The notes under the pieces were generated by a model, which was not told where the DNA came from, did no database searches, and saw nothing but the letters and a program-made list of their open reading frames with translations. This document shows, in pieces, positions 1 through 64,000 of a stretch of DNA of 64,000 nucleotides. Position numbers and translations under genes: made by a program. Origin of the DNA: Flavivirga abyssicola (lineage in GTDB: Bacteria; Bacteroidota; Bacteroidia; Flavobacteriales; Flavobacteriaceae); contig NZ_CP141266.1 of NCBI RefSeq assembly GCF_030540775.2, forward strand, positions 27,501 to 91,500. The letters are read 5' to 3'. Within the stretch, counting starts at the first letter, position 1, and every line of letters starts with the position of its first letter.

Positions 1-1917
1 CCCGATGGAAGTGTAAAGCAATTTGAAAAAAATGCTACACCTATGGATGTTGCTAAAAGCATTAGTGAAGGATTTGCTAGGAATGTGATTTCGGCAAGTT
101 TTAATGGTACAACAGTAGAAACCGTTACACCATTAACCACCAATGGTACTTTAGTTTTATATACCTGGAATAACGATGAGGGTAAAACTGCTTTTTGGCA
201 CTCTTCTGCGCATGTATTAGCACAAGCTATTGAGGAATTGTATTCTGGTGCAAAATTGACAATTGGTCCTGCTATTGAAAATGGGTTTTATTATGATGTA
301 GATTTTGGTGAGCATGTTGTTTCTGAAAAAGACTTTAAAGCTATTGAAACTAAAATGTTGGAGATAGCCCGAGGTAAACATGATTTTAAAATGCGTTCTG
401 CTACAAAAGCTGCGGCTTTAGAACTTTATAGTGATAATGAGTTTAAAACCGAGTTGATAGAAAATCTTGAGGACGGCACGATTACTTTTTGTGATCATTC
501 TACTTTTACAGATTTGTGTCGAGGTGGACATATTCCTAATACTGGTATTATTAAAGCTGTAAAAATCTTGTCGGTTGCTGGAGCTTATTGGAGAGGTGAT
601 GAAAATAACCCGCAATTAACACGGGTGTATGGCATATCATTCCCAAAACAAAAAGAGCTTACTGCTCATTTAGAATTATTAGAAGAAGCAAAAAAGCGCG
701 ATCATAGAAAATTAGGCAAGGAATTAGAATTGTTTACATTCTCTAGAAAAGTTGGTCAAGGTTTACCATTGTGGTTACCAAAAGGAGCTGCTTTACGCGA
801 ACGTTTAGAGAACTTCTTGAAAGCTGCTCAAAAGAAAGCCGGTTACGAAATGGTAATTTCGCCACACATTGGCCAGAAAGAGCTATATGTTACCTCTGGT
901 CATTATGCCAAATATGGTGAGGATAGTTTTCAACCCATACATACACCTAAAGAGGACGAAGAGTTTTTATTAAAACCTATGAACTGTCCACACCACTGTG
1001 AAATATACAATAGTGCGCAATGGAGTTATAAAGATTTACCTAAACGTTACGCGGAATTCGGAACGGTTTACAGATATGAACAAAGTGGTGAATTACATGG
1101 TTTAACAAGAGTTAGGGGGTTTACTCAAGATGATGCGCATTTATTTTGTACACCAGATCAATTAGATGAAGAATTTAAAAATGTTATAGATTTAGTTCTT
1201 TATGTTTTTGGTTCTTTAGGGTTTGAAAATTTTACTGCACAGGTTTCTGTAAGGGATCCAGAAAATCCAGACAAATATATTGGAGATGTTGAAAATTGGG
1301 AAAAAGCGGAGCAAGCTATTATTAGTGCTGCATCTGATAAAGGTTTAAATTATGTTATTGAAGAAGGGGAAGCTGCTTTTTATGGTCCTAAATTAGATTT
1401 TATGGTAAAGGATGCCTTGGGAAGACGTTGGCAACTGGGAACTATACAGGTAGATTATAATTTACCTGAGCGTTTTGATCTCACTTACAAAGGCAGTGAT
1501 AATGAGCTTCATCGTCCGATTATGATACACCGTGCTCCTTTTGGAAGCATGGAACGTTTTATAGCTATTTTGTTAGAACATACAGCAGGTAATTTCCCGC
1601 TTTGGTTAATGCCAACCCAAGCTGTAATATTATCAATTAGCGAGAAATACGAAAAATACTCGGAAAAAGTTTTAAATTTGCTAGAAAATGACGAAATTCG
1701 CGCCCTTGTAGACCATAGAAATGAGACTATTGGGAAGAAGATTCGGGAATCCGAAATGCAGAAACACCCGTATATGATCATCATAGGGGAACAAGAAGAG
1801 AAAGAAAACAAAATAACTGTGCGTAAGCATGGTGGAGAGAATTTAGGAATGATTTCCATTGAAAGATTCTCTGAAATTATAAAAGAAGAAATAAATAAAA
1901 CGTTAAAATCGTTCTAA
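1..1917 (+). CDS. thrS: Threonine--tRNA ligase, 5' end outside window
   Basis: Charges tRNA-Thr with threonine in the cytoplasm. The reading frame is open from base 1 and its first residues ([16 protein letters not shown]) are the usual start of the N-terminal TGS domain, so the ATG at 43 is internal and only about six to eight residues are missing. Visible in order: TGS domain, the editing/SAD domain ([10 protein letters not shown] near the start, CRGGHIPNT further on), class II catalytic core with the zinc ligands Cys (PMNCPHH), His (DDAHLF) and His (HRAPFGS), motif 2 ([17 protein letters not shown]) and motif 3 (APFGSMERF), then the anticodon-binding domain. It heads the conserved thrS-infC-rpmI-rplT cluster. 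Identification is secure. Confidence 0.97.
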
Positions 1918-1947
1918 AAATAAAGTTTAACTTAAAACCATAACGTC

Positions 1948-2496
1948 ATAGCAATTCGAAGAAGAAATCAACCCAATAGAAGGGTTATACAAGAGGATAA
2001 ACATAAAATAAACTCTAAGATTAGTGCTCCTAGCGTACGTCTTGTTGGAGACAACGTAGAAATTGGTGTTTATTCTACCAGAGATGCTTTAAAAATAGCT
2101 GATGAGCAAGGATTAGATCTTGTTGAGATTTCTCCAAATGCTGATCCTCCTGTTTGTAAGGTTATGGATTATAAAAAGTTTCTTTATGAGCAAAAGAAAC
2201 GTGATAAGGCTTTAAAATCTAAAGCTACTAAAGTTATCATTAAAGAAATTCGTTTTGGTCCTCAAACAGATGACCACGATTATGAATTTAAAAAGAAACA
2301 TGCTGAGAAATTTTTAAAAGAAGGTGCAAAACTTAAAGCCTTTGTATTTTTTAAAGGACGATCTATTATATTTAAAGAACAAGGTCAGATCTTATTACTG
2401 CGTTTAGCTCAGGATTTAGAAGAACTCGGTAAAGTAGAGCAAATGCCACGTTTAGAAGGTAAGCGTATGACCATGTTTATAGCTCCAAAAAAATAA
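1948..2496 (+). CDS. infC: Translation initiation factor IF-3, AUA start codon
   Basis: IF-3 binds the 30S subunit and checks initiator tRNA and start codon. The familiar flavobacterial N-terminus ([22 protein letters not shown]) is encoded immediately after an ATA at 1948, giving 182 residues, the normal family length. An in-frame TAA lies at 1933 and no ATG, GTG or TTG occurs between it and the ATA; the first in-frame ATG (2164) would delete the whole N-terminal domain. The only other candidate is ATT at 1954. In E. coli infC starts at AUU and IF-3 represses its own translation by rejecting it, so the same control is inferred here. Lies 30 bp after thrS. Confidence 0.93.
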
Positions 2497-2520
2497 ACAG
2501 AATATATATTAAAAATATGA

Positions 2521-2539
2521 TGCTGAAACGAGTTCAGCA
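2521..2539 (+). promoter_or_regulatory. Hairpin in the rpmI leader
   Basis: Perfect 7-bp stem (tgctgaa / ttcagca) with loop acgag, 42 bp before the rpmI start. The top of the stem and loop (GAA-ACRAG-TTC) match the hairpin in the rplT leader at 2877-2895. Either a leader structure or a copy of a small intergenic palindrome. Confidence 0.5.
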
Positions 2540-2580
2540 CTAAAGTAATTAAGCGAGATAATTAAAACTAGGAAAAGAAA

Positions 2581-2778
2581 ATGCCTAAAATGAAAACAAA
2601 ATCTAGTGCCAAGAAACGTTTTAAGTTAACGGGTACTGGAAAGATTAAAAGAAAGCACGCTTTTAAAAGTCACATCTTAACAAAGAAGTCTAAAAAGCGT
2701 AAACTTGCTCTGACTCATGATACATTAGTACATAAGGCAGACGAGGACAATATTAAAACGATGTTACGTTTAAAGTAA
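2581..2778 (+). CDS. rpmI: 50S ribosomal protein L35
   Basis: Small basic ribosomal protein of 65 residues, the standard length for L35. It begins [20 protein letters not shown] and continues with the Lys/Arg-rich [11 protein letters not shown] segment typical of the family, which binds 23S rRNA in the large subunit. It lies between infC and rplT as in most bacteria. The 84-bp gap from infC contains a hairpin. No Shine-Dalgarno sequence is seen; the start is preceded by an A-rich stretch, as is common in this phylum. Confidence 0.97.
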
Positions 2779-2876
2779 TACTGTTTTAATCGGTTAAACA
2801 AATTTATAAACCCTGGAGTTAGGCTTATTGATTAACTATTGTAGATTTTAAATTTACGAATTAAGAAATAAAAAGT

Positions 2877-2895
2877 TCCCGAAACAAGTTCGGGA
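2877..2895 (+). repeat. Small palindrome in the rplT leader
   Basis: Stem tcccgaa / ttcggga with loop acaag, 27 bp before rplT. Nearly the same palindrome in the opposite orientation lies inside the long palindromic element at 55332-55486 (55371-55389), which makes it a member of a dispersed intergenic repeat. The rpmI leader hairpin shares its loop. Confidence 0.65.
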
Positions 2896-2922
2896 CGCCT
2901 ACTACAAAAAACAATTAAAATT

Positions 2923-3267
2923 ATGCCAAGATCAGTAAATTCTGTAGCAAAAAGAGCCAGAAGAAAAAAGGTTCTTAAACAAGCAAAAGGTTACTTTGGA
3001 AGACGTAAAAACGTTTGGACAGTAGCAAAAAATGCGGTTGATAAAGCGATGCAATACTCGTATAGAGACCGTAGAAACAAAAAGAGAACATTCCGTGCTT
3101 TATGGATTACGCGTATTAACGCAGGAGCCAGAGAACATGGTTTATCTTATTCTCAATTTATGGGGAAATTAAAAGCTAATGATATTGAATTAAACCGTAA
3201 GGTTTTAGCAGATTTAGCTATGAATAACCCTGAGGCTTTTAAAGCTGTTATAGAGAAAGTAAAATAA
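2923..3267 (+). CDS. rplT: 50S ribosomal protein L20
   Basis: L20, 114 residues (normal length), binds 23S rRNA early in large-subunit assembly. It begins [20 protein letters not shown], followed by [19 protein letters not shown] and the [20 protein letters not shown] block diagnostic of the family. In several bacteria L20 represses its own operon through a leader RNA; here the leaders of both rpmI and rplT carry hairpins with the same loop, but whether L20 recognises them is only inference. Last gene of the thrS-infC-rpmI-rplT group, followed by a good terminator. Confidence 0.97.
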
Positions 3268-3306
3268 GGCGTTTTCGCCTATTGTAAAACATATTATTCG
3301 CTTAAT

Positions 3307-3342
3307 AAAAAATCCGATTCTTAATTGAATTGGATTTTTTTT
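3307..3342 (+). terminator. Bidirectional intrinsic terminator after rplT
   Basis: Stem aatccgattc / gaattggatt (one G-T wobble) with loop ttaatt, followed by eight T on the plus strand and preceded by an A run that gives a T tract on the minus strand. It sits between the convergent genes rplT and the YjbQ-family gene and can serve both. Confidence 0.85.
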
Positions 3343-3370
3343 GTTTTTAGCGGTTCGGATACTGTCATCT

Positions 3371-3793
3371 TTATACTCCAAAAGCTGTGATAACAATGTT
3401 TCTTGAGCCTCCATAATCTCTATGTTCACATAAATAAATACCTTGCCAAATTCCTAAATTTAATTGCCCCTTTGTAATAGGTATATTAACCGACGCTCCA
3501 AGTAATGATGTCTTAATATGTGCCGGCATATCATCAGGCCCTTCATAGGTATGTTTATAATAAGCTGCGTTTTCGGGAACCATGACATTAAAATGGGATT
3601 CAAAATCTGTTCTCACAGTAGCATCTGCATTTTCATTTATAGTTAAACTGGCTGATGTATGTTTAATAAATACTTGTAATTGTCCAATGCTTATTTGCCC
3701 TATTTCTGGAATAGCATCTAGAATACTATTGGTAATTAAATGAAACCCTCTTGAACTAGGCTGTAATTTTATTTCCTTCTGAAAAAATTTCAT
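3371..3793 (-). CDS. YjbQ/UPF0047 family protein
   Basis: 140-residue protein of the YjbQ (UPF0047, 'secondary thiamine-phosphate synthase') family, about the standard length. Family hallmarks are visible: an N-terminal strand ending SSRGFHLIT, QLQVFIKHTSASLTINENAD, the HTYEGPDDMPAHIKTSLLG block and the C-terminal LGIWQGIYLCEHRD. The conserved His and Asp/Glu residues in these blocks are thought to form the active or metal site. The E. coli homologue can weakly replace thiamine phosphate synthase, but the true function is not established. Convergent with rplT; no functional partner is adjacent. Confidence 0.9.
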   Translation of the reverse strand: MKFFQKEIKLQPSSRGFHLITNSILDAIPEIGQISIGQLQVFIKHTSASLTINENADATVRTDFESHFNVMVPENAAYYKHTYEGPDDMPAHIKTSLLGASVNIPITKGQLNLGIWQGIYLCEHRDYGGSRNIVITAFGV

Positions 3794-3920
3794 AGTAATT
3801 AATGTTTACGCTTAACTTTAGCCAAATTATATATTATCATGCTTTTATTAAAATTCTAACGCAACCATTTTATTTTTTTTACATCTATATATATGGGTAA
3901 ATCCTATAAATTAAAAAATT

Positions 3921-4364
3921 ATGAAAAAGTATTTTGCAACCATAATATTTAGTCTGTTATTATTAACTGCTTGTTCTGTAAAAAATGATATTAATATTCC
4001 TGAACCTCAAACTGTAATTGCACATTGGAATTTGGTTAGGACCACAGGTGGTTTAGCAGGTGTTGATGACTCTTTTCCTTTAGAAACTGTAGTATGGACT
4101 TTTAATGAAGTAGACTTTGAAATTGAAATTGAGAACAATAATACTGATGATACGAAACAAGATGCTCTAGATTCAGGAACTTATGCTTATTCTGTAACAG
4201 AAGCTAATGGAGATACTTTTCTTAGCATTGATGGTGTTGAATTTGGTTCGTTTACAATTTCTTCGGCAGCTGTGCTTACCATAGATCAAAATAACCTATC
4301 TGATGGCAGCGGTGCAGACGGCTTTATATACACATTTGAAAGAACTCTTGAAATCATTGAATAA
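3921..4364 (+). CDS. Small lipoprotein of unknown function
   Basis: 147 residues. The N-terminus MKKYFATIIFSLLLLTACSV is a lipoprotein signal peptide with lipobox LTAC, so the mature protein starts at Cys18 and is anchored in a membrane. The remainder is acidic and rich in alternating hydrophobic/polar stretches (AHWNLVRTTGG, ETVVWTFNEVDFEIEI, GEFGSFTISS-type strands), resembling the lipocalin-like beta-barrel lipoproteins common in Bacteroidota; this fold is an inference. It is monocistronic and convergent with the next gene, whose stop lies 3 bp away. Function is not recognised. Confidence 0.75.
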   Translation: MKKYFATIIFSLLLLTACSVKNDINIPEPQTVIAHWNLVRTTGGLAGVDDSFPLETVVWTFNEVDFEIEIENNNTDDTKQDALDSGTYAYSVTEANGDTFLSIDGVEFGSFTISSAAVLTIDQNNLSDGSGADGFIYTFERTLEIIE

Positions 4365-4367
4365 CTT

Positions 4368-5627
4368 TTAAGTTTTCTGTTTCTTTTTTCTTGCAGCTGG
4401 AAATAATACATTATTTAAAATAAGTCTATACCCAGGAGATGTTGGATGCAAATCTAATTCTGTTTTTGCATCCCCTACTCTATGTTGGTAATCTTCGGGG
4501 TCATGTCCTCCGTAAAAAGTAAAGAAGCCTTTTCCTTTTATGCCATGAATATATTTGGCTTCACCATTCGATTTTGTTTCCCCCATTACTAATACATTCG
4601 ATTTTATTTCATCTCTAGTAAAAGATGTCGTCTGTCCCATAAAACCTTTTACTAATGCTGTATGATTTTGACATAACATCGTTGGAATGGGATCCCATTT
4701 TGCAGAAAATTCCATTAATGAAAAATAATCTATTGTTTTAGGAACCCTGCGTTTACTGGTCATATCTATTGAGGAAAACTCATATACTATAGGACTTCGT
4801 TCTAAGGTGAAATTAGAAAATGCAAAGGTTTTATTATAATCGATTTTATTTTGGTAAGCCGGATCGCTTCCATCACCATCAAACATCGGTTCACAGATAT
4901 CTACCCCTTCAGCAGATAAAGCAATATCAAAACTATCTGTAGCGCTGCACATAGCAAACATAAACCCGCCTCCAACAACATAGTCTCTAATCTTTAAAGC
5001 GACATCAGATTTTTCTTGAGATACTTTATTATACCCCAATTTTGCTGCTAATGCTTCTGCATCTTTCTTTTCTTGAATGTACCAAGAAGCAGCTCTATAA
5101 GCACCATAAAATTTACCATACTGCCCTGTAAAATCCTCATGATGTAAATGTAGCCAGTCAAAGAGTAACAAACCATCATTTAACACTTCTTCATCGTAAA
5201 CCGTTTCATAAGGAATTTCAGCATATTTTAATACCATCGTTACTGCATCATCCCATGGTAGTTTTCCCTTTGGAGTATATACTGCTATTTTAGGCGCTTT
5301 TTCTAAAATGACTGCTTCCATATTTTTGCTAGGACTGCTTATCTCTTCTAAAATGCTTTCCACTTTAGAGTTTGAAATAACTTCGAAAGAAATCCCGCGA
5401 ATTTGACACTCTCTCTGAATATCATCAGTATCTGGTAGTAAAAATGAACCGCCTCTGTAATTTAAAAGCCATTTTACTTTTAATTCCTTATTGAGTGTCC
5501 AATAGGTAATACCATATGCTTTAAGGTGATTTTTTTGACTTTCTGCATCCATGGGTATAAGAATGTAGGATGCATAGGTATGTAACCCAGCTAAAACAAA
5601 TAGTAATGTAAAAAATATCTTTTTCAA
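4368..5627 (-). CDS. Conserved secreted flavobacterial protein, often labelled asparagine synthetase B
   Basis: 419 residues with a cleavable signal peptide (MKKIFFTLLFVLAGLHTYAS), followed by the conserved YILIPMDAESQKNHLKAYG segment. Homologues in flavobacteria are, from memory, often labelled 'asparagine synthetase B', but the ATP-binding and N-terminal Cys nucleophile features of AsnB are not seen, and an exported AsnB makes no sense. The central part (GGGFMFAMCSATDSFDIALS, then FTFYGGHDPEDYQHR) looks like a class I glutamine-amidotransferase/ThuA-like Rossmann fold. The C-terminus ends in a basic RKKKQKT tail. No operon partner; about 490 bp of repeat-bearing intergenic DNA lies upstream. 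The function is unknown. Confidence 0.7.
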   Translation of the reverse strand: MKKIFFTLLFVLAGLHTYASYILIPMDAESQKNHLKAYGITYWTLNKELKVKWLLNYRGGSFLLPDTDDIQRECQIRGISFEVISNSKVESILEEISSPSKNMEAVILEKAPKIAVYTPKGKLPWDDAVTMVLKYAEIPYETVYDEEVLNDGLLLFDWLHLHHEDFTGQYGKFYGAYRAASWYIQEKKDAEALAAKLGYNKVSQEKSDVALKIRDYVVGGGFMFAMCSATDSFDIALSAEGVDICEPMFDGDGSDPAYQNKIDYNKTFAFSNFTLERSPIVYEFSSIDMTSKRRVPKTIDYFSLMEFSAKWDPIPTMLCQNHTALVKGFMGQTTSFTRDEIKSNVLVMGETKSNGEAKYIHGIKGKGFFTFYGGHDPEDYQHRVGDAKTELDLHPTSPGYRLILNNVLFPAARKKKQKT

Positions 5628-5768
5628 TGTGAAGCAAAACTTTATGTGATTTCTCAGTCGTTCCTTCTTCGAAATGACCTAAAAACTCTTATTATTTAAA
5701 TTGAAAGATACTTAAATTTTCTTCCGATTAAAACGATTTAACATTTTGTTCGAACAATATTTTATAAA

Positions 5769-5928
5769 GAACTCACCTTGACTTTTTCTATTTCCTAAAA
5801 AATGGCTGAAATTCGCCCATATTTTGTTACTTTTTTTATGCTTAGCACTGCTATGCCTTGCAAAAAAGGCCTCATCTGAACAAATTTTATCTCATTTTCG
5901 GTTAAAAACAAAAAGTCAAGATGAGTTC
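5769..5928. repeat. Palindromic intergenic element A
   Basis: 160-bp element bounded by 19-bp inverted repeats (5769-5787 and 5910-5928) with a single mismatch, outer end GAACTCAYCTTGAC. Its interior shares blocks (ctaaaaaat, then ..ctgctatgc) with element B at 24786-24900, so the two are copies of one family. It lies alone in the 492-bp gap between the 4368-5627 gene and dnaB. No coding potential is seen in it. Confidence 0.75.
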
Positions 5929-6086
5929 AAAACTTATATCTCTCTTTCCAATGTAAATCTCCCATATTCTTTACCCTATAATAGGAGATAATGAGTATTA
6001 ATTACTTTAAAACTATTTTCGTCTTTTCTATTTATCCATGTTTCAATTTCTTAAACGTATAGTAAATCAAAGGTTAAAGTAGAAGT

Positions 6087-6106
6087 ATTCCTGCCCACGC
6101 AGGAAT
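6087..6106. repeat. Short palindrome, attcctgc type, possible dnaB terminator
   Basis: Perfect 8-bp inverted repeat (attcctgc / gcaggaat, loop ccac) followed by gaca, 14 bp beyond the dnaB stop. The same style of element (attcccgt ... acgggaatgac) occurs at 39539-39578. It could terminate dnaB transcription but lacks a strong T tract. Confidence 0.55.
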
Positions 6107-6119
6107 GACAGATTAATTT

Positions 6120-7661
6120 TTAAAATGGCACATCATTATCATCGTCATCATTAAACGAACTTCCGAAAGCTTGATCTGGGCTTGCTTTAAAGTTATCAGC
6201 TTTAAAAGTGTCATCATTCGCAGCTGCATTCATTTTAGAGTGAAACTCAAAAGGTGAATCAAAATCATCTAAATTATCAAACTTACCTAAGTGACCAAGG
6301 AACTTTAATCGTATGTTTTCTAAACCACCATTTCTATGTTTTGCTATAATAAACTCAGCTTGTCCTTCTGTTGGAGAACGTTCTTCATCATCCCATTCAT
6401 CAATTTTATAATATTCTGGTCTATAAATAAATGATACAATATCGGCATCTTGCTCAATCGCACCAGATTCACGTAAATCTGATAATAACGGACGTTTGCT
6501 CCCACCACGTGTTTCAACGGCGCGAGATAACTGAGATAAGGCTATTACGGGCACCATTAATTCTTTAGCTAATGCCTTGAGGTTTCTAGAAATCATAGAA
6601 ATTTCTTGCTCACGATTTCCTCCATGACTATTACCCCCAGTCATTAACTGTAAATAATCAATCATGATTAATTTTATACCATGTTGTGATGATAAACGAC
6701 GTGCTTTCGCCCTTAAATCAAAAATTGAAAGTGATGGCGTATCATCAATAAAAAGAGGTGCTTTCTCTAAACCTTTTACTTTTACATTAAGTTGCTCCCA
6801 CTCGTGTTTCTCAAGCTTACCTGTACGTAGTTTTTCAGAAGATAGGCCTGTTTCACTGGAAATTAAACGGGTAATTAACTGTACTGAAGCCATCTCTAAA
6901 GAAAAGAATGCTACCGGTATATTTTGATCTACAGCAATATTTCTTGCCATAGAAAGTGTTAAAGCTGTTTTACCCATACCTGGACGGGCTGCTACGATAA
7001 TTAAATCAGATGGTTGCCAACCAGATGTTAGTTTATCTAATTTATTAAACCCTGTTGGTATACCACTAAGTCCTTCTTTATTCGAAATTTCTTCAATTTT
7101 CTTCTTAGCTTGAATAACTAAGTCCTGAGCTGTTTCACTCGATTTTTTAATATTTCCTTGGGTAACTTCGTATAATTTTGCTTCTGCTTTATCTAATAAA
7201 TCGAAAACGTCTTTGGTTTCATCATAAGAGTCTTCTATAATTTCGTTAGAGATTTTAATCAAACTACGTTGAATAAACTTTTGCAAAATAATACGCGCAT
7301 GAAACTCAATATGCGCAGAAGAAGATACTTTTTGTGTTAAAGAAATAAGGTAAAAATCGCCACCAGCAAGTTCTAGCTTTGAGCTTTTCTTTAATTGCGT
7401 GGAAACGGTTAATAAGTCTACAGGTTCACTGTTTTCAAACAACTGAAAAATAGCTTCAAAAATATATTGATGTGCTTCTTTGTAAAATGCTTCGGGGCTT
7501 AAAATATCGATCACTTCGTCAACCCCTTTTTTATCAATCATCATCGCTCCTAGTACAACTTCTTCTAAATCAAGTGCTTGCGGGGGAATTTTACCCTTTT
7601 CAAGGCTAATAATGGTGCTTTTATCTACTTTATATCCTTGAACTTGGTTAGGTTGCTTCAT
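6120..7661 (-). CDS. dnaB: Replicative DNA helicase DnaB
   Basis: Hexameric 5'-3' helicase that unwinds DNA at the replication fork. The start at 7661 (MKQPNQVQGYKVDKST) gives 513 residues; a longer frame starting at 7700 adds 13 hydrophobic residues that do not belong to the family. N-terminal DnaB domain (about 25-130, LEEVVLGAMMIDKKGVDEVI), linker, then the RecA-like domain with Walker A (ARPGMGKTALTLS), Walker B (LIMIDYLQLM) and the SRNLKALAKEL / LSQLSRAVE motifs. The tail is Asp-rich (DDDDNDVPF). No intein interrupts the Walker A region, a known DnaB intein site. Lies downstream of accA on the same strand, separated by a terminator. Confidence 0.96.
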   Translation of the reverse strand: MKQPNQVQGYKVDKSTIISLEKGKIPPQALDLEEVVLGAMMIDKKGVDEVIDILSPEAFYKEAHQYIFEAIFQLFENSEPVDLLTVSTQLKKSSKLELAGGDFYLISLTQKVSSSAHIEFHARIILQKFIQRSLIKISNEIIEDSYDETKDVFDLLDKAEAKLYEVTQGNIKKSSETAQDLVIQAKKKIEEISNKEGLSGIPTGFNKLDKLTSGWQPSDLIIVAARPGMGKTALTLSMARNIAVDQNIPVAFFSLEMASVQLITRLISSETGLSSEKLRTGKLEKHEWEQLNVKVKGLEKAPLFIDDTPSLSIFDLRAKARRLSSQHGIKLIMIDYLQLMTGGNSHGGNREQEISMISRNLKALAKELMVPVIALSQLSRAVETRGGSKRPLLSDLRESGAIEQDADIVSFIYRPEYYKIDEWDDEERSPTEGQAEFIIAKHRNGGLENIRLKFLGHLGKFDNLDDFDSPFEFHSKMNAAANDDTFKADNFKASPDQAFGSSFNDDDDNDVPF

Positions 7662-7773
7662 ACTTACGAAAGTAATTAAAAAGAAAGATTTTTGAATCAA
7701 AAAATGAATTAGGATTACTCACTAGTCATTAACAATTTAACTGTTAACAACTTAAAAATATTGTTGATAAGCA

Positions 7774-7811
7774 TAAAAAAATCCAAAACTTTAAGTTTTA
7801 GATTTTTTTAT
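7774..7811 (-). terminator. Intrinsic terminator after accA
   Basis: Stem aaaact / agtttt extended by A/T-rich pairing and ending in a long T run when read on the minus strand, about 20 bp beyond the accA stop, before dnaB. Confidence 0.65.
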
Positions 7812-7829
7812 GTTATGGTTTTAAAAGGT

Positions 7830-8783
7830 TTACCCTTTATACACTCCCATATTTGCATATTTTTCCATACGCTGGGATATTAATTCTGTTGGTGATAAGT
7901 TTTTTAATGACTCATAAGATTTCACGATGGCATTGCTTACTGCTAAAAATGTTTTTTCACGATCTCTGTGTGCTCCTCCAAGTGGTTCTTTAATAACACC
8001 ATCCACTACTTTTATCTTCATAGCATCAGTTGCAGTTAATTTTAAAGCTTCTGCTGCTTGTTCTTTATATTCCCAGCTACGCCATAGAATTGAGGAACAG
8101 TTTTCTGGTGATATTACAGAATACCAAGAGTTTTCTAACATTAATACGTTATCTCCAACACCTATGCCTAAAGCACCTCCAGATGCTCCTTCTCCAATTA
8201 CTATGGTTATGATAGGCACTTTTAAACGTGTCATTTCTAAAATATTTCTAGCAATAGCTTCTCCTTGTCCTCGCTCTTCTGCTTCCAAACCAGGGTAAGC
8301 GCCAGGTGTGTCTATTAAAGTTACAACTGGAATTCCGAATTTTTCGGCAGACTTCATTAAACGTAATGCTTTACGATAGCCTTCTGGATTAGCCATTCCG
8401 AAATTTCTATATTGTCTGGTTTTTGTATTGTATCCTTTTTGTTGACCTATAAACATAAAACTTTGGTCACCAATTTTTCCCAAACCACCAATCATCGCTT
8501 TATCATCTTTTATATTACGATCTCCATGTAATTCTAAAAATGAATCACCACAAATAGCTTTTATATGGTCTAATGTATATGGTCTATTTGGATGACGAGA
8601 TAATTGTACTCTTTGCCAAGGCGATAGGTTTTTATAAATATCTTTTTGGGCTTCTTTTAACTTCTTTTCAATTTGAGAACATGTTTCGGTAACATCTACT
8701 TCACTTTCTTCTCCAATCACTCTACACTTTTGTAGTTGATCTTCTAGCTCTTTTATAGGGAGTTCAAATTCTAAGTATTCCAT
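7830..8783 (-). CDS. accA: Acetyl-CoA carboxylase carboxyltransferase subunit alpha
   Basis: Alpha subunit of the carboxyltransferase that, with AccD, moves CO2 from biotin to acetyl-CoA to make malonyl-CoA for fatty acid synthesis. 317 residues, the family length. Seen: N-terminal helices ([17 protein letters not shown]), [30 protein letters not shown], the crotonase-fold acyl-CoA site [20 protein letters not shown], the oxyanion glycines [16 protein letters not shown], and the [14 protein letters not shown] block. Same strand as the genes on either side but with its own terminator, so it is probably transcribed alone or with EamA. Confidence 0.97.
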
Positions 8784-8853
8784 AAGAATTTTGTTTTAGC
8801 TATTTAATTTATGGTTAGCGTACAAATATAAAAACTTTAATTTTCTTAAACTG

Positions 8854-9750
8854 TTAAGTATGCTTTCTTTTTAATTTTCTTGAGTTTTTTAAAACGCCAT
8901 TTAAAATGACTGTCGCTATAATAACTATAGCTCCATAATAAAATGATGCACTCATCTTTTCTTTTTCCGGAAACAATATAATGGCCATAATAATACCATA
9001 AATAGGTTCTAGATTATATGTTAACACAACTGTATAGGGGCTGATTAATTTCATAACATAAACGGATGCAATAAAAGCATAAGCTGTACAAATAGATGCC
9101 AATATAAAGAGGTATCCAAAATCGGCGGTATTTAAATTGAAAAAATCTAAAGAGACCCCTTCACCAAAAAATAAAATATAAATAGAAATGAATATGACTC
9201 CACTAATAAACTCATAAAATGAAATAACTGTTGCTGTATGTTTTGTTAAAAATTTTCCGTTTAATACTGCAAATAGTGAAGAGAAAAATGCTGAAGAAAT
9301 TCCAAGAAGAATCCCTGTTAGGTATTTTATTTCACTTTGCGTAATTATAAAGACGCCTATTATTACTATAATTCCAAAAAGAATTTCATACCAGATAATG
9401 GCTCGCTTGTAAATAATAGGTTCTATCAAAGAAGCAAAAAAGGCTCCTGTAGAAAACATAGCTAATGCTATGGATATATTAGCGGCATCTATCGCTCCAA
9501 AAAAAGTTATCCAATGCAATGCTATTATGATTCCTGCTATTGAAAGTCTGAGAAAAGATTTTAGTGTGATTTTTATTTTGACTTTGGCAATTTTAATGTA
9601 AATAAACATTAAAATAGAAGCCATCGCCATTCTATACCAAACTAAAGGAATTGCTTTTATTGTAATTAACTCACCAAGAATAGCGGTAAAACCTGCTATA
9701 AAAACTAAAAAATGTAAGTGTAAATAGTTTTTAATTTTAGCGTTTGGCAT
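8854..9750 (-). CDS. EamA/DMT-family inner-membrane transporter
   Basis: 298 residues, almost entirely hydrophobic, with about ten predicted membrane helices arranged as two EamA repeats (first half FLVFIAGFTAILGELITIKAI..., second half beginning YLTGILLGISSAFFSSLFAV). This is the drug/metabolite transporter superfamily; members export amino acids, metabolites or nucleotide sugars, and the substrate cannot be deduced. A basic C-terminal tail (KNSRKLKRKHT) lies in the cytoplasm. Its start overlaps the end of the LptF/LptG gene by 14 bp, so the two are translationally coupled. Confidence 0.88.
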   Translation of the reverse strand: MPNAKIKNYLHLHFLVFIAGFTAILGELITIKAIPLVWYRMAMASILMFIYIKIAKVKIKITLKSFLRLSIAGIIIALHWITFFGAIDAANISIALAMFSTGAFFASLIEPIIYKRAIIWYEILFGIIVIIGVFIITQSEIKYLTGILLGISSAFFSSLFAVLNGKFLTKHTATVISFYEFISGVIFISIYILFFGEGVSLDFFNLNTADFGYLFILASICTAYAFIASVYVMKLISPYTVVLTYNLEPIYGIIMAIILFPEKEKMSASFYYGAIVIIATVILNGVLKNSRKLKRKHT

Positions 9751-10813
9751 TGTATAGTAAATAAGCTGCTAAAATACCGAAAATGATATTAGGAAACCAT
9801 ACTGCAACTAGCGGTGGAAAATCTGACTGTTCTGCCATAACGCCAAAGATCTTATCGAAGAATACAAAAACCATAGCAATACAAATCCCGACGGCTAAAT
9901 TAACTCCCATGCCTCCTCGTCTTTTTATTGAAGACACTGCCACGGCTATTATTGTTAAAATAAATACTGAAACAGGCAAACTCCATTTTCTGTATAAAAC
10001 CAATTGAAAACGACCAACATTGGAAGATCCACGGGCTTCTTCTTTGGCTATAAATCGTTTTAAATCTCCATACATTTTTGTTTCGGCAGCATATATAACT
10101 GGAATCAAGTCATCTACATGAAAAGCAAAAAGAGTATCCTTTTTACTTATCTTTTCTATTTTATCTTCATCTATTCCAATATCTCTTCTAACATAATCCG
10201 TTAGTTGATATATGGTATCTTTTTCTATGTATTTTATTTTATTGGCAGTTATTCTGCAGGCAAGTTTGTTTCCTTCAAAATGTTCGAAAGTAAAATATCT
10301 TCCTTCCTGGTTTTTTAAATCAAAATCGCTTACATAAATAATATCGTTATCATTTATTTGCCTAAACACATTTTTGTTGTCTACGGCACTCCTACCCTTT
10401 TTTAAATATTTATAGCTAAAATTATTAAAGCCTTCACTTGCTTTGGGTGCTAAAAATAATCCTAAAATAATGGCTAGTACAGCAACTACAGAAGCGCCTA
10501 TCATATAGGGTCTTAAAAAACGTGTAAATGAAACACCCGAACTTAAAAAAGCAATAACTTCTGTATTATTGGCAAGCTTGGATGTAAACCAAATAACTGA
10601 TAGGAATAAAAATAATGGGAAAAGTAGGTGAGCGAAATAGATTGTAAAGTCTAAAAAATAAACCATGACTTCCCAAAAAGGGACTTCATTTTCTAATATT
10701 TTACCAATCTTTTCGGCAAGGTGTACTGTTATTCCAATAGGAACAAACAATAACAACATCATTAAAAATGTAAACAGATACCGTTTTAATATATACCAAT
10801 CAAGAATTTTCAT
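9737..10813 (-). CDS. LptF/LptG-family lipopolysaccharide export permease
   Basis: 358 residues: two N-terminal plus one paired helix region (LFTFLMMLLLFVPIGITVHLAEKIGK, VMVYFLDFTIYFAHLLFPLFLFLSVIWF), a large periplasmic beta-jellyroll (about 130-265) and three C-terminal helices. This is the YjgP/YjgQ architecture of LptF and LptG, which with the ATPase LptB extract LPS from the inner membrane. The ELANNTEVIAFLSSG-type coupling helix is present (SKLANNTEVIAFLSSGVSFTR). Which of the two paralogues this is cannot be decided; flavobacteria often have this one next to tgt. Five bp downstream of tgt, overlapping the transporter gene. Confidence 0.9.
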   Translation of the reverse strand: MKILDWYILKRYLFTFLMMLLLFVPIGITVHLAEKIGKILENEVPFWEVMVYFLDFTIYFAHLLFPLFLFLSVIWFTSKLANNTEVIAFLSSGVSFTRFLRPYMIGASVVAVLAIILGLFLAPKASEGFNNFSYKYLKKGRSAVDNKNVFRQINDNDIIYVSDFDLKNQEGRYFTFEHFEGNKLACRITANKIKYIEKDTIYQLTDYVRRDIGIDEDKIEKISKKDTLFAFHVDDLIPVIYAAETKMYGDLKRFIAKEEARGSSNVGRFQLVLYRKWSLPVSVFILTIIAVAVSSIKRRGGMGVNLAVGICIAMVFVFFDKIFGVMAEQSDFPPLVAVWFPNIIFGILAAYLLYNAKR

Positions 10814-10818
10814 AAATA

Positions 10819-11949
10819 CTATAAACGATTATCCATTTGTTTTACCATGTTGTCTTTCCATGTTTTAAAATCTCCTGCTAATATATGTTTTCTTGCTTCT
10901 CGAACCAACCATAAATAAAAACCTAAATTGTGTATGGTTGCTATTTGCTTACCTAGCAATTCGTTAACTGTGAATAAATGCCTCAGATAAGCTTTACTAT
11001 ATTCGGTATCTACAAATGTTATGCCCATATCGTCTATTGGCGAAAAATCGTCTGCCCATTTTAAATTTTTAATATTTATGGTACCATGTGCTGTAAATAA
11101 CATACCATTTCTAGCATTTCTTGTGGGCATCACACAATCAAACATATCTACTCCTAACGCAATATTTTCTAAAATATTGATTGGTGTTCCTACTCCCATT
11201 AAATAACGCGGTTTTTCTTCTGGCAAAATAGCACAAACAACATCCGTCATGGCATACATTTCTTCTGCTGGTTCACCAACCGACAAACCTCCAATGGCAT
11301 TACCAACTGCTCCAGAATTTGCAATATATTCTGCAGATTGCTTACGTAAATCTTTATAGGTACTTCCTTGTACAATTGGAAAAAATGCTTGGTTATATCC
11401 ATATTTTAAAGGTGTCTTTTCTAAGTGATTGATACATCTATCTAACCAGCGATGCGTCATATGCATAGAACGTTTTGCATAGTTATAGTCACATGGGTAA
11501 GGCGTACACTCATCAAAAGCCATGATAATGTCTGCTCCAATAGTGCGTTGAATTTCCATGACATTCTCTGGTGTAAAGGTATGGTAGCTACCATCAATAT
11601 GTGATTTAAACTTAACGCCTTCTTCTTTAATTTTTCTATTTGCAGATAAAGAATATACCTGATATCCTCCTGAATCTGTTAAAATATTTCTATCCCAATT
11701 CATAAACTTATGAAGTCCACCTGCCTTTTCTAGAATATCAGTTTGAGGTCGCAAATACAAATGATACGTGTTGCCTAAAATAATGTCGGGATTTATATCA
11801 TCTTTTAACTCACGTTGATGCACTCCTTTTACAGTGGCAACTGTTCCAACGGGCATAAAAATAGGCGTTTCTATAACACCATGATCGGTAGTTATTTTAC
11901 CTGCTCTTGCTTTACTCTGAGCGTCTTTCGCTTTTAATTCAAATTTCAT
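10819..11949 (-). CDS. tgt: Queuine/preQ1 tRNA-guanine transglycosylase lacking the zinc cysteines
   Basis: Exchanges guanine 34 of GUN anticodons for preQ1. 376 residues, normal length. The catalytic features are present: general Asp in LTDSGGYQVYSL, base-binding DECTPYP, AIGGLSVGEP, and nucleophile Asp in DMFDCVMPTRNARNG. The canonical zinc site (CxCx2C ... H) is altered: where the Cys cluster belongs, the protein reads SPIDDMGITFVDTEYSKAY with no cysteine, while the following TIHNLGFYL keeps the His. Similar replacement seems usual in flavobacterial homologues, by memory. First gene of a tgt-lptF/G-EamA operon with 5-bp spacing. Confidence 0.95.
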   Translation of the reverse strand: MKFELKAKDAQSKARAGKITTDHGVIETPIFMPVGTVATVKGVHQRELKDDINPDIILGNTYHLYLRPQTDILEKAGGLHKFMNWDRNILTDSGGYQVYSLSANRKIKEEGVKFKSHIDGSYHTFTPENVMEIQRTIGADIIMAFDECTPYPCDYNYAKRSMHMTHRWLDRCINHLEKTPLKYGYNQAFFPIVQGSTYKDLRKQSAEYIANSGAVGNAIGGLSVGEPAEEMYAMTDVVCAILPEEKPRYLMGVGTPINILENIALGVDMFDCVMPTRNARNGMLFTAHGTINIKNLKWADDFSPIDDMGITFVDTEYSKAYLRHLFTVNELLGKQIATIHNLGFYLWLVREARKHILAGDFKTWKDNMVKQMDNRL

Positions 11950-12161
11950 CTCTGCAACATTATTAAGTTGGCAAACCTACATATTTTTTTAATTTTAAAT
12001 TAGTTTTATCAAATTAATGTAGGTTCACTGATTCCAATTTATTGAAATAAAGATGGGATAAAGATAAATAACCAAAAATCTATAACAATAGTTGTAAAAA
12101 GAAAATAATATCCTTTTGGCAACGTTTTTGATATAATGAATCAAATCTAAAAACGAATATT

Positions 12162-12806
12162 ATGAAAAGTTTAAAAAACTTTCACGAATACCTTAGAAGT
12201 AAAAGTGACGTGAGCAAAAATCTATTTTTTATTTTGGCAATTGCCTTAATCATTCCTACTACAACCATAGCACAGAGTCAAATGGTAACCGGTTTAGGAA
12301 TTAAAGCTGGATTAAATTACAATGCTAATGGTGATTATGTTGAATCTATTAACACAAACGTAGATAATCCAGACAGAAATATCGGGTATCATATTGGTTT
12401 ATTTGGAAAAATTGGAAACAATAGACTTTATTTCAAACCGGAGTTAGTTTATACTGCTACAAAAAGTGATTATAGTGACGATAGTTTTGAGATGCAAAAA
12501 ATTGATGCTCCTTTATTAGTTGGTACAAGAATAATAGGACCTATTAGTATATTTGGTGGGCCATCTCTTCAATATATTTTAGACACTGAATTTGACGGTA
12601 TTTCTATTAATAATATTGAAAATGATTTTTCTGTTGGTCTTAATTTTGGTGTTGGATTTACTCTTAAAAAAATAGGCATAGACTTACGTTATGAGAGGGG
12701 CTTTAGCAAAAATGAAGCTACTTTTTTGAATAATAACAATGTTAACATTAGTAGACTTGATACAAGACCAGATCAATTGATTTTAAGTTTATCTGTTATT
12801 TTATAA
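12162..12806 (+). CDS. Outer-membrane beta-barrel (porin-like) protein
   Basis: 214 residues with an N-terminal basic stretch, hydrophobic signal (FFILAIALIIPTTTIAQ) and then alternating strands beginning GLGIKAGLNYNANG, typical of the OMP_b-brl / PorT-like small barrels of Bacteroidota. The regular pattern of aromatic-ended amphipathic strands (IGYHIGLFGKIGNNRLYFKPELVY, FSVGLNFGVGFTL, LILSLSVIL) and a C-terminal hydrophobic residue support an 8-strand barrel in the outer membrane. No specific function is recognised. Monocistronic, convergent with the FKBP lipoprotein gene across a strong shared terminator. Confidence 0.8.
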   Translation: MKSLKNFHEYLRSKSDVSKNLFFILAIALIIPTTTIAQSQMVTGLGIKAGLNYNANGDYVESINTNVDNPDRNIGYHIGLFGKIGNNRLYFKPELVYTATKSDYSDDSFEMQKIDAPLLVGTRIIGPISIFGGPSLQYILDTEFDGISINNIENDFSVGLNFGVGFTLKKIGIDLRYERGFSKNEATFLNNNNVNISRLDTRPDQLILSLSVIL

Positions 12807-12824
12807 ACTAAAAGTTTTATGACG

Positions 12825-12867
12825 AAAAAGAAGCAGCTCGATATATGATATGAGCCGCTTCTTTTTT
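12825..12867 (+). terminator. Bidirectional terminator between convergent genes
   Basis: Stem aaaaagaagc / gcttcttttt, continued by agctc / gagc(c), with T tracts available on both strands. It serves the porin-like gene and the FKBP lipoprotein gene. Confidence 0.88.
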
Positions 12868-12868
12868 A

Positions 12869-13921
12869 TTAATTATTATAATTAATAGTTATATCTTCGT
12901 CTAAATGATCACCATTACCATTATTATCCGAATCTACGATCTTTAATGTTTTAATAGTAATCACTCCTCCATCATCAGATCTTTCTATTTCAAACTCATT
13001 TTTTTCATCGAGTAAAGGTTCTTCTTCTCCCAGATTTGTATTTACCGTATAAGTTATTCGTTCCAGTTCATTAATGGTTAAAACACCATCTCCATCATCG
13101 TCATTATCAAAATAATTTGGAACGTTATCGCCATCTGTATTATCGCCATCTTTTACATCGGCAGATGAATCTAATAAAAACTCACCGTCTCCGTTTAGGT
13201 CTTCTAAATAAGAAGGAATCCCATCATTATCATGGTCATTTTGCGACATTTGCAGCAATCCAAACTTAAAAATAATAGGAGAATATGCAGAAATTCCAGT
13301 TACTGCATTAGAAAAATAGGCTAAACCAGAAGGTAAAAACATAACGCCTATACCTTGATTTACAAAACTAACAGTTCCGTCATTATTTTCTATAAAATCT
13401 TCTGCTACATTAAATTCTGGAAGGACTTTTCTCCAACCTGGCACGAGGGTTGTTAAATCAAAATTCACAGGGTTTACAGCACTGTCAAAAATAGTATTAC
13501 TTAAAGTCGTACCTTCATATGTTACTACGACATTATCTGCAAAAGTTGGTGATTCACTTCCTCCTCCTTGTTTTAATTTAAGTACATAATATTCGTAATC
13601 TGTATTTGCGAAATTCACCGTTAAGGTATCCAATTTTGTAGATTCTGAAAGCAATGTACCATCGGCAGGGGGTGTTGTTCCTTCTACAAGTTTAGTGATT
13701 TTTAAATCATTTATTGTTGGATTTGTAAGGGCTTCAAATTCACTTGAATTATAATAATGTGTAGCAAAATATTCCAACAGAGCAGCCTTATCTTCAATCT
13801 GTTGTTCATCCCTATCTCTATCTTCAACAGGAGCAGGTATGTCATTATTGTCATCTTTATTACAAGATAAAAAACATGTAGCTGAACATAATGCAATTAA
13901 AGCTATTTTTCTTAATTTCAT
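12869..13921 (-). CDS. FKBP-type PPIase-like lipoprotein with Asp-rich calcium-type tail
   Basis: 350 residues from the start at 13921 (MKLRKIALIALCSATCFLSC), chosen because it gives a clean lipobox LSC; the frame is open 33 bp further. The middle (VVVTYEGTTLSNTIFDSAVNPVNFDL...LVPGWRKVLPEF...VMFLPSGLAY) follows FKBP-type peptidyl-prolyl isomerases of flavobacteria, though degenerate, so catalysis is uncertain. After it come Asp-rich repeats (DHDNDGIPSYLEDLNGDGE, DNTDGDNVPNYFDNDDDGDGV) of the thrombospondin type-3 kind, which bind calcium. A membrane-anchored, periplasmic or surface folding factor is inferred. No operon partner. Confidence 0.78.
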   Translation of the reverse strand: MKLRKIALIALCSATCFLSCNKDDNNDIPAPVEDRDRDEQQIEDKAALLEYFATHYYNSSEFEALTNPTINDLKITKLVEGTTPPADGTLLSESTKLDTLTVNFANTDYEYYVLKLKQGGGSESPTFADNVVVTYEGTTLSNTIFDSAVNPVNFDLTTLVPGWRKVLPEFNVAEDFIENNDGTVSFVNQGIGVMFLPSGLAYFSNAVTGISAYSPIIFKFGLLQMSQNDHDNDGIPSYLEDLNGDGEFLLDSSADVKDGDNTDGDNVPNYFDNDDDGDGVLTINELERITYTVNTNLGEEEPLLDEKNEFEIERSDDGGVITIKTLKIVDSDNNGNGDHLDEDITINYNN

Positions 13922-14111
13922 ATTTATTTTTATTTGCTTTTTGAACGACCTCAATTAGTAATGTGCCGTACATGGGTGAACATTCATTTAATTAGCTTTC
14001 ATTTGAAATTTTAAGCCCAGAATGTTTCTTTATTGCCTATTTTTGGCGTGCAAGATACAATTTTAAAATAATTTTGCACAACAACATTAACGTAGTTTTT
14101 AGAATAATTGT

Positions 14112-14495
14112 ATGCGAATTGATAAGTATTTATGGTGTATTAGATATTACAAAACAAGAACCCTAGCAACAACTGCTTGTAAAAAAGGCCAGGTACGTGT
14201 AAATCAGGAAATTGTTAAACCTAGTAGAGAAGTTTATCCTCTGGACACTATTGAGTTAAGAAAGAATCAAATAAACTATAAGCTTACTGTAAATGACATC
14301 CCCGAAAGCAGGGTTGGTGCTAAACTGGTTGATATTTATAGAACCGACATTACCCCTAAAGAACAATTTCAAGCTCAAGAACTTTTAAAGTATTCTAAAG
14401 ATTATTATAGAAAAAAAGGTGTTGGTAGACCTACAAAAAAAGATAGAAGAGATATTGATGATTTTACTGATGAAGCATCCCTGACGGAAATTTAA
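14112..14495 (+). CDS. S4-domain RNA-binding protein, Hsp15 (HslR) family
   Basis: 127 residues beginning with the S4 fold (MRIDKYLWCIRYYKTRTLAT, KKGQVRVNQEIVKPSREV), which binds structured RNA. The layout matches the heat-shock protein 15 family, which rescues 50S subunits carrying stalled peptidyl-tRNA in E. coli. The C-terminal third is basic (KYSKDYYRKKGVGRPTKKDRRDIDDF), as in family members from Bacteroidota. It is followed at 108 bp by the phosphoribosyltransferase gene on the same strand. Confidence 0.88.
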   Translation: MRIDKYLWCIRYYKTRTLATTACKKGQVRVNQEIVKPSREVYPLDTIELRKNQINYKLTVNDIPESRVGAKLVDIYRTDITPKEQFQAQELLKYSKDYYRKKGVGRPTKKDRRDIDDFTDEASLTEI

Positions 14496-14603
14496 TCGAA
14501 CTAAAAATGGCTTTTATAGATGTTATATCTGACCTTTGAAAAAAAATAAAATAAACAGATAAAAATGAGTAATTTTATCCTTTAATTTTTAGAATTAACA
14601 ATT

Positions 14604-15107
14604 ATGGCTGTTAAGAATAACATCATCCTTAATCATAACGAGATCAATCATAAAATTAGGCGTATTGCTTTTCAGATATATGAAAACAATGTGAATGAAA
14701 AAGAAGTCATTCTTGCTGGTATTGATAAGAATGGTTATGTATTTGCAAAAAAATTAAAAACGGTACTTCAAAAAATCTCTGATATACATCCTATTCTTTG
14801 TAAAGTTTCCATTGATAAAAAGAATCCCCACTCTGATATTGAAACCTCAATTTCGTCAGACGATTATAAAAATAAGTCTTTGGTACTTGTAGACGATGTT
14901 TTAAATTCTGGTACAACTTTGATTTACGGTGTAAGACACTTTTTAAATGTACCTCTTAAGCAATTTAAAACAGCCGTTTTGGTAAATAGGAATCATAAAA
15001 AATATCCTGTGAAAGCAGATTTTAAAGGTATTTCTTTATCTACTTCCTTACATGAACATGTTAATGTAGTTCTAGAGGGTAAAACTTTTGAAGCTGTTTT
15101 AGAATAG
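14604..15107 (+). CDS. PyrR-like phosphoribosyltransferase-family protein
   Basis: 167 residues with a type I phosphoribosyltransferase fold. The PRPP-binding motif SLVLVDDVLNSGTTL (about 92-106) is intact. The N-terminal part (LNHNEINHKIRRIAFQIYENN, VILAGIDKNGYVFAKKL) resembles PyrR/uracil or hypoxanthine phosphoribosyltransferase-like proteins, so either a nucleobase salvage enzyme or a regulator is possible; the base specificity cannot be read from the sequence. Its last 9 bp overlap the end of the convergent aroK gene. Possibly co-transcribed with the S4 gene. Confidence 0.85.
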   Translation: MAVKNNIILNHNEINHKIRRIAFQIYENNVNEKEVILAGIDKNGYVFAKKLKTVLQKISDIHPILCKVSIDKKNPHSDIETSISSDDYKNKSLVLVDDVLNSGTTLIYGVRHFLNVPLKQFKTAVLVNRNHKKYPVKADFKGISLSTSLHEHVNVVLEGKTFEAVLE

Positions 15108-15620
15108 TTTTAAAACTAATTCTTCGATTAGATCTTCTTCTTTTTTATTATCGGTTGTTAAAATAATTTCAGATAAGTTATAAAACTGAGAACGCTCAAA
15201 AAGGTGTTTTCCGATAAACTCTGCCAGTAATTCATCTGTTTCAATGTGGGCTATTAGTGGACGTTTACTCTTTTCATTTTTCAACCTTGTTATCAGAGTA
15301 GGTATTGAAGCTTTTAAATAAACGCTCTTTATATTGGGTTTATTTATGAGTAAATCCATGTTATTACTGTAGCATGGGGTGCCTCCTCCTAATGATAAAA
15401 TTAAATTCGTTTTATTATCTAAAAGTTCCTTTAGATAAAATGTTTCTTTCTTTCTAAAATAGATCTCTCCTTTAGATTTAAAAATATCACTTACTGATAA
15501 TTGCTCTTTTTCTTCTATATAATCATCTAGGTCTATAAAATCATAGTTTAATTTCTTTCCTAAAATTCTTCCTAAAGTAGACTTCCCCGAAGCCATATAC
15601 CCAATTAAAACTAAAATCAT
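15099..15620 (-). CDS. aroK: Shikimate kinase
   Basis: Phosphorylates shikimate at O3 in aromatic amino acid biosynthesis. 173 residues, family length. Walker A (GYMASGKSTLGR, 7-18), shikimate-binding Asp in DFIDLDDYIEE, Arg of YFRKKE, the GGG motif LSLGGGTPCY, and the lid region NEKSKRPLI with its Arg are all visible. Convergent with and overlapping the phosphoribosyltransferase gene by 9 bp. Confidence 0.95.
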   Translation of the reverse strand: MILVLIGYMASGKSTLGRILGKKLNYDFIDLDDYIEEKEQLSVSDIFKSKGEIYFRKKETFYLKELLDNKTNLILSLGGGTPCYSNNMDLLINKPNIKSVYLKASIPTLITRLKNEKSKRPLIAHIETDELLAEFIGKHLFERSQFYNLSEIILTTDNKKEEDLIEELVLKLF

Positions 15621-15769
15621 TTTCTCGCTATAAATTGATTATTAAAAACATACGTTTTAGTGATGCAAAAAAACAAAAAAATCTTTTAAAAAAGTATTGT
15701 TTTATTAATAAAACATTCTATATTTGCACCCGCTAACAACAAACAAAGCAATGTTAGTATTGAAATAAT

Positions 15770-15842
15770 GACCTGGTAGCTCAGTTGGTAGAGCATCTCC
15801 CTTTTAAGGAGAGGGTCCTGGGTTCGAGCCCCAGCCCGGTCA
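15770..15842 (+). tRNA. tRNA-Lys (anticodon TTT)
   Basis: Cloverleaf folds fully: acceptor gacctgg, D arm gctc..gagc, anticodon arm tctcc-cttttaa-ggaga with anticodon TTT, variable gggtc, T arm ctggg-ttcgagc-cccag, acceptor 3' strand cccggtc, discriminator A. CCA is not encoded. One acceptor pair is broken: T5 faces C68, where A68 would pair. It is followed 5 bp later by a terminator hairpin. Confidence 0.96.
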
Positions 15843-15847
15843 CTAGG

Positions 15848-15880
15848 AAAAGCCTGAAACTTTTGTTTTGGGCTTTTTTT
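15848..15880 (+). terminator. Intrinsic terminator after tRNA-Lys
   Basis: Stem aaaagcc / ggctttt with a 16-base loop, ending in a run of T. Confidence 0.8.
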
Positions 15881-16005
15881 ATGATCTATTTTTAATTTAT
15901 TCCTTTTCTATAATTTAGCGTCTCAAATACTTCTAATTAAGCTATAAATACGTTAACTTTATAGCTTAAAACATCATATTCTACAACATATTTCCTAAAA
16001 TTCAC

Positions 16006-17526
16006 ATGACACGTATTAAAATAGTATTTAGTAGTTTATTTATGGGGCTGTTGCTTTTAAATTGTGGTAATTCAAATAGTCAATCTAAAACAACAAAACC
16101 TGATAATCTTAAAAGCAAACCAAATGTTTTATTTATTGCTGTTGATGATCTTCGGCCGTTTTTAGGCTGTTATGATGTAGGATTTGCTCAGACACCAGAA
16201 ATAGATAAATTGGCTTCTGAAGGGCGGTTGTTTAAAAACCACTATGTACAAGTGGCCACTTGTGGTGCATCTAGATCGTCCATGTTGAGAAGTAGGTATC
16301 CCAGAACTAAAAATGAGCTTCATAATAAGGAAGCTTTTAATGCTATTCCTCGTGGAGCTTCTAATTTAGCCAGAACGATGCCTGAATTGTTTAGGAAAAA
16401 TGGTTATGAAACTGTTTGTATTGGTAAAATTTCACATTCTGATGATGGCTGGAAGAGCAAAAATATTGAAAAGATTAATGAGAACCATGATTTACCAAAT
16501 ACCTGGGATAAAGTATTAACACCTTTAGGCAATTGGAAACGATCTTTGGTTGTAGCTTACCCTAATGGCAAAGATCGTGATGATGGTTCTGGCTATATGC
16601 CTTATTCATTATTTCCAGATATTAAAGATAATGAACTACCTGACGGGATGTTTGCAGAAACTGCTATAAACCAGCTCAAAACTCACAAAAAATCAGACAA
16701 ACCCTTTTTTATGGCTTTAGGTTTTTTAAAACCGCATTTACCATTTGTTGCTCCAAAGACATATTATGATATTTATAAAAACGTAGAAATCCCTTCTAAA
16801 AATGCCATGCAAAGAGGGGAAACCAAAAAAGCTAACAAGAGTGCTGAATTCTATAAATACAAGACTAATCGTCCTTTTGAAAGACCTCAAGGTAAAGAAA
16901 CATTATCTGAAAAAGATGCTCAAGACATTCGTAGAGCTTATATGGCTTGTGTAAGTTACACTGACACTCAAATTGGTAAAGTACTAAAGGCCCTCAAGGA
17001 AAATGGGCTTTCAGAAAATACTGTTGTGGTACTTTGGGGCGATCATGGTTGGCATCTTGGAGAGCATAATGTCTGGGGGAAGCACACGCCTCTAGAAAGC
17101 GCTCTACATAGCCCATTAATTATAAAAATACCTCAGCAACAAAAACGAGGCATAGCAACTAATGCTTTGGCAGCTTCAATTGATATTTATCCAACATTAA
17201 TAGATGCATGTAATTTGCAAAATACGGCTACCTATCTCCCTTTGGAAGGCACATCTCTACTGCCTGTTATTAACAACCCTAATATTAAAGTTAGAGATGA
17301 TGTGCTTAGTTTTTGGAGAGGTTCTGCGACGGTTGTAAACAACCAATACAGACTCATTGTGTCTGGCAATGCTCCTAAGTTTAATTATGAGTTATATGAT
17401 CACAAAACAGATCCTGGCGAATTAAAAAATATTTCAGAAGAACATACAGCTGTTACCAATAAACTTATGGAATCATTAAAAAAGACTTACCCATCTGTTC
17501 TTGTAAAGCATAACAATTCTAATTAA
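16006..17526 (+). CDS. Formylglycine-dependent sulfatase lipoprotein (iduronate-2-sulfatase-like)
   Basis: 506 residues. Lipoprotein signal (MTRIKIVFSSLFMGLLLLNC) puts it on a membrane. The type I sulfatase fold is clear: metal-binding PNVLFIAVDDLRP, the activation motif CGASRSS (about 86-92, the Cys to be converted to formylglycine; Ala replaces the common Pro), GFLKPHLPF and WGDHGWHLGEHNVWGKHT, then a C-terminal subdomain. DDLRPFLGCY and the CxxSR context resemble iduronate-2-sulfatases (S1_7-like in SulfAtlas), by memory. It ends exactly where the convergent beta-propeller gene ends, so it belongs to the polysaccharide locus and removes sulfate from the glycan. Confidence 0.92.
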   Translation: MTRIKIVFSSLFMGLLLLNCGNSNSQSKTTKPDNLKSKPNVLFIAVDDLRPFLGCYDVGFAQTPEIDKLASEGRLFKNHYVQVATCGASRSSMLRSRYPRTKNELHNKEAFNAIPRGASNLARTMPELFRKNGYETVCIGKISHSDDGWKSKNIEKINENHDLPNTWDKVLTPLGNWKRSLVVAYPNGKDRDDGSGYMPYSLFPDIKDNELPDGMFAETAINQLKTHKKSDKPFFMALGFLKPHLPFVAPKTYYDIYKNVEIPSKNAMQRGETKKANKSAEFYKYKTNRPFERPQGKETLSEKDAQDIRRAYMACVSYTDTQIGKVLKALKENGLSENTVVVLWGDHGWHLGEHNVWGKHTPLESALHSPLIIKIPQQQKRGIATNALAASIDIYPTLIDACNLQNTATYLPLEGTSLLPVINNPNIKVRDDVLSFWRGSATVVNNQYRLIVSGNAPKFNYELYDHKTDPGELKNISEEHTAVTNKLMESLKKTYPSVLVKHNNSN

Positions 17527-18867
17527 TTAGTTCTTTTTAAATATTTCATTTTTATCAACCGAAAGTTTAATTTCCTGCAAACACAAAGAGTAAGCACTCC
17601 CTACAGGTTTTGTTTGTTTTAAAAAAGTCTTATTATTTCTTTTTTTCTCCAGCATATAATTTGCAGAATAGCATAACCACATTGTTTTGCCGTCTTCACT
17701 AATAAACTTTGAAGGGATGTTTACAAAGTAGGCCTGGGGACCAAAATTCTCCATATAAGTTACTATATTCCATGGTCCTGTAATATTCGTCGATTCTAAG
17801 ACATAAGTGTCATATTTTTTTCGAGTGGTCGTACCTTTATGTCCATTGGTAATACACATTAAATACTTATTTAGTGGCTTTACATAAGTCATGGTTACAA
17901 TACCACAATAGTTATTCCACTCAAATACTGGCTTTATTTCTGAAAAATTTTTAGTCCATTTTTCACTTCCATCATTATTAAAACCACAAAAGTATTCGTA
18001 CTTAGATCTGTTATTCATATTTTCAATAGAAGGTGTAACTCTAGCCATAAAAACAGCATCAGCTGAATTCCATGAATTATTAGATACTCGAGGTTTAGAA
18101 TCTAGATTTAGAGATCCATGTCCAATTAAATATGCTTTTCCATCTGGAGAATGTTGCATGTTTTTACCAAAATCAACAAAATGAGGAGCTCCCATTTTTA
18201 TAAAAGGTCCCTGTTTACCGGCTTCCAAATCTAATTCGTTTCTTGAATGTTCAGGGAACAATGGTTTACTTGGGGTATGTTTTGATTCTACCCAAGTTTT
18301 TCCATTATCAACAGAATGCCTAAACCCAACTAACGGCCCTTGAACATACCATCCATAGTTTTTTGCAATTTCTGGTTTTGGTTGATCTATAGTATAAGAT
18401 CCGTAATACCAAACACCATTATACCATAAACTTCCACAAGGGTATCGTCCTTGATAAGGTAATGCTGAAGATTCAAATATTTTATAATCCTCTATCTCTA
18501 AATGCATGGGGTTATTCCCAACAATTTTTGCCTGTCCTCTTTTAGAGTTCCCTCCTGCTCCGGACCACACAAATTTCATATTACTTCCTATGGTACCGTC
18601 TGTCCAAGGTGAGTATAAATTACCATCTGATGCCCATGTAGGATACCAAGTATCTGCCTTGGTATAATTAGCAAATCTTTGTGTAAAAGCTAGGCTTTTT
18701 ATTGATGAAGAATACGTTACAGGACAAGATTTAGGAAGCCTATCGTTCCATACCAAAAGTGAATCTTTAAAAGGAAGCTCTGTACTCTTAAAAGTCCAAA
18801 TATCATTTTTAGTCTGTCCCCATAAAACTTGGGAAGTCATTAAAAGTAGTAAAACTATTTGTTTCAT
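17527..18867 (-). CDS. Secreted beta-propeller protein with Asp-box, putative glycan-active enzyme
   Basis: 446 residues with signal peptide MKQIVLLLLMTSQVLWGQ. The body is a Trp/Tyr/Gly-rich beta protein with at least one Asp-box (SVDNGKTWVES) and repeated blade-like segments (GSLWYNGVWYYGSY, SPDGKAYLIGHGSLN, YLMCITNGHKGTT, SEDGKTMWLCYSANY), i.e. a five- to seven-bladed propeller related to sialidase-like, GH or propeller polysaccharide-lyase folds. The exact family is not recognised. It lies 16 bp downstream of the GH2 gene, last in the susC operon, so an enzyme acting late in degradation of the same glycan is inferred. Confidence 0.7.
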   Translation of the reverse strand: MKQIVLLLLMTSQVLWGQTKNDIWTFKSTELPFKDSLLVWNDRLPKSCPVTYSSSIKSLAFTQRFANYTKADTWYPTWASDGNLYSPWTDGTIGSNMKFVWSGAGGNSKRGQAKIVGNNPMHLEIEDYKIFESSALPYQGRYPCGSLWYNGVWYYGSYTIDQPKPEIAKNYGWYVQGPLVGFRHSVDNGKTWVESKHTPSKPLFPEHSRNELDLEAGKQGPFIKMGAPHFVDFGKNMQHSPDGKAYLIGHGSLNLDSKPRVSNNSWNSADAVFMARVTPSIENMNNRSKYEYFCGFNNDGSEKWTKNFSEIKPVFEWNNYCGIVTMTYVKPLNKYLMCITNGHKGTTTRKKYDTYVLESTNITGPWNIVTYMENFGPQAYFVNIPSKFISEDGKTMWLCYSANYMLEKKRNNKTFLKQTKPVGSAYSLCLQEIKLSVDKNEIFKKN

Positions 18868-18883
18868 TTTTATGGAACTTTAG

Positions 18884-20959
18884 TTAATTCAAAGCTAAAC
18901 CCGATTTTTTTAAAGTCCAAATAACACTATCTTCTAATTTCAAAGAATTTCCTTTTGAGATTACTTTAATACTATTATTTCCCTCTTTAAGTTGAATATC
19001 ATTAAATACGATACTATTAATATCTGAAGTTAACTTTTGCGTTTTAATCTTCTTATCATTTACATATAAAGTCACTTTACTTAAGTTTGTATACACTTTT
19101 ACAGACGTTTTTTCTTGAGTTCTATCTTTATGTCTTCTTTCGGCTATATATAAAACTGGTTTATCACTCCAATTCGCTTTGTAAAAATAAAAAGCATCCT
19201 TTTTTACTTTCCTGTCAAAAGTAATTAGCCCCTTATGGTTAAGGTTTCTTACTCCTCCACGATTCCATCCGGCAACAGAGAAATCGAACATATTCCAAAC
19301 AAAAGAACTCCAAACAAATGGACGGTTTTTTATTATTTCCCAACTCTTCTCATGATATTCTGTTTGAAACTGCTCAGGGAAATACATGCCTTTGGGCTTC
19401 TCCAACTTATTTATATCTTGGTGTTGAATATTTCCTCCTGCACCATATTCACTAATGCTAATGGTTGTATTTGGAAATTTTTTATGGGATGAGTCTAGCC
19501 AATTTGAAAGCCCTTCAATAGCTGGCGTGTACCAGCCAAAATATTTATTCCATGCTTGCAAATCCGTAATTCCGCCCATAGTCGATACAATATCTCTATC
19601 ACTAGCAGAGATGGTCAACCTGGTTTTATCTAATTCATGTGATAACTTCTTTAATTCTTTAGTTAAAACTACAGAAGGAGTCTTTTCTCCACTCCATGCA
19701 CGTACTTCATTCCATAAGCCCCAAACAAATATGCTTGGATGATTATAGTTTTGTAAAATAAGTTCTTGTAATTGTTGTTTTGCATTACTTCCTTCTCTTC
19801 CGCTCCAATCATGAACAAATGGAATTTCTGCCCAAACTAAAATTCCTTTTTCGTCAGCCAGTTCATAGGTTTTATCAGAATGCTGGTAATGTGACAACCT
19901 TAAAACTGTAGCACCAATTTCATCAATAAGTTCCATATCTTCAACTAACTGCCCTTTATTCATGGCTGGACCAACGTCTTCTCGTTCTTGATGCTTACAT
20001 ACCCCATGCAAATTATAAGGTTCGTCATTTAAAATAAAACCTTTACTACTATCTATTTGGTATGTTTTTACACCAAATTTTTGAGTGATTTTATCAATAG
20101 TATTTCCACAAAACAACTGAACTTCTAAACTATATTGATATGGATTTAGTTTTCCATTCCAAAGTATAGGACGATCTAACTCCATATGGTTTGTGGCAAT
20201 TAAATCTTTTCCAATCGTCTCAAACAACCTCTCGGCTTCACTCACAATCTCGCTTGCCTTATTTCTTATAATATATTTAATCTTGACTTCATTTAACGAA
20301 GATTGATTAGAAATATGGGTGCGTATTTCTAGCTTAGCTTTATTTGATTTTACCTCCGTAGCTTCAATAAAAACACCTGAAGATGCAAAATATGTTGGTG
20401 TTATATTGCATTTAGGTGTTGAAAACATTTGAACGGGCCTATAAATACCTCCATAATGATTGAACAAAGCATCGTCAACTGGAATCCGCTTAAAGCTAGG
20501 AGCGTTAGTTACATTTACAGCTAACACATTTTTTCCTTCAAATTTTATTTTATCAGTTACTTCAAAGCAAAATGCGGAATATCCGCCAACGTGCTTTCCT
20601 ATTTTTTCACCATTTAAATAGACAATAGCTTCTTGACCTACACCTTCAAAGCGAATAAAAATACGCTCCTCTTTCATAGATTCTGGTACCTTAAGTATTG
20701 TTCTATACCATGCTTGTCCCTTGTAATACCCAATGCCTTTAATGGCATCCATGGAATAGCTATGTGGTACAATCACATCTTGCCAACTCAAATCACTTTT
20801 AGTCAATAGATGTCCTTGATTATCTATTCCTTTTGAAAATTTCCAGTGGTCTAATTTTACAAAACTTCTATCTTGTAAGGCGGGTATTTGAGCCGTTAAG
20901 CATATATAAGATAAAAAAATAGCTACTGTAACGACTCTTTTAAAAAAAATGTTCATCAA
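18884..20959 (-). CDS. GH2-family glycoside hydrolase (691 aa)
   Basis: Secreted enzyme with signal peptide (about 1-24). Standard GH2 order: N-terminal jelly-roll sugar-binding domain (LDHWKFSKGID ... WYRTILKVPESM), Ig-like domain, then a TIM barrel. Acid/base Glu in WGLWNEVRAW (about residue 416) and nucleophile Glu in SISEYGAGG (about 503) are intact; YNLHGVCKHQERED at the barrel start is the family signature. A short Ig-like domain (VKVYTNLSKVTLYVNDKKI) closes the protein. Beta-galactosidase and beta-glucuronidase activities both occur in this family; the one here cannot be decided. It lies between FnIII and propeller genes in the susC operon. Confidence 0.92.
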   Translation of the reverse strand: MMNIFFKRVVTVAIFLSYICLTAQIPALQDRSFVKLDHWKFSKGIDNQGHLLTKSDLSWQDVIVPHSYSMDAIKGIGYYKGQAWYRTILKVPESMKEERIFIRFEGVGQEAIVYLNGEKIGKHVGGYSAFCFEVTDKIKFEGKNVLAVNVTNAPSFKRIPVDDALFNHYGGIYRPVQMFSTPKCNITPTYFASSGVFIEATEVKSNKAKLEIRTHISNQSSLNEVKIKYIIRNKASEIVSEAERLFETIGKDLIATNHMELDRPILWNGKLNPYQYSLEVQLFCGNTIDKITQKFGVKTYQIDSSKGFILNDEPYNLHGVCKHQEREDVGPAMNKGQLVEDMELIDEIGATVLRLSHYQHSDKTYELADEKGILVWAEIPFVHDWSGREGSNAKQQLQELILQNYNHPSIFVWGLWNEVRAWSGEKTPSVVLTKELKKLSHELDKTRLTISASDRDIVSTMGGITDLQAWNKYFGWYTPAIEGLSNWLDSSHKKFPNTTISISEYGAGGNIQHQDINKLEKPKGMYFPEQFQTEYHEKSWEIIKNRPFVWSSFVWNMFDFSVAGWNRGGVRNLNHKGLITFDRKVKKDAFYFYKANWSDKPVLYIAERRHKDRTQEKTSVKVYTNLSKVTLYVNDKKIKTQKLTSDINSIVFNDIQLKEGNNSIKVISKGNSLKLEDSVIWTLKKSGLALN

Positions 20960-21009
20960 TACTTTTTGGAGTTTAATTCAATTTGTTTAATAATAATAAA
21001 AATAAAAAA

Positions 21010-21705
21010 TTACTGGGTAGAAAAACTCCAAACTTGACCTATAGTTTCACCTCCATTATTATCTTTCGCAATAACTTTCCAATAATAATCTGTTGAAGCA
21101 TTTATATTTACGGTCAAACTATTTTCTTCTTGGTTATCTCCTTCTTTATTAACTGGTGGATTCTCTGTACCAAAGAAAACATCATAAGTTAAAGAATCAT
21201 CATCTACATCATTAGCTTTCCAATTCAAATTAACTGTACTACCAGTTATAGTCGTATTCAAATCTGGTGATAAAAGTTCTGGTGCAAACGGTAAATGGTT
21301 TAAACCTCCATCTCCTTCAGTATAGAACTGATAAACAGAAGAGTAATCACTACTTAAGTTTTTACTATCTGTTGCTTTAACTCTCCAATAATAAGCAATT
21401 CCTTTATCTAAAGTTACTGTTTTATTGGTATTTGATACCGTAAAGGATTCATCTATAGCCGCAAATCCATTATCCTGCGAAATTTCCAACACATATGAAA
21501 CCGAATCGCCATCAGGGTCTGAAGCAGCTTCCCACTGAAAATCCAAAACATTTGTAATGCACAATAAGTTATTTGTTGGATAAGTTAATGTTGACACCTT
21601 TGTTGGTGCTTGGTTTTCGGCCTGTTCACCCGAATCATCTCCTCCTCCTGAGCAAGAATATGTTAAAATGCCTGCGATTATTAAATATATTACATTCTTC
21701 ATCAA
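21010..21705 (-). CDS. Lipoprotein with two fibronectin type III-like domains
   Basis: 231 residues. Lipobox YSCSGGGDD gives a membrane-anchored protein with an acidic linker. Two tandem FnIII-like beta domains follow (about 40-125, LDFQWEAASDPDGDSVSYVLEIS ... YYWRVKATD; and 135-230, VNLNWKANDVDDDSLTYDVFFG ... YYWKVIAKD). Both are closely alike, indicating internal duplication. There is no catalytic domain, so a surface scaffold or glycan-binding role is inferred. One base separates its start from the stop of the upstream GH42-like gene, so translation is coupled. Confidence 0.8.
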   Translation of the reverse strand: MMKNVIYLIIAGILTYSCSGGGDDSGEQAENQAPTKVSTLTYPTNNLLCITNVLDFQWEAASDPDGDSVSYVLEISQDNGFAAIDESFTVSNTNKTVTLDKGIAYYWRVKATDSKNLSSDYSSVYQFYTEGDGGLNHLPFAPELLSPDLNTTITGSTVNLNWKANDVDDDSLTYDVFFGTENPPVNKEGDNQEENSLTVNINASTDYYWKVIAKDNNGGETIGQVWSFSTQ

Positions 21706-21706
21706 A

Positions 21707-24697
21707 CTAGTTTTTTATAATTTTAATATTGATAGGTTCATTTAATAATACTTTCGCAAAATAAATTCCAACTGGTTTATCTTTTAAATTTAAATGAACT
21801 TTACCTGATTCTATAGGATATACTTTTGAAGAGATTAACTGCGATTGAATATTATATACATTTACAGTTACCTGTTTTTCTTTAGTTGGTATCATATACT
21901 CCACCATTCCTTTTGTTGGATTAGGGAATGCTTTAATATGGCCCGAAAAATTAACGGTTTTAGTGAATGTCCCTTCACAAGACTTACTGGATTTTACTTG
22001 CATGACATCACCATGATTAACTTCTAAAGAGAAAGAATCAGAATACGTTTCATAAACCAATTCACCATTAACATCAACCGTAAAAGGCGCCGTTCCTTCT
22101 TCTATTTCAACCGAAATTTTGTTAGCATTATATGAAGATTTTCCTGTGATTTCTGATGATGATTCAACTTCTAACGTATAGCATTGACTAAAAGTGTTGC
22201 CTACAACAGAAATACACAAATCATAAGTTCCTGGAACAATATTTTCCAAGACCAGTTCTCTATTGAAACTTGTATTGGTACCGTTAAATGCAACTTCATA
22301 GTTTTGTTCTACATCTGCAACAATACTAATCTTTCCATTTTTTTTATCAGGGCAAGTTTCACCATTTACACCTATAGTAAATTGACTATCTTCAGCTGTT
22401 TTCTCTCTTACTTGCAAAAGCAAAACGTCTTCTGGATTCATTTCAAAATTAGCATCTAACTTTTCTCCTGTTAGAAGGTTCTCGCAAATTATGGCATTTG
22501 AAGCGCCTTTTAAACCAAGAGTTATTGATGCTTTGGTTTTTCCAATGTTAACTATAGATATAATTTCTTTATCATCTGAACTCGTATAAGCTCTCCACAT
22601 ACATCCTTTTAAACCTAAATCATTAGTTTCTGACAACGTAATATTTGGAAACCTTTGTTTTGTGTCGGCAACGTTTTTGGCTTTATTAGCAAAATCAGAT
22701 ACATCTGAAGCAGAAATAATCATGCCTCCACTGTTGGTGTTCAAAGTAGTACTTCGTGTTCTTCCGTACTCATCTTTTTTAAGACTCACGGCGTCTATAA
22801 TAACGGTACCTCCTCCATCTAAATATTCTTGTAAAGCATTAAACTCCTCATCAGTAGCAAAATCAGTTTTATAAACTAGAATAGCATCCCAAAGCGAATT
22901 ATTTTGCTTTCTAATAATATTTTCTGTGGCAAATCCAATAGAAAGACCATCAAAAAACAACGACTCATATAAATGAAACGTATCATCCATATTTCCGTCC
23001 TTATTGATTCCAGTTGTATTTGTATTAAATATTCTAATCGATTTTCTTACATTTTGAAGTGCGGCAATATGTTCAGAATGCGCATTCAAGTCAATAACAG
23101 TAGCCTCTAACGCATTAACTATTCTAGGCTGTTGATTATTTGATCCGGCATACCCGCTTCCTGCTTGAGATTTAATGGACAAATTACCATTTCCATCGTC
23201 TTGTCTAGCCCAAAGCCATGTTTGCACGACATTTAGTCCTTGAATATAAGCTAACCAATGAGCCATTCTAGCATAAGAAGGTTTTAGGTATAAATCTCTA
23301 AATCTGGTTGTTGAAAGAAAGTGTCCCTCTGAGTTAAAATTAATACTATTAGGGTTTACTGATTTGAAAAAATCATAAGACATACACATTTCTCTCCACT
23401 CAAAATTATAGCGTGACTCCCATTCTTGTTTTGGTCCCCACATATATGAATTATGAGAAGCTGCATCATTACCAATAATAGTACTAAGCTCTGTAAGTGC
23501 TTCAAAATCTAACCCATGGTCTCTTCTATTACCTGTCCACATACCAGGTATTAATTTAATATGCACTTTTGCTTCCGGGTCATGTTTATTTATTTCATCT
23601 TTCAAAAATTGATACCATTCAGTAACCCTATCCATGTTAAAGCGTTGCCAATCGTACCATTTAGGAGTACCTTTCAATGCTTTTTCAATAGGAATATCTA
23701 TAGTTACGTCATTAAATGAAGGAAAACTTGTTCCCCACAACGTATTTAAGTTTGCTATAGAGGCATGTTTTGTTTGTAACCAAGATTTAAACTTTGTTAT
23801 TGAATGCTCTGAGACAGGACCCGAAGCCCATACATCATTAGTTCCATCTTTTGTGGTGATAAAATGGGGTTCATTACAAAGCATATAACCTAAGTCTGTA
23901 TATTTTTTGCCCTTCATTAAAGGTACTGTACCTTCCAAAAGAAAGCTTTGCATTTCACGTGCTCCAGGATTATCTATATCATAAGCTGTAAAGGTATCTT
24001 CACGCATTCTGAAACCTGGTCCATATTTTGTTTCTGCCCAACCCGGAACCCCTTTATGATTTAAAAAAATAAATCCAAAAGTACTATTAGTTTTACCGTT
24101 TATGTTATTCAGTAATGATGATCTAATTGACCCCGAATCATTAAACACATCTTGAGGTGTCATAAAAACACCATCTTTGTTTCCAAAAAAATCTGTTAGC
24201 TTTGGAATAGAAGGTTTCCAAGAATAATCATTCATAAAAACGGGTTTCCCTTGAAACAAAATTTGATTCCCACTAATAGAAACGTCGGCCCAATCTACTT
24301 TTGGACTTGGCTTTCTTTTAATTTCGCCACTAATCAATTTATTTGCTGTTGCAATGGCTTCATCTAACATTAAAATAACTTCACTTCGCTCAAAATCCGG
24401 AAGGTCATTTGCCAATGTAGCAGCATTACTTTTATAAATTGAGACTCTATCAAAATAGCCTGTATTAATTGTAATGTTATTTTCATCCCAATTGGCATAT
24501 TCTAAAAACACCTGTGCAGTTCTTACTGTCATTTTCTCCTTCAAAACATCTATACCTTTAGTTTCTGCTTCATTAATTAAAGCCTCTAGTGCTGAAATTT
24601 TTTCCAAAGCGGTTTGTTCCAATTGAGCAAAACACGTATGTTGAATGCCCAATAAAACAACGAAAACAAATAAAAGTTTTTGTATTTTCTTTTTCAT
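21707..24697 (-). CDS. Secreted GH42-like (clan GH-A) enzyme with T9SS sorting domain
   Basis: 996 residues: signal peptide (ending TCFAQ), helical segment, TIM-barrel (about 140-550) with probable acid/base Glu in LCNEPHFI (about 274, the Asn-Glu pair of clan GH-A) and a probable nucleophile in NFNSEGHFL (about 452), then a Rossmann-like domain (WDAILVYKTDFATDEEFNAL, LDGGGTVIIDA) like the trimerisation domain of GH42 beta-galactosidases. After two beta domains it ends in FPNPTKGMVEY ... IYFAKVLL, a type A sorting domain for type IX secretion. So it is exported to the surface or medium. Exact family and substrate are uncertain. Confidence 0.82.
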   Translation of the reverse strand: MKKKIQKLLFVFVVLLGIQHTCFAQLEQTALEKISALEALINEAETKGIDVLKEKMTVRTAQVFLEYANWDENNITINTGYFDRVSIYKSNAATLANDLPDFERSEVILMLDEAIATANKLISGEIKRKPSPKVDWADVSISGNQILFQGKPVFMNDYSWKPSIPKLTDFFGNKDGVFMTPQDVFNDSGSIRSSLLNNINGKTNSTFGFIFLNHKGVPGWAETKYGPGFRMREDTFTAYDIDNPGAREMQSFLLEGTVPLMKGKKYTDLGYMLCNEPHFITTKDGTNDVWASGPVSEHSITKFKSWLQTKHASIANLNTLWGTSFPSFNDVTIDIPIEKALKGTPKWYDWQRFNMDRVTEWYQFLKDEINKHDPEAKVHIKLIPGMWTGNRRDHGLDFEALTELSTIIGNDAASHNSYMWGPKQEWESRYNFEWREMCMSYDFFKSVNPNSINFNSEGHFLSTTRFRDLYLKPSYARMAHWLAYIQGLNVVQTWLWARQDDGNGNLSIKSQAGSGYAGSNNQQPRIVNALEATVIDLNAHSEHIAALQNVRKSIRIFNTNTTGINKDGNMDDTFHLYESLFFDGLSIGFATENIIRKQNNSLWDAILVYKTDFATDEEFNALQEYLDGGGTVIIDAVSLKKDEYGRTRSTTLNTNSGGMIISASDVSDFANKAKNVADTKQRFPNITLSETNDLGLKGCMWRAYTSSDDKEIISIVNIGKTKASITLGLKGASNAIICENLLTGEKLDANFEMNPEDVLLLQVREKTAEDSQFTIGVNGETCPDKKNGKISIVADVEQNYEVAFNGTNTSFNRELVLENIVPGTYDLCISVVGNTFSQCYTLEVESSSEITGKSSYNANKISVEIEEGTAPFTVDVNGELVYETYSDSFSLEVNHGDVMQVKSSKSCEGTFTKTVNFSGHIKAFPNPTKGMVEYMIPTKEKQVTVNVYNIQSQLISSKVYPIESGKVHLNLKDKPVGIYFAKVLLNEPINIKIIKN

Positions 24698-24785
24698 AGT
24701 ATTTATTTAATTTTTAAGCTATTGATTTAAAATAAGAAAAATCAATAAATAATCTTTTTCACTTTTTATTACCTTATTTTAACTT

Positions 24786-24900
24786 AGAACTCATTTAGAC
24801 TTTTTCAATTTGCTAAAAAATTCCTGTTTTCAGCTCTGTTTTTGTCTTTTTTTCCTTCCGTAGCTCTGCTATGCAACTCAAAAAAGTCTAAATGAGTTCT
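24786..24900. repeat. Palindromic intergenic element B
   Basis: 115-bp element with perfect 20-bp terminal inverted repeats (24786-24805 and 24881-24900; agaactcatttagactttt...). Its interior matches element A (5769-5928) in the ctaaaaaat and ctctgctatgc blocks. It sits in the 321-bp gap inside the polysaccharide operon, between the 25019-26689 gene and the GH42-like gene, where its stem could attenuate transcription. Confidence 0.8.
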
Positions 24901-25018
24901 TAATAATATTTTCTACATCTTTAATAACCTGTAACACAATCAATCTTGAAAAGGCTGCCGAACAAACACGGCAGCCCAAAACTAATTAACTAACTCAAAC
25001 ACCATAACTAATAACTGT

Positions 25019-26689
25019 CTATGGTCTTTCTTCTAATAATATTAAGGATAAATCATCCCAATACATAATTTGTTCTCCTGTTACACCAGAATTATCTCCA
25101 GATGTTACTGATAGATTAATCTGTTGGCCACTAGGAATATTGCTACCTGCGGTAACTACTCTATTTATTTCAACCCATTCGCCTCTAGGCAAAGTCTCTA
25201 AGTCCCATGAAAATACACCAAAAGGTGATCTTGATGTACTAAAACCTTTCATCGTATTTCCTACTTCTAAATAAACTTGATAGGACATTAAATAACTCCC
25301 CGCTGGTATACCATTAGGGCTTGATAAACTATAACCTTGTAAAGTGATATTTCTATCAATTCCATTTGGGTTAGAATATCTTAAAGAAGCTACCCCTGAT
25401 GCAAAATTTTCAGTATTTCTAAAAAAATACCTGTTAGGATCATTAGGCGCACCCGCCCAGTACCCATCTAGACCAGCTTTTCTTGTAATGTTACCTGTCG
25501 TAGCTGCTGTTTCAAACCCCCATTTAGGGTTGGTTAAAATATTAGCTCCTAAATTTATCTGTACATCAAAGGGTCCAAAATCTTGTAAAACTCTGGTATC
25601 AACAGATTCAATTACATTTCCCGCATAGGCTACTGTTATTTCGTCTGTATTATAAACAGGTTGAGAAAGTACTAAATCTATTTTCGTAGCATCTGAAGGA
25701 TTAATTGTTGCACTCAATACCGGTATCTCTTGATCAAAACCAGCAGCTGTATTAACAACACGTACGGTAAAACTATCTTCTGCTCCAACAAATGGCTCTA
25801 TCTCTCCAGTAACCCCTATTGTAATGGAATCATCGTTGTTTTGTATTATCCCACCTGCTTCATTATAAATAAAGGGTTGCGAAGAAGGGATTACCTCTAT
25901 AACCAAAGGTATTAATTTTTTAACCCTTTCTTCTGGAAATTCATCCCCTTCTCTTATAGATGTCATATTACCTGCATTAAAACTACCAAGTGAAAAATAG
26001 CCAACAACATTTATCGAATCATTTGAGGACACAGGTTTCCCTTTGGTGTTAGTCCATGATCTTCCTGTTGGCCTATCTTCACTTGTCAAATCAATATAGG
26101 TTAGAGCATCTCCAGCTTCTACTTGTATAACTGGCCATGTATCTTTATCTTCAATTGAAATTTCTTCATCTCCAGAGATATTAACAATTTCGTTGTCATC
26201 TTTATCTAGGACTTTAAAAGCTGGTTTTAAAGGTCCAAACACATCAACAGTCCACACATTTTCTATAACCCAAACACCATTTTCTTGAAATGCAGGAATA
26301 GGAACAGCTCCTTGATAAGTTACAGAGTCTTTAAAGGTATTTCTGAGTTTTACTTCATTAATCCCTGTATTTAAAAATAACACATGTGCATCTGTATTTG
26401 TTGAGACCGTTCCTAACTTATCATTTACAAAAAGTGGTAGTGAATCATTCTCTCCAAATCCTGGATATAAATACTTATTTCCTTCCTCTATAATAAATTC
26501 ATGCGACAATGCACCTTGTGATAAATCTCTAAAGCTCACAGATTTTCCTTGATTGACTACATAGGCATCACCAGGACGAATATTAGAAACCCATGTAGCA
26601 TCCTGAAATGGCTCTGGCAAGGTTTCATCTTCACACCCAAAAACAAAAACAAGGGCGATTACTAATATTAAATATCTTAAATTTTTCAT
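25019..26689 (-). CDS. Surface glycan-binding lipoprotein candidate (SusE/F position)
   Basis: 556 residues with lipoprotein signal MKNLRYLILVIALVFVFGC. It contains several Ig/PKD-like beta domains and a C-terminal jelly-roll of the carbohydrate-binding-module type (about 385-550: NPKWGFETAATTGNITRK, RYFFRNTENFASGVASLRYS, WDDLSLILLEE). It follows susD by 8 bp, the position where Bacteroidota encode SusE/SusF-like surface glycan-binding proteins. No sequence family with known function is recognised and no catalytic residues are apparent; capture of the polymer before transport by SusCD is inferred. Confidence 0.75.
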   Translation of the reverse strand: MKNLRYLILVIALVFVFGCEDETLPEPFQDATWVSNIRPGDAYVVNQGKSVSFRDLSQGALSHEFIIEEGNKYLYPGFGENDSLPLFVNDKLGTVSTNTDAHVLFLNTGINEVKLRNTFKDSVTYQGAVPIPAFQENGVWVIENVWTVDVFGPLKPAFKVLDKDDNEIVNISGDEEISIEDKDTWPVIQVEAGDALTYIDLTSEDRPTGRSWTNTKGKPVSSNDSINVVGYFSLGSFNAGNMTSIREGDEFPEERVKKLIPLVIEVIPSSQPFIYNEAGGIIQNNDDSITIGVTGEIEPFVGAEDSFTVRVVNTAAGFDQEIPVLSATINPSDATKIDLVLSQPVYNTDEITVAYAGNVIESVDTRVLQDFGPFDVQINLGANILTNPKWGFETAATTGNITRKAGLDGYWAGAPNDPNRYFFRNTENFASGVASLRYSNPNGIDRNITLQGYSLSSPNGIPAGSYLMSYQVYLEVGNTMKGFSTSRSPFGVFSWDLETLPRGEWVEINRVVTAGSNIPSGQQINLSVTSGDNSGVTGEQIMYWDDLSLILLEERP

Positions 26690-26697
26690 CTTATTTT

Positions 26698-28479
26698 CTA
26701 ATTAATGTTTGGATTTCTCATAACTTCATTTAGTGGTATGGGCAGATAATCGTGAATAGTTGGATTGTAATTATTAGCGGCTTCATCATACTCATAATCT
26801 ATAGTATTCAAACGAATATTTAAGTTAGCACCTGCCGGATCTGGACTTATCGATGAGTTTTGTCTGTTTCTAGTAGTACCATCCACTCTTTCAACGGTTG
26901 CCGACTTAGCGTAATAGGTTTCATTTGATAATTTATTAAAGTTATCTCCTATTATACCCCATCTTCTTAGATCATTCCAACGTATTTGATGTCCTTCCAT
27001 CGACATCTCTAAAGGTTTCTCTATAAACATTAAACGCTCCATAAGACTGTCTTCATCATAGCTTTCTAAATCAAAAAGTGATCCAGCCCATTTAGGATTT
27101 ATAGGTCCTAACAAACGAAGTGCCCATCTGTGTCTTACTGCATTTATATGCTCTAACGCTCCAGCAACATCTCCTGTTTTTATTAAACACTCTGCTTGCA
27201 TTAGGTAAACATCTGCCAATCTATTTACTACTATATTTTTCCCTGAAGCTCTTGACCCTCTAGGATCTCCTCCTTCGCCAGTGCCTATATCATGATTTGT
27301 GTATTTTTTATATCTACCAAAACCCCAGCCATTATTTCCTAAAATGACTTTATTCCCAGTTAAATCTCCATAATAAGGAGAATGTGTATCATCAACAATA
27401 GCAATCATAGATGATGTCCTTAATGATACAGGACGAAGCGTTAAACCAGATGGAGAATCTGGATCTTCATAAAAATTTCTTTCATCTGAAGGATCCATTT
27501 GGTCTGTTTTATAAGCATTGATTAACCATGCAGGTAAGTTAGGTCCTTCATTATTAGTCGTTTTAAGCGCTAATTGATTTGTTAATACATTATCCTGCCA
27601 TACACCTATATCTGTTCTGTAATCTCTAGTATAATTTAGTTCAAATATAGATTCAGCATTAAACTCTCCTGCTGTTGTAAATAATAGACTGGTATCTTCA
27701 ACTAATTCATAACCGTAATCTGCTGTTACGTTATTTATAACATCATTGAAGTAAACCATTGCTGTTGTATAATCTTCCTTATAAAGGTAACTAGTACCTA
27801 GAATAGTGGCCGCTGCTCCTTTTGTAACACGTCCTAAATTCTGATTAGGGTTTTGATATCTAGCTGGTAAGTTTTCATAAGCATATTCTAAATCTGATCT
27901 AAAGAATGCAACAACTTCTTCTGCTGGAGACAATGGAAGATTAAAATCCTCATCCTCAACAGGAACACGATCTCTTATAATAATACTCCCGTTGTTATAA
28001 GCTGTGTGCAAATAAAAATGCATTAGACCTCTAAAAAATCTAGCTTGTCCCATCTGTCTTGTCCACTCTTCAAGGGCTTCTTCTCCTAATGTAGATTCTA
28101 AACGTTCAAGGGCTTCAATAACTTGATTTGCTCTAAAAGCAACCGTATAACATGCATCCCATTTATTTTGAACTAAACCACTACTGTTAGTATAGGTTTT
28201 CTCGTATAATATTTTAAGACCATCTCTATTTGTTACTGGTCTTCCAAAACCTGGCCATCCTTCATCAGACCTTAAAGATTCATCAAGAATAGATAGTACG
28301 TCTTCGTGTAACATACTGTTGTATGTTGCTGCTAAGCCCGTTTCTGTATCTTTTAAATTCTGCCAAAATACGCTTACTGAAAGTTGATTTGGATTTGTCT
28401 CAGTCAAGCTATCGTCATCACATGCTACTAAGCACATAATGAAAACTAATAATAATTGTTTAATATGTGAATTTTTCAT
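26698..28479 (-). CDS. susD: SusD/RagB-family glycan-binding lipoprotein
   Basis: 593 residues, lipobox VACDDD (Cys about 20). Helical TPR-rich fold typical of RagB/SusD, with the conserved N-terminal LTETNPNQLSVSVFWQNLKDTETGLAATYN, the QARFFRGLMHFYL motif, the GRVTKGAAATILGTSYLYKEDY helix and the C-terminal INAVRHRWAL ... EMSMEGHQIRWNDLRRWG ... YLPIPLNEVMRNPNIN. It closes over the SusC transporter and hands it oligosaccharide. Six bp downstream of susC and coupled to the next gene. Identification certain; the glycan is not deducible. Confidence 0.96.
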   Translation of the reverse strand: MKNSHIKQLLLVFIMCLVACDDDSLTETNPNQLSVSVFWQNLKDTETGLAATYNSMLHEDVLSILDESLRSDEGWPGFGRPVTNRDGLKILYEKTYTNSSGLVQNKWDACYTVAFRANQVIEALERLESTLGEEALEEWTRQMGQARFFRGLMHFYLHTAYNNGSIIIRDRVPVEDEDFNLPLSPAEEVVAFFRSDLEYAYENLPARYQNPNQNLGRVTKGAAATILGTSYLYKEDYTTAMVYFNDVINNVTADYGYELVEDTSLLFTTAGEFNAESIFELNYTRDYRTDIGVWQDNVLTNQLALKTTNNEGPNLPAWLINAYKTDQMDPSDERNFYEDPDSPSGLTLRPVSLRTSSMIAIVDDTHSPYYGDLTGNKVILGNNGWGFGRYKKYTNHDIGTGEGGDPRGSRASGKNIVVNRLADVYLMQAECLIKTGDVAGALEHINAVRHRWALRLLGPINPKWAGSLFDLESYDEDSLMERLMFIEKPLEMSMEGHQIRWNDLRRWGIIGDNFNKLSNETYYAKSATVERVDGTTRNRQNSSISPDPAGANLNIRLNTIDYEYDEAANNYNPTIHDYLPIPLNEVMRNPNIN

Positions 28480-28485
28480 GCTTTC

Positions 28486-31400
28486 TTAAAAATTTAAATT
28501 TAAACCTAGTAAATACTGTGAAGTGATAGGATAATTTCCTTTGTCTAAACCTCTAGCGCCAATACCACCTCCTACTTCTGGGTCATAACCAGTATATTCG
28601 GTAAATGTTAATGGGTTTTGTGCTGAAACGTAAAGCCTCAATCTAGTTAAGCCTATACGCTCAGTAAGTTTTTTTGAAAGACTATACCCCAAAGTTACTT
28701 GTCTTAAACGTAAATAATCCCCTTTTTCTAACCACAAGTCTGTATAACCTCTGTAATTAGGGTGGTTTTTAGAAATACCTCTAAATGTTGGTATATTTGA
28801 ATTTGAATTGACTTCAGACCATTGGTAAACTAAATCTTCATGTCTACCAAATGCAAATGCAGAAGCTTTAGATCCGTTCATAATTTCATGTCCTAATGCC
28901 GCATACCAGTTCATAGACAAATCAAATCCTTTATAGTCAATATTCAAGTTATACCCTATTTCATATTCAGGTAAACCACTTCCTTTATATACCCTATCGG
29001 CCTCACTTATTCTACCGTCGTTATTGTTATCCTCGTATATTAAATCCCCCAATTTTGCTTGTTCTCCTAAAGCGTTATAAGCATCTAGTTCTTCTTGCGT
29101 ATTTATCACGCCATTAGTAGTATATAAAAAGAAAGCTCCAGCCTCATAACCTTCTGCTAAGGCTGTAATGGTTGAAAAACCACCATCTTGACTTACTAGC
29201 CCATTATCGTTAGTAAGTATAAACCCGCTATCGCCTTCTATCTTAGTGATTTTGTTTTTATTGGTTGAAAATATACCATTCATTCTAAACCTTAAACCAC
29301 CTATTTTCCCTCTATATCCAGCACTAACTTCTATACCTTTATTAGTCATATTACCAATATTCAAAGTTCTTGTAGCTCTACCACTTCCTCCAGCTGAACT
29401 TGGAGTTACTATTGGGAATAACATGTCTCTATTGGTTTTATCATAATATTCTGCAGTAAGGGTCAGTTTATTTTTGAAAAAGCCTAAATCTATACCTAGA
29501 TTTGTTTGAATTGATGTTTCCCATTTTACATTACTATTTGCAAAACCTGTTTGAATAGCACCATTAACCAACTCATCTGAGCTTCCGGTGTTTATATTAT
29601 TTGTTCCAAAAACATAGTCTATATTTGGTGTAATTGTAGCATCATAAGCATAATCGCTAAAGCTTTCATTTCCAACTTCTCCATAAGTTGCTCTAAACTT
29701 CGCACTACTTATCGTATTATTTATTGATTTCCAAAATGGTTCATCAGAAATATTCCAAGCTAAAGCGATTGAAGGAAATAGGTTTGATCTATTTTCTATA
29801 CCGAATCTAGACGAAGCATCCCTTCTAACACTAGAACTTAGTAAATATTTCCCCTTATATCCATACTGCACACGTCCAATAACCCCTTGTATTCTATGGC
29901 GGAAATCAGGACCTGATCCTACATTAGGATTTTCGCTGGTACCATTAAGCACCCTTATTGAGTTATTTAAAACATTTGCTCTGGATGCAGAAAATCTTTC
30001 GGTATGATAATCTTCAAAGGTCATACCACCTGTAAATGTAAAATCGTGAGTTTTATCAATGTTCAAATTGTATGTAGCATAAAGATCTAAACTATAATTT
30101 TTTCGCTTTAGCGCATCATTTCTCACACTACTACTTGATGCTGGACTCAAATCCCTTCCATCTGGACTAAAGAATTGACGAAACGGATTAAATCGGTGTT
30201 CAAATTGATTGGTAGTAGAAAATCCAAACCTAGTAGTTAACCGTAGACCTTTTATTAGATCATAATTCAAACTTAAATTTGTCTGTGTTCTAACATCTTC
30301 TCGGTGTCTTTCGTTTTCAAAACTTTCTAACACCCAATTTACCCTGTTTGAATCATCACCAAGTGGCGTGATAATGTCTTCATCTGGACCAACTCCTAAT
30401 AAATCTTGTCTATTGGGTTGATATCTAATAATTTGTCCCACTAGTACACCCGGAGTAAATTCTCTTTCTTCTGAAATAACAGAAACATTAGCTCTTACTT
30501 CAAGTTTTTTGTGTTTATAAGTGGTGTTAGCTCTAATATTAAACCTGTCAAAACTAGAATTGACTAAAGTTCCTTTATTACTAAATAAACCTGTTGTAAC
30601 ACTATAAGTTATATCATCTGTTCCTCCAGAAATATTCACAGAGTAATTTTGTGCTGGTTGATCATCAAGAACTATGTAATCAAACAAATCGGTATCATTC
30701 TGAAGCTTATTTGGTGATAAACCAATAATATCAATTTCATCATCAGGACGAACATTGGTTTGACTAGTCCTAGCGCCTGATAGCTCAAAATAAGTTTGTT
30801 GATTTGCATTCATTAAACGTGTCGTTTCACCGTTAAGTCTTTTAATACCGTAAGTAGCATTAGCTCTAACTGATAAGGAACCTGCTTTACCTTGCTTAGT
30901 TGTTATTAAAATAACTCCAGCAGCACCACGTGTACCATAAATTGCTGTGGATGCAGCATCTTTTAAAACATCTATAGACTCAATTTCATTAGGACTAATT
31001 CCAGGATCTCTTTCTTGTATTAATCCATCAACAACATAAAGCGGGGAATTACTCCCAGAAATTGTAGTGATACCTCTAATTAGAATTTCAGCTTGAGCTC
31101 CCGGTTGCCCTGAGCTAGAAATCACATTTACCCCAGCCAATTGCCCTTGCAATGCTGTACCTAAATCTGAAGTCACAATTTGCTCAATATCCTCTGCCTT
31201 AACACTCGATACTGCGCCTGTAACTTCTTTCTTCTTTACTTGCCCGTAACCAATTACAATAACTTCATCTAAATCTTCCAAAGAAGAAGACATTGAAACA
31301 TTCATTTGATTGCCAACTACCTCTACATCCTTATCTTTCATGCCTAAATAGCTGAAACTCAAAATATCGCCTATCTTGGCGTTAATGGAAAAATTACCAT

Positions 31401-31608
31401 CAAAATCTGATACGGCTCCTGTACTAGAACCTTTTACTATAACCGCTACACCTGGAATAGGCAACCCATCCTCTGCATTGGTTACAGTACCATTAATTGT
31501 TCTTGTTTGTGATTGTGCATTGACACAAAAACTTACGGAGAAAATAAAAGTAAATAGCCACAATTTAGCTAAAGACTTTACCCTCTTTTGTCTTTTGTTT
31601 AATCTCAT
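28486..31608 (-). CDS. susC: SusC/RagA-family TonB-dependent transporter
   Basis: 1040 residues. Signal peptide, then a carboxypeptidase-D-like domain (INGTVTNAEDGLPIPGVAVIVKG), TonB box region around EVIVIGYGQVKKKEVTGAVS, plug domain (LAGVNVISSSGQPG, IRGITTISGSNSPLYVVDG, IEVLKDAASTAIYG-type motif) and a 22-strand barrel ending in an aromatic residue (YLLGLNLNF). No FecR-interacting N-terminal STN domain is seen, so control through an ECF sigma/anti-sigma pair is unlikely; the adjacent winged-helix regulator is the better candidate. First gene of the minus-strand operon reaching 17527. Imports oligosaccharides across the outer membrane. Confidence 0.97.
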   Translation of the reverse strand: MRLNKRQKRVKSLAKLWLFTFIFSVSFCVNAQSQTRTINGTVTNAEDGLPIPGVAVIVKGSSTGAVSDFDGNFSINAKIGDILSFSYLGMKDKDVEVVGNQMNVSMSSSLEDLDEVIVIGYGQVKKKEVTGAVSSVKAEDIEQIVTSDLGTALQGQLAGVNVISSSGQPGAQAEILIRGITTISGSNSPLYVVDGLIQERDPGISPNEIESIDVLKDAASTAIYGTRGAAGVILITTKQGKAGSLSVRANATYGIKRLNGETTRLMNANQQTYFELSGARTSQTNVRPDDEIDIIGLSPNKLQNDTDLFDYIVLDDQPAQNYSVNISGGTDDITYSVTTGLFSNKGTLVNSSFDRFNIRANTTYKHKKLEVRANVSVISEEREFTPGVLVGQIIRYQPNRQDLLGVGPDEDIITPLGDDSNRVNWVLESFENERHREDVRTQTNLSLNYDLIKGLRLTTRFGFSTTNQFEHRFNPFRQFFSPDGRDLSPASSSSVRNDALKRKNYSLDLYATYNLNIDKTHDFTFTGGMTFEDYHTERFSASRANVLNNSIRVLNGTSENPNVGSGPDFRHRIQGVIGRVQYGYKGKYLLSSSVRRDASSRFGIENRSNLFPSIALAWNISDEPFWKSINNTISSAKFRATYGEVGNESFSDYAYDATITPNIDYVFGTNNINTGSSDELVNGAIQTGFANSNVKWETSIQTNLGIDLGFFKNKLTLTAEYYDKTNRDMLFPIVTPSSAGGSGRATRTLNIGNMTNKGIEVSAGYRGKIGGLRFRMNGIFSTNKNKITKIEGDSGFILTNDNGLVSQDGGFSTITALAEGYEAGAFFLYTTNGVINTQEELDAYNALGEQAKLGDLIYEDNNNDGRISEADRVYKGSGLPEYEIGYNLNIDYKGFDLSMNWYAALGHEIMNGSKASAFAFGRHEDLVYQWSEVNSNSNIPTFRGISKNHPNYRGYTDLWLEKGDYLRLRQVTLGYSLSKKLTERIGLTRLRLYVSAQNPLTFTEYTGYDPEVGGGIGARGLDKGNYPITSQYLLGLNLNF

Positions 31609-31739
31609 TTAAGTATTAGTTTATTTAGTTATTATTATAAAGGTTCTTTTAAATAATTTTGAATTACTCAAAAACCCTTTAAGTATTTTTAGTTTCTTCC
31701 AACCTTATTTTATTAAAATAAAACGAATGATTGTGAGTA

Positions 31740-31775
31740 GTCAACATTCAATTTGAGGTGGTCAATTTCAAATGG
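31740..31775. promoter_or_regulatory. Direct repeats in the susC/regulator divergent region
   Basis: Two GTCAA-headed segments (31740 and 31761) repeat at 21-bp spacing, two helical turns, in the 290 bp between divergent susC and the regulator start. This layout is common for dimeric activator sites, but only five bases match strictly. Confidence 0.3.
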
Positions 31776-31841
31776 AAGAAATTAAAAACATGTTTTAAAA
31801 TTAGCTAATAATGGACATTAATGTTATATTTAACGGCTGTT

Positions 31842-31862
31842 TAACGGTATTTGTAACCGTTA
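31842..31862. promoter_or_regulatory. Palindromic operator candidate before the regulator gene
   Basis: Perfect inverted repeat TAACGGT-N7-ACCGTTA, 36 bp before the regulator start at 31898, with a further TAACGGC half-site just upstream (31831). The spacer atttgta and 16 of 21 bases recur at 35787-35807 before the GH2 gene. Autoregulation and control of GH2 by the same protein is inferred. Confidence 0.6.
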
Positions 31863-31897
31863 ATTTTTTAGCAAATTCTCATAAAAACCAAAACCAA

Positions 31898-33049
31898 ATG
31901 CTTTCTAAAGAAAAAAAGCTACAGATTTGTGATAACATCACAAATAGTGACGTTTTTAAAAAAGCGCCTAAGAGTTCTGCCCTACTTAAATACCTCGTTA
32001 AATCCACTTTGGAAGGAAACTATTTAAAAGAAGACATTATAGATCTTGAATTTTTTGGAGAAAAAGATAATTTAAACAATTCAAGCCCTAGAATAAGGGT
32101 TAACATTTATAATCTCCGGAAAAAAATAGATAACTATTACGAAACCGAAGGTGCAAATGCCAGTTGGAGACTTTGTATTGATAAAGGACAGTATAGTGTA
32201 AGTTTTGAGAAACAAGATTTACGAAAAACGACGTTTAGAAATGTTAAATTAACACAAATACTACCTTATATTTTATTAATACTTGTGTCTCTTTTTTATA
32301 TCATTTCAAACTCTAAATCTGAACCTCCAAAATTATGGGGCTCCTACTTTAAAAATGACAAAAAAAAGTCAATACTTGTTGTAGCCGATTTCTTTGGCAT
32401 GCAAGGTAAAACTGTAACAGGTGGACATGGTTGGGTTAGGGATTACAATATTAATTCTTCAGAAGAATACTACGAATTAATTGAAGATAAACCTGAATTA
32501 AAAGAAACTATTCAACCGGCTCATTACTATTTTACAACAAGCATGGGAGCAGAAGCCACGCATTACATTTCAAAACTATTTTATAATCATAACTCTGATT
32601 TTGATGTACGATATACTTCTAATACTTCTGTAGTAGATTTGAAAAAATGGAACCTAATTTTTGTTGGGCCATTTCTAAACAAAGATAAGTTTATATCACT
32701 TTTTAATGACTTCAATCCTTATTTTAAGTTAGAAGGAGAAAAACTAATATTGGAGAGGCATCCAAAACTAAAGGACACCATATTTACTACATATTTTAAA
32801 GGTGAAGACAGAGATTTTTCAATAGTTTCCAGATTTAAAGGTCCTAATCAAAATGAATGTTTTTTATTCTTTTCAAATCATGATATAGGTGTAAAAGCGA
32901 CTGTTGAACACTTTACAAATAAAGATTCTCTAGATGTTTTCAACAAAAAATATATGAATGAAAAAGAAAACTTTACGGCTCTTTATGAGGTTAATGGAAA
33001 AGAAAGAACAAATCTTGGTCTAAAAAATATAATGGTAGTGCCTTATTAA
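31898..33049 (+). CDS. Membrane-anchored winged-helix transcription regulator
   Basis: 383 residues from ATG 31898. An upstream ATG at 31811 would add 29 residues but would place the palindrome 31842-31862 inside the gene. Residues about 5-104 form a winged-helix DNA-binding domain of the kind fused to TolB or adenylate-cyclase-like modules in Acidobacteria and Planctomycetes (SSALLKYLVKSTLEG, LKEDIIDLEFFG, RIRVNIYNLRKKIDNYY, IDKGQYSVSF). One membrane helix follows (about 121-139, ILPYILLILVSLFYIIS), then a 245-residue, presumably periplasmic domain of unknown fold. It is divergent from susC, so it is the likely sensor-regulator of the polysaccharide locus. It is not of the HTCS, SusR, AraC or ECF type. 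Confidence 0.75.
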   Translation: MLSKEKKLQICDNITNSDVFKKAPKSSALLKYLVKSTLEGNYLKEDIIDLEFFGEKDNLNNSSPRIRVNIYNLRKKIDNYYETEGANASWRLCIDKGQYSVSFEKQDLRKTTFRNVKLTQILPYILLILVSLFYIISNSKSEPPKLWGSYFKNDKKKSILVVADFFGMQGKTVTGGHGWVRDYNINSSEEYYELIEDKPELKETIQPAHYYFTTSMGAEATHYISKLFYNHNSDFDVRYTSNTSVVDLKKWNLIFVGPFLNKDKFISLFNDFNPYFKLEGEKLILERHPKLKDTIFTTYFKGEDRDFSIVSRFKGPNQNECFLFFSNHDIGVKATVEHFTNKDSLDVFNKKYMNEKENFTALYEVNGKERTNLGLKNIMVVPY

Positions 33050-33066
33050 ACCAAGACTATTTTTAT

Positions 33067-35721
33067 CTAATCCTCTTCCTTTTTAGGGTTACTTCTTAAT
33101 TCCATAAAAGCCTGGTTTTCTCCAACCAACTCTAATCTTAATGCTCTTACTTCTCTTTGTAACGCCTTCACGTCTGTAGGTAAATCATCACTATAGTCTT
33201 TTCGCTCCTGAATCATTACCATATCCTTATTAACCATTTTAGAATACTTCATATAATTCTCATCATAATACAGCGGTATTCTTATTGGTTTTGATTCAAA
33301 AGTTATTTCGTCCGATTCTAAGCCATTCACATAGGCTTTTACTTTTATAGTTCCTGGTTGAGTTGATGCTCTAATTAATGCCGTAGCAATTCCAAAAGAT
33401 GATTTAGCTGGGTTACCAAAGTTTTTAATTCCCCCAATAACCTGAGCGGGTCCCTCAACCTCAAAGTAAACATACTCTTCGGCCAATACTTTCTTTATAC
33501 CTCTCTGATCAACTATAGTTGCTCTGATAGGCACAAAATCAGAACCATCTGCTATTAAATCTAAGCCTTCGTCATCTATACTTAATTTTAGTTTTTCTGA
33601 ACGTTGGGCATATACCTTTACTTCTTCTATGACCTCTTTGTTATTAACAAAACCTTTAGCTATCATTTTTGCAGGTAAACTTCTTTCTTCTTTAGTTCTA
33701 TGTTTTAGCTGTTTCAAATTAAAAACATCTTTAAAAACAAAGGGTGGGTGAGGTAAACCACTATATATAGAATCTTTAGAAGGTTTCATAGTACCATAAT
33801 CCTTACCCATCCATGTTAACTGTATTTCATCACAATTACTGTAAATAATGATGTCCTTAGAAGATAACTGGGTTAATTCATTAACGATATAAAGCATTGG
33901 ACCTGTGCTAATTCCTTCAAGTTTATAGTTTGGATCATACTGGCTTTGATACAAATAATAGGTATAACGCGGCAACCTGGCAACGTTTAAATGTCCTCCC
34001 CAAAAAGGGTCTGGATGATACCCTCTTTGATGATCTATACCAGCCCACATAGCTCCTCCAATACGTATCTTATCAGTCTTAAATCTTGCTGACAGTTCTT
34101 TAGCTTGCCGCAATGATTGATCTATCATGGCTTTTTCTCCCCACTCTCTCTTCACCCTTACTACTGAGTTTTGGGAGTACCAATCATCCACTTCATAACC
34201 ATCTCCAAACTCGCGGTTAAAAGAGTTTACTTTTTTATCATGACCATGATAGTATACATCTAACCCACCTTTTTTAGCTTCTTCGTAATCTGTAACCGTA
34301 AACATGCCAGGGAATGGATATTCGGAATGCGCCACTTTATGCATATTATTCATAACATGCCCAGGCTGTGAGGGTGTTTCATTTAGCGCTGTTTCCCAAA
34401 GCAAGATTGATGGTCTGTTTCTATCTTTTCTTACTAAATTACGGGAGTCTTCATATAGTCGGTCTTCAAATATTTTTTCTTTGAAATTAAAAAAATGCCA
34501 TCCAGGATTAGCACTGGTGGTGATCATACCTAGTTCATCACAAGCATCATAAAATGCATCGTCTTGAGGATAATGGCCTACTCTTATAATGCCACTGCCA
34601 CCTTCCCTGAGCAGTTTAACATCCCTATAATGCGACGAATTTGGTAAGGCATTCCCAACATATACATAATCTTGGTGACGGTTAACTCCAATTAATTTTT
34701 TCCCAATATATTTCTTATTAACAAATAAGCCTTCTGGTCCTTTCATTTCATACAAACGAATACCTATCCTGGTTCGCATTTGGTCAACGACTTTTCCATT
34801 TACCAAGATATCTGTTCTTAGATAATGTAAGTAAGGATTATCAGGGTACCATAAACGTACATCATTTACTGTAAATCGCTTTTTTAATTGCTTACTTCTA
34901 TTGGGCTGTAATTTAATGTGCTGTTCTACTGTTTTAAGAACCTTCTTATTCGCATCTTCTAAGCTAGATTTTACAGTAATAAGTTGCAATCTATTCGTTT
35001 CGTTAACTACTTCTGTTCTTACTTCTAATTTTGCTATATTTTCATCTACATCCAAAGTCCCCACAAAAACACCACCTCCAGCAACTGTATTACTTAACTC
35101 TGGCAATGTTACATGTATATTATTTGTTTTTATTAAAAAAACATCTCTGTAAATACCACCAAAATAGCTAAAGTCTAACCCTGATTGATTTTTACCTGGG
35201 GGATACAATTTACTATCACTGTTATCCGCCATTACAGCAACAATATTCTTCTCGTCTTCATTTAAAAAATCTGTAGCATCAATTGCAAAAGGCAGGTAAC
35301 CTCCATAATGTTCAGCTACCTGCTTGCCATTAATCCACACTCTTGCTTCTCCCATGACAGCTTCAAAGTACAAGAATACTTTACCTTTTAAGTCTTCTTC
35401 TGCTACAGCAAATTCTTTCCTGTACCAAGCTTTTCCTTGATAATTTCTACCGCCACTAGCATTTTCAGGCAATATCTCTAATCCATGTGGCAGATTTACT
35501 CCTATCCAATTTGAATCGTCAAAATCTTTAGTTCCAGCAGCTTCTACATCTCCTTTATAAAAACGCCAACCTGGATTAAAGTTAAAAACCTTTCTATTAC
35601 TATTCTCCACTTCAAAAAAGCCAGCTGTAGAAAATGATTTCTGACAGTGAGCTTCATTTGAACCTAAGAACAGTATCATAAAAATTAATTGAACTAATAC
35701 AGGTTGCCTCATTTTATACAC
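33067..35721 (-). CDS. GH2-family glycoside hydrolase (884 aa)
   Basis: Secreted (signal ends EAHCQ). GH2 order: jelly-roll sugar-binding domain (FNFNPGWRFYKGDVEAA ... AWYRKEF), Ig-like domain, TIM barrel with LIGVNRHQDYVYVG, acid/base Glu in LLWETALNETPS (about 447) and nucleophile Glu in FNREFGDGYE (about 502). C-terminal Ig-like and invasin-type domains follow (FVPIRATIVDQRGIKKVL), then an unusual charged, possibly coiled-coil tail (DVKALQREVRALRLELVGEN). It is distinct from the 691-residue GH2 and is transcribed from its own promoter, which carries the palindrome shared with the regulator. Convergent with the regulator gene at an 17-bp gap. Substrate unknown, probably galactosidic or uronidic linkages. 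Confidence 0.92.
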   Translation of the reverse strand: MYKMRQPVLVQLIFMILFLGSNEAHCQKSFSTAGFFEVENSNRKVFNFNPGWRFYKGDVEAAGTKDFDDSNWIGVNLPHGLEILPENASGGRNYQGKAWYRKEFAVAEEDLKGKVFLYFEAVMGEARVWINGKQVAEHYGGYLPFAIDATDFLNEDEKNIVAVMADNSDSKLYPPGKNQSGLDFSYFGGIYRDVFLIKTNNIHVTLPELSNTVAGGGVFVGTLDVDENIAKLEVRTEVVNETNRLQLITVKSSLEDANKKVLKTVEQHIKLQPNRSKQLKKRFTVNDVRLWYPDNPYLHYLRTDILVNGKVVDQMRTRIGIRLYEMKGPEGLFVNKKYIGKKLIGVNRHQDYVYVGNALPNSSHYRDVKLLREGGSGIIRVGHYPQDDAFYDACDELGMITTSANPGWHFFNFKEKIFEDRLYEDSRNLVRKDRNRPSILLWETALNETPSQPGHVMNNMHKVAHSEYPFPGMFTVTDYEEAKKGGLDVYYHGHDKKVNSFNREFGDGYEVDDWYSQNSVVRVKREWGEKAMIDQSLRQAKELSARFKTDKIRIGGAMWAGIDHQRGYHPDPFWGGHLNVARLPRYTYYLYQSQYDPNYKLEGISTGPMLYIVNELTQLSSKDIIIYSNCDEIQLTWMGKDYGTMKPSKDSIYSGLPHPPFVFKDVFNLKQLKHRTKEERSLPAKMIAKGFVNNKEVIEEVKVYAQRSEKLKLSIDDEGLDLIADGSDFVPIRATIVDQRGIKKVLAEEYVYFEVEGPAQVIGGIKNFGNPAKSSFGIATALIRASTQPGTIKVKAYVNGLESDEITFESKPIRIPLYYDENYMKYSKMVNKDMVMIQERKDYSDDLPTDVKALQREVRALRLELVGENQAFMELRSNPKKEED

Positions 35722-35786
35722 TATTTTGATTTTTCGAATCTCAAATATGAATTAAACTCTTGTAAAAAACAACTTTCAAGCACTCT

Positions 35787-35817
35787 ATACCGTATTTGTA
35801 ACTGATAAGTAACGGTT
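35787..35817. promoter_or_regulatory. Operator candidate before the GH2 gene
   Basis: 35787-35807 matches 16 of 21 bases of the palindrome at 31842-31862, including the full GTATTTGTAAC core, and is followed by a further TAACGGTT half-site (35810-35817). It lies 66 bp upstream of the GH2 start at 35721 on the minus strand. Confidence 0.55.
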
Positions 35818-35876
35818 AAAAAACGGAAATTTCCTTATGTTACACATAAAACTTCTGTATATTTACGCGCTGAAAA

Positions 35877-35961
35877 GCGCACGTGGCGGAATTGGTAGAC
35901 GCGCTGGCTTGAGGGGCCAGTATCCGTTTAGGATGTGGAAGTTCGAATCTTCTCGTGCGCA
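35877..35961 (+). tRNA. tRNA-Leu (anticodon GAG)
   Basis: 85-nt class II tRNA. Acceptor gcgcacg / cgtgcgc pairs perfectly; D arm gcg..cgc; anticodon arm ctggc-ttgaggg-gccag with anticodon GAG; long variable arm with stem atcc / ggat; T arm ggaag-ttcgaat-cttct; discriminator A. CCA is not encoded. Confidence 0.96.
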
Positions 35962-36215
35962 CAATAATATTTATACCAAACTCATTTCTTGTACATTAAA
36001 TTCAATAATGCTGTTTTCTGTTTCTTTAACAAATAATTGAACATACAAACTTGCTAAATGGTTTTCCCAATTTAGTTTCTTCTAAAAAGTCTTCTTTTAC
36101 GGTTACCTATACTATGATTGTGAGGGGCATATTATTTAGATTGTAAATTGATGACCTCCAGTAACCAATAATGCGTTTATTTTAGTCTTTATTATATCGT
36201 TTCTTAGATTTAAAA
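35962..36215. other. Intergenic region after tRNA-Leu
   Basis: AT-rich, no open frame of note and no conserved structure recognised. Confidence 0.5.
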
Positions 36216-36247
36216 GCCCTTAACTTTTTAAAGGTTTTGTTAAGGGC
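36216..36247 (-). terminator. Hairpin after the LolA-like gene
   Basis: Perfect 9-bp stem gcccttaac / gttaagggc with a 14-base loop, followed on the minus strand by TTTTA. Located 22 bp beyond the stop of the 36270-37046 gene. The T tract is short. Confidence 0.6.
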
Positions 36248-36269
36248 ATTACCAAAAGTTGCAATTAAT

Positions 36270-37046
36270 CTATTTCCCTGGTTTTTCAAACATTGTCTTA
36301 TCGACATGCACACCAAAGGTTATGTTCTTCCAATTTGTTATATAATACTTTTTACCAATTACATTTCCTTCCCAATCTGATTCTATATACTTTCTTTTGG
36401 TTGGAATTTTAATCCCATCTACAGTTTCGTAATCGAATGTCATTAAAAACGGATCTGTAATTCCAAAGCCAACAACTGTGAAGAGAAATTGCTCTATTAA
36501 CTTCGTTTTTTTGTTAACATAGATGATGTAGGTATCTTGTCCATCTCCTACATGATCTCCAAAGGTGATCTTAATACGTTTATAGTCTTTGCCATTTACC
36601 TTTTGGTCTGCTAATAGTTCTTGATTTACGCCTTCATCAAGTAACTTGTAAAACATGGCGAACCAATAGTAGTTTGTTTTTCTTAAAAAACGTGCGACTC
36701 CGTTGGCTTGTTCATCATTGGATACTTTCCCATCAAATGTTACCCAAGCATCGGTTCCGTTATAACCTTCTACAACTTTACCATTTGCTCCTGTAAGGGT
36801 ATGTGTTGAGTAAGTTGCGTAAGAGCGCTCTCCATCAAACAAATACGTTTCTTTTCCAACTAATGTTATAGCATTTTCTCCTTTTGGAGCTCTATATTCA
36901 TAATCATAAGTTACACTTCCTTTATTGTAAAAGTTTTGTGATCCTCCTATAGCTTCTATAGATTGTGCTATAATTTCTTTTGCTGTTTGGGCTGTTGCAA
37001 TTGTTGATGCTATAACTACTGCTAATGTGAATATTACTTTTTTCAT
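36270..37046 (-). CDS. Secreted LolA-like protein of unknown function
   Basis: 258 residues with cleavable signal peptide (MKKVIFTLAVVIASTIATAQ). The following sequence (TAKEIIAQSIEAIGGSQNFYNKGSVTYDYEYRAPKG ... YNGTDAWVTFDGKV ... VNGKDYKRIKITFGDHVGDGQDTYIIYVNKKTKLIEQFLFTV ... FDYETVDGIKIPTKRKY) matches the outer-membrane lipoprotein-sorting/LolA-like half-barrel proteins common in flavobacteria. A ligand-binding periplasmic protein is inferred. A TetR-type operator (37152-37166) lies about 105 bp upstream and the TetR gene is next on the same strand, so it is the probable target of that repressor. Confidence 0.75.
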   Translation of the reverse strand: MKKVIFTLAVVIASTIATAQTAKEIIAQSIEAIGGSQNFYNKGSVTYDYEYRAPKGENAITLVGKETYLFDGERSYATYSTHTLTGANGKVVEGYNGTDAWVTFDGKVSNDEQANGVARFLRKTNYYWFAMFYKLLDEGVNQELLADQKVNGKDYKRIKITFGDHVGDGQDTYIIYVNKKTKLIEQFLFTVVGFGITDPFLMTFDYETVDGIKIPTKRKYIESDWEGNVIGKKYYITNWKNITFGVHVDKTMFEKPGK

Positions 37047-37151
37047 TTTTCTAGGTTTTAATTATTGTTAAGTTTTATGAGTTAGATATTATTTTTAATC
37101 TAATGCGTTTATTTCCATTTGTTACTACTTATGGCTATACATTACAAATAA

Positions 37152-37166
37152 TAGACCGTCCGTTTA
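37152..37166. promoter_or_regulatory. TetR operator copy 1 (TAGACCGTCCGTTTA)
   Basis: TAGACC-headed imperfect palindrome, same sequence type as the two copies before the tetR gene. It lies between the tetR stop and the start of the LolA-like gene. Confidence 0.75.
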
Positions 37167-37189
37167 TTTTTATTATAAAAAAATAAGTT

Positions 37190-37786
37190 TTAACTAATTA
37201 CTTTTGCCTTTTTCTTTATGAATGTCATATTTATGTTTAAAAACTGATCTAATGGTGAGCTACTTCTTTCTACTTTCATTCTGCCTAATGCCCCATTAAA
37301 ACCATCAAACAAATAATTCGCCAAATGCAGTGCTTCAATAGTATCTATGATCTCTCCTTTTTCTTGTCCTTTTTCTATAAAAGATGCCAAACCCTTACTC
37401 CATCTGTCATAAACGCCAGAAATGGCATTTGATACTGGGTCTATAGTACCTGCAACTTCCGTACTCAGGTTTCCTAATAAACAACCTACTTTAAAATCTT
37501 TTTCAGTATACCATATTATATATATCTTGAAATGATTCTTAATACGCTCGTAATGTGATAAAGATTCATCCGAAAGGTTTTTTTCAAAATCCTTACCTAT
37601 TACTTCTTCAAAACGAGCAATCGCTTTAATAACAAAATCTTCTTTACTTTCAAATAAATGATAAAAAGATCCTTTAGGCATTTCACATGCTTTAAGAATA
37701 TCTCTAATCCCAGTATTGTGATAACCATTAAGACGAAATAATTCTATTCCTTTTTCTAAAATGTTATTTATATCGTGTTTTGCCAT
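37190..37786 (-). CDS. TetR/AcrR-family repressor (NemR-like)
   Basis: 198 residues. The N-terminal helix-turn-helix (NGYHNTGIRDILKACEMPKGSFYHLFESKEDFVIKAI, about 19-55) is typical. The ligand domain contains VGCLLGNLSTEVAG, the cysteine-bearing motif of NemR/YcdC-like members, which sense electrophiles in E. coli through cysteine; a similar role is inferred only. Three copies of a TAGACC-type site surround it: one 4 bp before its start codon, one 34 bp further, and one before the downstream LolA-like gene, so it very probably represses itself and that gene. Confidence 0.9.
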   Translation of the reverse strand: MAKHDINNILEKGIELFRLNGYHNTGIRDILKACEMPKGSFYHLFESKEDFVIKAIARFEEVIGKDFEKNLSDESLSHYERIKNHFKIYIIWYTEKDFKVGCLLGNLSTEVAGTIDPVSNAISGVYDRWSKGLASFIEKGQEKGEIIDTIEALHLANYLFDGFNGALGRMKVERSSSPLDQFLNINMTFIKKKAKVIS

Positions 37787-37789
37787 TAT

Positions 37790-37804
37790 TAGACCGATCG
37801 TTTA
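37790..37804. promoter_or_regulatory. TetR operator copy 2 (TAGACCGATCGTTTA)
   Basis: Immediately upstream (4 bp) of the tetR start codon; same motif as copies 1 and 3, spaced 34 bp from copy 3. Confidence 0.8.
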
Positions 37805-37823
37805 CAATGCAAATATATAATAA

Positions 37824-37837
37824 TAGACCAGTCGTTT
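37824..37837. promoter_or_regulatory. TetR operator copy 3 (TAGACCAGTCGTTT)
   Basis: Third copy of the motif upstream of tetR. Together with copy 2 it likely overlaps the tetR promoter. The remaining DNA to 38119 shows no other recognised feature. Confidence 0.7.
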
Positions 37838-38119
37838 CAAAACAATGAATGTTAAAATTTTATTAATGGATTTATGTTGTGTACAATCCAACCAATGGAT
37901 ATCATTTTTTATCGCCATCCCTAGGTAAAAAATTATTGAAGTTTAATCTATAATTATAATAAAATGTCAATTTTTTTTCCGTTAAGAAGCAACCTAATTT
38001 TTACTTATAAAAACAAACATTTTAGGAAAAAGCAAACACTTTATTATCTTCTCCTTTTTGTATATTCGTTTTCGAGGTGAAACCTTATTTTAAAAGATGT
38101 TTTAATAATACCCATATAA

Positions 38120-38590
38120 ATGGATTTTAAACCAAAATTTATTAATTTCAGAAAGAAAGTCGAAGCGAGTTTTCAAAGACAAAAGTTTATGGAATTAATC
38201 CAAGCTAAATTAGTTGACGTGAAACCTGGCTATTGCGAAATTCAAATACCTTATGATTCTAATTTAACACAGCAACATGGGTTTTTCCATGCTGGCATTA
38301 TAAGTACTATAGCTGATAATGCTGCTGGTTATGCTGGTTTTTCTTTAATGGAAGAAGATTCATCCGTTTTAACTGTCGAATTTAAATTAAACCTTATGTC
38401 TCCAGGTGATGGTGATCTATTAATTGCTAAAGCAAATGTTTTAAAACATGGACGTACATTAACAATTTGTAGATCTGAAGTTTTTATTAGAAAAAACGGC
38501 ATAGAAAAAATTTGTGCAGCTTCACAAACGACTTTAATTGAGCTGAAGAACAAGCCAGATAAAAAACAAACCGTTGCCAATAAACAATAA
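38120..38590 (+). CDS. PaaI-family hotdog thioesterase
   Basis: 156 residues, single hotdog fold. The signature QQHGFFHAGIISTIADNAAGYAG (about 53-75) carries the helix and conserved Asp used by PaaI/YbdB-type acyl-CoA thioesterases; SVLTVEFKLNLMSPGDGDLLIAKANVLKHGRTLTICRSEVF is the second half of the fold. The acyl substrate is unknown. It is transcribed away from tetR but has no TAGACC site close to its start. The ECF41 gene follows at 84 bp with its own promoter. Confidence 0.88.
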   Translation: MDFKPKFINFRKKVEASFQRQKFMELIQAKLVDVKPGYCEIQIPYDSNLTQQHGFFHAGIISTIADNAAGYAGFSLMEEDSSVLTVEFKLNLMSPGDGDLLIAKANVLKHGRTLTICRSEVFIRKNGIEKICAASQTTLIELKNKPDKKQTVANKQ

Positions 38591-38617
38591 GTCTTTTGGA
38601 ACTTAATTTATTTAAAA

Positions 38618-38646
38618 TGTCACGTTTTTATCACACTATTTGTCAT
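38618..38646 (+). promoter_or_regulatory. ECF41-type promoter of the sigma gene
   Basis: TGTCACG (38618-38624), 16-bp spacer, TGTCAT (38641-38646), 29 bp before the TTG start. The same two boxes with the same 16-bp spacer precede azoR. Reported ECF41 promoters have a TGTCACA -35 box and a CGTC -10 box, so this fits with T for C in the first -10 base. Confidence 0.8.
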
Positions 38647-38674
38647 CCTAGAATAGAACATTAAAAATTTAACA

Positions 38675-39505
38675 TTGAAAAATTACCAGAACATATTATT
38701 CCCTTATGCTTATAATATTTTGGGCTCTGTTGAAGATGCTAAGGATGCCATACAGGATGTTTTAACCAAACATCTTTCAATTGACAAAGACCATATAGAA
38801 AATGATATTGGTTACTTAATAAAATCGGTTATAAATCAATCTATCAATATAAAAAAGAGACATAGTAAAATAGTTAGTAACAGGTTATGGCTACCTGAGC
38901 CTTTATCTACCGAAACGGCTGACAATAATATTGACAGGGAAGAAATCATATCATATTCCTTACTTGTTCTTTTAGAAAAATTAACAGCAAGAGAACGTGC
39001 CGTTTTTATCTTAAAAGAAGCTTTTGATTATTCGCATAAAGACATCTCAAAAAACATTAACATTACCATTGAAAACTCTCGAAAATTATTGAGTAGGGGA
39101 AAAACTAAGTTAGCTAATTACCAAACAACAACCCTTAGTCATTCTGCTCCCTTACCTTCTTACATGGAAAGTTACATTAAAACAATTAAAAATGGGGATG
39201 TGAAACGTTTGGAGAAAATGCTTTCTGAAGACATTTCATTACATGCAGATGGTGGAGAGCACATTAAAGTTGTAAGAGAGTTAACAATTGGAAAATCTGC
39301 CTCTTTAAAGCTATTATTTTATGTATATAAAACTTATCTGGAATTATTATCGATCAAGATCACACAAATTAATCATCAACCAGCTTTATTATTTTATAAC
39401 GAAGATTCTTTAATTAATTGTCAGGTGTTTGATTTCGAAAACAATAAAATAAAAAGCATATTTTCTATCGTCGACCCCAATAAAATAAAGAATTTCAGTT
39501 TTTGA
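38675..39505 (+). CDS. ECF41-type RNA polymerase sigma factor with SnoaL-like C-terminal domain
   Basis: 276 residues from a TTG start; a stop (TAG 38654) lies upstream in frame and no better start exists. Sigma region 2 (NILFPYAYNILGSVEDAKDAIQDVL), the ECF41 signature WLPEP (about 73-77), region 4 (LTARERAVFILKEAFDYSHKDISK), then a SnoaL-like domain with YIKTIKNGDVKRLEKMLSEDISLHADGGE (DGG motif) and the C-terminal NPNK variant of the NPDKL motif. In this group the C-terminal domain replaces an anti-sigma factor and tunes activity. The identical promoters before itself and azoR suggest autoregulation plus one target operon. Confidence 0.92.
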   Translation: MKNYQNILFPYAYNILGSVEDAKDAIQDVLTKHLSIDKDHIENDIGYLIKSVINQSINIKKRHSKIVSNRLWLPEPLSTETADNNIDREEIISYSLLVLLEKLTARERAVFILKEAFDYSHKDISKNINITIENSRKLLSRGKTKLANYQTTTLSHSAPLPSYMESYIKTIKNGDVKRLEKMLSEDISLHADGGEHIKVVRELTIGKSASLKLLFYVYKTYLELLSIKITQINHQPALLFYNEDSLINCQVFDFENNKIKSIFSIVDPNKIKNFSF

Positions 39506-39535
39506 CACAAAGGTTGAAAACCGAAATTCTTTATT
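39484..39535 (+). terminator. Terminator hairpin after the ECF41 gene
   Basis: 19-bp arms (39484-39502 and 39517-39535) with one mismatch; the left arm overlaps the last codons of the sigma gene. T-rich sequence follows. Confidence 0.7.
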
Positions 39536-39538
39536 TAG

Positions 39539-39578
39539 ATTCCCGTTCCTGTCTGCCGACAGGCAGGTCCACGGGAAT
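39539..39578. repeat. Intergenic palindromic repeat, attcccgt type
   Basis: Outer arms attcccgt / acgggaat and inner stem cctgtctg / caggcagg, then GAC. Same kind of element as 6087-6106. Confidence 0.65.
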
Positions 39579-39595
39579 GACAACTTCAACGGAAA

Positions 39596-39616
39596 CCCCG
39601 AGGTTTTGCCTCGGGG
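39596..39616. terminator. GC-rich hairpin before azoR
   Basis: Perfect 8-bp stem ccccgagg / cctcgggg, loop ttttg, followed by aattctttt. It could act as a second terminator insulating azoR from the sigma gene, leaving azoR to its own ECF41-type promoter. Confidence 0.6.
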
Positions 39617-39652
39617 AATTCTTTTCGATTAAAACAACTTTTTTAATAGACC

Positions 39653-39680
39653 TGTCACGTTTTCCTTATCTGTTTTGTCA
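39653..39680 (+). promoter_or_regulatory. ECF41-type promoter of azoR
   Basis: TGTCACG (39653-39659), 16-bp spacer, TGTCA (39676-39680), 27 bp before the azoR ATG. Boxes and spacing are identical to the sigma gene promoter at 38618. Confidence 0.8.
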
Positions 39681-39707
39681 TTCTATTGAAATTAAAAAAA
39701 TCAATAA

Positions 39708-40319
39708 ATGAAAACATTATTAAGAATAGATTGTAGTTCCAGAATTAAAGGATCACATTCCAGAACATTAGCTGATTATTTTGAGGAACATTGGAAGACT
39801 GCTAATCCTAAAGGCACCATTATTTACAGAGATTTAGCAAAACAGGCGTTACCCCACATACAAAACAATACGATTGAAGGGTTTTACACGCCTATTGAGT
39901 ATATGTCTCCTCAAATTAAAGAGGCTACCGCTTTATCTGATGAATTAATAGAAGAATTAAAATCTGTAGATGAAATTCTAATTAGTAGTCCTTTATATAA
40001 TTTGAATATTCCCTCTAACCTCAAAGCGTATTTAGATCAAGTGGTAAGAATTGGACATACATTCAATATTAATGAAAAAGGTTATTATGGTTTATTAGAA
40101 GGTAAACTAGCCTATCTGGTTACAGTTAAAGGTGGTGTATATAAAGGTACTTTTATGGAACCATATGATTTTCAAGAACCTTATTTAAAAGCCATACTTG
40201 GACATATGGGTATAAAAACTCAGGAATTATTTTCACTTGAAGGATCTACAAATCAGCAAACCTTAGAACAAAATAAGGTCATAGTAGAAAACACCATTGA
40301 TCAATTATTCAATAAATAA
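39708..40319 (+). CDS. azoR: FMN-dependent NADH-azoreductase/quinone reductase
   Basis: 203 residues, flavodoxin-like fold. The N-terminal phosphate-binding loop (LRIDCSSRIKGSHSRTLADYF), SSPLYNLNIPSNLKAYLDQVVRIGHTF, and YLVTVKGGVYKG are signature segments of AzoR, which reduces quinones and azo compounds with NADH through two-electron transfer. A defence role against electrophilic quinones is inferred from the family. It is preceded by an ECF41-type promoter and followed 8 bp later by the cupin gene, forming the probable target operon of the sigma factor. Confidence 0.92.
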   Translation: MKTLLRIDCSSRIKGSHSRTLADYFEEHWKTANPKGTIIYRDLAKQALPHIQNNTIEGFYTPIEYMSPQIKEATALSDELIEELKSVDEILISSPLYNLNIPSNLKAYLDQVVRIGHTFNINEKGYYGLLEGKLAYLVTVKGGVYKGTFMEPYDFQEPYLKAILGHMGIKTQELFSLEGSTNQQTLEQNKVIVENTIDQLFNK

Positions 40320-40327
40320 AACAAAAT

Positions 40328-40843
40328 ATGATGATTGCAAAAGAAAATTATTTTGAAGATGAATTGGAAAATAATGCATCCATAATTAAAGCTAATGAAG
40401 GTGAAAAACTGGAATTAAATACTATTTCAATTACATTTAAAGTTACTAGTAAAATCTCTAACGACCAATTAGGTATTTATGAGATTTCCCTCCCTCCTAT
40501 GGCCATTGGTGCAAAACTACACTATCATAGGTTTATGGACGAAACCTTTATAGTAAATGAAGGTTTTTTAACCATTCAAGTTGCCGATAAAGAATATAGT
40601 GCGGAGCCAGGAACCATTGCTTATATACCTCGATTTACCCCGCATGGATTTAGAAATGATACGAATGAAACTGTGAAATTAACATTGGTTTTTAATCCAT
40701 CTCAAAAACGCGAAGGCTTTTTTAAAGGTCTATATGAAACATTAAACGACGTTCTTATTGATCCAGAAAAGTACTTAAAACTATATAATAAATACGATAG
40801 TTTTCCTGTAGACACTTCTAATATGATACCAATAAGAGAGTAG
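40328..40843 (+). CDS. Cupin-domain protein
   Basis: 171 residues with one cupin barrel. Motif 1 is visible as AKLHYHRFMDETFIVNEGFLTIQV and motif 2 as AEPGTIAYIPRFTPHGFRN, supplying three His and one Glu for a metal. Quercetinase-like and sugar-binding cupins look alike, so its substrate is unknown. Eight bp after azoR and lacking its own promoter, it is presumably induced together with it. Its stop codon lies at the border of palindromic element D. Confidence 0.85.
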   Translation: MMIAKENYFEDELENNASIIKANEGEKLELNTISITFKVTSKISNDQLGIYEISLPPMAIGAKLHYHRFMDETFIVNEGFLTIQVADKEYSAEPGTIAYIPRFTPHGFRNDTNETVKLTLVFNPSQKREGFFKGLYETLNDVLIDPEKYLKLYNKYDSFPVDTSNMIPIRE

Positions 40844-40995
40844 AAAAAGGGTGAAACTAAAAAGCCTTTATAATTTGATTTGTCAGGTTGAGCCAGTCGA
40901 AACCAATATTGATTATCAGTAATCTAAATATATTTCGACAAGCTCAATATGACATCGAACTTACTTTTTAGCCTCATTTTTGATTTACTACCCTC
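40836..40995. repeat. Palindromic intergenic element D
   Basis: About 160 bp. Core arms 40881-40902 and 40933-40954 pair at 18 of 22 positions (tgtca..ttgag..gtcgaaa). Outer arms gagagtag / ctaccctc pair with one mismatch, the left one including the cupin stop codon. Similar in size to elements A and C. Confidence 0.6.
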
Positions 40996-41078
40996 AATAA
41001 TTAGCTATCAACCCCACTTATTTATACTAAAATTTGATTAGTTTTTAAATTTTTTAACGCTTTGTCGATTAATTTATG

Positions 41079-41092
41079 TAATTTTGTTTAAC
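41079..41092 (+). promoter_or_regulatory. Promoter and CarH half-site before the MerR gene
   Basis: TAATTTTG (41079-41086) fits the Bacteroidota -7 box TAnnTTTG and overlaps TTGTTTAAC (41084-41092), identical to one arm of the palindrome before crtI. Autoregulation is inferred. Confidence 0.5.
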
Positions 41093-41107
41093 TTAAATTA
41101 AAAATTA

Positions 41108-42007
41108 ATGAACAATATCAAGGTTAACTTTAGTATAAAAGACTTAGAAAACCTTACAGGTATCAAAGCTCACACTATACGTATTTGGGAAAAACGTTAT
41201 GATTTATTACGCCCAAATAGGTCAGACACCAACATTCGAAATTATAGCCTAGCTAGTTTTCAAAAGCTATTAAATATATCATACTTAAATAATAACGGAT
41301 TAAAAATCTCAAAAATTGCTAATCTAAAAGAAGAAGAAATCCCTATTAAGGTAAGAGAAATTGCATCTCGAGCTAAAGTTGAAGATCATGCTATCAATGC
41401 ATTAAAAATGGCCATGATTAATTTTGATCAGGTACTATTCTATAGCACCTATAACAATTTGCTAGAAACGAAATCTTTTAGTGAAATTTTCTATACGGTC
41501 TTTTTACCTCTTTTAAATGAAATAGGGCTTCTGTGGCAAACCAATACCATTACGCCAGCTCACGAACATTTTTTATCTATCCATATAAAACAAAAGATTC
41601 TCTTAAACACTGAGAGATTACAAATTTTAGAACCTAAACCTGTTTCTAAAACCTATGTCTTATTTTTACCTGATAACGAAATTCATGATATTGGTCTTTT
41701 GTTTATCAATTATCAATTAAGAAGTAAAGGCTACCATACTATTTTTCTTGGTGAGAGTGTTCCTATGGAAAGTCTTACAGATTTATTAGAATTTTTTGAT
41801 GAAATTACCTTTATATCTTACTTTACAGTTCATCCCCCAGAACAAGAGATTCCTGATTATATTAATAAATTTAATGAGACACTATTAAACAAAGAAAATA
41901 CAAAGTTTTTATTGCTGGGTAAAAAAGTGTCTGATTACAACCTTTCCGATCTTCCAGAGAAAATAAGTATATTTAATTCAATAGAAAATTTAGTTAAAGA
42001 CTTATAA
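41108..42007 (+). CDS. MerR-family B12-binding regulator, CarH-like photoreceptor candidate
   Basis: 299 residues: MerR helix-turn-helix (FSIKDLENLTGIKAHTIRIWEKRY, about 8-31, within a domain to ~75), helical bundle, and a cobalamin-binding Rossmann domain. The light-sensing CarH signatures are intact: W143-x9-E153-H154 (WQTNTITPAHEH) and ExHxxG with His193 (EIHDIG). In CarH the His ligates cobalt of adenosylcobalamin; in the dark a tetramer represses carotenoid genes and light breaks it. Located directly before crtI and sharing TTGTTTAAC sites with it, so control of the pigment operon by light is the likely role. Confidence 0.88.
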   Translation: MNNIKVNFSIKDLENLTGIKAHTIRIWEKRYDLLRPNRSDTNIRNYSLASFQKLLNISYLNNNGLKISKIANLKEEEIPIKVREIASRAKVEDHAINALKMAMINFDQVLFYSTYNNLLETKSFSEIFYTVFLPLLNEIGLLWQTNTITPAHEHFLSIHIKQKILLNTERLQILEPKPVSKTYVLFLPDNEIHDIGLLFINYQLRSKGYHTIFLGESVPMESLTDLLEFFDEITFISYFTVHPPEQEIPDYINKFNETLLNKENTKFLLLGKKVSDYNLSDLPEKISIFNSIENLVKDL

Positions 42008-42018
42008 AGGTTTTTATT

Positions 42019-42050
42019 TTGTTTAACTTTTAACTATATTTGTTAAACAA
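42019..42050. promoter_or_regulatory. Palindromic operator overlapping the crtI promoter
   Basis: Perfect 9-bp inverted repeat TTGTTTAAC / GTTAAACAA separated by 14 bp. A -7-like box TATATTTG (42035-42042) lies inside, so binding would block polymerase. The right arm ends 1 bp before the crtI start, implying a very short leader. One arm recurs before the MerR gene. Confidence 0.7.
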
Positions 42051-42051
42051 T

Positions 42052-43515
42052 ATGAAATCAACTGCAAATATAATAGGTTCTGGGTTTTCGTCTTTAGCTG
42101 CTTCATGCTACTTAGCAAAAGCTGGATATGATGTTACTATTTTTGAAAAAAACAAAACCATTGGAGGGAGAGCCAGACAACTTATAAAAGATGGGTTTAC
42201 TTTTGATATAGGACCTACATGGTACTGGATGCCTGACGTTTTTGAACGTTTTTTTTCAGATTTTAACAAGTCCCCAGATGACTATTATTCTTTAGAAAAA
42301 TTAAATCCTGCCTACAGTGTATACTTCGGTAAAGATGATTTTATTACAATAGAAGACACCTTAGAAAAAATAACTGTTGCTTTTGAAAAGGAAGAGTCAG
42401 GAAGCTCTAAAAAACTTAAAAAGTTTATTAATCAAGCAAAAAGTAACTATGATATAGCTATTAAAGATCTGGTTTATAATCCGGGTGTCTCTCCTTTAGA
42501 ATTAGTAACCTTTACAACGCTTAAGAAGTTTGATCAATTTTTTAGCAATATAAAAAGAGACGTAAGAAAAGAATTTAAGAATAAAAGACTTGTAAAAATT
42601 CTAGAGTTTCCTGTTTTATTTTTAGGTGCTAAACCTAGTGACACACCTTCTTTTTATAGTTTTATGAATTATGCCGATTTTGGATTGGGTACATTTCATC
42701 CCAAAAAGGGTATGTATGAAGTGATTCTGGCTATGGAAAAACTGGCTAAAGAATTAGGAGTCACTATTAAAACCAATGCTCCGATAGAAAAAATTGTTGT
42801 AGAAAATGGAGCATACAAAGAGCTTGTTTCAAATGGAAAAACATATACGTCTAACATCGTTGTAAGTGGTGCTGATTATCATCACACCGAAACGCTTTTA
42901 GATAAGTCATATAGGCAATATTCAGAAAACTATTGGAACAAAAGAACATTTGCACCTTCTTCCCTCCTATTTTATGTAGGGTTTGATAAAAAGTTAAAAA
43001 ACGTCAATCATCATACGCTCTTTTTTGATGTTGACTTTGATGTTCATGCTGAAGCTATTTATGATCATCCGAAATGGCCAGAAAATCCGTTATTTTATGC
43101 CAGTTTTCCAAGTAAAACAGATATAAATTCTGCTCCAGAAGGAAAAGAGGCTGGTATTTTTTTGATTCCATTAGCTCCTGGATTACATGACACGCCAGAG
43201 TTAAGAGAGGCTTATTTTGATAAAATTATAAACCGTTTTGAAAGTTTAACCTCTCAAAATGTAAAAAAACATATTATCTTTAAAGAGAGTTTTTGTATTA
43301 ACGATTTTATTAACGATTACAATTCTTACAAAGGAAATGCATACGGAATGGCGAATACGTTAACGCAAACGGCTTTTTTAAGACCCAAATTAAAAAGTAA
43401 AAAAGTAAAAAACTTGTTTTTTACTGGACAATTAACTGTACCTGGTCCTGGGGTTCCTCCCTCATTAATATCTGGGAAATTAGTAGCAGATTTAGTAACA
43501 AAATACCATCACTAA
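42052..43515 (+). CDS. crtI: Phytoene desaturase
   Basis: 487 residues from ATG 42052; a TTG 12 bp earlier would begin inside the operator palindrome and adds nothing. FAD-binding GSGFSSLAASCYLAKAGYDV near the N-terminus, GGRARQLIKDGFTFDIGPTWYWMP, and the C-terminal FFTGQLTVPGPGVPPSLISGKLVA signature of CrtI-type desaturases. Introduces the double bonds that turn phytoene into lycopene in the membrane. First gene of the pigment operon; stop and crtB start are 2 bp apart. Confidence 0.95.
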   Translation: MKSTANIIGSGFSSLAASCYLAKAGYDVTIFEKNKTIGGRARQLIKDGFTFDIGPTWYWMPDVFERFFSDFNKSPDDYYSLEKLNPAYSVYFGKDDFITIEDTLEKITVAFEKEESGSSKKLKKFINQAKSNYDIAIKDLVYNPGVSPLELVTFTTLKKFDQFFSNIKRDVRKEFKNKRLVKILEFPVLFLGAKPSDTPSFYSFMNYADFGLGTFHPKKGMYEVILAMEKLAKELGVTIKTNAPIEKIVVENGAYKELVSNGKTYTSNIVVSGADYHHTETLLDKSYRQYSENYWNKRTFAPSSLLFYVGFDKKLKNVNHHTLFFDVDFDVHAEAIYDHPKWPENPLFYASFPSKTDINSAPEGKEAGIFLIPLAPGLHDTPELREAYFDKIINRFESLTSQNVKKHIIFKESFCINDFINDYNSYKGNAYGMANTLTQTAFLRPKLKSKKVKNLFFTGQLTVPGPGVPPSLISGKLVADLVTKYHH

Positions 43516-43517
43516 TT

Positions 43518-44357
43518 ATGAAATTATTATTTGATACAGTCTCTTATAATTGTAGTAAGCTAGTAACAAAAACATATAGCACGTCTTTTTCCTTAGCTAC
43601 AAAAATGCTTTCTAAATCTATTAGAATGGATATTTACAATATTTACGGCTTTGTTCGTTTTGCTGATGAGATTGTTGATTCTTTCCATGACTATAATAAA
43701 GAGCAACTATTTAATAAATTTTCTGATGATTTAGAACTTGCACTCAAAGACAAAATTAGTTTAAACCCTATACTTAATTCTTTTCAACATACATTTCACA
43801 AATATAGTTTAGATAAAAATTTAGTAGATGCTTTTATGAAAAGCATGCGTATGGATTTACACAAAACTAAATATCTTACAGAAGAAGAGTACAGAGCTTA
43901 TATTTATGGATCTGCCGACGTTGTAGGGCTTATGTGCTTAAAAGTTTTTGTGAAAGGGGATCATATTAAATATGAAGCGCTCAAAGATACAGCTATGTCT
44001 TTAGGGTCTGCTTTTCAAAAAGTAAATTTTTTAAGAGACCTGAAAGCTGACCATGATGATTTAAACAGGACTTATTTTCCTAAAACGGATTTAAATAATT
44101 TAGATGAAACTGCTAAACAAAATATTATAGATGATATAGAAGTAGACTTTGCAAGGGGTTTAAGCGGTATAAAAAAACTACCTATAGAGGCCAAGTTTGG
44201 TGTTTTTATGGCATATAGGTACTATCGTCAATTATTAAAAAAATTAAAAAAGACGCCTGCTTTACAAATAAAAAATACCAGAATACGAGTTTCAAACCCC
44301 AAAAAAATAGAGCTTTTAATGCGGAGCTATGTAAAATATCAATTAAATTTAATGTAA
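43518..44357 (+). CDS. crtB: Phytoene synthase
   Basis: 279 residues of the trans-isoprenyl diphosphate synthase (squalene/phytoene synthase) fold. Both Asp-rich metal motifs are present: FVRFADEIVDSF and LRDLKADHDDLNRTYFP; STSFSLATKMLSKSIR near the N-terminus is also family-typical. Condenses two geranylgeranyl diphosphates to phytoene. No geranylgeranyl diphosphate synthase gene lies in this cluster, so that enzyme must be encoded elsewhere. Coupled to crtI by 2-bp spacing. Confidence 0.95.
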   Translation: MKLLFDTVSYNCSKLVTKTYSTSFSLATKMLSKSIRMDIYNIYGFVRFADEIVDSFHDYNKEQLFNKFSDDLELALKDKISLNPILNSFQHTFHKYSLDKNLVDAFMKSMRMDLHKTKYLTEEEYRAYIYGSADVVGLMCLKVFVKGDHIKYEALKDTAMSLGSAFQKVNFLRDLKADHDDLNRTYFPKTDLNNLDETAKQNIIDDIEVDFARGLSGIKKLPIEAKFGVFMAYRYYRQLLKKLKKTPALQIKNTRIRVSNPKKIELLMRSYVKYQLNLM

Positions 44358-44366
44358 TTTTATACT

Positions 44367-44816
44367 ATGCATACGGTATACTGGATATTAATTTTTTTAG
44401 GAACTTATTGTTTTATGGAGTTCATGGCCTGGTTTACACATAAATATGTGATGCATGGTTTTTTATGGTCTTTACACAAAGATCATCACAAAAAAGATCA
44501 CGATAGCTGGTTTGAGAGAAATGACGCGTTTTTCTTATTCTATGCTGTTGTTAGTATTGTCTTTTTCTTGCTATGGAAATACACAAGTTTTTGGGCAGGT
44601 TTACCAATAGGTGTAGGCATATTTGCTTACGGCTTATCTTATTTCATCGTGCATGATATCTTTATACATCAGCGTTTTAAGTTATTTAGAAATGCCAATA
44701 ATTGGTATGCCAAAGGTGTAAGACGTGCCCATAAAATACATCACAAACATTTAGGCAAAAAAGATGGAGAATGTTTTGGAATGCTGTTTGTCCCCTTTAA
44801 ATACTTTAAAAAGTAA
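44367..44816 (+). CDS. crtZ: Beta-carotene hydroxylase
   Basis: 149 residues of the membrane di-iron fatty-acid hydroxylase family. The His clusters HKYVMHG, HKDHHKKDH, HDIFIHQRF and HKIHHKHLGKKDGECFG that bind the two irons are complete, with about four membrane helices between them. Hydroxylates the beta-ionone rings of beta-carotene to zeaxanthin. No ketolase gene (crtW) is present here, so zeaxanthin is the likely end product. Spaced 9 bp from crtB and 3 bp from the cyclase. Confidence 0.94.
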   Translation: MHTVYWILIFLGTYCFMEFMAWFTHKYVMHGFLWSLHKDHHKKDHDSWFERNDAFFLFYAVVSIVFFLLWKYTSFWAGLPIGVGIFAYGLSYFIVHDIFIHQRFKLFRNANNWYAKGVRRAHKIHHKHLGKKDGECFGMLFVPFKYFKK

Positions 44817-44819
44817 TAG

Positions 44820-45530
44820 ATGGATTATTTATATCTGTTACTAAATTTCGGGTCTTTATCTGTTCCTTTTTTATTTAGTTTCCATCCTAAGCTAATGTTT
44901 TACAAACGCTGGAAATCTTTATTTATAGGACTCTTAATAAGCATGGCTATATTTATTCCCTGGGACATTATCTTTACTATAAACGGTATTTGGGGATTTA
45001 ATCAAGAGTATTTTCTAGGTCTTAAGATATTTTCTTTACCTATAGAGGAATGGCTTTTTTTTATTTGCATCCCATACGCTTGTACTTTTACACATTATGC
45101 GTTATTGTATTATTTCCCAAATCTAAAATTACCACGGGCAACAACTAAAACGATTAGCTACTTACTTATATTTTTATTATTAATACTTTCAATTTATAAT
45201 AGTAATAAATGTTACACATTTATAAATTTTGTGCTCGCCACTATTTTAATTGCTATTGTAATAAATAAGGATCCTAATTTATTAAGCAGTTTCTACTTGA
45301 CATTTTTAGTAATGCTTATACCCTTTTTTATAGTAAATGGTATATTAACTGGCAGTTTTATTACTAATGAAGTAGTTTGGTACAATAATTCGGAAAACTT
45401 GAATATTAGATTATTTACAATTCCAATTGAAGATACTGTATATGCATTTTCCCTTATTCTCTTGAATTTATTTGTAATGACTCGTTTTGAGAATAAAAGA
45501 AAACTTTCTATTTCAGCAAGTCATCTATAG
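44820..45530 (+). CDS. Fused CrtYc/CrtYd-type lycopene cyclase
   Basis: 236 residues, about seven membrane helices. It is built from two homologous lycopene-cyclase domains, each with the Pro-x-Glu-Glu/Asp motif: LPIEEWLFF (first half) and IPIEDTVYAF (second half). In actinobacteria these are two subunits (CrtYc, CrtYd); in fungi and many Bacteroidota they are one protein, as here. It closes both ends of lycopene to beta-carotene. Last gene of the crt operon; its last 23 bp overlap the convergent thioredoxin gene. Confidence 0.9.
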   Translation: MDYLYLLLNFGSLSVPFLFSFHPKLMFYKRWKSLFIGLLISMAIFIPWDIIFTINGIWGFNQEYFLGLKIFSLPIEEWLFFICIPYACTFTHYALLYYFPNLKLPRATTKTISYLLIFLLLILSIYNSNKCYTFINFVLATILIAIVINKDPNLLSSFYLTFLVMLIPFFIVNGILTGSFITNEVVWYNNSENLNIRLFTIPIEDTVYAFSLILLNLFVMTRFENKRKLSISASHL

Positions 45531-46074
45531 CGCTTCTAACCGTATCACTATTCCAATTCGCAGCACCATTTTTATCAATTATAATATGGCCTTGAGTATC
45601 TATTAAAAATGTTCGTGGAATACTTGTAACATCAAAAGGTTCTGGATACTTAGTTAATGGGTTATATACTTTAAACGTGTAATTGTTTTTATTTAAAAAC
45701 TGATTGATAGTAGAGTGATCTTCATTAGAAACAAAGACAAATTCAATTTTATCCTTATAATCATTATAAAGCAATTGCATGCTAGGCATTTCTGCTATGC
45801 AAGGTGGACACCAGGTTGCCCAAAAATTCACTAAAACAACACGTCCTTTTACTTGTTCAAAATTTAAAGTTCCGCCTTGGTCATCTTTAAGTTTCCAATT
45901 ATAATCTGTTAGAACTGACTGTTTTTCATGGCTAACTATTGATGGGCTAAAAAGTGCCAGCCCTTTATGTAATAGTGTTTGTATTGGTTGACGTGTTTGT
46001 GGAATGATCAAAATAGCAATAATGACTAGGTATATAAGATTCTTTAAGCTATTTTTTTTTCTTCTTCTTAACAT
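45508..46074 (-). CDS. TlpA-like membrane-tethered thioredoxin
   Basis: 188 residues from 46074 (MLRRRKKNSLKN). A longer frame to 46128 would run through the terminator hairpin of the upstream gene, so the later start is chosen. A basic N-terminus and one membrane helix (LIYLVIIAILIIP) anchor a periplasmic thioredoxin fold with the active site WATWCPPCIAEMP and the cis-Pro region VTSIPRTFLID. TlpA/ResA-type reductases keep cysteines of cytochrome c or other periplasmic proteins reduced; the partner is not identifiable. Convergent with and overlapping the cyclase gene. Confidence 0.9.
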   Translation of the reverse strand: MLRRRKKNSLKNLIYLVIIAILIIPQTRQPIQTLLHKGLALFSPSIVSHEKQSVLTDYNWKLKDDQGGTLNFEQVKGRVVLVNFWATWCPPCIAEMPSMQLLYNDYKDKIEFVFVSNEDHSTINQFLNKNNYTFKVYNPLTKYPEPFDVTSIPRTFLIDTQGHIIIDKNGAANWNSDTVRSAIDDLLK

Positions 46075-46085
46075 ATATAAAATAA

Positions 46086-46117
46086 AAGGCACAGTTTCTA
46101 TGTCGAAACTGTGCCTT
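46086..46117 (-). terminator. Intrinsic terminator of the 46148-47044 gene
   Basis: Perfect 12-bp stem aaggcacagttt / aaactgtgcctt with 8-base loop, followed on the minus strand by TTTATTTT. Lies between that gene's stop and the tlpA start. Confidence 0.88.
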
Positions 46118-46147
46118 AAATCTAACAAAATTATGAAATTAATTCAT

Positions 46148-47044
46148 TTATCTAATGGCCCATCCTGTTGGGAAAGAAGCTGAGCTATATGTAAGATCAT
46201 GAGTAGCAGGAGCTGTATCTTGTCCTATCATACCTACTAAAGGTTTTAAAGTAAAAGGTGCAGGAGAATTATCTGGATCTGGCTCTACAGAGATAACTGC
46301 TGTAAGACCTCTTACATCTAATGGAAACGTAAACCCTGCTGGTGCATTGTTAAAAAAGTCCTCTCCAGGTACTGGAGGTCCAGCATTATTTTCTGTTCCA
46401 CTAAAATCATTAGAATCATCTACTTCAGTAAAACCTGTAAACGTTCCTGTTGTTAATGGTCCAACACCATCTACAACTACCCATCCTTCATATTTCCATC
46501 CGGCAGGTAACACAGGCAATCCTAAACCGGCAGTTGGAGGTCCCGCAGCTTGTGGGGTTCCGAACCAAATACCGTTTTCATCATTACCGTTATTACCACT
46601 TCCTGGTGCTTCATCTGTTGGAGTTCTTAAAAATGATGTTCCCCAAGAAGCACTAAAGTCACCTACTACGGCTGTATTAACAGGAGCTCTATCTCCTGAA
46701 AAATCACCTACTAAAATTTTTGTATCTGCAGGCGTTGCTGCCGCTGTTCCTGTTTCTCCTGCTGGTTCAATTGATAATACAAATGTTGTTGCATTTTCTA
46801 ATTGAGTGGCATCTACTGTAAAAGATTGTGGGAATGTAACCGAACTAAACGTTCCTGTTGAAACTGGTGCGCCATCTACAATTATCCAGCCTTCATAAAC
46901 GAAATCGTCACCTAAAGGATCTAAACCATTTAAATCTAAAGTTAAACTAGCAGTCGATGGTCCGTTATTATCGTCATCATTGCTGCAAGAACTAGCAAAT
47001 AATCCTATTGCTAATACTGCAACTATAAACATTTTTTTAATCAT
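46148..47044 (-). CDS. Lipoprotein with two anti-sigma-K-like beta domains
   Basis: 298 residues, lipobox ASSCSNDDDN. Two repeats share YEGWIIVDGAPVSTGTF (about 50-66) and YEGWVVVDGVGPLTTGTF (about 185-202), each followed by strands ending in VLSIEP / VISVEP. The YExW-x3-DG...GTF pattern resembles the C-terminal extracytoplasmic domain of RskA-type anti-sigma factors, but there is no sigma-binding domain or membrane helix, so it is not an anti-sigma factor. Function unknown; surface or periplasmic location is inferred. Monocistronic with a strong terminator. Confidence 0.75.
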   Translation of the reverse strand: MIKKMFIVAVLAIGLFASSCSNDDDNNGPSTASLTLDLNGLDPLGDDFVYEGWIIVDGAPVSTGTFSSVTFPQSFTVDATQLENATTFVLSIEPAGETGTAAATPADTKILVGDFSGDRAPVNTAVVGDFSASWGTSFLRTPTDEAPGSGNNGNDENGIWFGTPQAAGPPTAGLGLPVLPAGWKYEGWVVVDGVGPLTTGTFTGFTEVDDSNDFSGTENNAGPPVPGEDFFNNAPAGFTFPLDVRGLTAVISVEPDPDNSPAPFTLKPLVGMIGQDTAPATHDLTYSSASFPTGWAIR

Positions 47045-47120
47045 TGTCTTTTTTATTTTAAAATTTTTAATACTTCAAAATTAAAGCACACAGATTTTAT
47101 AAAATGTTAGCTATCTAACA

Positions 47121-47792
47121 TTAAGCAATATTTTTATGAATTCTTATTTCTTTTCTAGTAAATTGAATCACGTTTTCTTCTTTTAATTCGTTTAAAAGTA
47201 TATTTAACGTAGGTCTGGAAGTACCTATTAAAGAAGCAATATCTTTTTGTGTATAAGGGTGATGAATCACTTTATCGCCTGTTTTTTCACAATCGTATCC
47301 ATAGTCTGAGCATAACTCATCTAAAAATTCTATAAGGCGTGTTTTCGTATCTTTAAATAGTAGTAATTGTAATCGTCGTTCTAATTTTTTTAATTTAAAA
47401 CCGATGACTTTATATACTTTAAAACTAAAGGTTTGATTATTTCGCATTAAATCATGCATAGTATCAACGCCTATAGGGCAAATACTGGTAGTATTGTCGA
47501 TTGATTGAGCGAATTCCTCGCGTTTAGATTCTCCAAGGATAGCAGTTTCTCCAAATAGTTCGCCACGGGTTAAAATGGCTTTAACGACTTCGTCCCCTTC
47601 TTCACTATAATACCCTATTTTAACTTTACCCTTTTCTATAAGATATACTTTGTTTGCAGAGTCTTCTTCAAAGTATATATAGTCTTTCTTTTTGTAGGCA
47701 TCAAAATCGTGATTCGCTTTGTAAGCTTTAAATTTGTGGGGACAAAGCACCTTGAAAAGATTGACATCATCAAAAAACCAAAGTGATTTCAT
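47121..47792 (-). CDS. Crp/Fnr-family transcription regulator
   Basis: 223 residues from 47792 (MKSLWFFDDVNLFKVLCPHKF), preferred over a start 42 bp upstream. Cyclic-nucleotide-binding beta-roll (KKKDYIYFEEDSANKVYLIEKGKVKIGYYSEEGDEVVKAILTRGELFGETAILGE), long dimer helix, and C-terminal winged helix (YTQKDIASLIGTSRPTLNILLNELKEENVI). The Arg and Ser that bind cAMP in Crp are not clearly conserved and no Fe-S cysteine cluster is present, so the ligand is unknown. Divergent neighbours give no obvious target. Confidence 0.9.
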   Translation of the reverse strand: MKSLWFFDDVNLFKVLCPHKFKAYKANHDFDAYKKKDYIYFEEDSANKVYLIEKGKVKIGYYSEEGDEVVKAILTRGELFGETAILGESKREEFAQSIDNTTSICPIGVDTMHDLMRNNQTFSFKVYKVIGFKLKKLERRLQLLLFKDTKTRLIEFLDELCSDYGYDCEKTGDKVIHHPYTQKDIASLIGTSRPTLNILLNELKEENVIQFTRKEIRIHKNIA

Positions 47793-47864
47793 TAATTTAT
47801 TATTTTTTGTTATCTTATTTACAGTCGGGGGCAACTAAAAAAGCTTACAAAATAGGTATAAAAA

Positions 47865-47884
47865 AAACCTCCTTGTGGAGGTTT
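47865..47884 (-). terminator. Intrinsic terminator after the DUF5606 gene
   Basis: 8-bp stem aaacctcc / ggaggttt with loop ttgt, followed by T8 on the minus strand, 4 bp beyond the gene's stop. Confidence 0.88.
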
Positions 47885-47888
47885 AAAT

Positions 47889-48323
47889 TTATTCTTCTTC
47901 GTCTGATGTCGTAGTATCACTTTCTTCTTCTGAATCTGAAAAATCCAGCATATCATGTTTTTGTAGTAAATTATACCATTGTACTACTTTTTTAATATCG
48001 CTTGCATATACCCTATCTTCATCGTAGTCTGGTAATACATCAAAGAAATATTCTTCTAACTTATCCTTACTATCTTTAGGCTTTACAGAAGCTTGCTCGC
48101 CATTTTCTTTTTTCTTAATACGTTCAAGAACTTGCTTTAATGGTACTTCTTCTGCCAAAGTATAGATTGCTATTTCACTTAAAATGCTAATGTTATTTTG
48201 TACACTTACAGAAATACGTTTGTTATCTATTAACGATTCTGCTACAAAACCACCTCGTGTTTGTGCTATTAATTTATATAATCCTGGTTTTCCACCTATT
48301 GATAGTATTTTATCTAAACTCAT
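47889..48323 (-). CDS. DUF5606-family conserved protein
   Basis: 144 residues, cytoplasmic, found next to def and ruvX across flavobacteria. Conserved N-terminus MSLDKILSIGGKPGLYKLIAQTRGGFVAESL looks like a small SH3-like RNA- or protein-binding barrel (an inference), followed by a helical part and a very acidic C-terminal tail (SDSEEESDTTTSDEEE). No enzymatic motif. Expressed with def and ruvX, so a role linked to translation or DNA maintenance is possible but unproven. Confidence 0.85.
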   Translation of the reverse strand: MSLDKILSIGGKPGLYKLIAQTRGGFVAESLIDNKRISVSVQNNISILSEIAIYTLAEEVPLKQVLERIKKKENGEQASVKPKDSKDKLEEYFFDVLPDYDEDRVYASDIKKVVQWYNLLQKHDMLDFSDSEEESDTTTSDEEE

Positions 48324-48379
48324 AATTATTAATTGAAAGAGAGGGCAAATATCAATTGTTTATTAATTGCCTGCAAATA

Positions 48380-48970
48380 TTATCGCTTCTTTTTTTGATC
48401 AGGAAAACGCATTCTATAATCAACACTAATCTTCCCTTTAGATATATTAGTTAACCGGCCTTTTATTAATCGTTTTTTTAAACTAGAAAGTTTATCTGTA
48501 AATAAAATACCTTCAATATGATCGTACTCATGTTGAATCACTCGGGCTATCAATCCATCAAAAACTTCTGTATGTGGTTTAAAATTTTCATCAACATACG
48601 CTACGGTTATTTTTGGCTGTCTAAAAACATCCTCTCTAACATCTGGAATACTTAAACATCCCTCATTAAAAGCCCACTCATCACCTTCTTCTTTGGTTAT
48701 TTTGGCATTAATAAAAACACGCTTAAAGTCTTTTAATTTTTTTTGTTCTTCTGTAGTTAAATCTTCATCTTCTGCAAAAGGTGTCGTATCTACCAAAAAC
48801 AGTCTAATAGGCAACCCTATTTGTGGTGCAGCAAGACCAACACCATAGGCATTATACATAGTTTCAAACATATTATCTAAAAGCGTATCAAGTTTTGGAT
48901 AGTCTTTAGTAATGTCTTTTCCTTTCTTTTTTAAGACTGGGTCGCCATAAGCTACTATTGGTAAAATCAT
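48380..48970 (-). CDS. def: Peptide deformylase
   Basis: Removes the formyl group from nascent peptides. 196 residues. All three metal-site motifs are present: GVGLAAPQIG (motif 1), EGCLSIP (motif 2, Cys ligand) and QHEYDHIEGI (motif 3, HEYDH with two His and the catalytic Glu). An insertion (DTTPFAEDEDLTTEEQKKLKDFKRV) is the usual one for Bacteroidota. Lies 90 bp from ruvX and 56 bp from the DUF5606 gene in the same direction. Confidence 0.97.
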   Translation of the reverse strand: MILPIVAYGDPVLKKKGKDITKDYPKLDTLLDNMFETMYNAYGVGLAAPQIGLPIRLFLVDTTPFAEDEDLTTEEQKKLKDFKRVFINAKITKEEGDEWAFNEGCLSIPDVREDVFRQPKITVAYVDENFKPHTEVFDGLIARVIQHEYDHIEGILFTDKLSSLKKRLIKGRLTNISKGKISVDYRMRFPDQKKKR

Positions 48971-49060
48971 TATTTGCTAGGTATTTTATGTTTGCAAAAA
49001 TACTAATACTATAATTTACTGTTCCTATTTATACAAAATTTATTCTTAATGAAGCGCTAC

Positions 49061-49471
49061 TTATCTGGAATACAAATAACTCTGCAAAATAAGTGTCGCA
49101 CTAATTTCATCTATTAATGCTTTATTTTTTCGCTGGTTCTTTTTCAAACCGCTATCAATCATCGTTTGGAAAGCCATTTTAGAAGTAAATCGTTCGTCTA
49201 CTCTTTCTATTGGAATATTAGGAAATTCCTTTTTTAAATTATCTATAAAAGGCAGTATATGAATTTCACTTTCTGAAGCGGTATTATTCATTTGTTTTGG
49301 CTCTCCAACTAAAAATAATTCAACTTGCTCATTGATGGTATAATCTTTTAAAAACTTTAAAAGTTCTTTTGTATTCACAGTGGTAAGTCCAGAAGCTATA
49401 ATTTGTAACTCATCTGTAACGGCTATGCCTGTTCTTTTAGTACCATAATCTATTGCTAATATGCGAGCCAT
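49061..49471 (-). CDS. ruvX: Putative Holliday junction resolvase RuvX (YqgF)
   Basis: 136 residues, RNase H-like fold of the YqgF family. The first catalytic Asp is in ILAIDYGTKRTGIAVTDE, and RVDERFTSKMAF and DEISATLILQSYL supply the further acidic residues. The family is linked to 16S/pre-rRNA processing (YqgF) and proposed as a resolvase; the two roles cannot be separated here. First gene of the ruvX-def-DUF5606 cluster. Confidence 0.94.
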   Translation of the reverse strand: MARILAIDYGTKRTGIAVTDELQIIASGLTTVNTKELLKFLKDYTINEQVELFLVGEPKQMNNTASESEIHILPFIDNLKKEFPNIPIERVDERFTSKMAFQTMIDSGLKKNQRKNKALIDEISATLILQSYLYSR

Positions 49472-49600
49472 ATAAATATTTTGTACAAAAATAGTTTAAT
49501 AAACTATCTTGGTGCAAGCCCATAAGGTATTAAATTCAAAAAAAAGAAAAACGAGGTAAGTAGCATCGTGGTATTAATCCTAAAAGCTCAATAAAATAAG

Positions 49601-49626
49601 AAAAGCTGCCTTTTCAGACAGCCTTT
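49601..49626 (-). terminator. Terminator after the small secreted-protein gene
   Basis: 8-bp stem aaaagctg / cagccttt (one G-T pair), ending in T4 on the minus strand, about 50 bp past the stop. Confidence 0.6.
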
Positions 49627-49673
49627 CTCAACTTTAACTTTAACCTTGATTAATAATATTTAAAATCTATATG

Positions 49674-49982
49674 TTAAGCCTTAACTGGCTTGTTTATTTT
49701 TGGAAATAAAAACTTAATATTTTCAACATTTCTTACTCTATTAAGGTATCGTCTAATATCACTAGTACGTGCAATAGATTCTCTTAATTCTTTAGCGTCA
49801 ATTAACAATAAGTCATTTTCTTTTACAGTTTCTACTGTATTATTTTTTGCAACCGTCACCTCCACTTCATTTACAGAAACCAATATAACTTTATTAGCCT
49901 CCATCTTATTAGTATTGCTTTGAGCTATTCCGAAAGAAAAGGAAAGTAATAAAATTAATAGTATGTAAATATTTGTTTTCAT
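49674..49982 (-). CDS. Small secreted protein of unknown function
   Basis: 102 residues from 49982 (MKTNIYILLILLLSFSFGIAQ), which gives a clean signal peptide; the open frame extends 21 bp further upstream. The mature part has a strand-rich region (VILVSVNEVEVTVAKNNTVETV) and a basic helix (ELRESIARTSDIRRYLNRVRN). No family is recognised. Solitary, divergent from dapD. Confidence 0.6.
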   Translation of the reverse strand: MKTNIYILLILLLSFSFGIAQSNTNKMEANKVILVSVNEVEVTVAKNNTVETVKENDLLLIDAKELRESIARTSDIRRYLNRVRNVENIKFLFPKINKPVKA

Positions 49983-50287
49983 TCTGTTTGTTATCGTTTG
50001 CATACTCCAAATATATGTTCATACCAGAGCTCAAACACAAAAAAATAGTTATAAGCCAACGTATTTTCGATTAGTAGTGGAGCTACAAATTTTTATCGAT
50101 AAACAGATTAAAAGTCTTTTTTAGAAGACGAAATACAACAAAAATGCATTTCATCGATTTATTTTTTTCTTTCAAAGGAAAAACAAGGTTTTATTTTTAT
50201 TAAATTTTGCAGGAATCGACGAAAAGTTTGTGGCACTTCTTAATTGATATAATGACTTTTTCGTTCTATTTTTTAAATGATACCTAT
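49983..50287. other. Intergenic region before dapD
   Basis: AT-rich, about 300 bp; no gene, repeat or structure recognised besides promoter elements near its dapD end. Confidence 0.5.
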
Positions 50288-50295
50288 TATATTTG
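50288..50295 (+). promoter_or_regulatory. Promoter -7 box of dapD
   Basis: TATATTTG matches the Bacteroidota TAnnTTTG box 18 bp after a T-rich TTTTC segment, and 18 bp before the dapD ATG. Confidence 0.5.
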
Positions 50296-50313
50296 CTCAA
50301 AATTTAAATATCA

Positions 50314-51129
50314 ATGACAGAATTACAACAAATCATAGAAAAGGCTTGGGAGAATAGAGATCTTTTAAAAGAAGAAACAACAACTTCTGCTATAAGAAAG
50401 GTTATAGATTTATTAGATAAAGGTGAATTGAGGGTAGCGGAACCGATAGAAGGTGGTTGGCAAGTTAACGAATGGGTAAAAAAAGGAGTTGTTTTATATT
50501 TTCCAATTCAGAAAATGGAAACTATAGAGGCTGGTCCGTTAGAATTTCATGATAAAATTCCATTAAAACGTGGTTATGCAGAAAAAGGGATTCGTGTGGT
50601 TCCTCATGCGGTAGCAAGACATGGTGCTTATATTTCTAGTGGTACTATATTAATGCCTAGTTATGTAAACATTGGTGCTTATGTAGATGAAGGTACTATG
50701 GTTGATACTTGGGCTACAGTTGGTAGTTGTGCTCAAATAGGTAAAAATGTACACCTATCTGGGGGTGTTGGTATTGGTGGTGTTTTAGAACCTTTACAAG
50801 CTGCTCCAGTGATTATAGAGGATAATGCCTTTATTGGATCTAGATGCATTGTTGTTGAAGGGGTACGTGTTGAAACCGAAGCGGTATTAGGTGCTGGTGT
50901 TGTTTTAACAATGAGTACAAAAATTATTGATGTAACCGGAGATGAACCTGTTGAATATAAAGGTCGAGTACCTGCCCGTTCTGTAGTTATACCTGGTAGT
51001 TATGCAAAAGAATTCCCTTCTGGAAGTTATAATGTTCCTTGTGCTTTAATTATTGGTAAACGTAAAGAGAGTACTAATAAAAAAACGTCTCTCAATGATG
51101 CTTTAAGAGAGCATGATGTAGCTGTTTAA
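50314..51129 (+). CDS. dapD: 2,3,4,5-tetrahydropyridine-2,6-dicarboxylate N-succinyltransferase
   Basis: Succinylates tetrahydrodipicolinate in lysine and diaminopimelate synthesis. 271 residues, family length. Helical N-terminus, then the left-handed beta-helix of hexapeptide repeats (VVPHAVARHGAYISSGTILMPSYVNIGAYVDEGTMVDTWATVGSCAQIGKNVHLSGGVGIGGVLEP), the EDNAFIGSRCIVVEGV block, and a C-terminal strand region. Identification secure. Stands alone with its own promoter. Confidence 0.97.
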   Translation: MTELQQIIEKAWENRDLLKEETTTSAIRKVIDLLDKGELRVAEPIEGGWQVNEWVKKGVVLYFPIQKMETIEAGPLEFHDKIPLKRGYAEKGIRVVPHAVARHGAYISSGTILMPSYVNIGAYVDEGTMVDTWATVGSCAQIGKNVHLSGGVGIGGVLEPLQAAPVIIEDNAFIGSRCIVVEGVRVETEAVLGAGVVLTMSTKIIDVTGDEPVEYKGRVPARSVVIPGSYAKEFPSGSYNVPCALIIGKRKESTNKKTSLNDALREHDVAV

Positions 51130-51199
51130 ATAAGTCGCAGTGTGCAGTAGTAGCAGTATACAGTGCTTACTCATATGCAAAAAAATGAAGTTGTAAATT

Positions 51200-52246
51200 T
51201 TGAAAATCTTAATCATACAACAAAAAATGATTGGCGATGTGCTTACAAGCAGTATTCTGTTTGAAGCACTTCGCTTAAAATATCCAAAGGCTCAATTGGA
51301 CTATTTAATAAATGAGCATACATTACCCGTCGTAGAAAATAACCCAAACATTGATAATTTCGTTTTATTTACTAAACAGGATGAACTTAGCAAAGCCAAT
51401 CTTATAAAATTTGCCAAGTCTATAGGAAATGAAAAGTACGATGTAGTCGTTGATACGTATTCTAAATTATCTAGTAATTTAATAAGCCTTTTCTCTGGAG
51501 CAAAAACTAAAATTTCATATTACAAATTCTATACGACCCTTTTTTATCACTATAATATAAAAAGGGAGAAGCCTAATAATGGAAAAACAGGATTGGCCAT
51601 TGTTAATAGAATGCAGCTACTAGCGCCTTTAGGTATTGAACCATCGTTTATAAAACCAAAAATATATTTGACTGAAAAGGAAATTTCTAACAGTAAGGCG
51701 TTTCTGGAAAGTTATCAGATAGATTTTAGTAAACCTTTATATATGATAAGTGTATTGGGTAGTGGTAAAAATAAAACGTATCCTTTTAATTATATGGCTA
51801 AAGTTATTGATACTTTAGTTGAGGAAACTTCTGGACAAATATTATTTAATTACATCCCAAAGCAAGAAACTGAAGCTAGGGTCATATTAAATTTATGCAA
51901 ACCAGAAACTCAAAAAAATATTCGCTTTAATGTATTCGGAAAGAGTTTAAGAGCGTTTTTAGCCATAACATACCATTGCGATGCTTTAATTGGTAATGAA
52001 GGTGGTACTATTAATATGGCAAAAGCTTTAAACATTAAAACTTTCGCTATATATTCTCCATGGATAGATAAGGCAACTTGGAATCTTTTTGAGAATGAGA
52101 ATAACGCTAGTGTTCATTTAAAGGATTTTATGCCTGAGTTATACACTAAGGCTGAAAAGAAATATAAAAAGGAAGCAGCCGAGCTATATAAAAAATTTAA
52201 ACCGCAGCTTTTTACAGATAAATTAAAAGCGTTTTTAAAGTTATAA
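51200..52246 (+). CDS. GT9-family (heptosyltransferase-like) glycosyltransferase
   Basis: 348 residues from a TTG start at 51200; the only nearby ATG in another frame runs into a stop, and the start gives the family N-terminus MKILIIQQKMIGDVLTSSILFEALRLKYP. GT-B fold: nucleotide-binding domain with MISVLGSGKNKTYPFNYMAKVID, then LIGNEGGTINMAKALNIKTFAIYSPW, the GxxGG-type acceptor/donor loop of ADP-heptose transferases. Family members build lipopolysaccharide inner core. The sugar transferred is not certain. Followed by other surface glycan genes. Confidence 0.9.
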   Translation: MKILIIQQKMIGDVLTSSILFEALRLKYPKAQLDYLINEHTLPVVENNPNIDNFVLFTKQDELSKANLIKFAKSIGNEKYDVVVDTYSKLSSNLISLFSGAKTKISYYKFYTTLFYHYNIKREKPNNGKTGLAIVNRMQLLAPLGIEPSFIKPKIYLTEKEISNSKAFLESYQIDFSKPLYMISVLGSGKNKTYPFNYMAKVIDTLVEETSGQILFNYIPKQETEARVILNLCKPETQKNIRFNVFGKSLRAFLAITYHCDALIGNEGGTINMAKALNIKTFAIYSPWIDKATWNLFENENNASVHLKDFMPELYTKAEKKYKKEAAELYKKFKPQLFTDKLKAFLKL

Positions 52247-52249
52247 TTA

Positions 52250-53293
52250 TTAGCTATTCACTTCTTCCAAAGCTTTCTTAACTGCTGTTTTCACAAATTG
52301 TCCTTTCATTACTTTTTCTTGAACACCTAGAACATTGTTTTTCATTAATTCATAATCGTCCTGTGTTAAACCTTCTAAGACAGTATTCAAATCCTTTAAG
52401 TTAGCTATACTTATTCCTAAGTTATTATCGACAATAAAGGATGCTATAGCTGCTTGATCCCAAACAATTACCGGAAGTCCACACAAAAGATATAAAGATG
52501 TTTTATGAGGGTTATTATATTTTAAATATTCCCCCAAATCTCCACTACAAGATTCTGTTGAGATACCATCCCATACCAATCCGAAATCAGCTTCAATTTT
52601 ATAAGCTATTTGGTCTGAAGGAAAGGCGCCTTGATAATAAATAACAGATGCTTCTTCACTTACTTTTCGTTTATTAGCATCGAAACCTACACCATATAAC
52701 TTTAAATTGTATTTACTGTGTTCCAAGGTATCAAAATCAAAAATGTATGAGTTTTTACCATGAGCAAAGCCCCCAGCATAGGCAATTCTGTAAGCATCAT
52801 TTTTATTAAGATCTTTATTTTGAAGTGGTTTTTCTTCCGAAACATAGTCAAAAATCCCTAAAACTATAATCGGTATGGTTGTATTCTGTTCTAAAAACCA
52901 TGCTTTCATAGCTTCGTTATGAACAATAATAACATCAGAGCATACAATTTTTGATAATTCCGCTTCAATATCCTTAACTCGCCCTTTTAAACATCTAACA
53001 TCATGGACTATGGTTATGATTTTACAACGTTTTAATTTTGCAAAAAATAATATTAATTTTCTAAACTTATTATTAGGATATTGAGTGCATAAAACAGATT
53101 TAAACGGCAATCTTAATAAAGCCATTGAAATACCAAAAAAATTCTTAATAGTACCTATTCCGGAGCTTGGTATGGATGATTGTTTAAATCCAAGGTTTTT
53201 AAATCCTAATGCTTCTAAGGAAAATTCACAATCGGTTTTTGCTTTTCCCGCAGCATTGAATAACGATTTATAGTTTCTGGAAATGTAATACAT
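52250..53293 (-). CDS. Putative galactofuranosyltransferase (GT-B fold)
   Basis: 347 residues, GT-B architecture. Segments IITIVHDVRCLKGR, SDVIIVHNEAMKAWFLEQ, RIAYAGGFAHGKNSYI, FGLVWDGISTESCSGDLGEYLKYNNPHKTSLYLLCGLPVIVW are like the WbbI-type beta-1,6-galactofuranosyltransferases. The neighbouring glf gene makes UDP-galactofuranose, which supports this. It is divergent from glf, with only 66 bp between start codons, so the two promoters are back to back. Converges on the GT9 gene with a 3-bp gap. Confidence 0.75.
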   Translation of the reverse strand: MYYISRNYKSLFNAAGKAKTDCEFSLEALGFKNLGFKQSSIPSSGIGTIKNFFGISMALLRLPFKSVLCTQYPNNKFRKLILFFAKLKRCKIITIVHDVRCLKGRVKDIEAELSKIVCSDVIIVHNEAMKAWFLEQNTTIPIIVLGIFDYVSEEKPLQNKDLNKNDAYRIAYAGGFAHGKNSYIFDFDTLEHSKYNLKLYGVGFDANKRKVSEEASVIYYQGAFPSDQIAYKIEADFGLVWDGISTESCSGDLGEYLKYNNPHKTSLYLLCGLPVIVWDQAAIASFIVDNNLGISIANLKDLNTVLEGLTQDDYELMKNNVLGVQEKVMKGQFVKTAVKKALEEVNS

Positions 53294-53359
53294 TATATTG
53301 AAAAGTTTTTTTGTAGATAATTATATCCTAGTTTTGCTAAAAATTATAAAAGTATACAA

Positions 53360-54457
53360 ATGTATGATTATTTAATTGTTGGTGCAGGATTATTTGGATG
53401 TGTATTTGCCCATGAAGCAACTAAAAAAGGGAAAAAATGTTTAGTCATAGACAAAAGAAATCATGTAGGTGGTAATGTATACTGTGAAAATGTTGATGGT
53501 ATTAATGTACACAAATATGGCGCACATATTTTTCACACCAATGATAAAGATATTTGGGACTATGTAAATCAATTTGCCGAGTTTAATAACTATGTAAACT
53601 CGCCTGTTTCTATATCCAAGGGTAAACTTTATAATTTACCTTTTAATATGAATACTTTTTATCAGTTATGGGGAACGAAAACACCAGAAGAAGCCAAAAC
53701 AATTATAGAAAGTCAAATTAAGGAGTTTGGCTATAAAAATCCTAAAAATTTAGAAGAACAGGCACTATCTTTAATTGGCAAAGATGTTTATGAAACGCTT
53801 ATAAAAGAATATACCGAAAAGCAATGGGGCAAAAAAGCCACCGATCTACCTGCCTTTATCATTAAACGCTTACCCGTACGTTATACATTTAATAATAATT
53901 ATTTTAATGATGCTTATCAAGGTATTCCTATTGGCGGGTACAACAAAATAATTGATGGTTTATTAGAAGGGATCGATATAAAAACCAATGTCGACTTTTT
54001 TAAAGATAAAGATGCACTGAGTAATCTAGCTAAAAAAATAGTGTTTACTGGAAAAATAGATGAATTCTATAATTATAAGCATGGGAGCTTAGAATATCGC
54101 TCTTTACGATTTGAAAACACAAAGTTAAATACAGAAAACTTTCAAGGCAATGCTGTTATAAACTACAATGATTCTAATGTTCCTTATACTCGAATTATAG
54201 AACACAAACATTTTGAGTTTGGTAAACAAAAACACACGGTGGTTACCAAAGAATTCCCAGAGCAATGGACAACAGAGAAAGAAGCCTATTATCCTATTAA
54301 TAATGATGAGAATCAAAAAAAATATCAAGCTTATAAAACGCTTTCATTACAAGAGTCTCATGTTATATTTGGGGGAAGGCTTGCTGAATATAAATATTAT
54401 GATATGCACCAAATAATAGCTTCTGCCCTTCAAAAAGCAAAAAAAGAGCTTAATTAA
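53360..54457 (+). CDS. glf: UDP-galactopyranose mutase
   Basis: Converts UDP-galactopyranose to UDP-galactofuranose, a precursor of surface glycans. 365 residues. FAD-binding N-terminus (DYLIVGAGLFGCVFAHEATKKGKKCLVIDKRNHVGGNVYCENVDGINVHKYGAHIFHT), IKEYTEKQWGKKATDLPAFIIKRLPVRYTFNNNYFND and GRLAEYKYYDMHQII, which contain the active-site Arg and the mobile loop region. Identification secure. Followed at 32 bp by a GT2 gene. Confidence 0.97.
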   Translation: MYDYLIVGAGLFGCVFAHEATKKGKKCLVIDKRNHVGGNVYCENVDGINVHKYGAHIFHTNDKDIWDYVNQFAEFNNYVNSPVSISKGKLYNLPFNMNTFYQLWGTKTPEEAKTIIESQIKEFGYKNPKNLEEQALSLIGKDVYETLIKEYTEKQWGKKATDLPAFIIKRLPVRYTFNNNYFNDAYQGIPIGGYNKIIDGLLEGIDIKTNVDFFKDKDALSNLAKKIVFTGKIDEFYNYKHGSLEYRSLRFENTKLNTENFQGNAVINYNDSNVPYTRIIEHKHFEFGKQKHTVVTKEFPEQWTTEKEAYYPINNDENQKKYQAYKTLSLQESHVIFGGRLAEYKYYDMHQIIASALQKAKKELN

Positions 54458-54489
54458 CCTATTTTTACAACTATATTTTAGAGTATCAA

Positions 54490-55254
54490 ATGATTAAAAT
54501 TTCTGGAGTAATAATTACTTTTAATGAAGAAGAGCATTTAGAAAAATGCTTGAAATCCTTAGTTGACGTTGTAGATGAAATTGTTGTTGTAGACTCCTTT
54601 TCAACAGATAAAACCCCAGAAATATGTGCTGCTTATAATGTTCGGTTTATTCAAAATAAATTTGAAGGTTATATTGAACAAAAAAATTACGCGCTTTCTC
54701 ATGCAAAGTATGATTATATTTTATCTCTAGATGGCGATGAAGCATTATCTGACACACTCAAAAAATCCATTTTAGAAGTAAAAGAACATTGGAGTTTTGA
54801 TGGTTATTATTGTAATCGATTAAATAATTACTGCGGCCAATGGATTAAACATTCTGATTGGTATCCAGATAAAAAGCTAAGATTATTTAAAAAAGGCAAT
54901 GGTGAGTGGAAAGGTATAAACCCCCATGATAGATATACATTAAAAAAAGGTTTAAAAGCAGGAAAACTTAAAGGGGACTTATTGCATTGGATATACCGAG
55001 ATTATAAAGAACACAATTTAAAGGTTGAAAACTTTTCAAGTATTGCAGCCCAAGCCTATTTTGATTTAGGAAAAAAATCGTCTCTCTGGAAAATACTATT
55101 CAATCCCACTTGGGCCTTTTTTAAAGCTTATTTTTTAAGATTAGGCTTTTTAGATGGCTTAAATGGCTTTGTGATATGTGTACAAACTTTTAATGTTACT
55201 TTTTTAAAGTATATAAAGTTGAGAGAATTACATAAAAATGCGTCATCAGATTAA
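54490..55254 (+). CDS. GT2-family glycosyltransferase (WaaE/KdtX-like)
   Basis: 254 residues, GT-A fold: ISGVIITFNEEEHLEKCLKSL, VVDSFSTDKTPEICAAYNVRF, the metal-binding DxD-type LSLDGDEALS, and the C-terminal KLRLFKKGNGEWKGINPHDRYTL with a helical amphipathic tail. This arrangement is that of LPS core beta-1,4-glucosyltransferases WaaE/KdtX. Donor and acceptor are not certain. Part of the surface glycan group with glf. Confidence 0.9.
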   Translation: MIKISGVIITFNEEEHLEKCLKSLVDVVDEIVVVDSFSTDKTPEICAAYNVRFIQNKFEGYIEQKNYALSHAKYDYILSLDGDEALSDTLKKSILEVKEHWSFDGYYCNRLNNYCGQWIKHSDWYPDKKLRLFKKGNGEWKGINPHDRYTLKKGLKAGKLKGDLLHWIYRDYKEHNLKVENFSSIAAQAYFDLGKKSSLWKILFNPTWAFFKAYFLRLGFLDGLNGFVICVQTFNVTFLKYIKLRELHKNASSD

Positions 55255-55331
55255 CCACACTAATCAAGCTTTTTTATTAGAATTCTAAAAGTCATAGTGA
55301 TTATTATACTTCTCTGTAAGATTAAAATAAT

Positions 55332-55486
55332 GTGAGTTTTGTTTAAGAGTTCAAGATGTTATTTCGAGTGTCCCGAACTTGCTTCGGGATGTATCGAGAA
55401 GCTTTTTTTGTCGAAAATTTATTTGTTTTCGATACGATTTTTTGCAAAAATCGAAGTGACATCTTGAACTCTTAAACAAAACTCAC
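55332..55486. repeat. Palindromic intergenic element C
   Basis: 155 bp with perfect 28-bp terminal inverted repeats (55332-55359 and 55459-55486). Inside are the small palindrome tcccgaa-N5-ttcggga (55371-55389, as at 2877-2895) and a gtatcga / tcgatac pair. It occupies the gap between the GT2 gene and the beta-helix gene; no ORF or transposase relic is seen. Confidence 0.8.
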
Positions 55487-55621
55487 GTTAAAAAATCGAG
55501 GCCAGTTTAATTGGGAACTAAATTTCGTTACTAGATCATCTAACTTTATGAAGAAGTCTATAATTTTCTACTTAAAGTAATTAATCTAACGGTGAGAGTC
55601 ATTTTCTTTTATCAAAAAAAT

Positions 55622-55652
55622 AACCGCAATCTATTAGCATTTAGATTGCGGT
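55622..55652 (-). terminator. Terminator of the beta-helix gene
   Basis: 10-bp stem accgcaatct / agattgcggt with loop of ten, followed on the minus strand by TTATTTTTTTG, 45 bp beyond the stop. Confidence 0.8.
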
Positions 55653-55697
55653 CATTAAGTTACTACTTCATTTAATTTTTCAATTTCATGATTCTTT

Positions 55698-57923
55698 TTA
55701 TTTAATCAAAACTTTTTTAGTAGTCTGTTTTCCTTCATTGCTAAGGGTCATCAAATAGAATCCAGCAGGCTGATTTGATACGTCAAGTTCTGCAGTATTA
55801 TCTTGCCCTAGGGGTATTGTATTGTTAAAAACTTCTTGCCCAGTTATGTTTTTTAAAGACACTGAGACTTCATCAGATTTAACATCTCCCATTTTTATAA
55901 ATAATTTACCCGTAGTTGGATTTGGAAAAACCTTCATGGTTTCTAAAAGCTCATCTTCTTCTACACTTAAGGTGCTTTTAGATACTTTATTAATACAATT
56001 GGCTCTATAAGTAAAGATACCTTGTTTAATAGCACAATTAGGTTTCCAGCTTGCACCCGCTCTCCAGTTTTCTCCTCCTCTTTCATACGCTCCTACGTCT
56101 GGTTTTGAATTTTCAGTAATACCATTAATTACTACTCCTTTATTCAACAATGGAGATCCTACTTTAGGAAAGTATTTTTTCTGAGAAAAGTTTTCAATTG
56201 CATTACTAACACTTGCTTTAACATTGTTTTTTCTTGTTACAGGCTGACCATCAAAAAAGTTGCCTACACTCACATAGTTATTAAAAACTTTTACCTTACT
56301 ATTATTTTTAATTGGTCTTCCTGACCATGTATAAAATCCTAGACGCGTATTTATAAGACTATTATTAAAGATATCAATAAATTTACCTCCATTAATTTGA
56401 ATCCCTGAATTATTTGTGTTCCAAATAAGGTTATGATGCAATCTTACTTTTAAAGACTCATTAAAACCTCCTGCCTCATTATCATAATATATTCCTGATG
56501 AAAACTTACCCGGTGCATCATGAATCCAGTTATGATGTATAGTATTAGTACCATTATTTGAGGATTCACAGCAATCGTATATAATACCAGCATCTTTCGT
56601 GGTTAAACAACCTTTGTACATATCATTATATGCAATTTCATTAGATTGGTTACCATCTCCCTGAATAAGTGCGCGCCCTCCAAAATACATTGAATTTCTA
56701 AGTACTTTCTTTTGTTTAGCAACAGTACTAAGTATAAGCCCAGCACTATAAGTTCTTATCCAACCAACATTATGCATATGATTATTAACAAATTTACCAC
56801 CTGTTCCGTATAAACGTACAGCTGTACCAGTAGCATAACCTATTTCACATTTTTCAATATCCATATTATTTGCTCTAGCATCAACTGCAAACCCTTCTAC
56901 ATAACCTCCAGATCTTTCTGGTGCACCAAAGCCCATAAGGTAATTCCCCATAATAACTCTACAATTGAACATTTTACTATTATGAGAGCCATCAAAAATA
57001 GCTGCACCTCCAAATATAGTAATACCTTGTAATTTGATGTTTTGTTTATTGCTAGCATCAAATAAGGTGGTTCTCTTTCTTACTTCTACCGTAGTATTAT
57101 TCGGGTCTTGACCTCCTGGTGCTCTAAAGTAAAGGATTTTTCTTCCTTTTTCATAAAAAAACTCGCGATCTGCGTCAAGAAAAAATAAACTATTCATTAA
57201 CACTACATGTCCATCTCCTCTATCTGGAGTATGATTAAAATCCTCAAAACCAGCAGGCTTCCTTAAATTTAAAGTATTACCAGATCTTGATGCGATTGGT
57301 GACCTCCAAGTAATCCATCCTGGATTTCCGTAATACATTACAATAGCATCTTTTTTTAATGCTTCGTTAGAAATATTAGGCATTCCAGAAACTGTAACTG
57401 ATGATTTAGTCCCTTTATTGATTTTCTTCATTTGAAGATCAAAGAGATTATTATTCGTTTTATTTGGCCATCGGGCTAACCAGCACAATTGTTTGTTAAC
57501 TAACAATAAATTATGATCTGCCGCAAGTGGTAAATTGTAATTTTCAATTTTAAAAAACGTTTTATTGTGCCTCTTCCACTTTTTAGGAGCAACATCAAAA
57601 GCACTTATCTCAACATAGTCATTTTTGAAATTTTTAAATGTGATATAATTTCCTGACCGTCCACCTTTTTTCACCTTTACCTGCTCTCTATAAACTCCTT
57701 TGTGAATAATTATTACATCACCTGGGTTTGCTACATCAGCAGCTTTTTGAATAGTCACGAAAGGTTTTGCTTTGGTACCCGGATTGCTATTCTTTCCGTT
57801 TTTAGCGACATGGATCTCTTTAGCATTTGCCTGAACGCTAAAAAGTAAAGAAAAGAAGCATACTGATATCCACAGAAGCCCCCTTTTTTTAATTAAGTTT
57901 TTCATTTTTTTTGTGTGTTTCAT
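55698..57923 (-). CDS. Secreted right-handed beta-helix protein with T9SS sorting domain
   Basis: 741 residues (start 57923; an ATG 18 bp further in is equally possible). Signal peptide ends ANA. The N-terminal EIHVAKNGKNSNPGTKAKPFVTIQKAADVANPGDVIIIHKGVYREQV is the DUF1565-type cap of parallel beta-helix proteins; the centre (about 300-560) carries regular coils rich in Asn ladders (NNHMHNVGWIRTYSAG, HHNWIHDAPGKFSSGIYYDNEAGG, NTNNSGIQINGGKFIDIFNNSL). The C-terminus (VFPNPTTGKLFIKMGD ... GFYLMTLSNEGKQTTKKVLIK) is a type A T9SS sorting domain. Folds like this are polysaccharide lyases or epimerases, but no catalytic motif is identified. Confidence 0.85.
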   Translation of the reverse strand: MKHTKKMKNLIKKRGLLWISVCFFSLLFSVQANAKEIHVAKNGKNSNPGTKAKPFVTIQKAADVANPGDVIIIHKGVYREQVKVKKGGRSGNYITFKNFKNDYVEISAFDVAPKKWKRHNKTFFKIENYNLPLAADHNLLLVNKQLCWLARWPNKTNNNLFDLQMKKINKGTKSSVTVSGMPNISNEALKKDAIVMYYGNPGWITWRSPIASRSGNTLNLRKPAGFEDFNHTPDRGDGHVVLMNSLFFLDADREFFYEKGRKILYFRAPGGQDPNNTTVEVRKRTTLFDASNKQNIKLQGITIFGGAAIFDGSHNSKMFNCRVIMGNYLMGFGAPERSGGYVEGFAVDARANNMDIEKCEIGYATGTAVRLYGTGGKFVNNHMHNVGWIRTYSAGLILSTVAKQKKVLRNSMYFGGRALIQGDGNQSNEIAYNDMYKGCLTTKDAGIIYDCCESSNNGTNTIHHNWIHDAPGKFSSGIYYDNEAGGFNESLKVRLHHNLIWNTNNSGIQINGGKFIDIFNNSLINTRLGFYTWSGRPIKNNSKVKVFNNYVSVGNFFDGQPVTRKNNVKASVSNAIENFSQKKYFPKVGSPLLNKGVVINGITENSKPDVGAYERGGENWRAGASWKPNCAIKQGIFTYRANCINKVSKSTLSVEEDELLETMKVFPNPTTGKLFIKMGDVKSDEVSVSLKNITGQEVFNNTIPLGQDNTAELDVSNQPAGFYLMTLSNEGKQTTKKVLIK

Positions 57924-58627
57924 CTTTTTCTTTTTTAAGATTAAATATTTTGTTTTATTTAAAAAACAACTTTATTCAATTAGTCAATTTGGGGTGTATT
58001 CATGATATACACAGTATGTTCTATACATTTTATCTTTGATATAAACTTTATTGACAGACCATATAATCTCTAATAGGTTATAATAGTTTATATATCACTA
58101 TAAATACGATACCAGTTTTGAACTAAATCAATCAAAGAGCTTTTTAAAGAGCTTCAATTTTACTCTCATGCACTAACAACAAGTGAATTTACTTTTACCC
58201 TATTTTTTATTAAAAATTAGGATTAATTTACAAATAGAGGTTAGGAATTAACTTTTTATCAGACTTTAGCCTTTTATTATAAAGATCAGATTATAAAGGG
58301 TTTAAATAAAGTATGTTCTGAATGATAATTTATTTATATCAAGAAGTAGATCCTAAATATAAAGTTGGGCATAAACGCCAAAGACTTAAAATCTGTGCTT
58401 GGTATTTTCTGAAATAAACTATTTATAATTTCTAAAAAAACAACCTAATTGTCATCATCTGATATTATCACGTAAGAAAATCACTAAATTATTTTTAACT
58501 CATTGATTTTTAGAATAAGTTAATTACTACAATTAAAGTAAATCCTTCATTAATTTCTTACTTTCAATAAAAACATAAGTAACTCATTTATAATACATAA
58601 CAAACTATAAACAAAAAACAATATGTA
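57924..58627. other. Long intergenic region before the 58731 gene
   Basis: About 700 bp, very AT-rich, no open frame of note, no repeat or RNA structure recognised. The element 58628-58676 follows at its end. Confidence 0.5.
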
Positions 58628-58676
58628 TTTAATCGGTTTTTTATGCATTTCATGGAGTTGGAAGCATATATATTTT
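58628..58676 (+). promoter_or_regulatory. Promoter-like element shared with 61909
   Basis: Contains AATCGRTTTTTTWTGC, ATTTCATGGAGTT and AGCATATAYATTT segments in the same order as 61909-61953. A TATATTTT (-7-like) box ends it, 54 bp before the ATG at 58731. The second copy has an exact TACATTTG box. Confidence 0.6.
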
Positions 58677-58730
58677 ATATTAGCATGCAAGATTTTAACC
58701 ACCCAATTTCTCTCAAAAAATCAATGATTT

Positions 58731-61700
58731 ATGAAAAAAAATCTACTTTGCCTACTAATCTGTTTAATTGTATTTTATACACAGGCTCAAACACCAGGTG
58801 TTTCAATTTTTTATGAACAAAGCCCTGGAGATACTAGAGGGTATATAGAATATATTCCAGGTAATTTACCTATAATTATATCTGCGCCACATGGAGGCGT
58901 AAAACAATCTGGAAGTACCATAGGTGGCGTTTTTTATCCAGACAACGACTCTTCCCTACCTGATAGGAGTTGTGGAACTAATGAAAGAGATGATAATACT
59001 GAAATTTTGGTTAGAGAAATTCAAGAAGAAATTTTTAACTTAACAGGGTGTTATGCTCATGTTATTATCAATAATTTACATCGAACAAAACTAGATCCAA
59101 ATCGAGCAATAGGTGAAGCGACTTGTGGTGACTCTGACGCCATAGATCATTGGAATGCCTGGCACAGTTTTATTGACCAGGCTAGTACAGCTGTCGAAGC
59201 CAATTGGGGGAAAGGTCTTTATATAGATTTACACGGACAAAGCCATTCTATAGCAAGAGTCGAATTAGGCTATAACATCTCTTCTTCTCAATTAAATAGC
59301 TCAGATTTAAATGGAGCATCTATTATTAATAATTCTACAATAAAAAACCTTGTTTCTAACAATTTAGGTGCATTAAATCATGAGCAATTAGTAAGAGGTA
59401 GCGAAAGTTTGGGTGCTAAATTAAAAGCTACGACTGCTACATTTTACAATAATAATGTAAACCCAGGTTGTGGAGTAACATCAGGATATAGAACCATTCC
59501 TAGTAATTTTGATAGTGGTGCATCTAATAGTTGTGATGATACAAGACCCTTTAGCAATGCTTATTTCGCTGGCGATTATTACAATAATTTAAGACATGGT
59601 TCAGGACCAACAGCTAGTGACGGAACTGGTGGTGGTGGGCACATAGACGGTATAATGAGTGAAGTAAATAGACGTGTTAGGGATTTAGGCACTTATAAAG
59701 GCAACTTTTTTGACTCAAGACCACAAACCTTAGTTCCTTTTGCTAAAGATTATGCTTCTGTAATACTTGATTATATTGATACACATTATAATGATTTTGC
59801 AAAGTTTAACTATAGTGCAAATAGTTATGCTACTACAGATAGTGATCCAACTCCAAATATTACCGGAGTTTCTAGGGGAAGTTTTTCCAGCACTTTAGGT
59901 TTAATAATAAATAGTTCTTCAGGAGTCATTGATGTTTCTGCTTCAACAGTTGGAAATTATGTTGTAACCTACACTGTTGGTACTTGTGGCTATTATAAAG
60001 AAACTCAAAATATTGAAATTACAGGTTTTACCCCAATTGCATCGTGCCAAAATATTAATGCTTTATTAGATGGAGCTGGTAATGTTACGATTACGGCTGC
60101 CGATATCAATGATGGTAGTAGTATTGGTAATTTGTCTATAAATATAGATCGTTTTACTTGTGCTAATCTTGGTGCAAATAATGTAACATTAACTGCTACA
60201 GATCCTGGGAATTCTGGAAATACAAATTCTTGTGTTGCTATAGTAACTGTTACCCAACCTAACAAGCCTGCGGATGTTGTTACCAATGAAACCATCTGTT
60301 CGGGTGAGACTTTTACGTGGTTTGGTAACGACTATACGACCAATCAAACAGGGACGATCATTGTCAATGATGGATGTACGGCCAATCAGGTATTGAACCT
60401 GACGGTCACTCCGAAACCTTCGGATGTTGTTACCAACGAAACCATCTGTTCGGGAGAGACTTTCACGTGGTTCGGTAACGATTATACGACCAATCAAACG
60501 GGGACGACCATTGTCAACGATGGATGTACGGCCAACCAGGTATTGAACCTGACGGTTACTCCGAAGCCTGCGGATGTTGTTACCAACGAAACCATCTGTT
60601 CGGGTGAGACCTTTACATGGTTCGGTAACGACTATACGACCAATCAAACAGGAACGACCATTGTCAACGATGGATGTACGGCCAACCAGGTATTGAACCT
60701 GACGGTCACTCCAAAGCCCGCGGATGTTGTTACCAACGAAACCATCTGTTCGGGTGAGACTTTTACGTGGTTCGGTAACGATTATACGACCAATCAAACG
60801 GGAACGACCATTGTCAACGATGGATGTACGGCCAACCAGGTATTGAACCTGACGGTCACTCCGAAGCCCGCGGATGTTGTTACCAACGAAACCATCTGCT
60901 CGGGTGAGACCTTTACATGGTTCGGTAACGATTATACGACCAATCAAACGGGGACAACCATTGTCAACGATGGGTGTACGGCCAACCAGGTATTGAACCT
61001 GATGGTCACTCCAAAGCCTTCGGATGTTGTTACCAACGAAACTATCTGCTCGGGTGAGACCTTTACATGGTTCGGTAACGATTATACGACCAATCAAACG
61101 GGGACGACCATTGTCAATGACGGATGTACGGCAAATCAGGTATTGAACCTGACGGTCACTCCAAAGCCTGCGGATATTGTTACCAATGAAACCATCTGTT
61201 CGGGAGAGACCTTTACGTGGTTCGGTAACGATTATACGACCAATCAAACGGGGACGACCATCGTCAATGACGGATGTACTGCCAATCAGGTATTGAACTT
61301 GACGGTAGAGACAGGTCTACTATATTATATAGATAACGATTTAGATGGTTATGGTTCTACAACGAGTATCATGTTATGTAGCCCTACTGCACCATCTGGA
61401 TACTCTACAAATAGTAACGATTGTAATGATGGTGCTCCTAACATTAACCCAGATGCAACTGAAATACTTAATAACGCCATTGATGAAGATTGTGATGGTA
61501 TTGCTCAAACCACTTTGGAAATAGACGATATAGATTTGGACAATGTGACAATATCCCCAAACCCTTTTTACAATTTTATTAATATTGGACTGCCTTCAAA
61601 TTTGGATAATAATAATGAATTTAATATCGAAATATTTGATCTAAACGGAAGGAGTATATTCAATAAAATTCTTTTGAGTAACAATGGAATTATTAAAGTT

Positions 61701-61796
61701 TCAAAGTTGGACAATTTAGAACAAGCTGTTTATCTGATAAAAATCATTAATAAAGAAACAGGAATAAGTATTCTTAAAAGGTTAATTCGATTTTAA
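58731..61796 (+). CDS. Secreted N-formylglutamate amidohydrolase-like protein with sevenfold repeats and T9SS domain
   Basis: 1021 residues. Signal peptide (ends TQAQ); an N-formylglutamate amidohydrolase-superfamily domain (about 25-355) with APHGG (52-56), NNLHRTKLDPNRAIG (about 116-130) and IDLHGQSHS (about 165), which look like the metal-binding residues of this zinc hydrolase fold; an Ig-like/HYR domain; seven near-identical 50-residue repeats (about 514-858, DVVTNETICSGETFTWFGND...); a MopE-like Asp-rich repeat (YYIDNDLDGYGS ... NDCNDGAPNINPDATEI, NNAIDEDCDG); and a C-terminal type IX sorting domain (VTISPNPFYNFINIGLPS ...). An exported peptidase or amidohydrolase displayed on a repeat stalk is inferred. 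Confidence 0.85.
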   Translation: MKKNLLCLLICLIVFYTQAQTPGVSIFYEQSPGDTRGYIEYIPGNLPIIISAPHGGVKQSGSTIGGVFYPDNDSSLPDRSCGTNERDDNTEILVREIQEEIFNLTGCYAHVIINNLHRTKLDPNRAIGEATCGDSDAIDHWNAWHSFIDQASTAVEANWGKGLYIDLHGQSHSIARVELGYNISSSQLNSSDLNGASIINNSTIKNLVSNNLGALNHEQLVRGSESLGAKLKATTATFYNNNVNPGCGVTSGYRTIPSNFDSGASNSCDDTRPFSNAYFAGDYYNNLRHGSGPTASDGTGGGGHIDGIMSEVNRRVRDLGTYKGNFFDSRPQTLVPFAKDYASVILDYIDTHYNDFAKFNYSANSYATTDSDPTPNITGVSRGSFSSTLGLIINSSSGVIDVSASTVGNYVVTYTVGTCGYYKETQNIEITGFTPIASCQNINALLDGAGNVTITAADINDGSSIGNLSINIDRFTCANLGANNVTLTATDPGNSGNTNSCVAIVTVTQPNKPADVVTNETICSGETFTWFGNDYTTNQTGTIIVNDGCTANQVLNLTVTPKPSDVVTNETICSGETFTWFGNDYTTNQTGTTIVNDGCTANQVLNLTVTPKPADVVTNETICSGETFTWFGNDYTTNQTGTTIVNDGCTANQVLNLTVTPKPADVVTNETICSGETFTWFGNDYTTNQTGTTIVNDGCTANQVLNLTVTPKPADVVTNETICSGETFTWFGNDYTTNQTGTTIVNDGCTANQVLNLMVTPKPSDVVTNETICSGETFTWFGNDYTTNQTGTTIVNDGCTANQVLNLTVTPKPADIVTNETICSGETFTWFGNDYTTNQTGTTIVNDGCTANQVLNLTVETGLLYYIDNDLDGYGSTTSIMLCSPTAPSGYSTNSNDCNDGAPNINPDATEILNNAIDEDCDGIAQTTLEIDDIDLDNVTISPNPFYNFINIGLPSNLDNNNEFNIEIFDLNGRSIFNKILLSNNGIIKVSKLDNLEQAVYLIKIINKETGISILKRLIRF
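60271..61304 (+). repeat. Seven tandem 150-bp repeats within the 58731 gene
   Basis: Units start at 60271, 60421, 60571, 60721, 60871, 61021 and 61171, each exactly 150 bp (50 codons) and differing by only a few bases. A hand count of the unit 60721-60870 gives 75 of 150 G+C, against 22 of 60 in the flanking stretch 61501-61560. The repeat codes for CSGETFTWFGNDYTTNQTG-type Ig-like/SprB-like segments. High identity implies recent expansion, probably with slippage or gene conversion. Confidence 0.97.
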
Positions 61797-61836
61797 CCTA
61801 TAAACTTACACTTACAAGCACTAAATATACACCTAC

Positions 61837-61870
61837 AAAAAGATAGATTTGTTGAAAAATCTGTCTTTTT
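61837..61870 (+). terminator. Terminator of the 58731 gene
   Basis: 14-bp stem aaaaagatagattt / aaatctgtcttttt with one G-T pair and a short loop, ending in T5, 41 bp past the stop. Confidence 0.85.
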
Positions 61871-61908
61871 AATTTGTTGAAAATCAATAAATTACATCAA
61901 AAATACAC

Positions 61909-61953
61909 TTAATCGATTTTTTTTGCATTTCATGGAGTTAGCATATACATTTG
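61909..61953 (+). promoter_or_regulatory. Promoter-like element shared with 58628
   Basis: Same ordered blocks as 58628-58676, ending in TACATTTG (61946-61953), a perfect TAnnTTTG box, with TTTG (61921-61924) 21 bp before. Lies 42 bp before the ATG at 61995. Confidence 0.65.
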
Positions 61954-61994
61954 GAACTAAAATTTATTAGCCCCAAGCTGAAAGTTAACCAACT

Positions 61995-64000
61995 ATGAAA
62001 AATTTAGATTTTTCAAAAATTAAATATGTTACATGTTTGTTTTTGCTATTATCAACAACTCTCTCTCACTCTCAACATTGCTCATCAAACGGTAATAATA
62101 CTTCTGATGAATATATAGGAAGAGTACAATTAAATACTATTGACAATACATCAGGTATTGGTACAACCAGTACTGGTTATTCAGATTTTACGGGAACAAC
62201 TACTAGTTTGAACACTAGTACAAATTATACTATTACTATCACGCCAACCTGGACAAGTATAACGTGGAGCGAAGGCTACTCTGTTTGGATAGATTATAAT
62301 CAAAATGATGATTTTACTGATCCTGGCGAACAAGTATGGTCACAAGCTGCTTCTACCGCTTCACCTGTATCTGGATCTTTTACAATTCCCGCTACTGCAA
62401 CTACTGGAAATACCAAAATGAGGGTATCCATGAAATGGAATGGAACCCCTACATCTTGTGAATCTTTTGGCTTTGGGGAAGTAGAAGATTATACTGTTAA
62501 TATTGTTGCGCCATCAGCCCCAGAAATTAATCTTATAGGCAATGCTACAACTATTGTAAATGGAGATGCAACGCCAACAGTAGGAGATCATACAGAGTTT
62601 GGTTCTATTGCCAATTCAACAACTTTGGATCGTACATTCACCATTCAAAACACAGGTACTTCTACCTTAAATTTAACAGGAGGAACACCTATTGTAGATA
62701 TTAGTGGTAATGCAGCGTTTTCTATTTTAACACCTCCAAGCGCTAATACTATTGCTAGCGGTGGAGATTTAACTTTTGTAGTTAGGTTTGCTCCTGCAAC
62801 AGATGTGACGAATGCGCAAGCTACGATCTCTATTGATAATGATGATACTACTGGTAGTGAAAACCCTTATACTTTTGTGGTTCAAGGTTCTTCATTTACG
62901 CCAGTTCCAGAAATAAACATTCAAGGGAATGCAACCAATATTGCTTCAGGAGATACAAGCCCTATTCTAGGAGATCACACCGAATTTGGCTCTATAGCAA
63001 ATACAACAACTTTCGATCGTACATTTACCATTGAAAATACAGGTACTGCTACCTTAAATCTAACAGGAGGTACACCTATTGTAGATATTAGTGGTAATGC
63101 AGCATTTTCTATTTTAACGCAACCTAGTGCCAATAGCATTGCGAATGGTGGAAGTGATCTTACTTTTGTGGTTAGATTTGCACCAACTACCGATGTGACG
63201 AATGCACAAGCTACGATCTCTATTGATAATAATGATACAACAGGTGGTGAAAACCCTTATACGTTTGTAGTTCAAGGTTCTTCATTTACTCCAGCTCCAG
63301 AAATAAATATTCAAGGGAATGCAACCGATATTGCTTCTGGAGATACAAGCCCTATTCTTGGAGATCACACCGAATTTGGAACTATCCCTAATGCAACTAC
63401 TTTCGACCGTACGTTTACTATTCAAAATACAGGCACTGCTACTTTAAATCTAACTGGAGGAACTCCTTTAGTAGATATTAGTGGTAATGCAGCGTTTTCT
63501 ATTTTAACACAACCTAGTGCTAATAGTATTGCCAGCAGTGGAAATTTAACTTTCGTTGTTAGATTTGCTCCTACAGTAGCTGGCACCAATTTACAAGCTA
63601 CTATTTCTATTGATAATGATGATAGCAATGAAAACCCTTATACTTTTACAGTACAAGGCTCTTCATCTAATTTGGCCCCGGAAATAAACATACAAGGAAA
63701 CTCAATTGATATTATTTCAGGAGATACAACACCAGCTTTTGGTGATGACACCGAATTTGGAGCCGCTATTACCTCAACGACAATTGATCATACGTTTACC
63801 ATTCAAAATACGGGTACCTCTACCTTAAATTTAACAGGAGGCACTCCTATTGTAGATATTAGTGGTAATGCTGCGTTTTCTATTTTAACACAGCCTAGCG
63901 CTAATAGTATTGCTATTGGTGGAGATTTAACTTTCGTTGTTAGGTTTGCCCCTACTGTAGTTGGTTCTAATTTACAAGCTATTATTTCTATCGATAATGA
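61995..64000 (+). CDS. Secreted GEVED / choice-of-anchor-D repeat protein, 3' end outside window
   Basis: The frame from ATG 61995 is open to the window end (over 660 residues). After a signal peptide ending SHSQ there is a GEVED domain (about 60-170: WIDYNQNDDFTDPGEQVWSQ ... FGEVEDYTVNI), then choice-of-anchor-D (ASPM/Hydin-type Ig) domains starting at 62520, 62907, 63297 and 63678, each about 127-130 residues with PEINIQGNA..., FTIQNTGT, NLTGGTPIVDISGNAAFSI, and FVVRFAPT. More repeats and probably a T9SS domain lie beyond the window. A cell-surface adhesin is inferred. No stop codon is seen. Confidence 0.85.
   Translation, partial: MKNLDFSKIKYVTCLFLLLSTTLSHSQHCSSNGNNTSDEYIGRVQLNTIDNTSGIGTTSTGYSDFTGTTTSLNTSTNYTITITPTWTSITWSEGYSVWIDYNQNDDFTDPGEQVWSQAASTASPVSGSFTIPATATTGNTKMRVSMKWNGTPTSCESFGFGEVEDYTVNIVAPSAPEINLIGNATTIVNGDATPTVGDHTEFGSIANSTTLDRTFTIQNTGTSTLNLTGGTPIVDISGNAAFSILTPPSANTIASGGDLTFVVRFAPATDVTNAQATISIDNDDTTGSENPYTFVVQGSSFTPVPEINIQGNATNIASGDTSPILGDHTEFGSIANTTTFDRTFTIENTGTATLNLTGGTPIVDISGNAAFSILTQPSANSIANGGSDLTFVVRFAPTTDVTNAQATISIDNNDTTGGENPYTFVVQGSSFTPAPEINIQGNATDIASGDTSPILGDHTEFGTIPNATTFDRTFTIQNTGTATLNLTGGTPLVDISGNAAFSILTQPSANSIASSGNLTFVVRFAPTVAGTNLQATISIDNDDSNENPYTFTVQGSSSNLAPEINIQGNSIDIISGDTTPAFGDDTEFGAAITSTTIDHTFTIQNTGTSTLNLTGGTPIVDISGNAAFSILTQPSANSIAIGGDLTFVVRFAPTVVGSNLQAIISIDN
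62520..64000 (+). repeat. Choice-of-anchor-D domain repeat array
   Basis: Four units begin at 62520, 62907, 63297 and 63678 (periods 387, 390 and 381 bp). Long stretches such as acctattgtagatattagtg are near-identical between units. Array is cut by the window edge. Confidence 0.9.

Follow-up and report, generated by a model that had tools for sequence, protein, structure and literature searches.

A predicted transmembrane winged-helix regulator family with candidate direct-repeat operators beside mainly carbohydrate-catabolism operons of Flavobacteriaceae

How is a polysaccharide utilization locus controlled when the gene facing its susC encodes none of the regulators usually named for such loci? 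The question is raised by a 64,000-nucleotide stretch of the Flavivirga abyssicola genome (NZ_CP141266.1, positions 27,501 to 91,500), referred to here as the window, in which a transmembrane protein with a winged helix is encoded next to a susC-type gene. Excerpts of earlier work name SusR-like, HTCS, and ECF/anti-sigma regulators for polysaccharide loci (PMC3878776) or regulation by HTCS, ECF, and CCR (PMC10766802), and an AraC-type regulator is given for carrageenan in an excerpt of PMC5698469. A preliminary description of the window, made from the sequence alone, had called a membrane-bound winged-helix regulator unusual for polysaccharide loci, and this class is indeed absent from those named in the excerpts of PMC3878776 and PMC10766802.

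The regulator and its home locus

The regulator gene (31898..33049, forward strand) appears in the ORF list as a frame of 383 amino acids at the place first proposed for it. As had also been described, it is divergent from a gene for a susC-type TonB-dependent receptor (28486..31608, reverse strand). According to the domain search, the receptor is a clear SusC/RagA protein (TIGR04056, E 1.9e-247) with CarbopepD_reg and Plug domains, and the STN model gave no match to it at E <= 1, in keeping with the earlier view of a susC without STN. The ORF list and domain search place the following genes behind it on the reverse strand: a susD-type gene (26698..28479), a gene of the presumed operon for a 556-amino-acid protein of no clear family (25019..26689), a GH42-like glycosidase with a T9SS sorting tail (21707..24697), an fn3/SusE-like protein (21010..21705), and, at the far end of the presumed operon, a GH2 glycosidase (18884..20959). 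An internal promoter is possible before the GH42-like gene because a gap of 321 bp precedes it. A 446-amino-acid protein with no Pfam match at E <= 0.01 is encoded 16 bp after the GH2 gene (17527..18867, reverse strand), and a sulfatase gene (16006..17526, forward strand) flanks the locus. The susC-susD pair together with the glycosidases marks this region as a polysaccharide utilization locus. No second regulator gene was found among the ORFs listed between positions 16006 and 36270 (at least 100 amino acids long from position 20000 on and at least 150 before it). Another GH2 glycosidase gene (33067..35721, reverse strand), identified in the same way, is convergent with the regulator gene and lies outside the divergent operon.

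Based on the ORF list, an alignment of relatives, hydropathy, and profile comparison, the protein is laid out as a winged helix (residues ~20-104), a membrane helix (~118-137), and an outer, periplasmic domain (~138-383). An alternative upstream ATG at 31811 would give a product of 412 amino acids. We prefer the start at 31898 because three relatives (L032, L033, and L034) begin in the same alignment column and because the predicted operator (see below) would lie inside the longer frame. The best 19-residue Kyte-Doolittle window of the regulator scores 2.27 and begins at residue 118. In all 64 of 64 family proteins this window begins at residues 116 to 151, with a score above 1.6 in 59 of the 64, which agrees with the one membrane helix described before. 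Five lysine or arginine residues stand before the helix of the 383-amino-acid protein and two after it, and the ~245 C-terminal residues beyond it are predicted from the sequence to form a periplasmic sensor.

Evidence for the winged helix comes from weak but recurrent matches. The PF00486 model (Trans_reg_C) matched the 383-amino-acid regulator at E 0.085 only, and it matched 28 of 40 aligned relatives at E <= 1, the best at 4.4e-4. Using hhalign, the family profile aligned to a joint alignment of PhoB, OmpR, CadC, and one response regulator with E 2.3e-4 and a probability of 44%, over the recognition helix and wing only. Single profile comparisons gave 0.0032 for PhoB, 0.0033 for one response regulator, 0.011 for CadC, and 0.18 for OmpR, against controls of 0.06 for TetR, 0.57 for reversed PhoB, and 0.64 for reversed CadC, so that OmpR alone scored worse than the TetR control. 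Taken together, the profile scores and the Trans_reg_C matches indicate a winged helix that is OmpR-like but distant, and to this extent the domain assigned in the preliminary description stands. The N-terminal beta-sheet known from CadC is not apparent in the family in our reading of the alignment. As suggested earlier for cyclases, the same type of winged helix is found by tblastn (residues ~12-107) in alphaproteobacterial plasmid proteins annotated as adenylate cyclase and TPR protein. These proteins have the N-terminal winged helix in common with the regulator, but the matches stop short of its sensor domain. A domain search of the regulator and the 40 aligned relatives found no kinase, receiver, or AraC-type domain. 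No sigma or anti-sigma domain was found in the 383-amino-acid regulator, and Sigma_reg_N gave one weak match (E 0.0048) among the 40 relatives.

The outer domain, which had been described as an outside domain of about 245 residues without a recognised fold, gave only noise-level matches against Pfam, NCBIfam, and PDB sequences, whether as a single protein or as profiles (best PDB sequence match, E 1.4), and none of these searches linked it to a sugar-binding family. Structure predictions made with one companion sequence each (L032, 95% identical) gave no reliable model, the pLDDT being 33.6 for the whole protein and 32.0 for the outer domain. A search with the sensor only, in which the best nine or fewer candidates per genome were scored, located it at no fewer than 22 places in 10 of 296 Bacteroidota genomes. 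All sensor matches among the candidates scored lie in open frames of 381-440 residues, which is the length of the regulator architecture. An acidobacterial C-terminal domain of similar appearance was dropped from consideration, the two listed Granulicella plasmid matches spanning the winged helix only.

Relatives and their divergent partners

Relatives of the regulator were found at E <= 1e-5 in 21 of 299 sampled Flavobacteriaceae genomes, with up to six matches per genome, and at this threshold both sampled genomes of the host's own genus lacked one. The nearest named relative found belongs to Flavivirga rizhaonensis (95% identity) and was the sole match in the genome-contig search. A profile search across Bacteroidota matched 16 of 395 genomes, four of them (G322, G439, G510, and G601) only in part. 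Among 94 plasmid records with a match, 7 span 80% or more of the query, two from Persicobacter, two from Catenovulum adriaticum, and three from Novosphingobium; the viral contigs scanned held no relative. One C. adriaticum copy faces a DUF1553-DUF1501 operon with GH115 and GH43 genes nearby, and the other faces genes for a c-type cytochrome, a hypothetical protein, and a DUF1080 protein, with a beta-galactosidase gene on its other side. Two of the Novosphingobium plasmids (L124 and L126) each carry two regulator relatives tail to tail at ~8926-11648; ORF calling is unreliable in these GC-rich sequences, and their layout was left out of the counts. A relative in genome G051 (L050, 8482-9686) is split into frames of 312 and 72 amino acids by assembly error or decay, and its second piece was left out of the operator, box, tree, similarity, and strand counts. 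Genome G444 contains near-identical regions on separate contigs (L119 and L120), with a GH3 gene that is one frame in L119 and three pieces in L120.

Forty-one loci, the home locus and L032-L071, were read closely. The upstream neighbour of the regulator gene is divergent in 39 of them (the exceptions are L037 and L045), compared to 142 of the 428 remaining ORFs that reach 150 amino acids in the same loci. The 39 partners, whose cluster names rest on one or few members each, comprise DUF1553/PSCyt (10), GH2 (7), 3-keto-disaccharide hydrolase (5), GH3 (5), an unrecognised cluster termed c9 (4), susC (3), UxaC (3), GH115 (1), and GH88-like (1) proteins; orthologous loci are not independent in these counts or in the operator counts below. 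For 14 of the 39, the DUF1553 and c9 proteins, a role in the breakdown of sugars is not known. Further loci have the same layout, the upstream ORF being divergent for 22 of 22 regulators in L102-L121 and 4 of 4 in L122, L123, L125, and L127. Partners or next genes in L102-L127 include susC or other TonB receptors, alginate lyase, sulfatase, sugar transporters, and GH141.

The commonest partner is the DUF1553-DUF1501 operon, often with an NHL-repeat gene, which occurs in Flavobacteriaceae and on a Catenovulum plasmid (L058-L061, L063, L065-L067, L070, L071, L102, and L123). The c9 partners (L052, L054, L055, and L056) are ~480-635 amino acids long, and Pfam yielded nothing at E <= 1e-5 for the two members tested.

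Only 3 of the 41 regulators face a susC gene (home locus, L032, and L033), and the specific link to susC that had been proposed is not upheld. The preliminary description had itself named homologues spread without susC neighbours as evidence against its idea. Such homologues do exist, as it had worded the case; mostly other sugar-catabolism operons stand there instead, and the wider idea is therefore strengthened. On a tree of 64 regulators, from which rows with E above 1e-50 as well as row 5 of L119, rows 2 and 6 of L120, and row 9 of L050 were omitted, the partner labels require 27 changes, whereas shuffled labels need 47.3 on average and none of 200 shuffles came as low. The partnership with susC alone needs at least four changes on this tree, for which we assigned the partner labels ourselves, L108 and L109 being called TonB receptors from length and N-terminal resemblance only.

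A direct-repeat array between regulator and partner

The intergenic regions hold an array of AACnGT direct repeats in which AAC recurs 11-12 bp apart and the last unit is extended to TTAACnGTTAA. At the home locus the predicted operator (31829..31864, forward strand) consists of three direct repeats (TTTAACGG, TTTAACGG, and GTAACCGTTAA) with AAC spaced by 11 and 12 bp, and its end is 33 nt from the regulator ATG. We defined the operator core as at most one mismatch to TWAACNGTTAAW within 260 bp upstream on either strand. This core occurs upstream of 36 of the 41 regulators versus 36 of 389 control ORFs and 15 of 103 divergent control ORFs; since controls carry it at 9%, the core alone is not specific. 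Among 30 regulators outside the first set it was found in 12, and the operator is therefore clear mainly in Flavobacteriaceae. The five regulators without it in the first set are L037 and L045, for which an array was found elsewhere in the genome, and L056, L062, and L068, for which none was found. The one-mismatch core of L057, which lacks a second unit, is probably due to chance. Because the core is nearly palindromic, its strand alone is uninformative. The two-unit form (at most one mismatch) lies on the strand of the regulator in 28 of 41 cases and on the opposite strand in 1 of 41.

Within the 4.68-Mb home genome, the exact two-unit form of the home operator occurs once, before susC. Allowing up to three mismatches, only one other two-unit match (with three mismatches) was found, compared to six for a reversed control pattern. 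As the sole operator match precedes susC, the GH2 gene at 33067..35721, which had been put forward as an expression target, is not an obvious reporter target.

Operator sequences follow those of their regulators. Across 41 operators, operator similarity correlates with regulator identity at r 0.78 for all pairs (none of 1000 permutations as high), at r 0.76 for pairs below 60% identity, and at r 0.69 for such pairs with different partners. This set omits the weak single cores of L057, L103, L110, L116, L122, and L127, the Novosphingobium rows, row 5 of L119, rows 2 and 6 of L120, and, apart from L041, all rows whose core has more than one mismatch. A partner swap illustrates the same relation: the regulator of L034 faces a 3-keto-disaccharide hydrolase gene yet groups with the susC clade on the tree, and its operator most resembles that of L121 in the susC clade (27 of 34 positions) and then the GH2 type (25), not those before other 3-keto-disaccharide hydrolase genes.

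A sigma-A -7 consensus of TAnnTTTG has been reported for a flavobacterium (PMC9723704, excerpt). The candidate -7 box of the susC operon (TAATTTTA, 31796..31803, reverse strand) has one mismatch to it and lies at an offset of 49 from the operator core. On the partner strand, an exact TAnnTTTG stands at offset 48 from the core in 11 of 42 upstream regions with a usable core, which include two near-copy pairs (L119/L120), one of them counted twice among the 11. Four of the 42, each from the DUF1553 group with its shorter array, have the exact box at offset 41. If one mismatch outside the TA is tolerated, 16 regions have the box at 48 and 6 at 41, and the largest pile-up at a single offset over 300 shuffles was 2. 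For 27 of the 42 regions, neither offset carries an exact box. From these positions, the array would end ~24-27 bp upstream of the partner's -7 box, as do activator sites that overlap the -33 element. On the regulator side, five loci (L052-L055 and L057) have an exact TAnnTTTG 14 nt before the regulator ATG, so that these mRNAs would be leaderless or nearly so.

The motif ACNGTNNNNNTAACNGTTAA occurs in 18 of 21 regulator-carrying genomes versus 42 of 278 others of the same sample. Carriers have 32 sites. Twenty-six of these share the strand of a regulator gene that begins fewer than 300 bp downstream; the other six are four inside ORFs (L132-L135) and one each in G002 and G236. The G002 site heads a run of genes for GH88, BNR, and then the regulator itself (L045), with an exact -7 box at 49. 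Genome G236 has a three-unit array 62 bp before a GH2-GH2 pair, 278 kb away from its regulator L037, which has neither a divergent partner nor an array of its own. The pair is 66.9% and 65.3% identical to the GH2 facing the L040 regulator in a genome of the same genus, and a one-mismatch -7 box lies at the usual place. The array thus stays with the target when the regulator is elsewhere.

Mode of action and kinship with known regulators

Computation shows the architecture, the array, the distance at which it stands from the -7 box of the partner, and the way in which operator sequence follows the regulator. We consider it likely that the protein is a one-component, membrane-anchored activator, similar to CadC and ToxR, that serves mainly one local operon. 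The outer domain would meet a polysaccharide breakdown product in the periplasm, and the signal would cross the single membrane helix and set two or three winged-helix domains side by side on the array. From its position overlapping -33, the occupied array would switch on the divergent operon, and because only 33 nt separate it from the start codon of the regulator, the protein probably also limits its own synthesis. Each regulator would mainly serve one operon, and the family appears to have been deployed repeatedly on different operons, mostly for sugar catabolism. The direct membrane-bound switch of the preliminary description is thus well supported in outline for the adjacent operon, but its tie to susC finds no such support.

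The location of the array between divergent genes, 33 nt from the start codon of the regulator, would also suit a membrane-anchored repressor that blocks both promoters until a sugar signal releases it, and divergent autorepressing regulators are common. However, the array stops ~24-27 bp short of the partner's -7 box, on its upstream side, instead of covering it, a spacing that is usual for activators. CadC and SusR are likewise described as activators in excerpts of PMC5430869 and PMC3878776, and we regard repression as improbable. It is very improbable that the regulator acts on its own gene only or on a distant target, with the divergent layout a matter of hitch-hiking. Divergent neighbours are common enough among control ORFs (142 of 428) to invite that reading, but 39 of 41 regulators have one, the partners come from many unrelated families, the spacing between the array and the -7 box of the partner is fixed, and in G236 it stands before the GH2 pair while the regulator is elsewhere.

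Activation of the divergent operon leaves room for a different kind of signal, in which the outer domain listens to the transporter or another periplasmic protein, much as an anti-sigma factor listens to SusC via STN. The sensor domain matches no sugar-binding family, and ToxR works with ToxS (PMC13042144, excerpt), as such a variant would have it; against it, no STN model matches the home susC, and many relatives lack a susC among their closest neighbouring genes, which makes sensing through a protein doubtful.

Among known systems, the activator proposed here is most readily compared to ToxR-like receptors, described in excerpts of PMC5430869 and the survey PMC10269533 as single proteins in which one membrane helix joins a cytoplasmic winged helix to a periplasmic sensor. 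The regulator is likewise one protein, with a predicted N-terminal winged helix, one membrane helix by hydropathy, and a predicted periplasmic sensor. It differs from CadC and ToxR in that its winged helix resembles OmpR only distantly and apparently lacks the beta-sheet found at the N terminus in CadC, its sensor domain has no detectable relation to a known family, and the partners of its family are mostly carbohydrate operons. Whereas CadC prefers AT-rich DNA with nonspecific contacts (PMC5430869, excerpt), the family has an ordered predicted operator of direct repeats 11-12 bp apart. Judged from sequence, full membership in the ToxR-like class would hinge on the winged helix.

SusR resembles the regulator as a membrane protein with a periplasmic sensor that activates the sus operon and has predicted direct-repeat sites, but excerpts of PMC3878776 place its DNA-binding part near the carboxy terminus, give its repeats an unusually long spacer, and report it as unique to Bacteroidetes. 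The regulator family instead carries its DNA-binding domain at the N terminus, has repeats spaced by 11-12 bp, and includes almost full-length members in Proteobacteria; with the first two of these features, the regulator falls outside the SusR family. HTCS proteins also combine a membrane sensor and a DNA-binding part in one protein, but the kinase, receiver, and AraC-type domains were not found in the domain search of this family, which is accordingly not counted among them. Nor does an ECF sigma/anti-sigma system with an STN transducer fit, with no such domains found in the regulator and no STN on its susC.

Transmembrane transcription regulators are abundant in Bacteroidota according to an excerpt of PMC10269533, and the proteins studied here may therefore well be in its tables. 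A search of the open-access literature, partly in excerpts, found no description of the regulator family. We probably have before us an undescribed regulator family of mainly carbohydrate-catabolism operons with a private, uncatalogued periplasmic domain, in which each paralogue would read its own 12-bp-phased direct-repeat operator and switch on one operon. It would have been copied from operon to operon in Bacteroidota, would be shared with Alteromonadales and Sphingomonadales, and would take the place of the SusR, HTCS, or ECF systems of gut Bacteroides. If true, polysaccharide loci without a recognised regulator would gain a recognisable regulator family and a readable operator, by which each operon could be assigned to one sensor. 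The compact one-protein sensor would be testable and reusable, and DUF1553/DUF1501 operons would be tied to the same kind of control.

Elsewhere in the window, a MerR-type regulator with W-x9-EH and ExHxxG stretches is encoded at 41108-42007 (forward strand), just before carotenoid-like genes at 42040-45530. These stretches may be B12-binding, as in a CarH/LitR-like light sensor.
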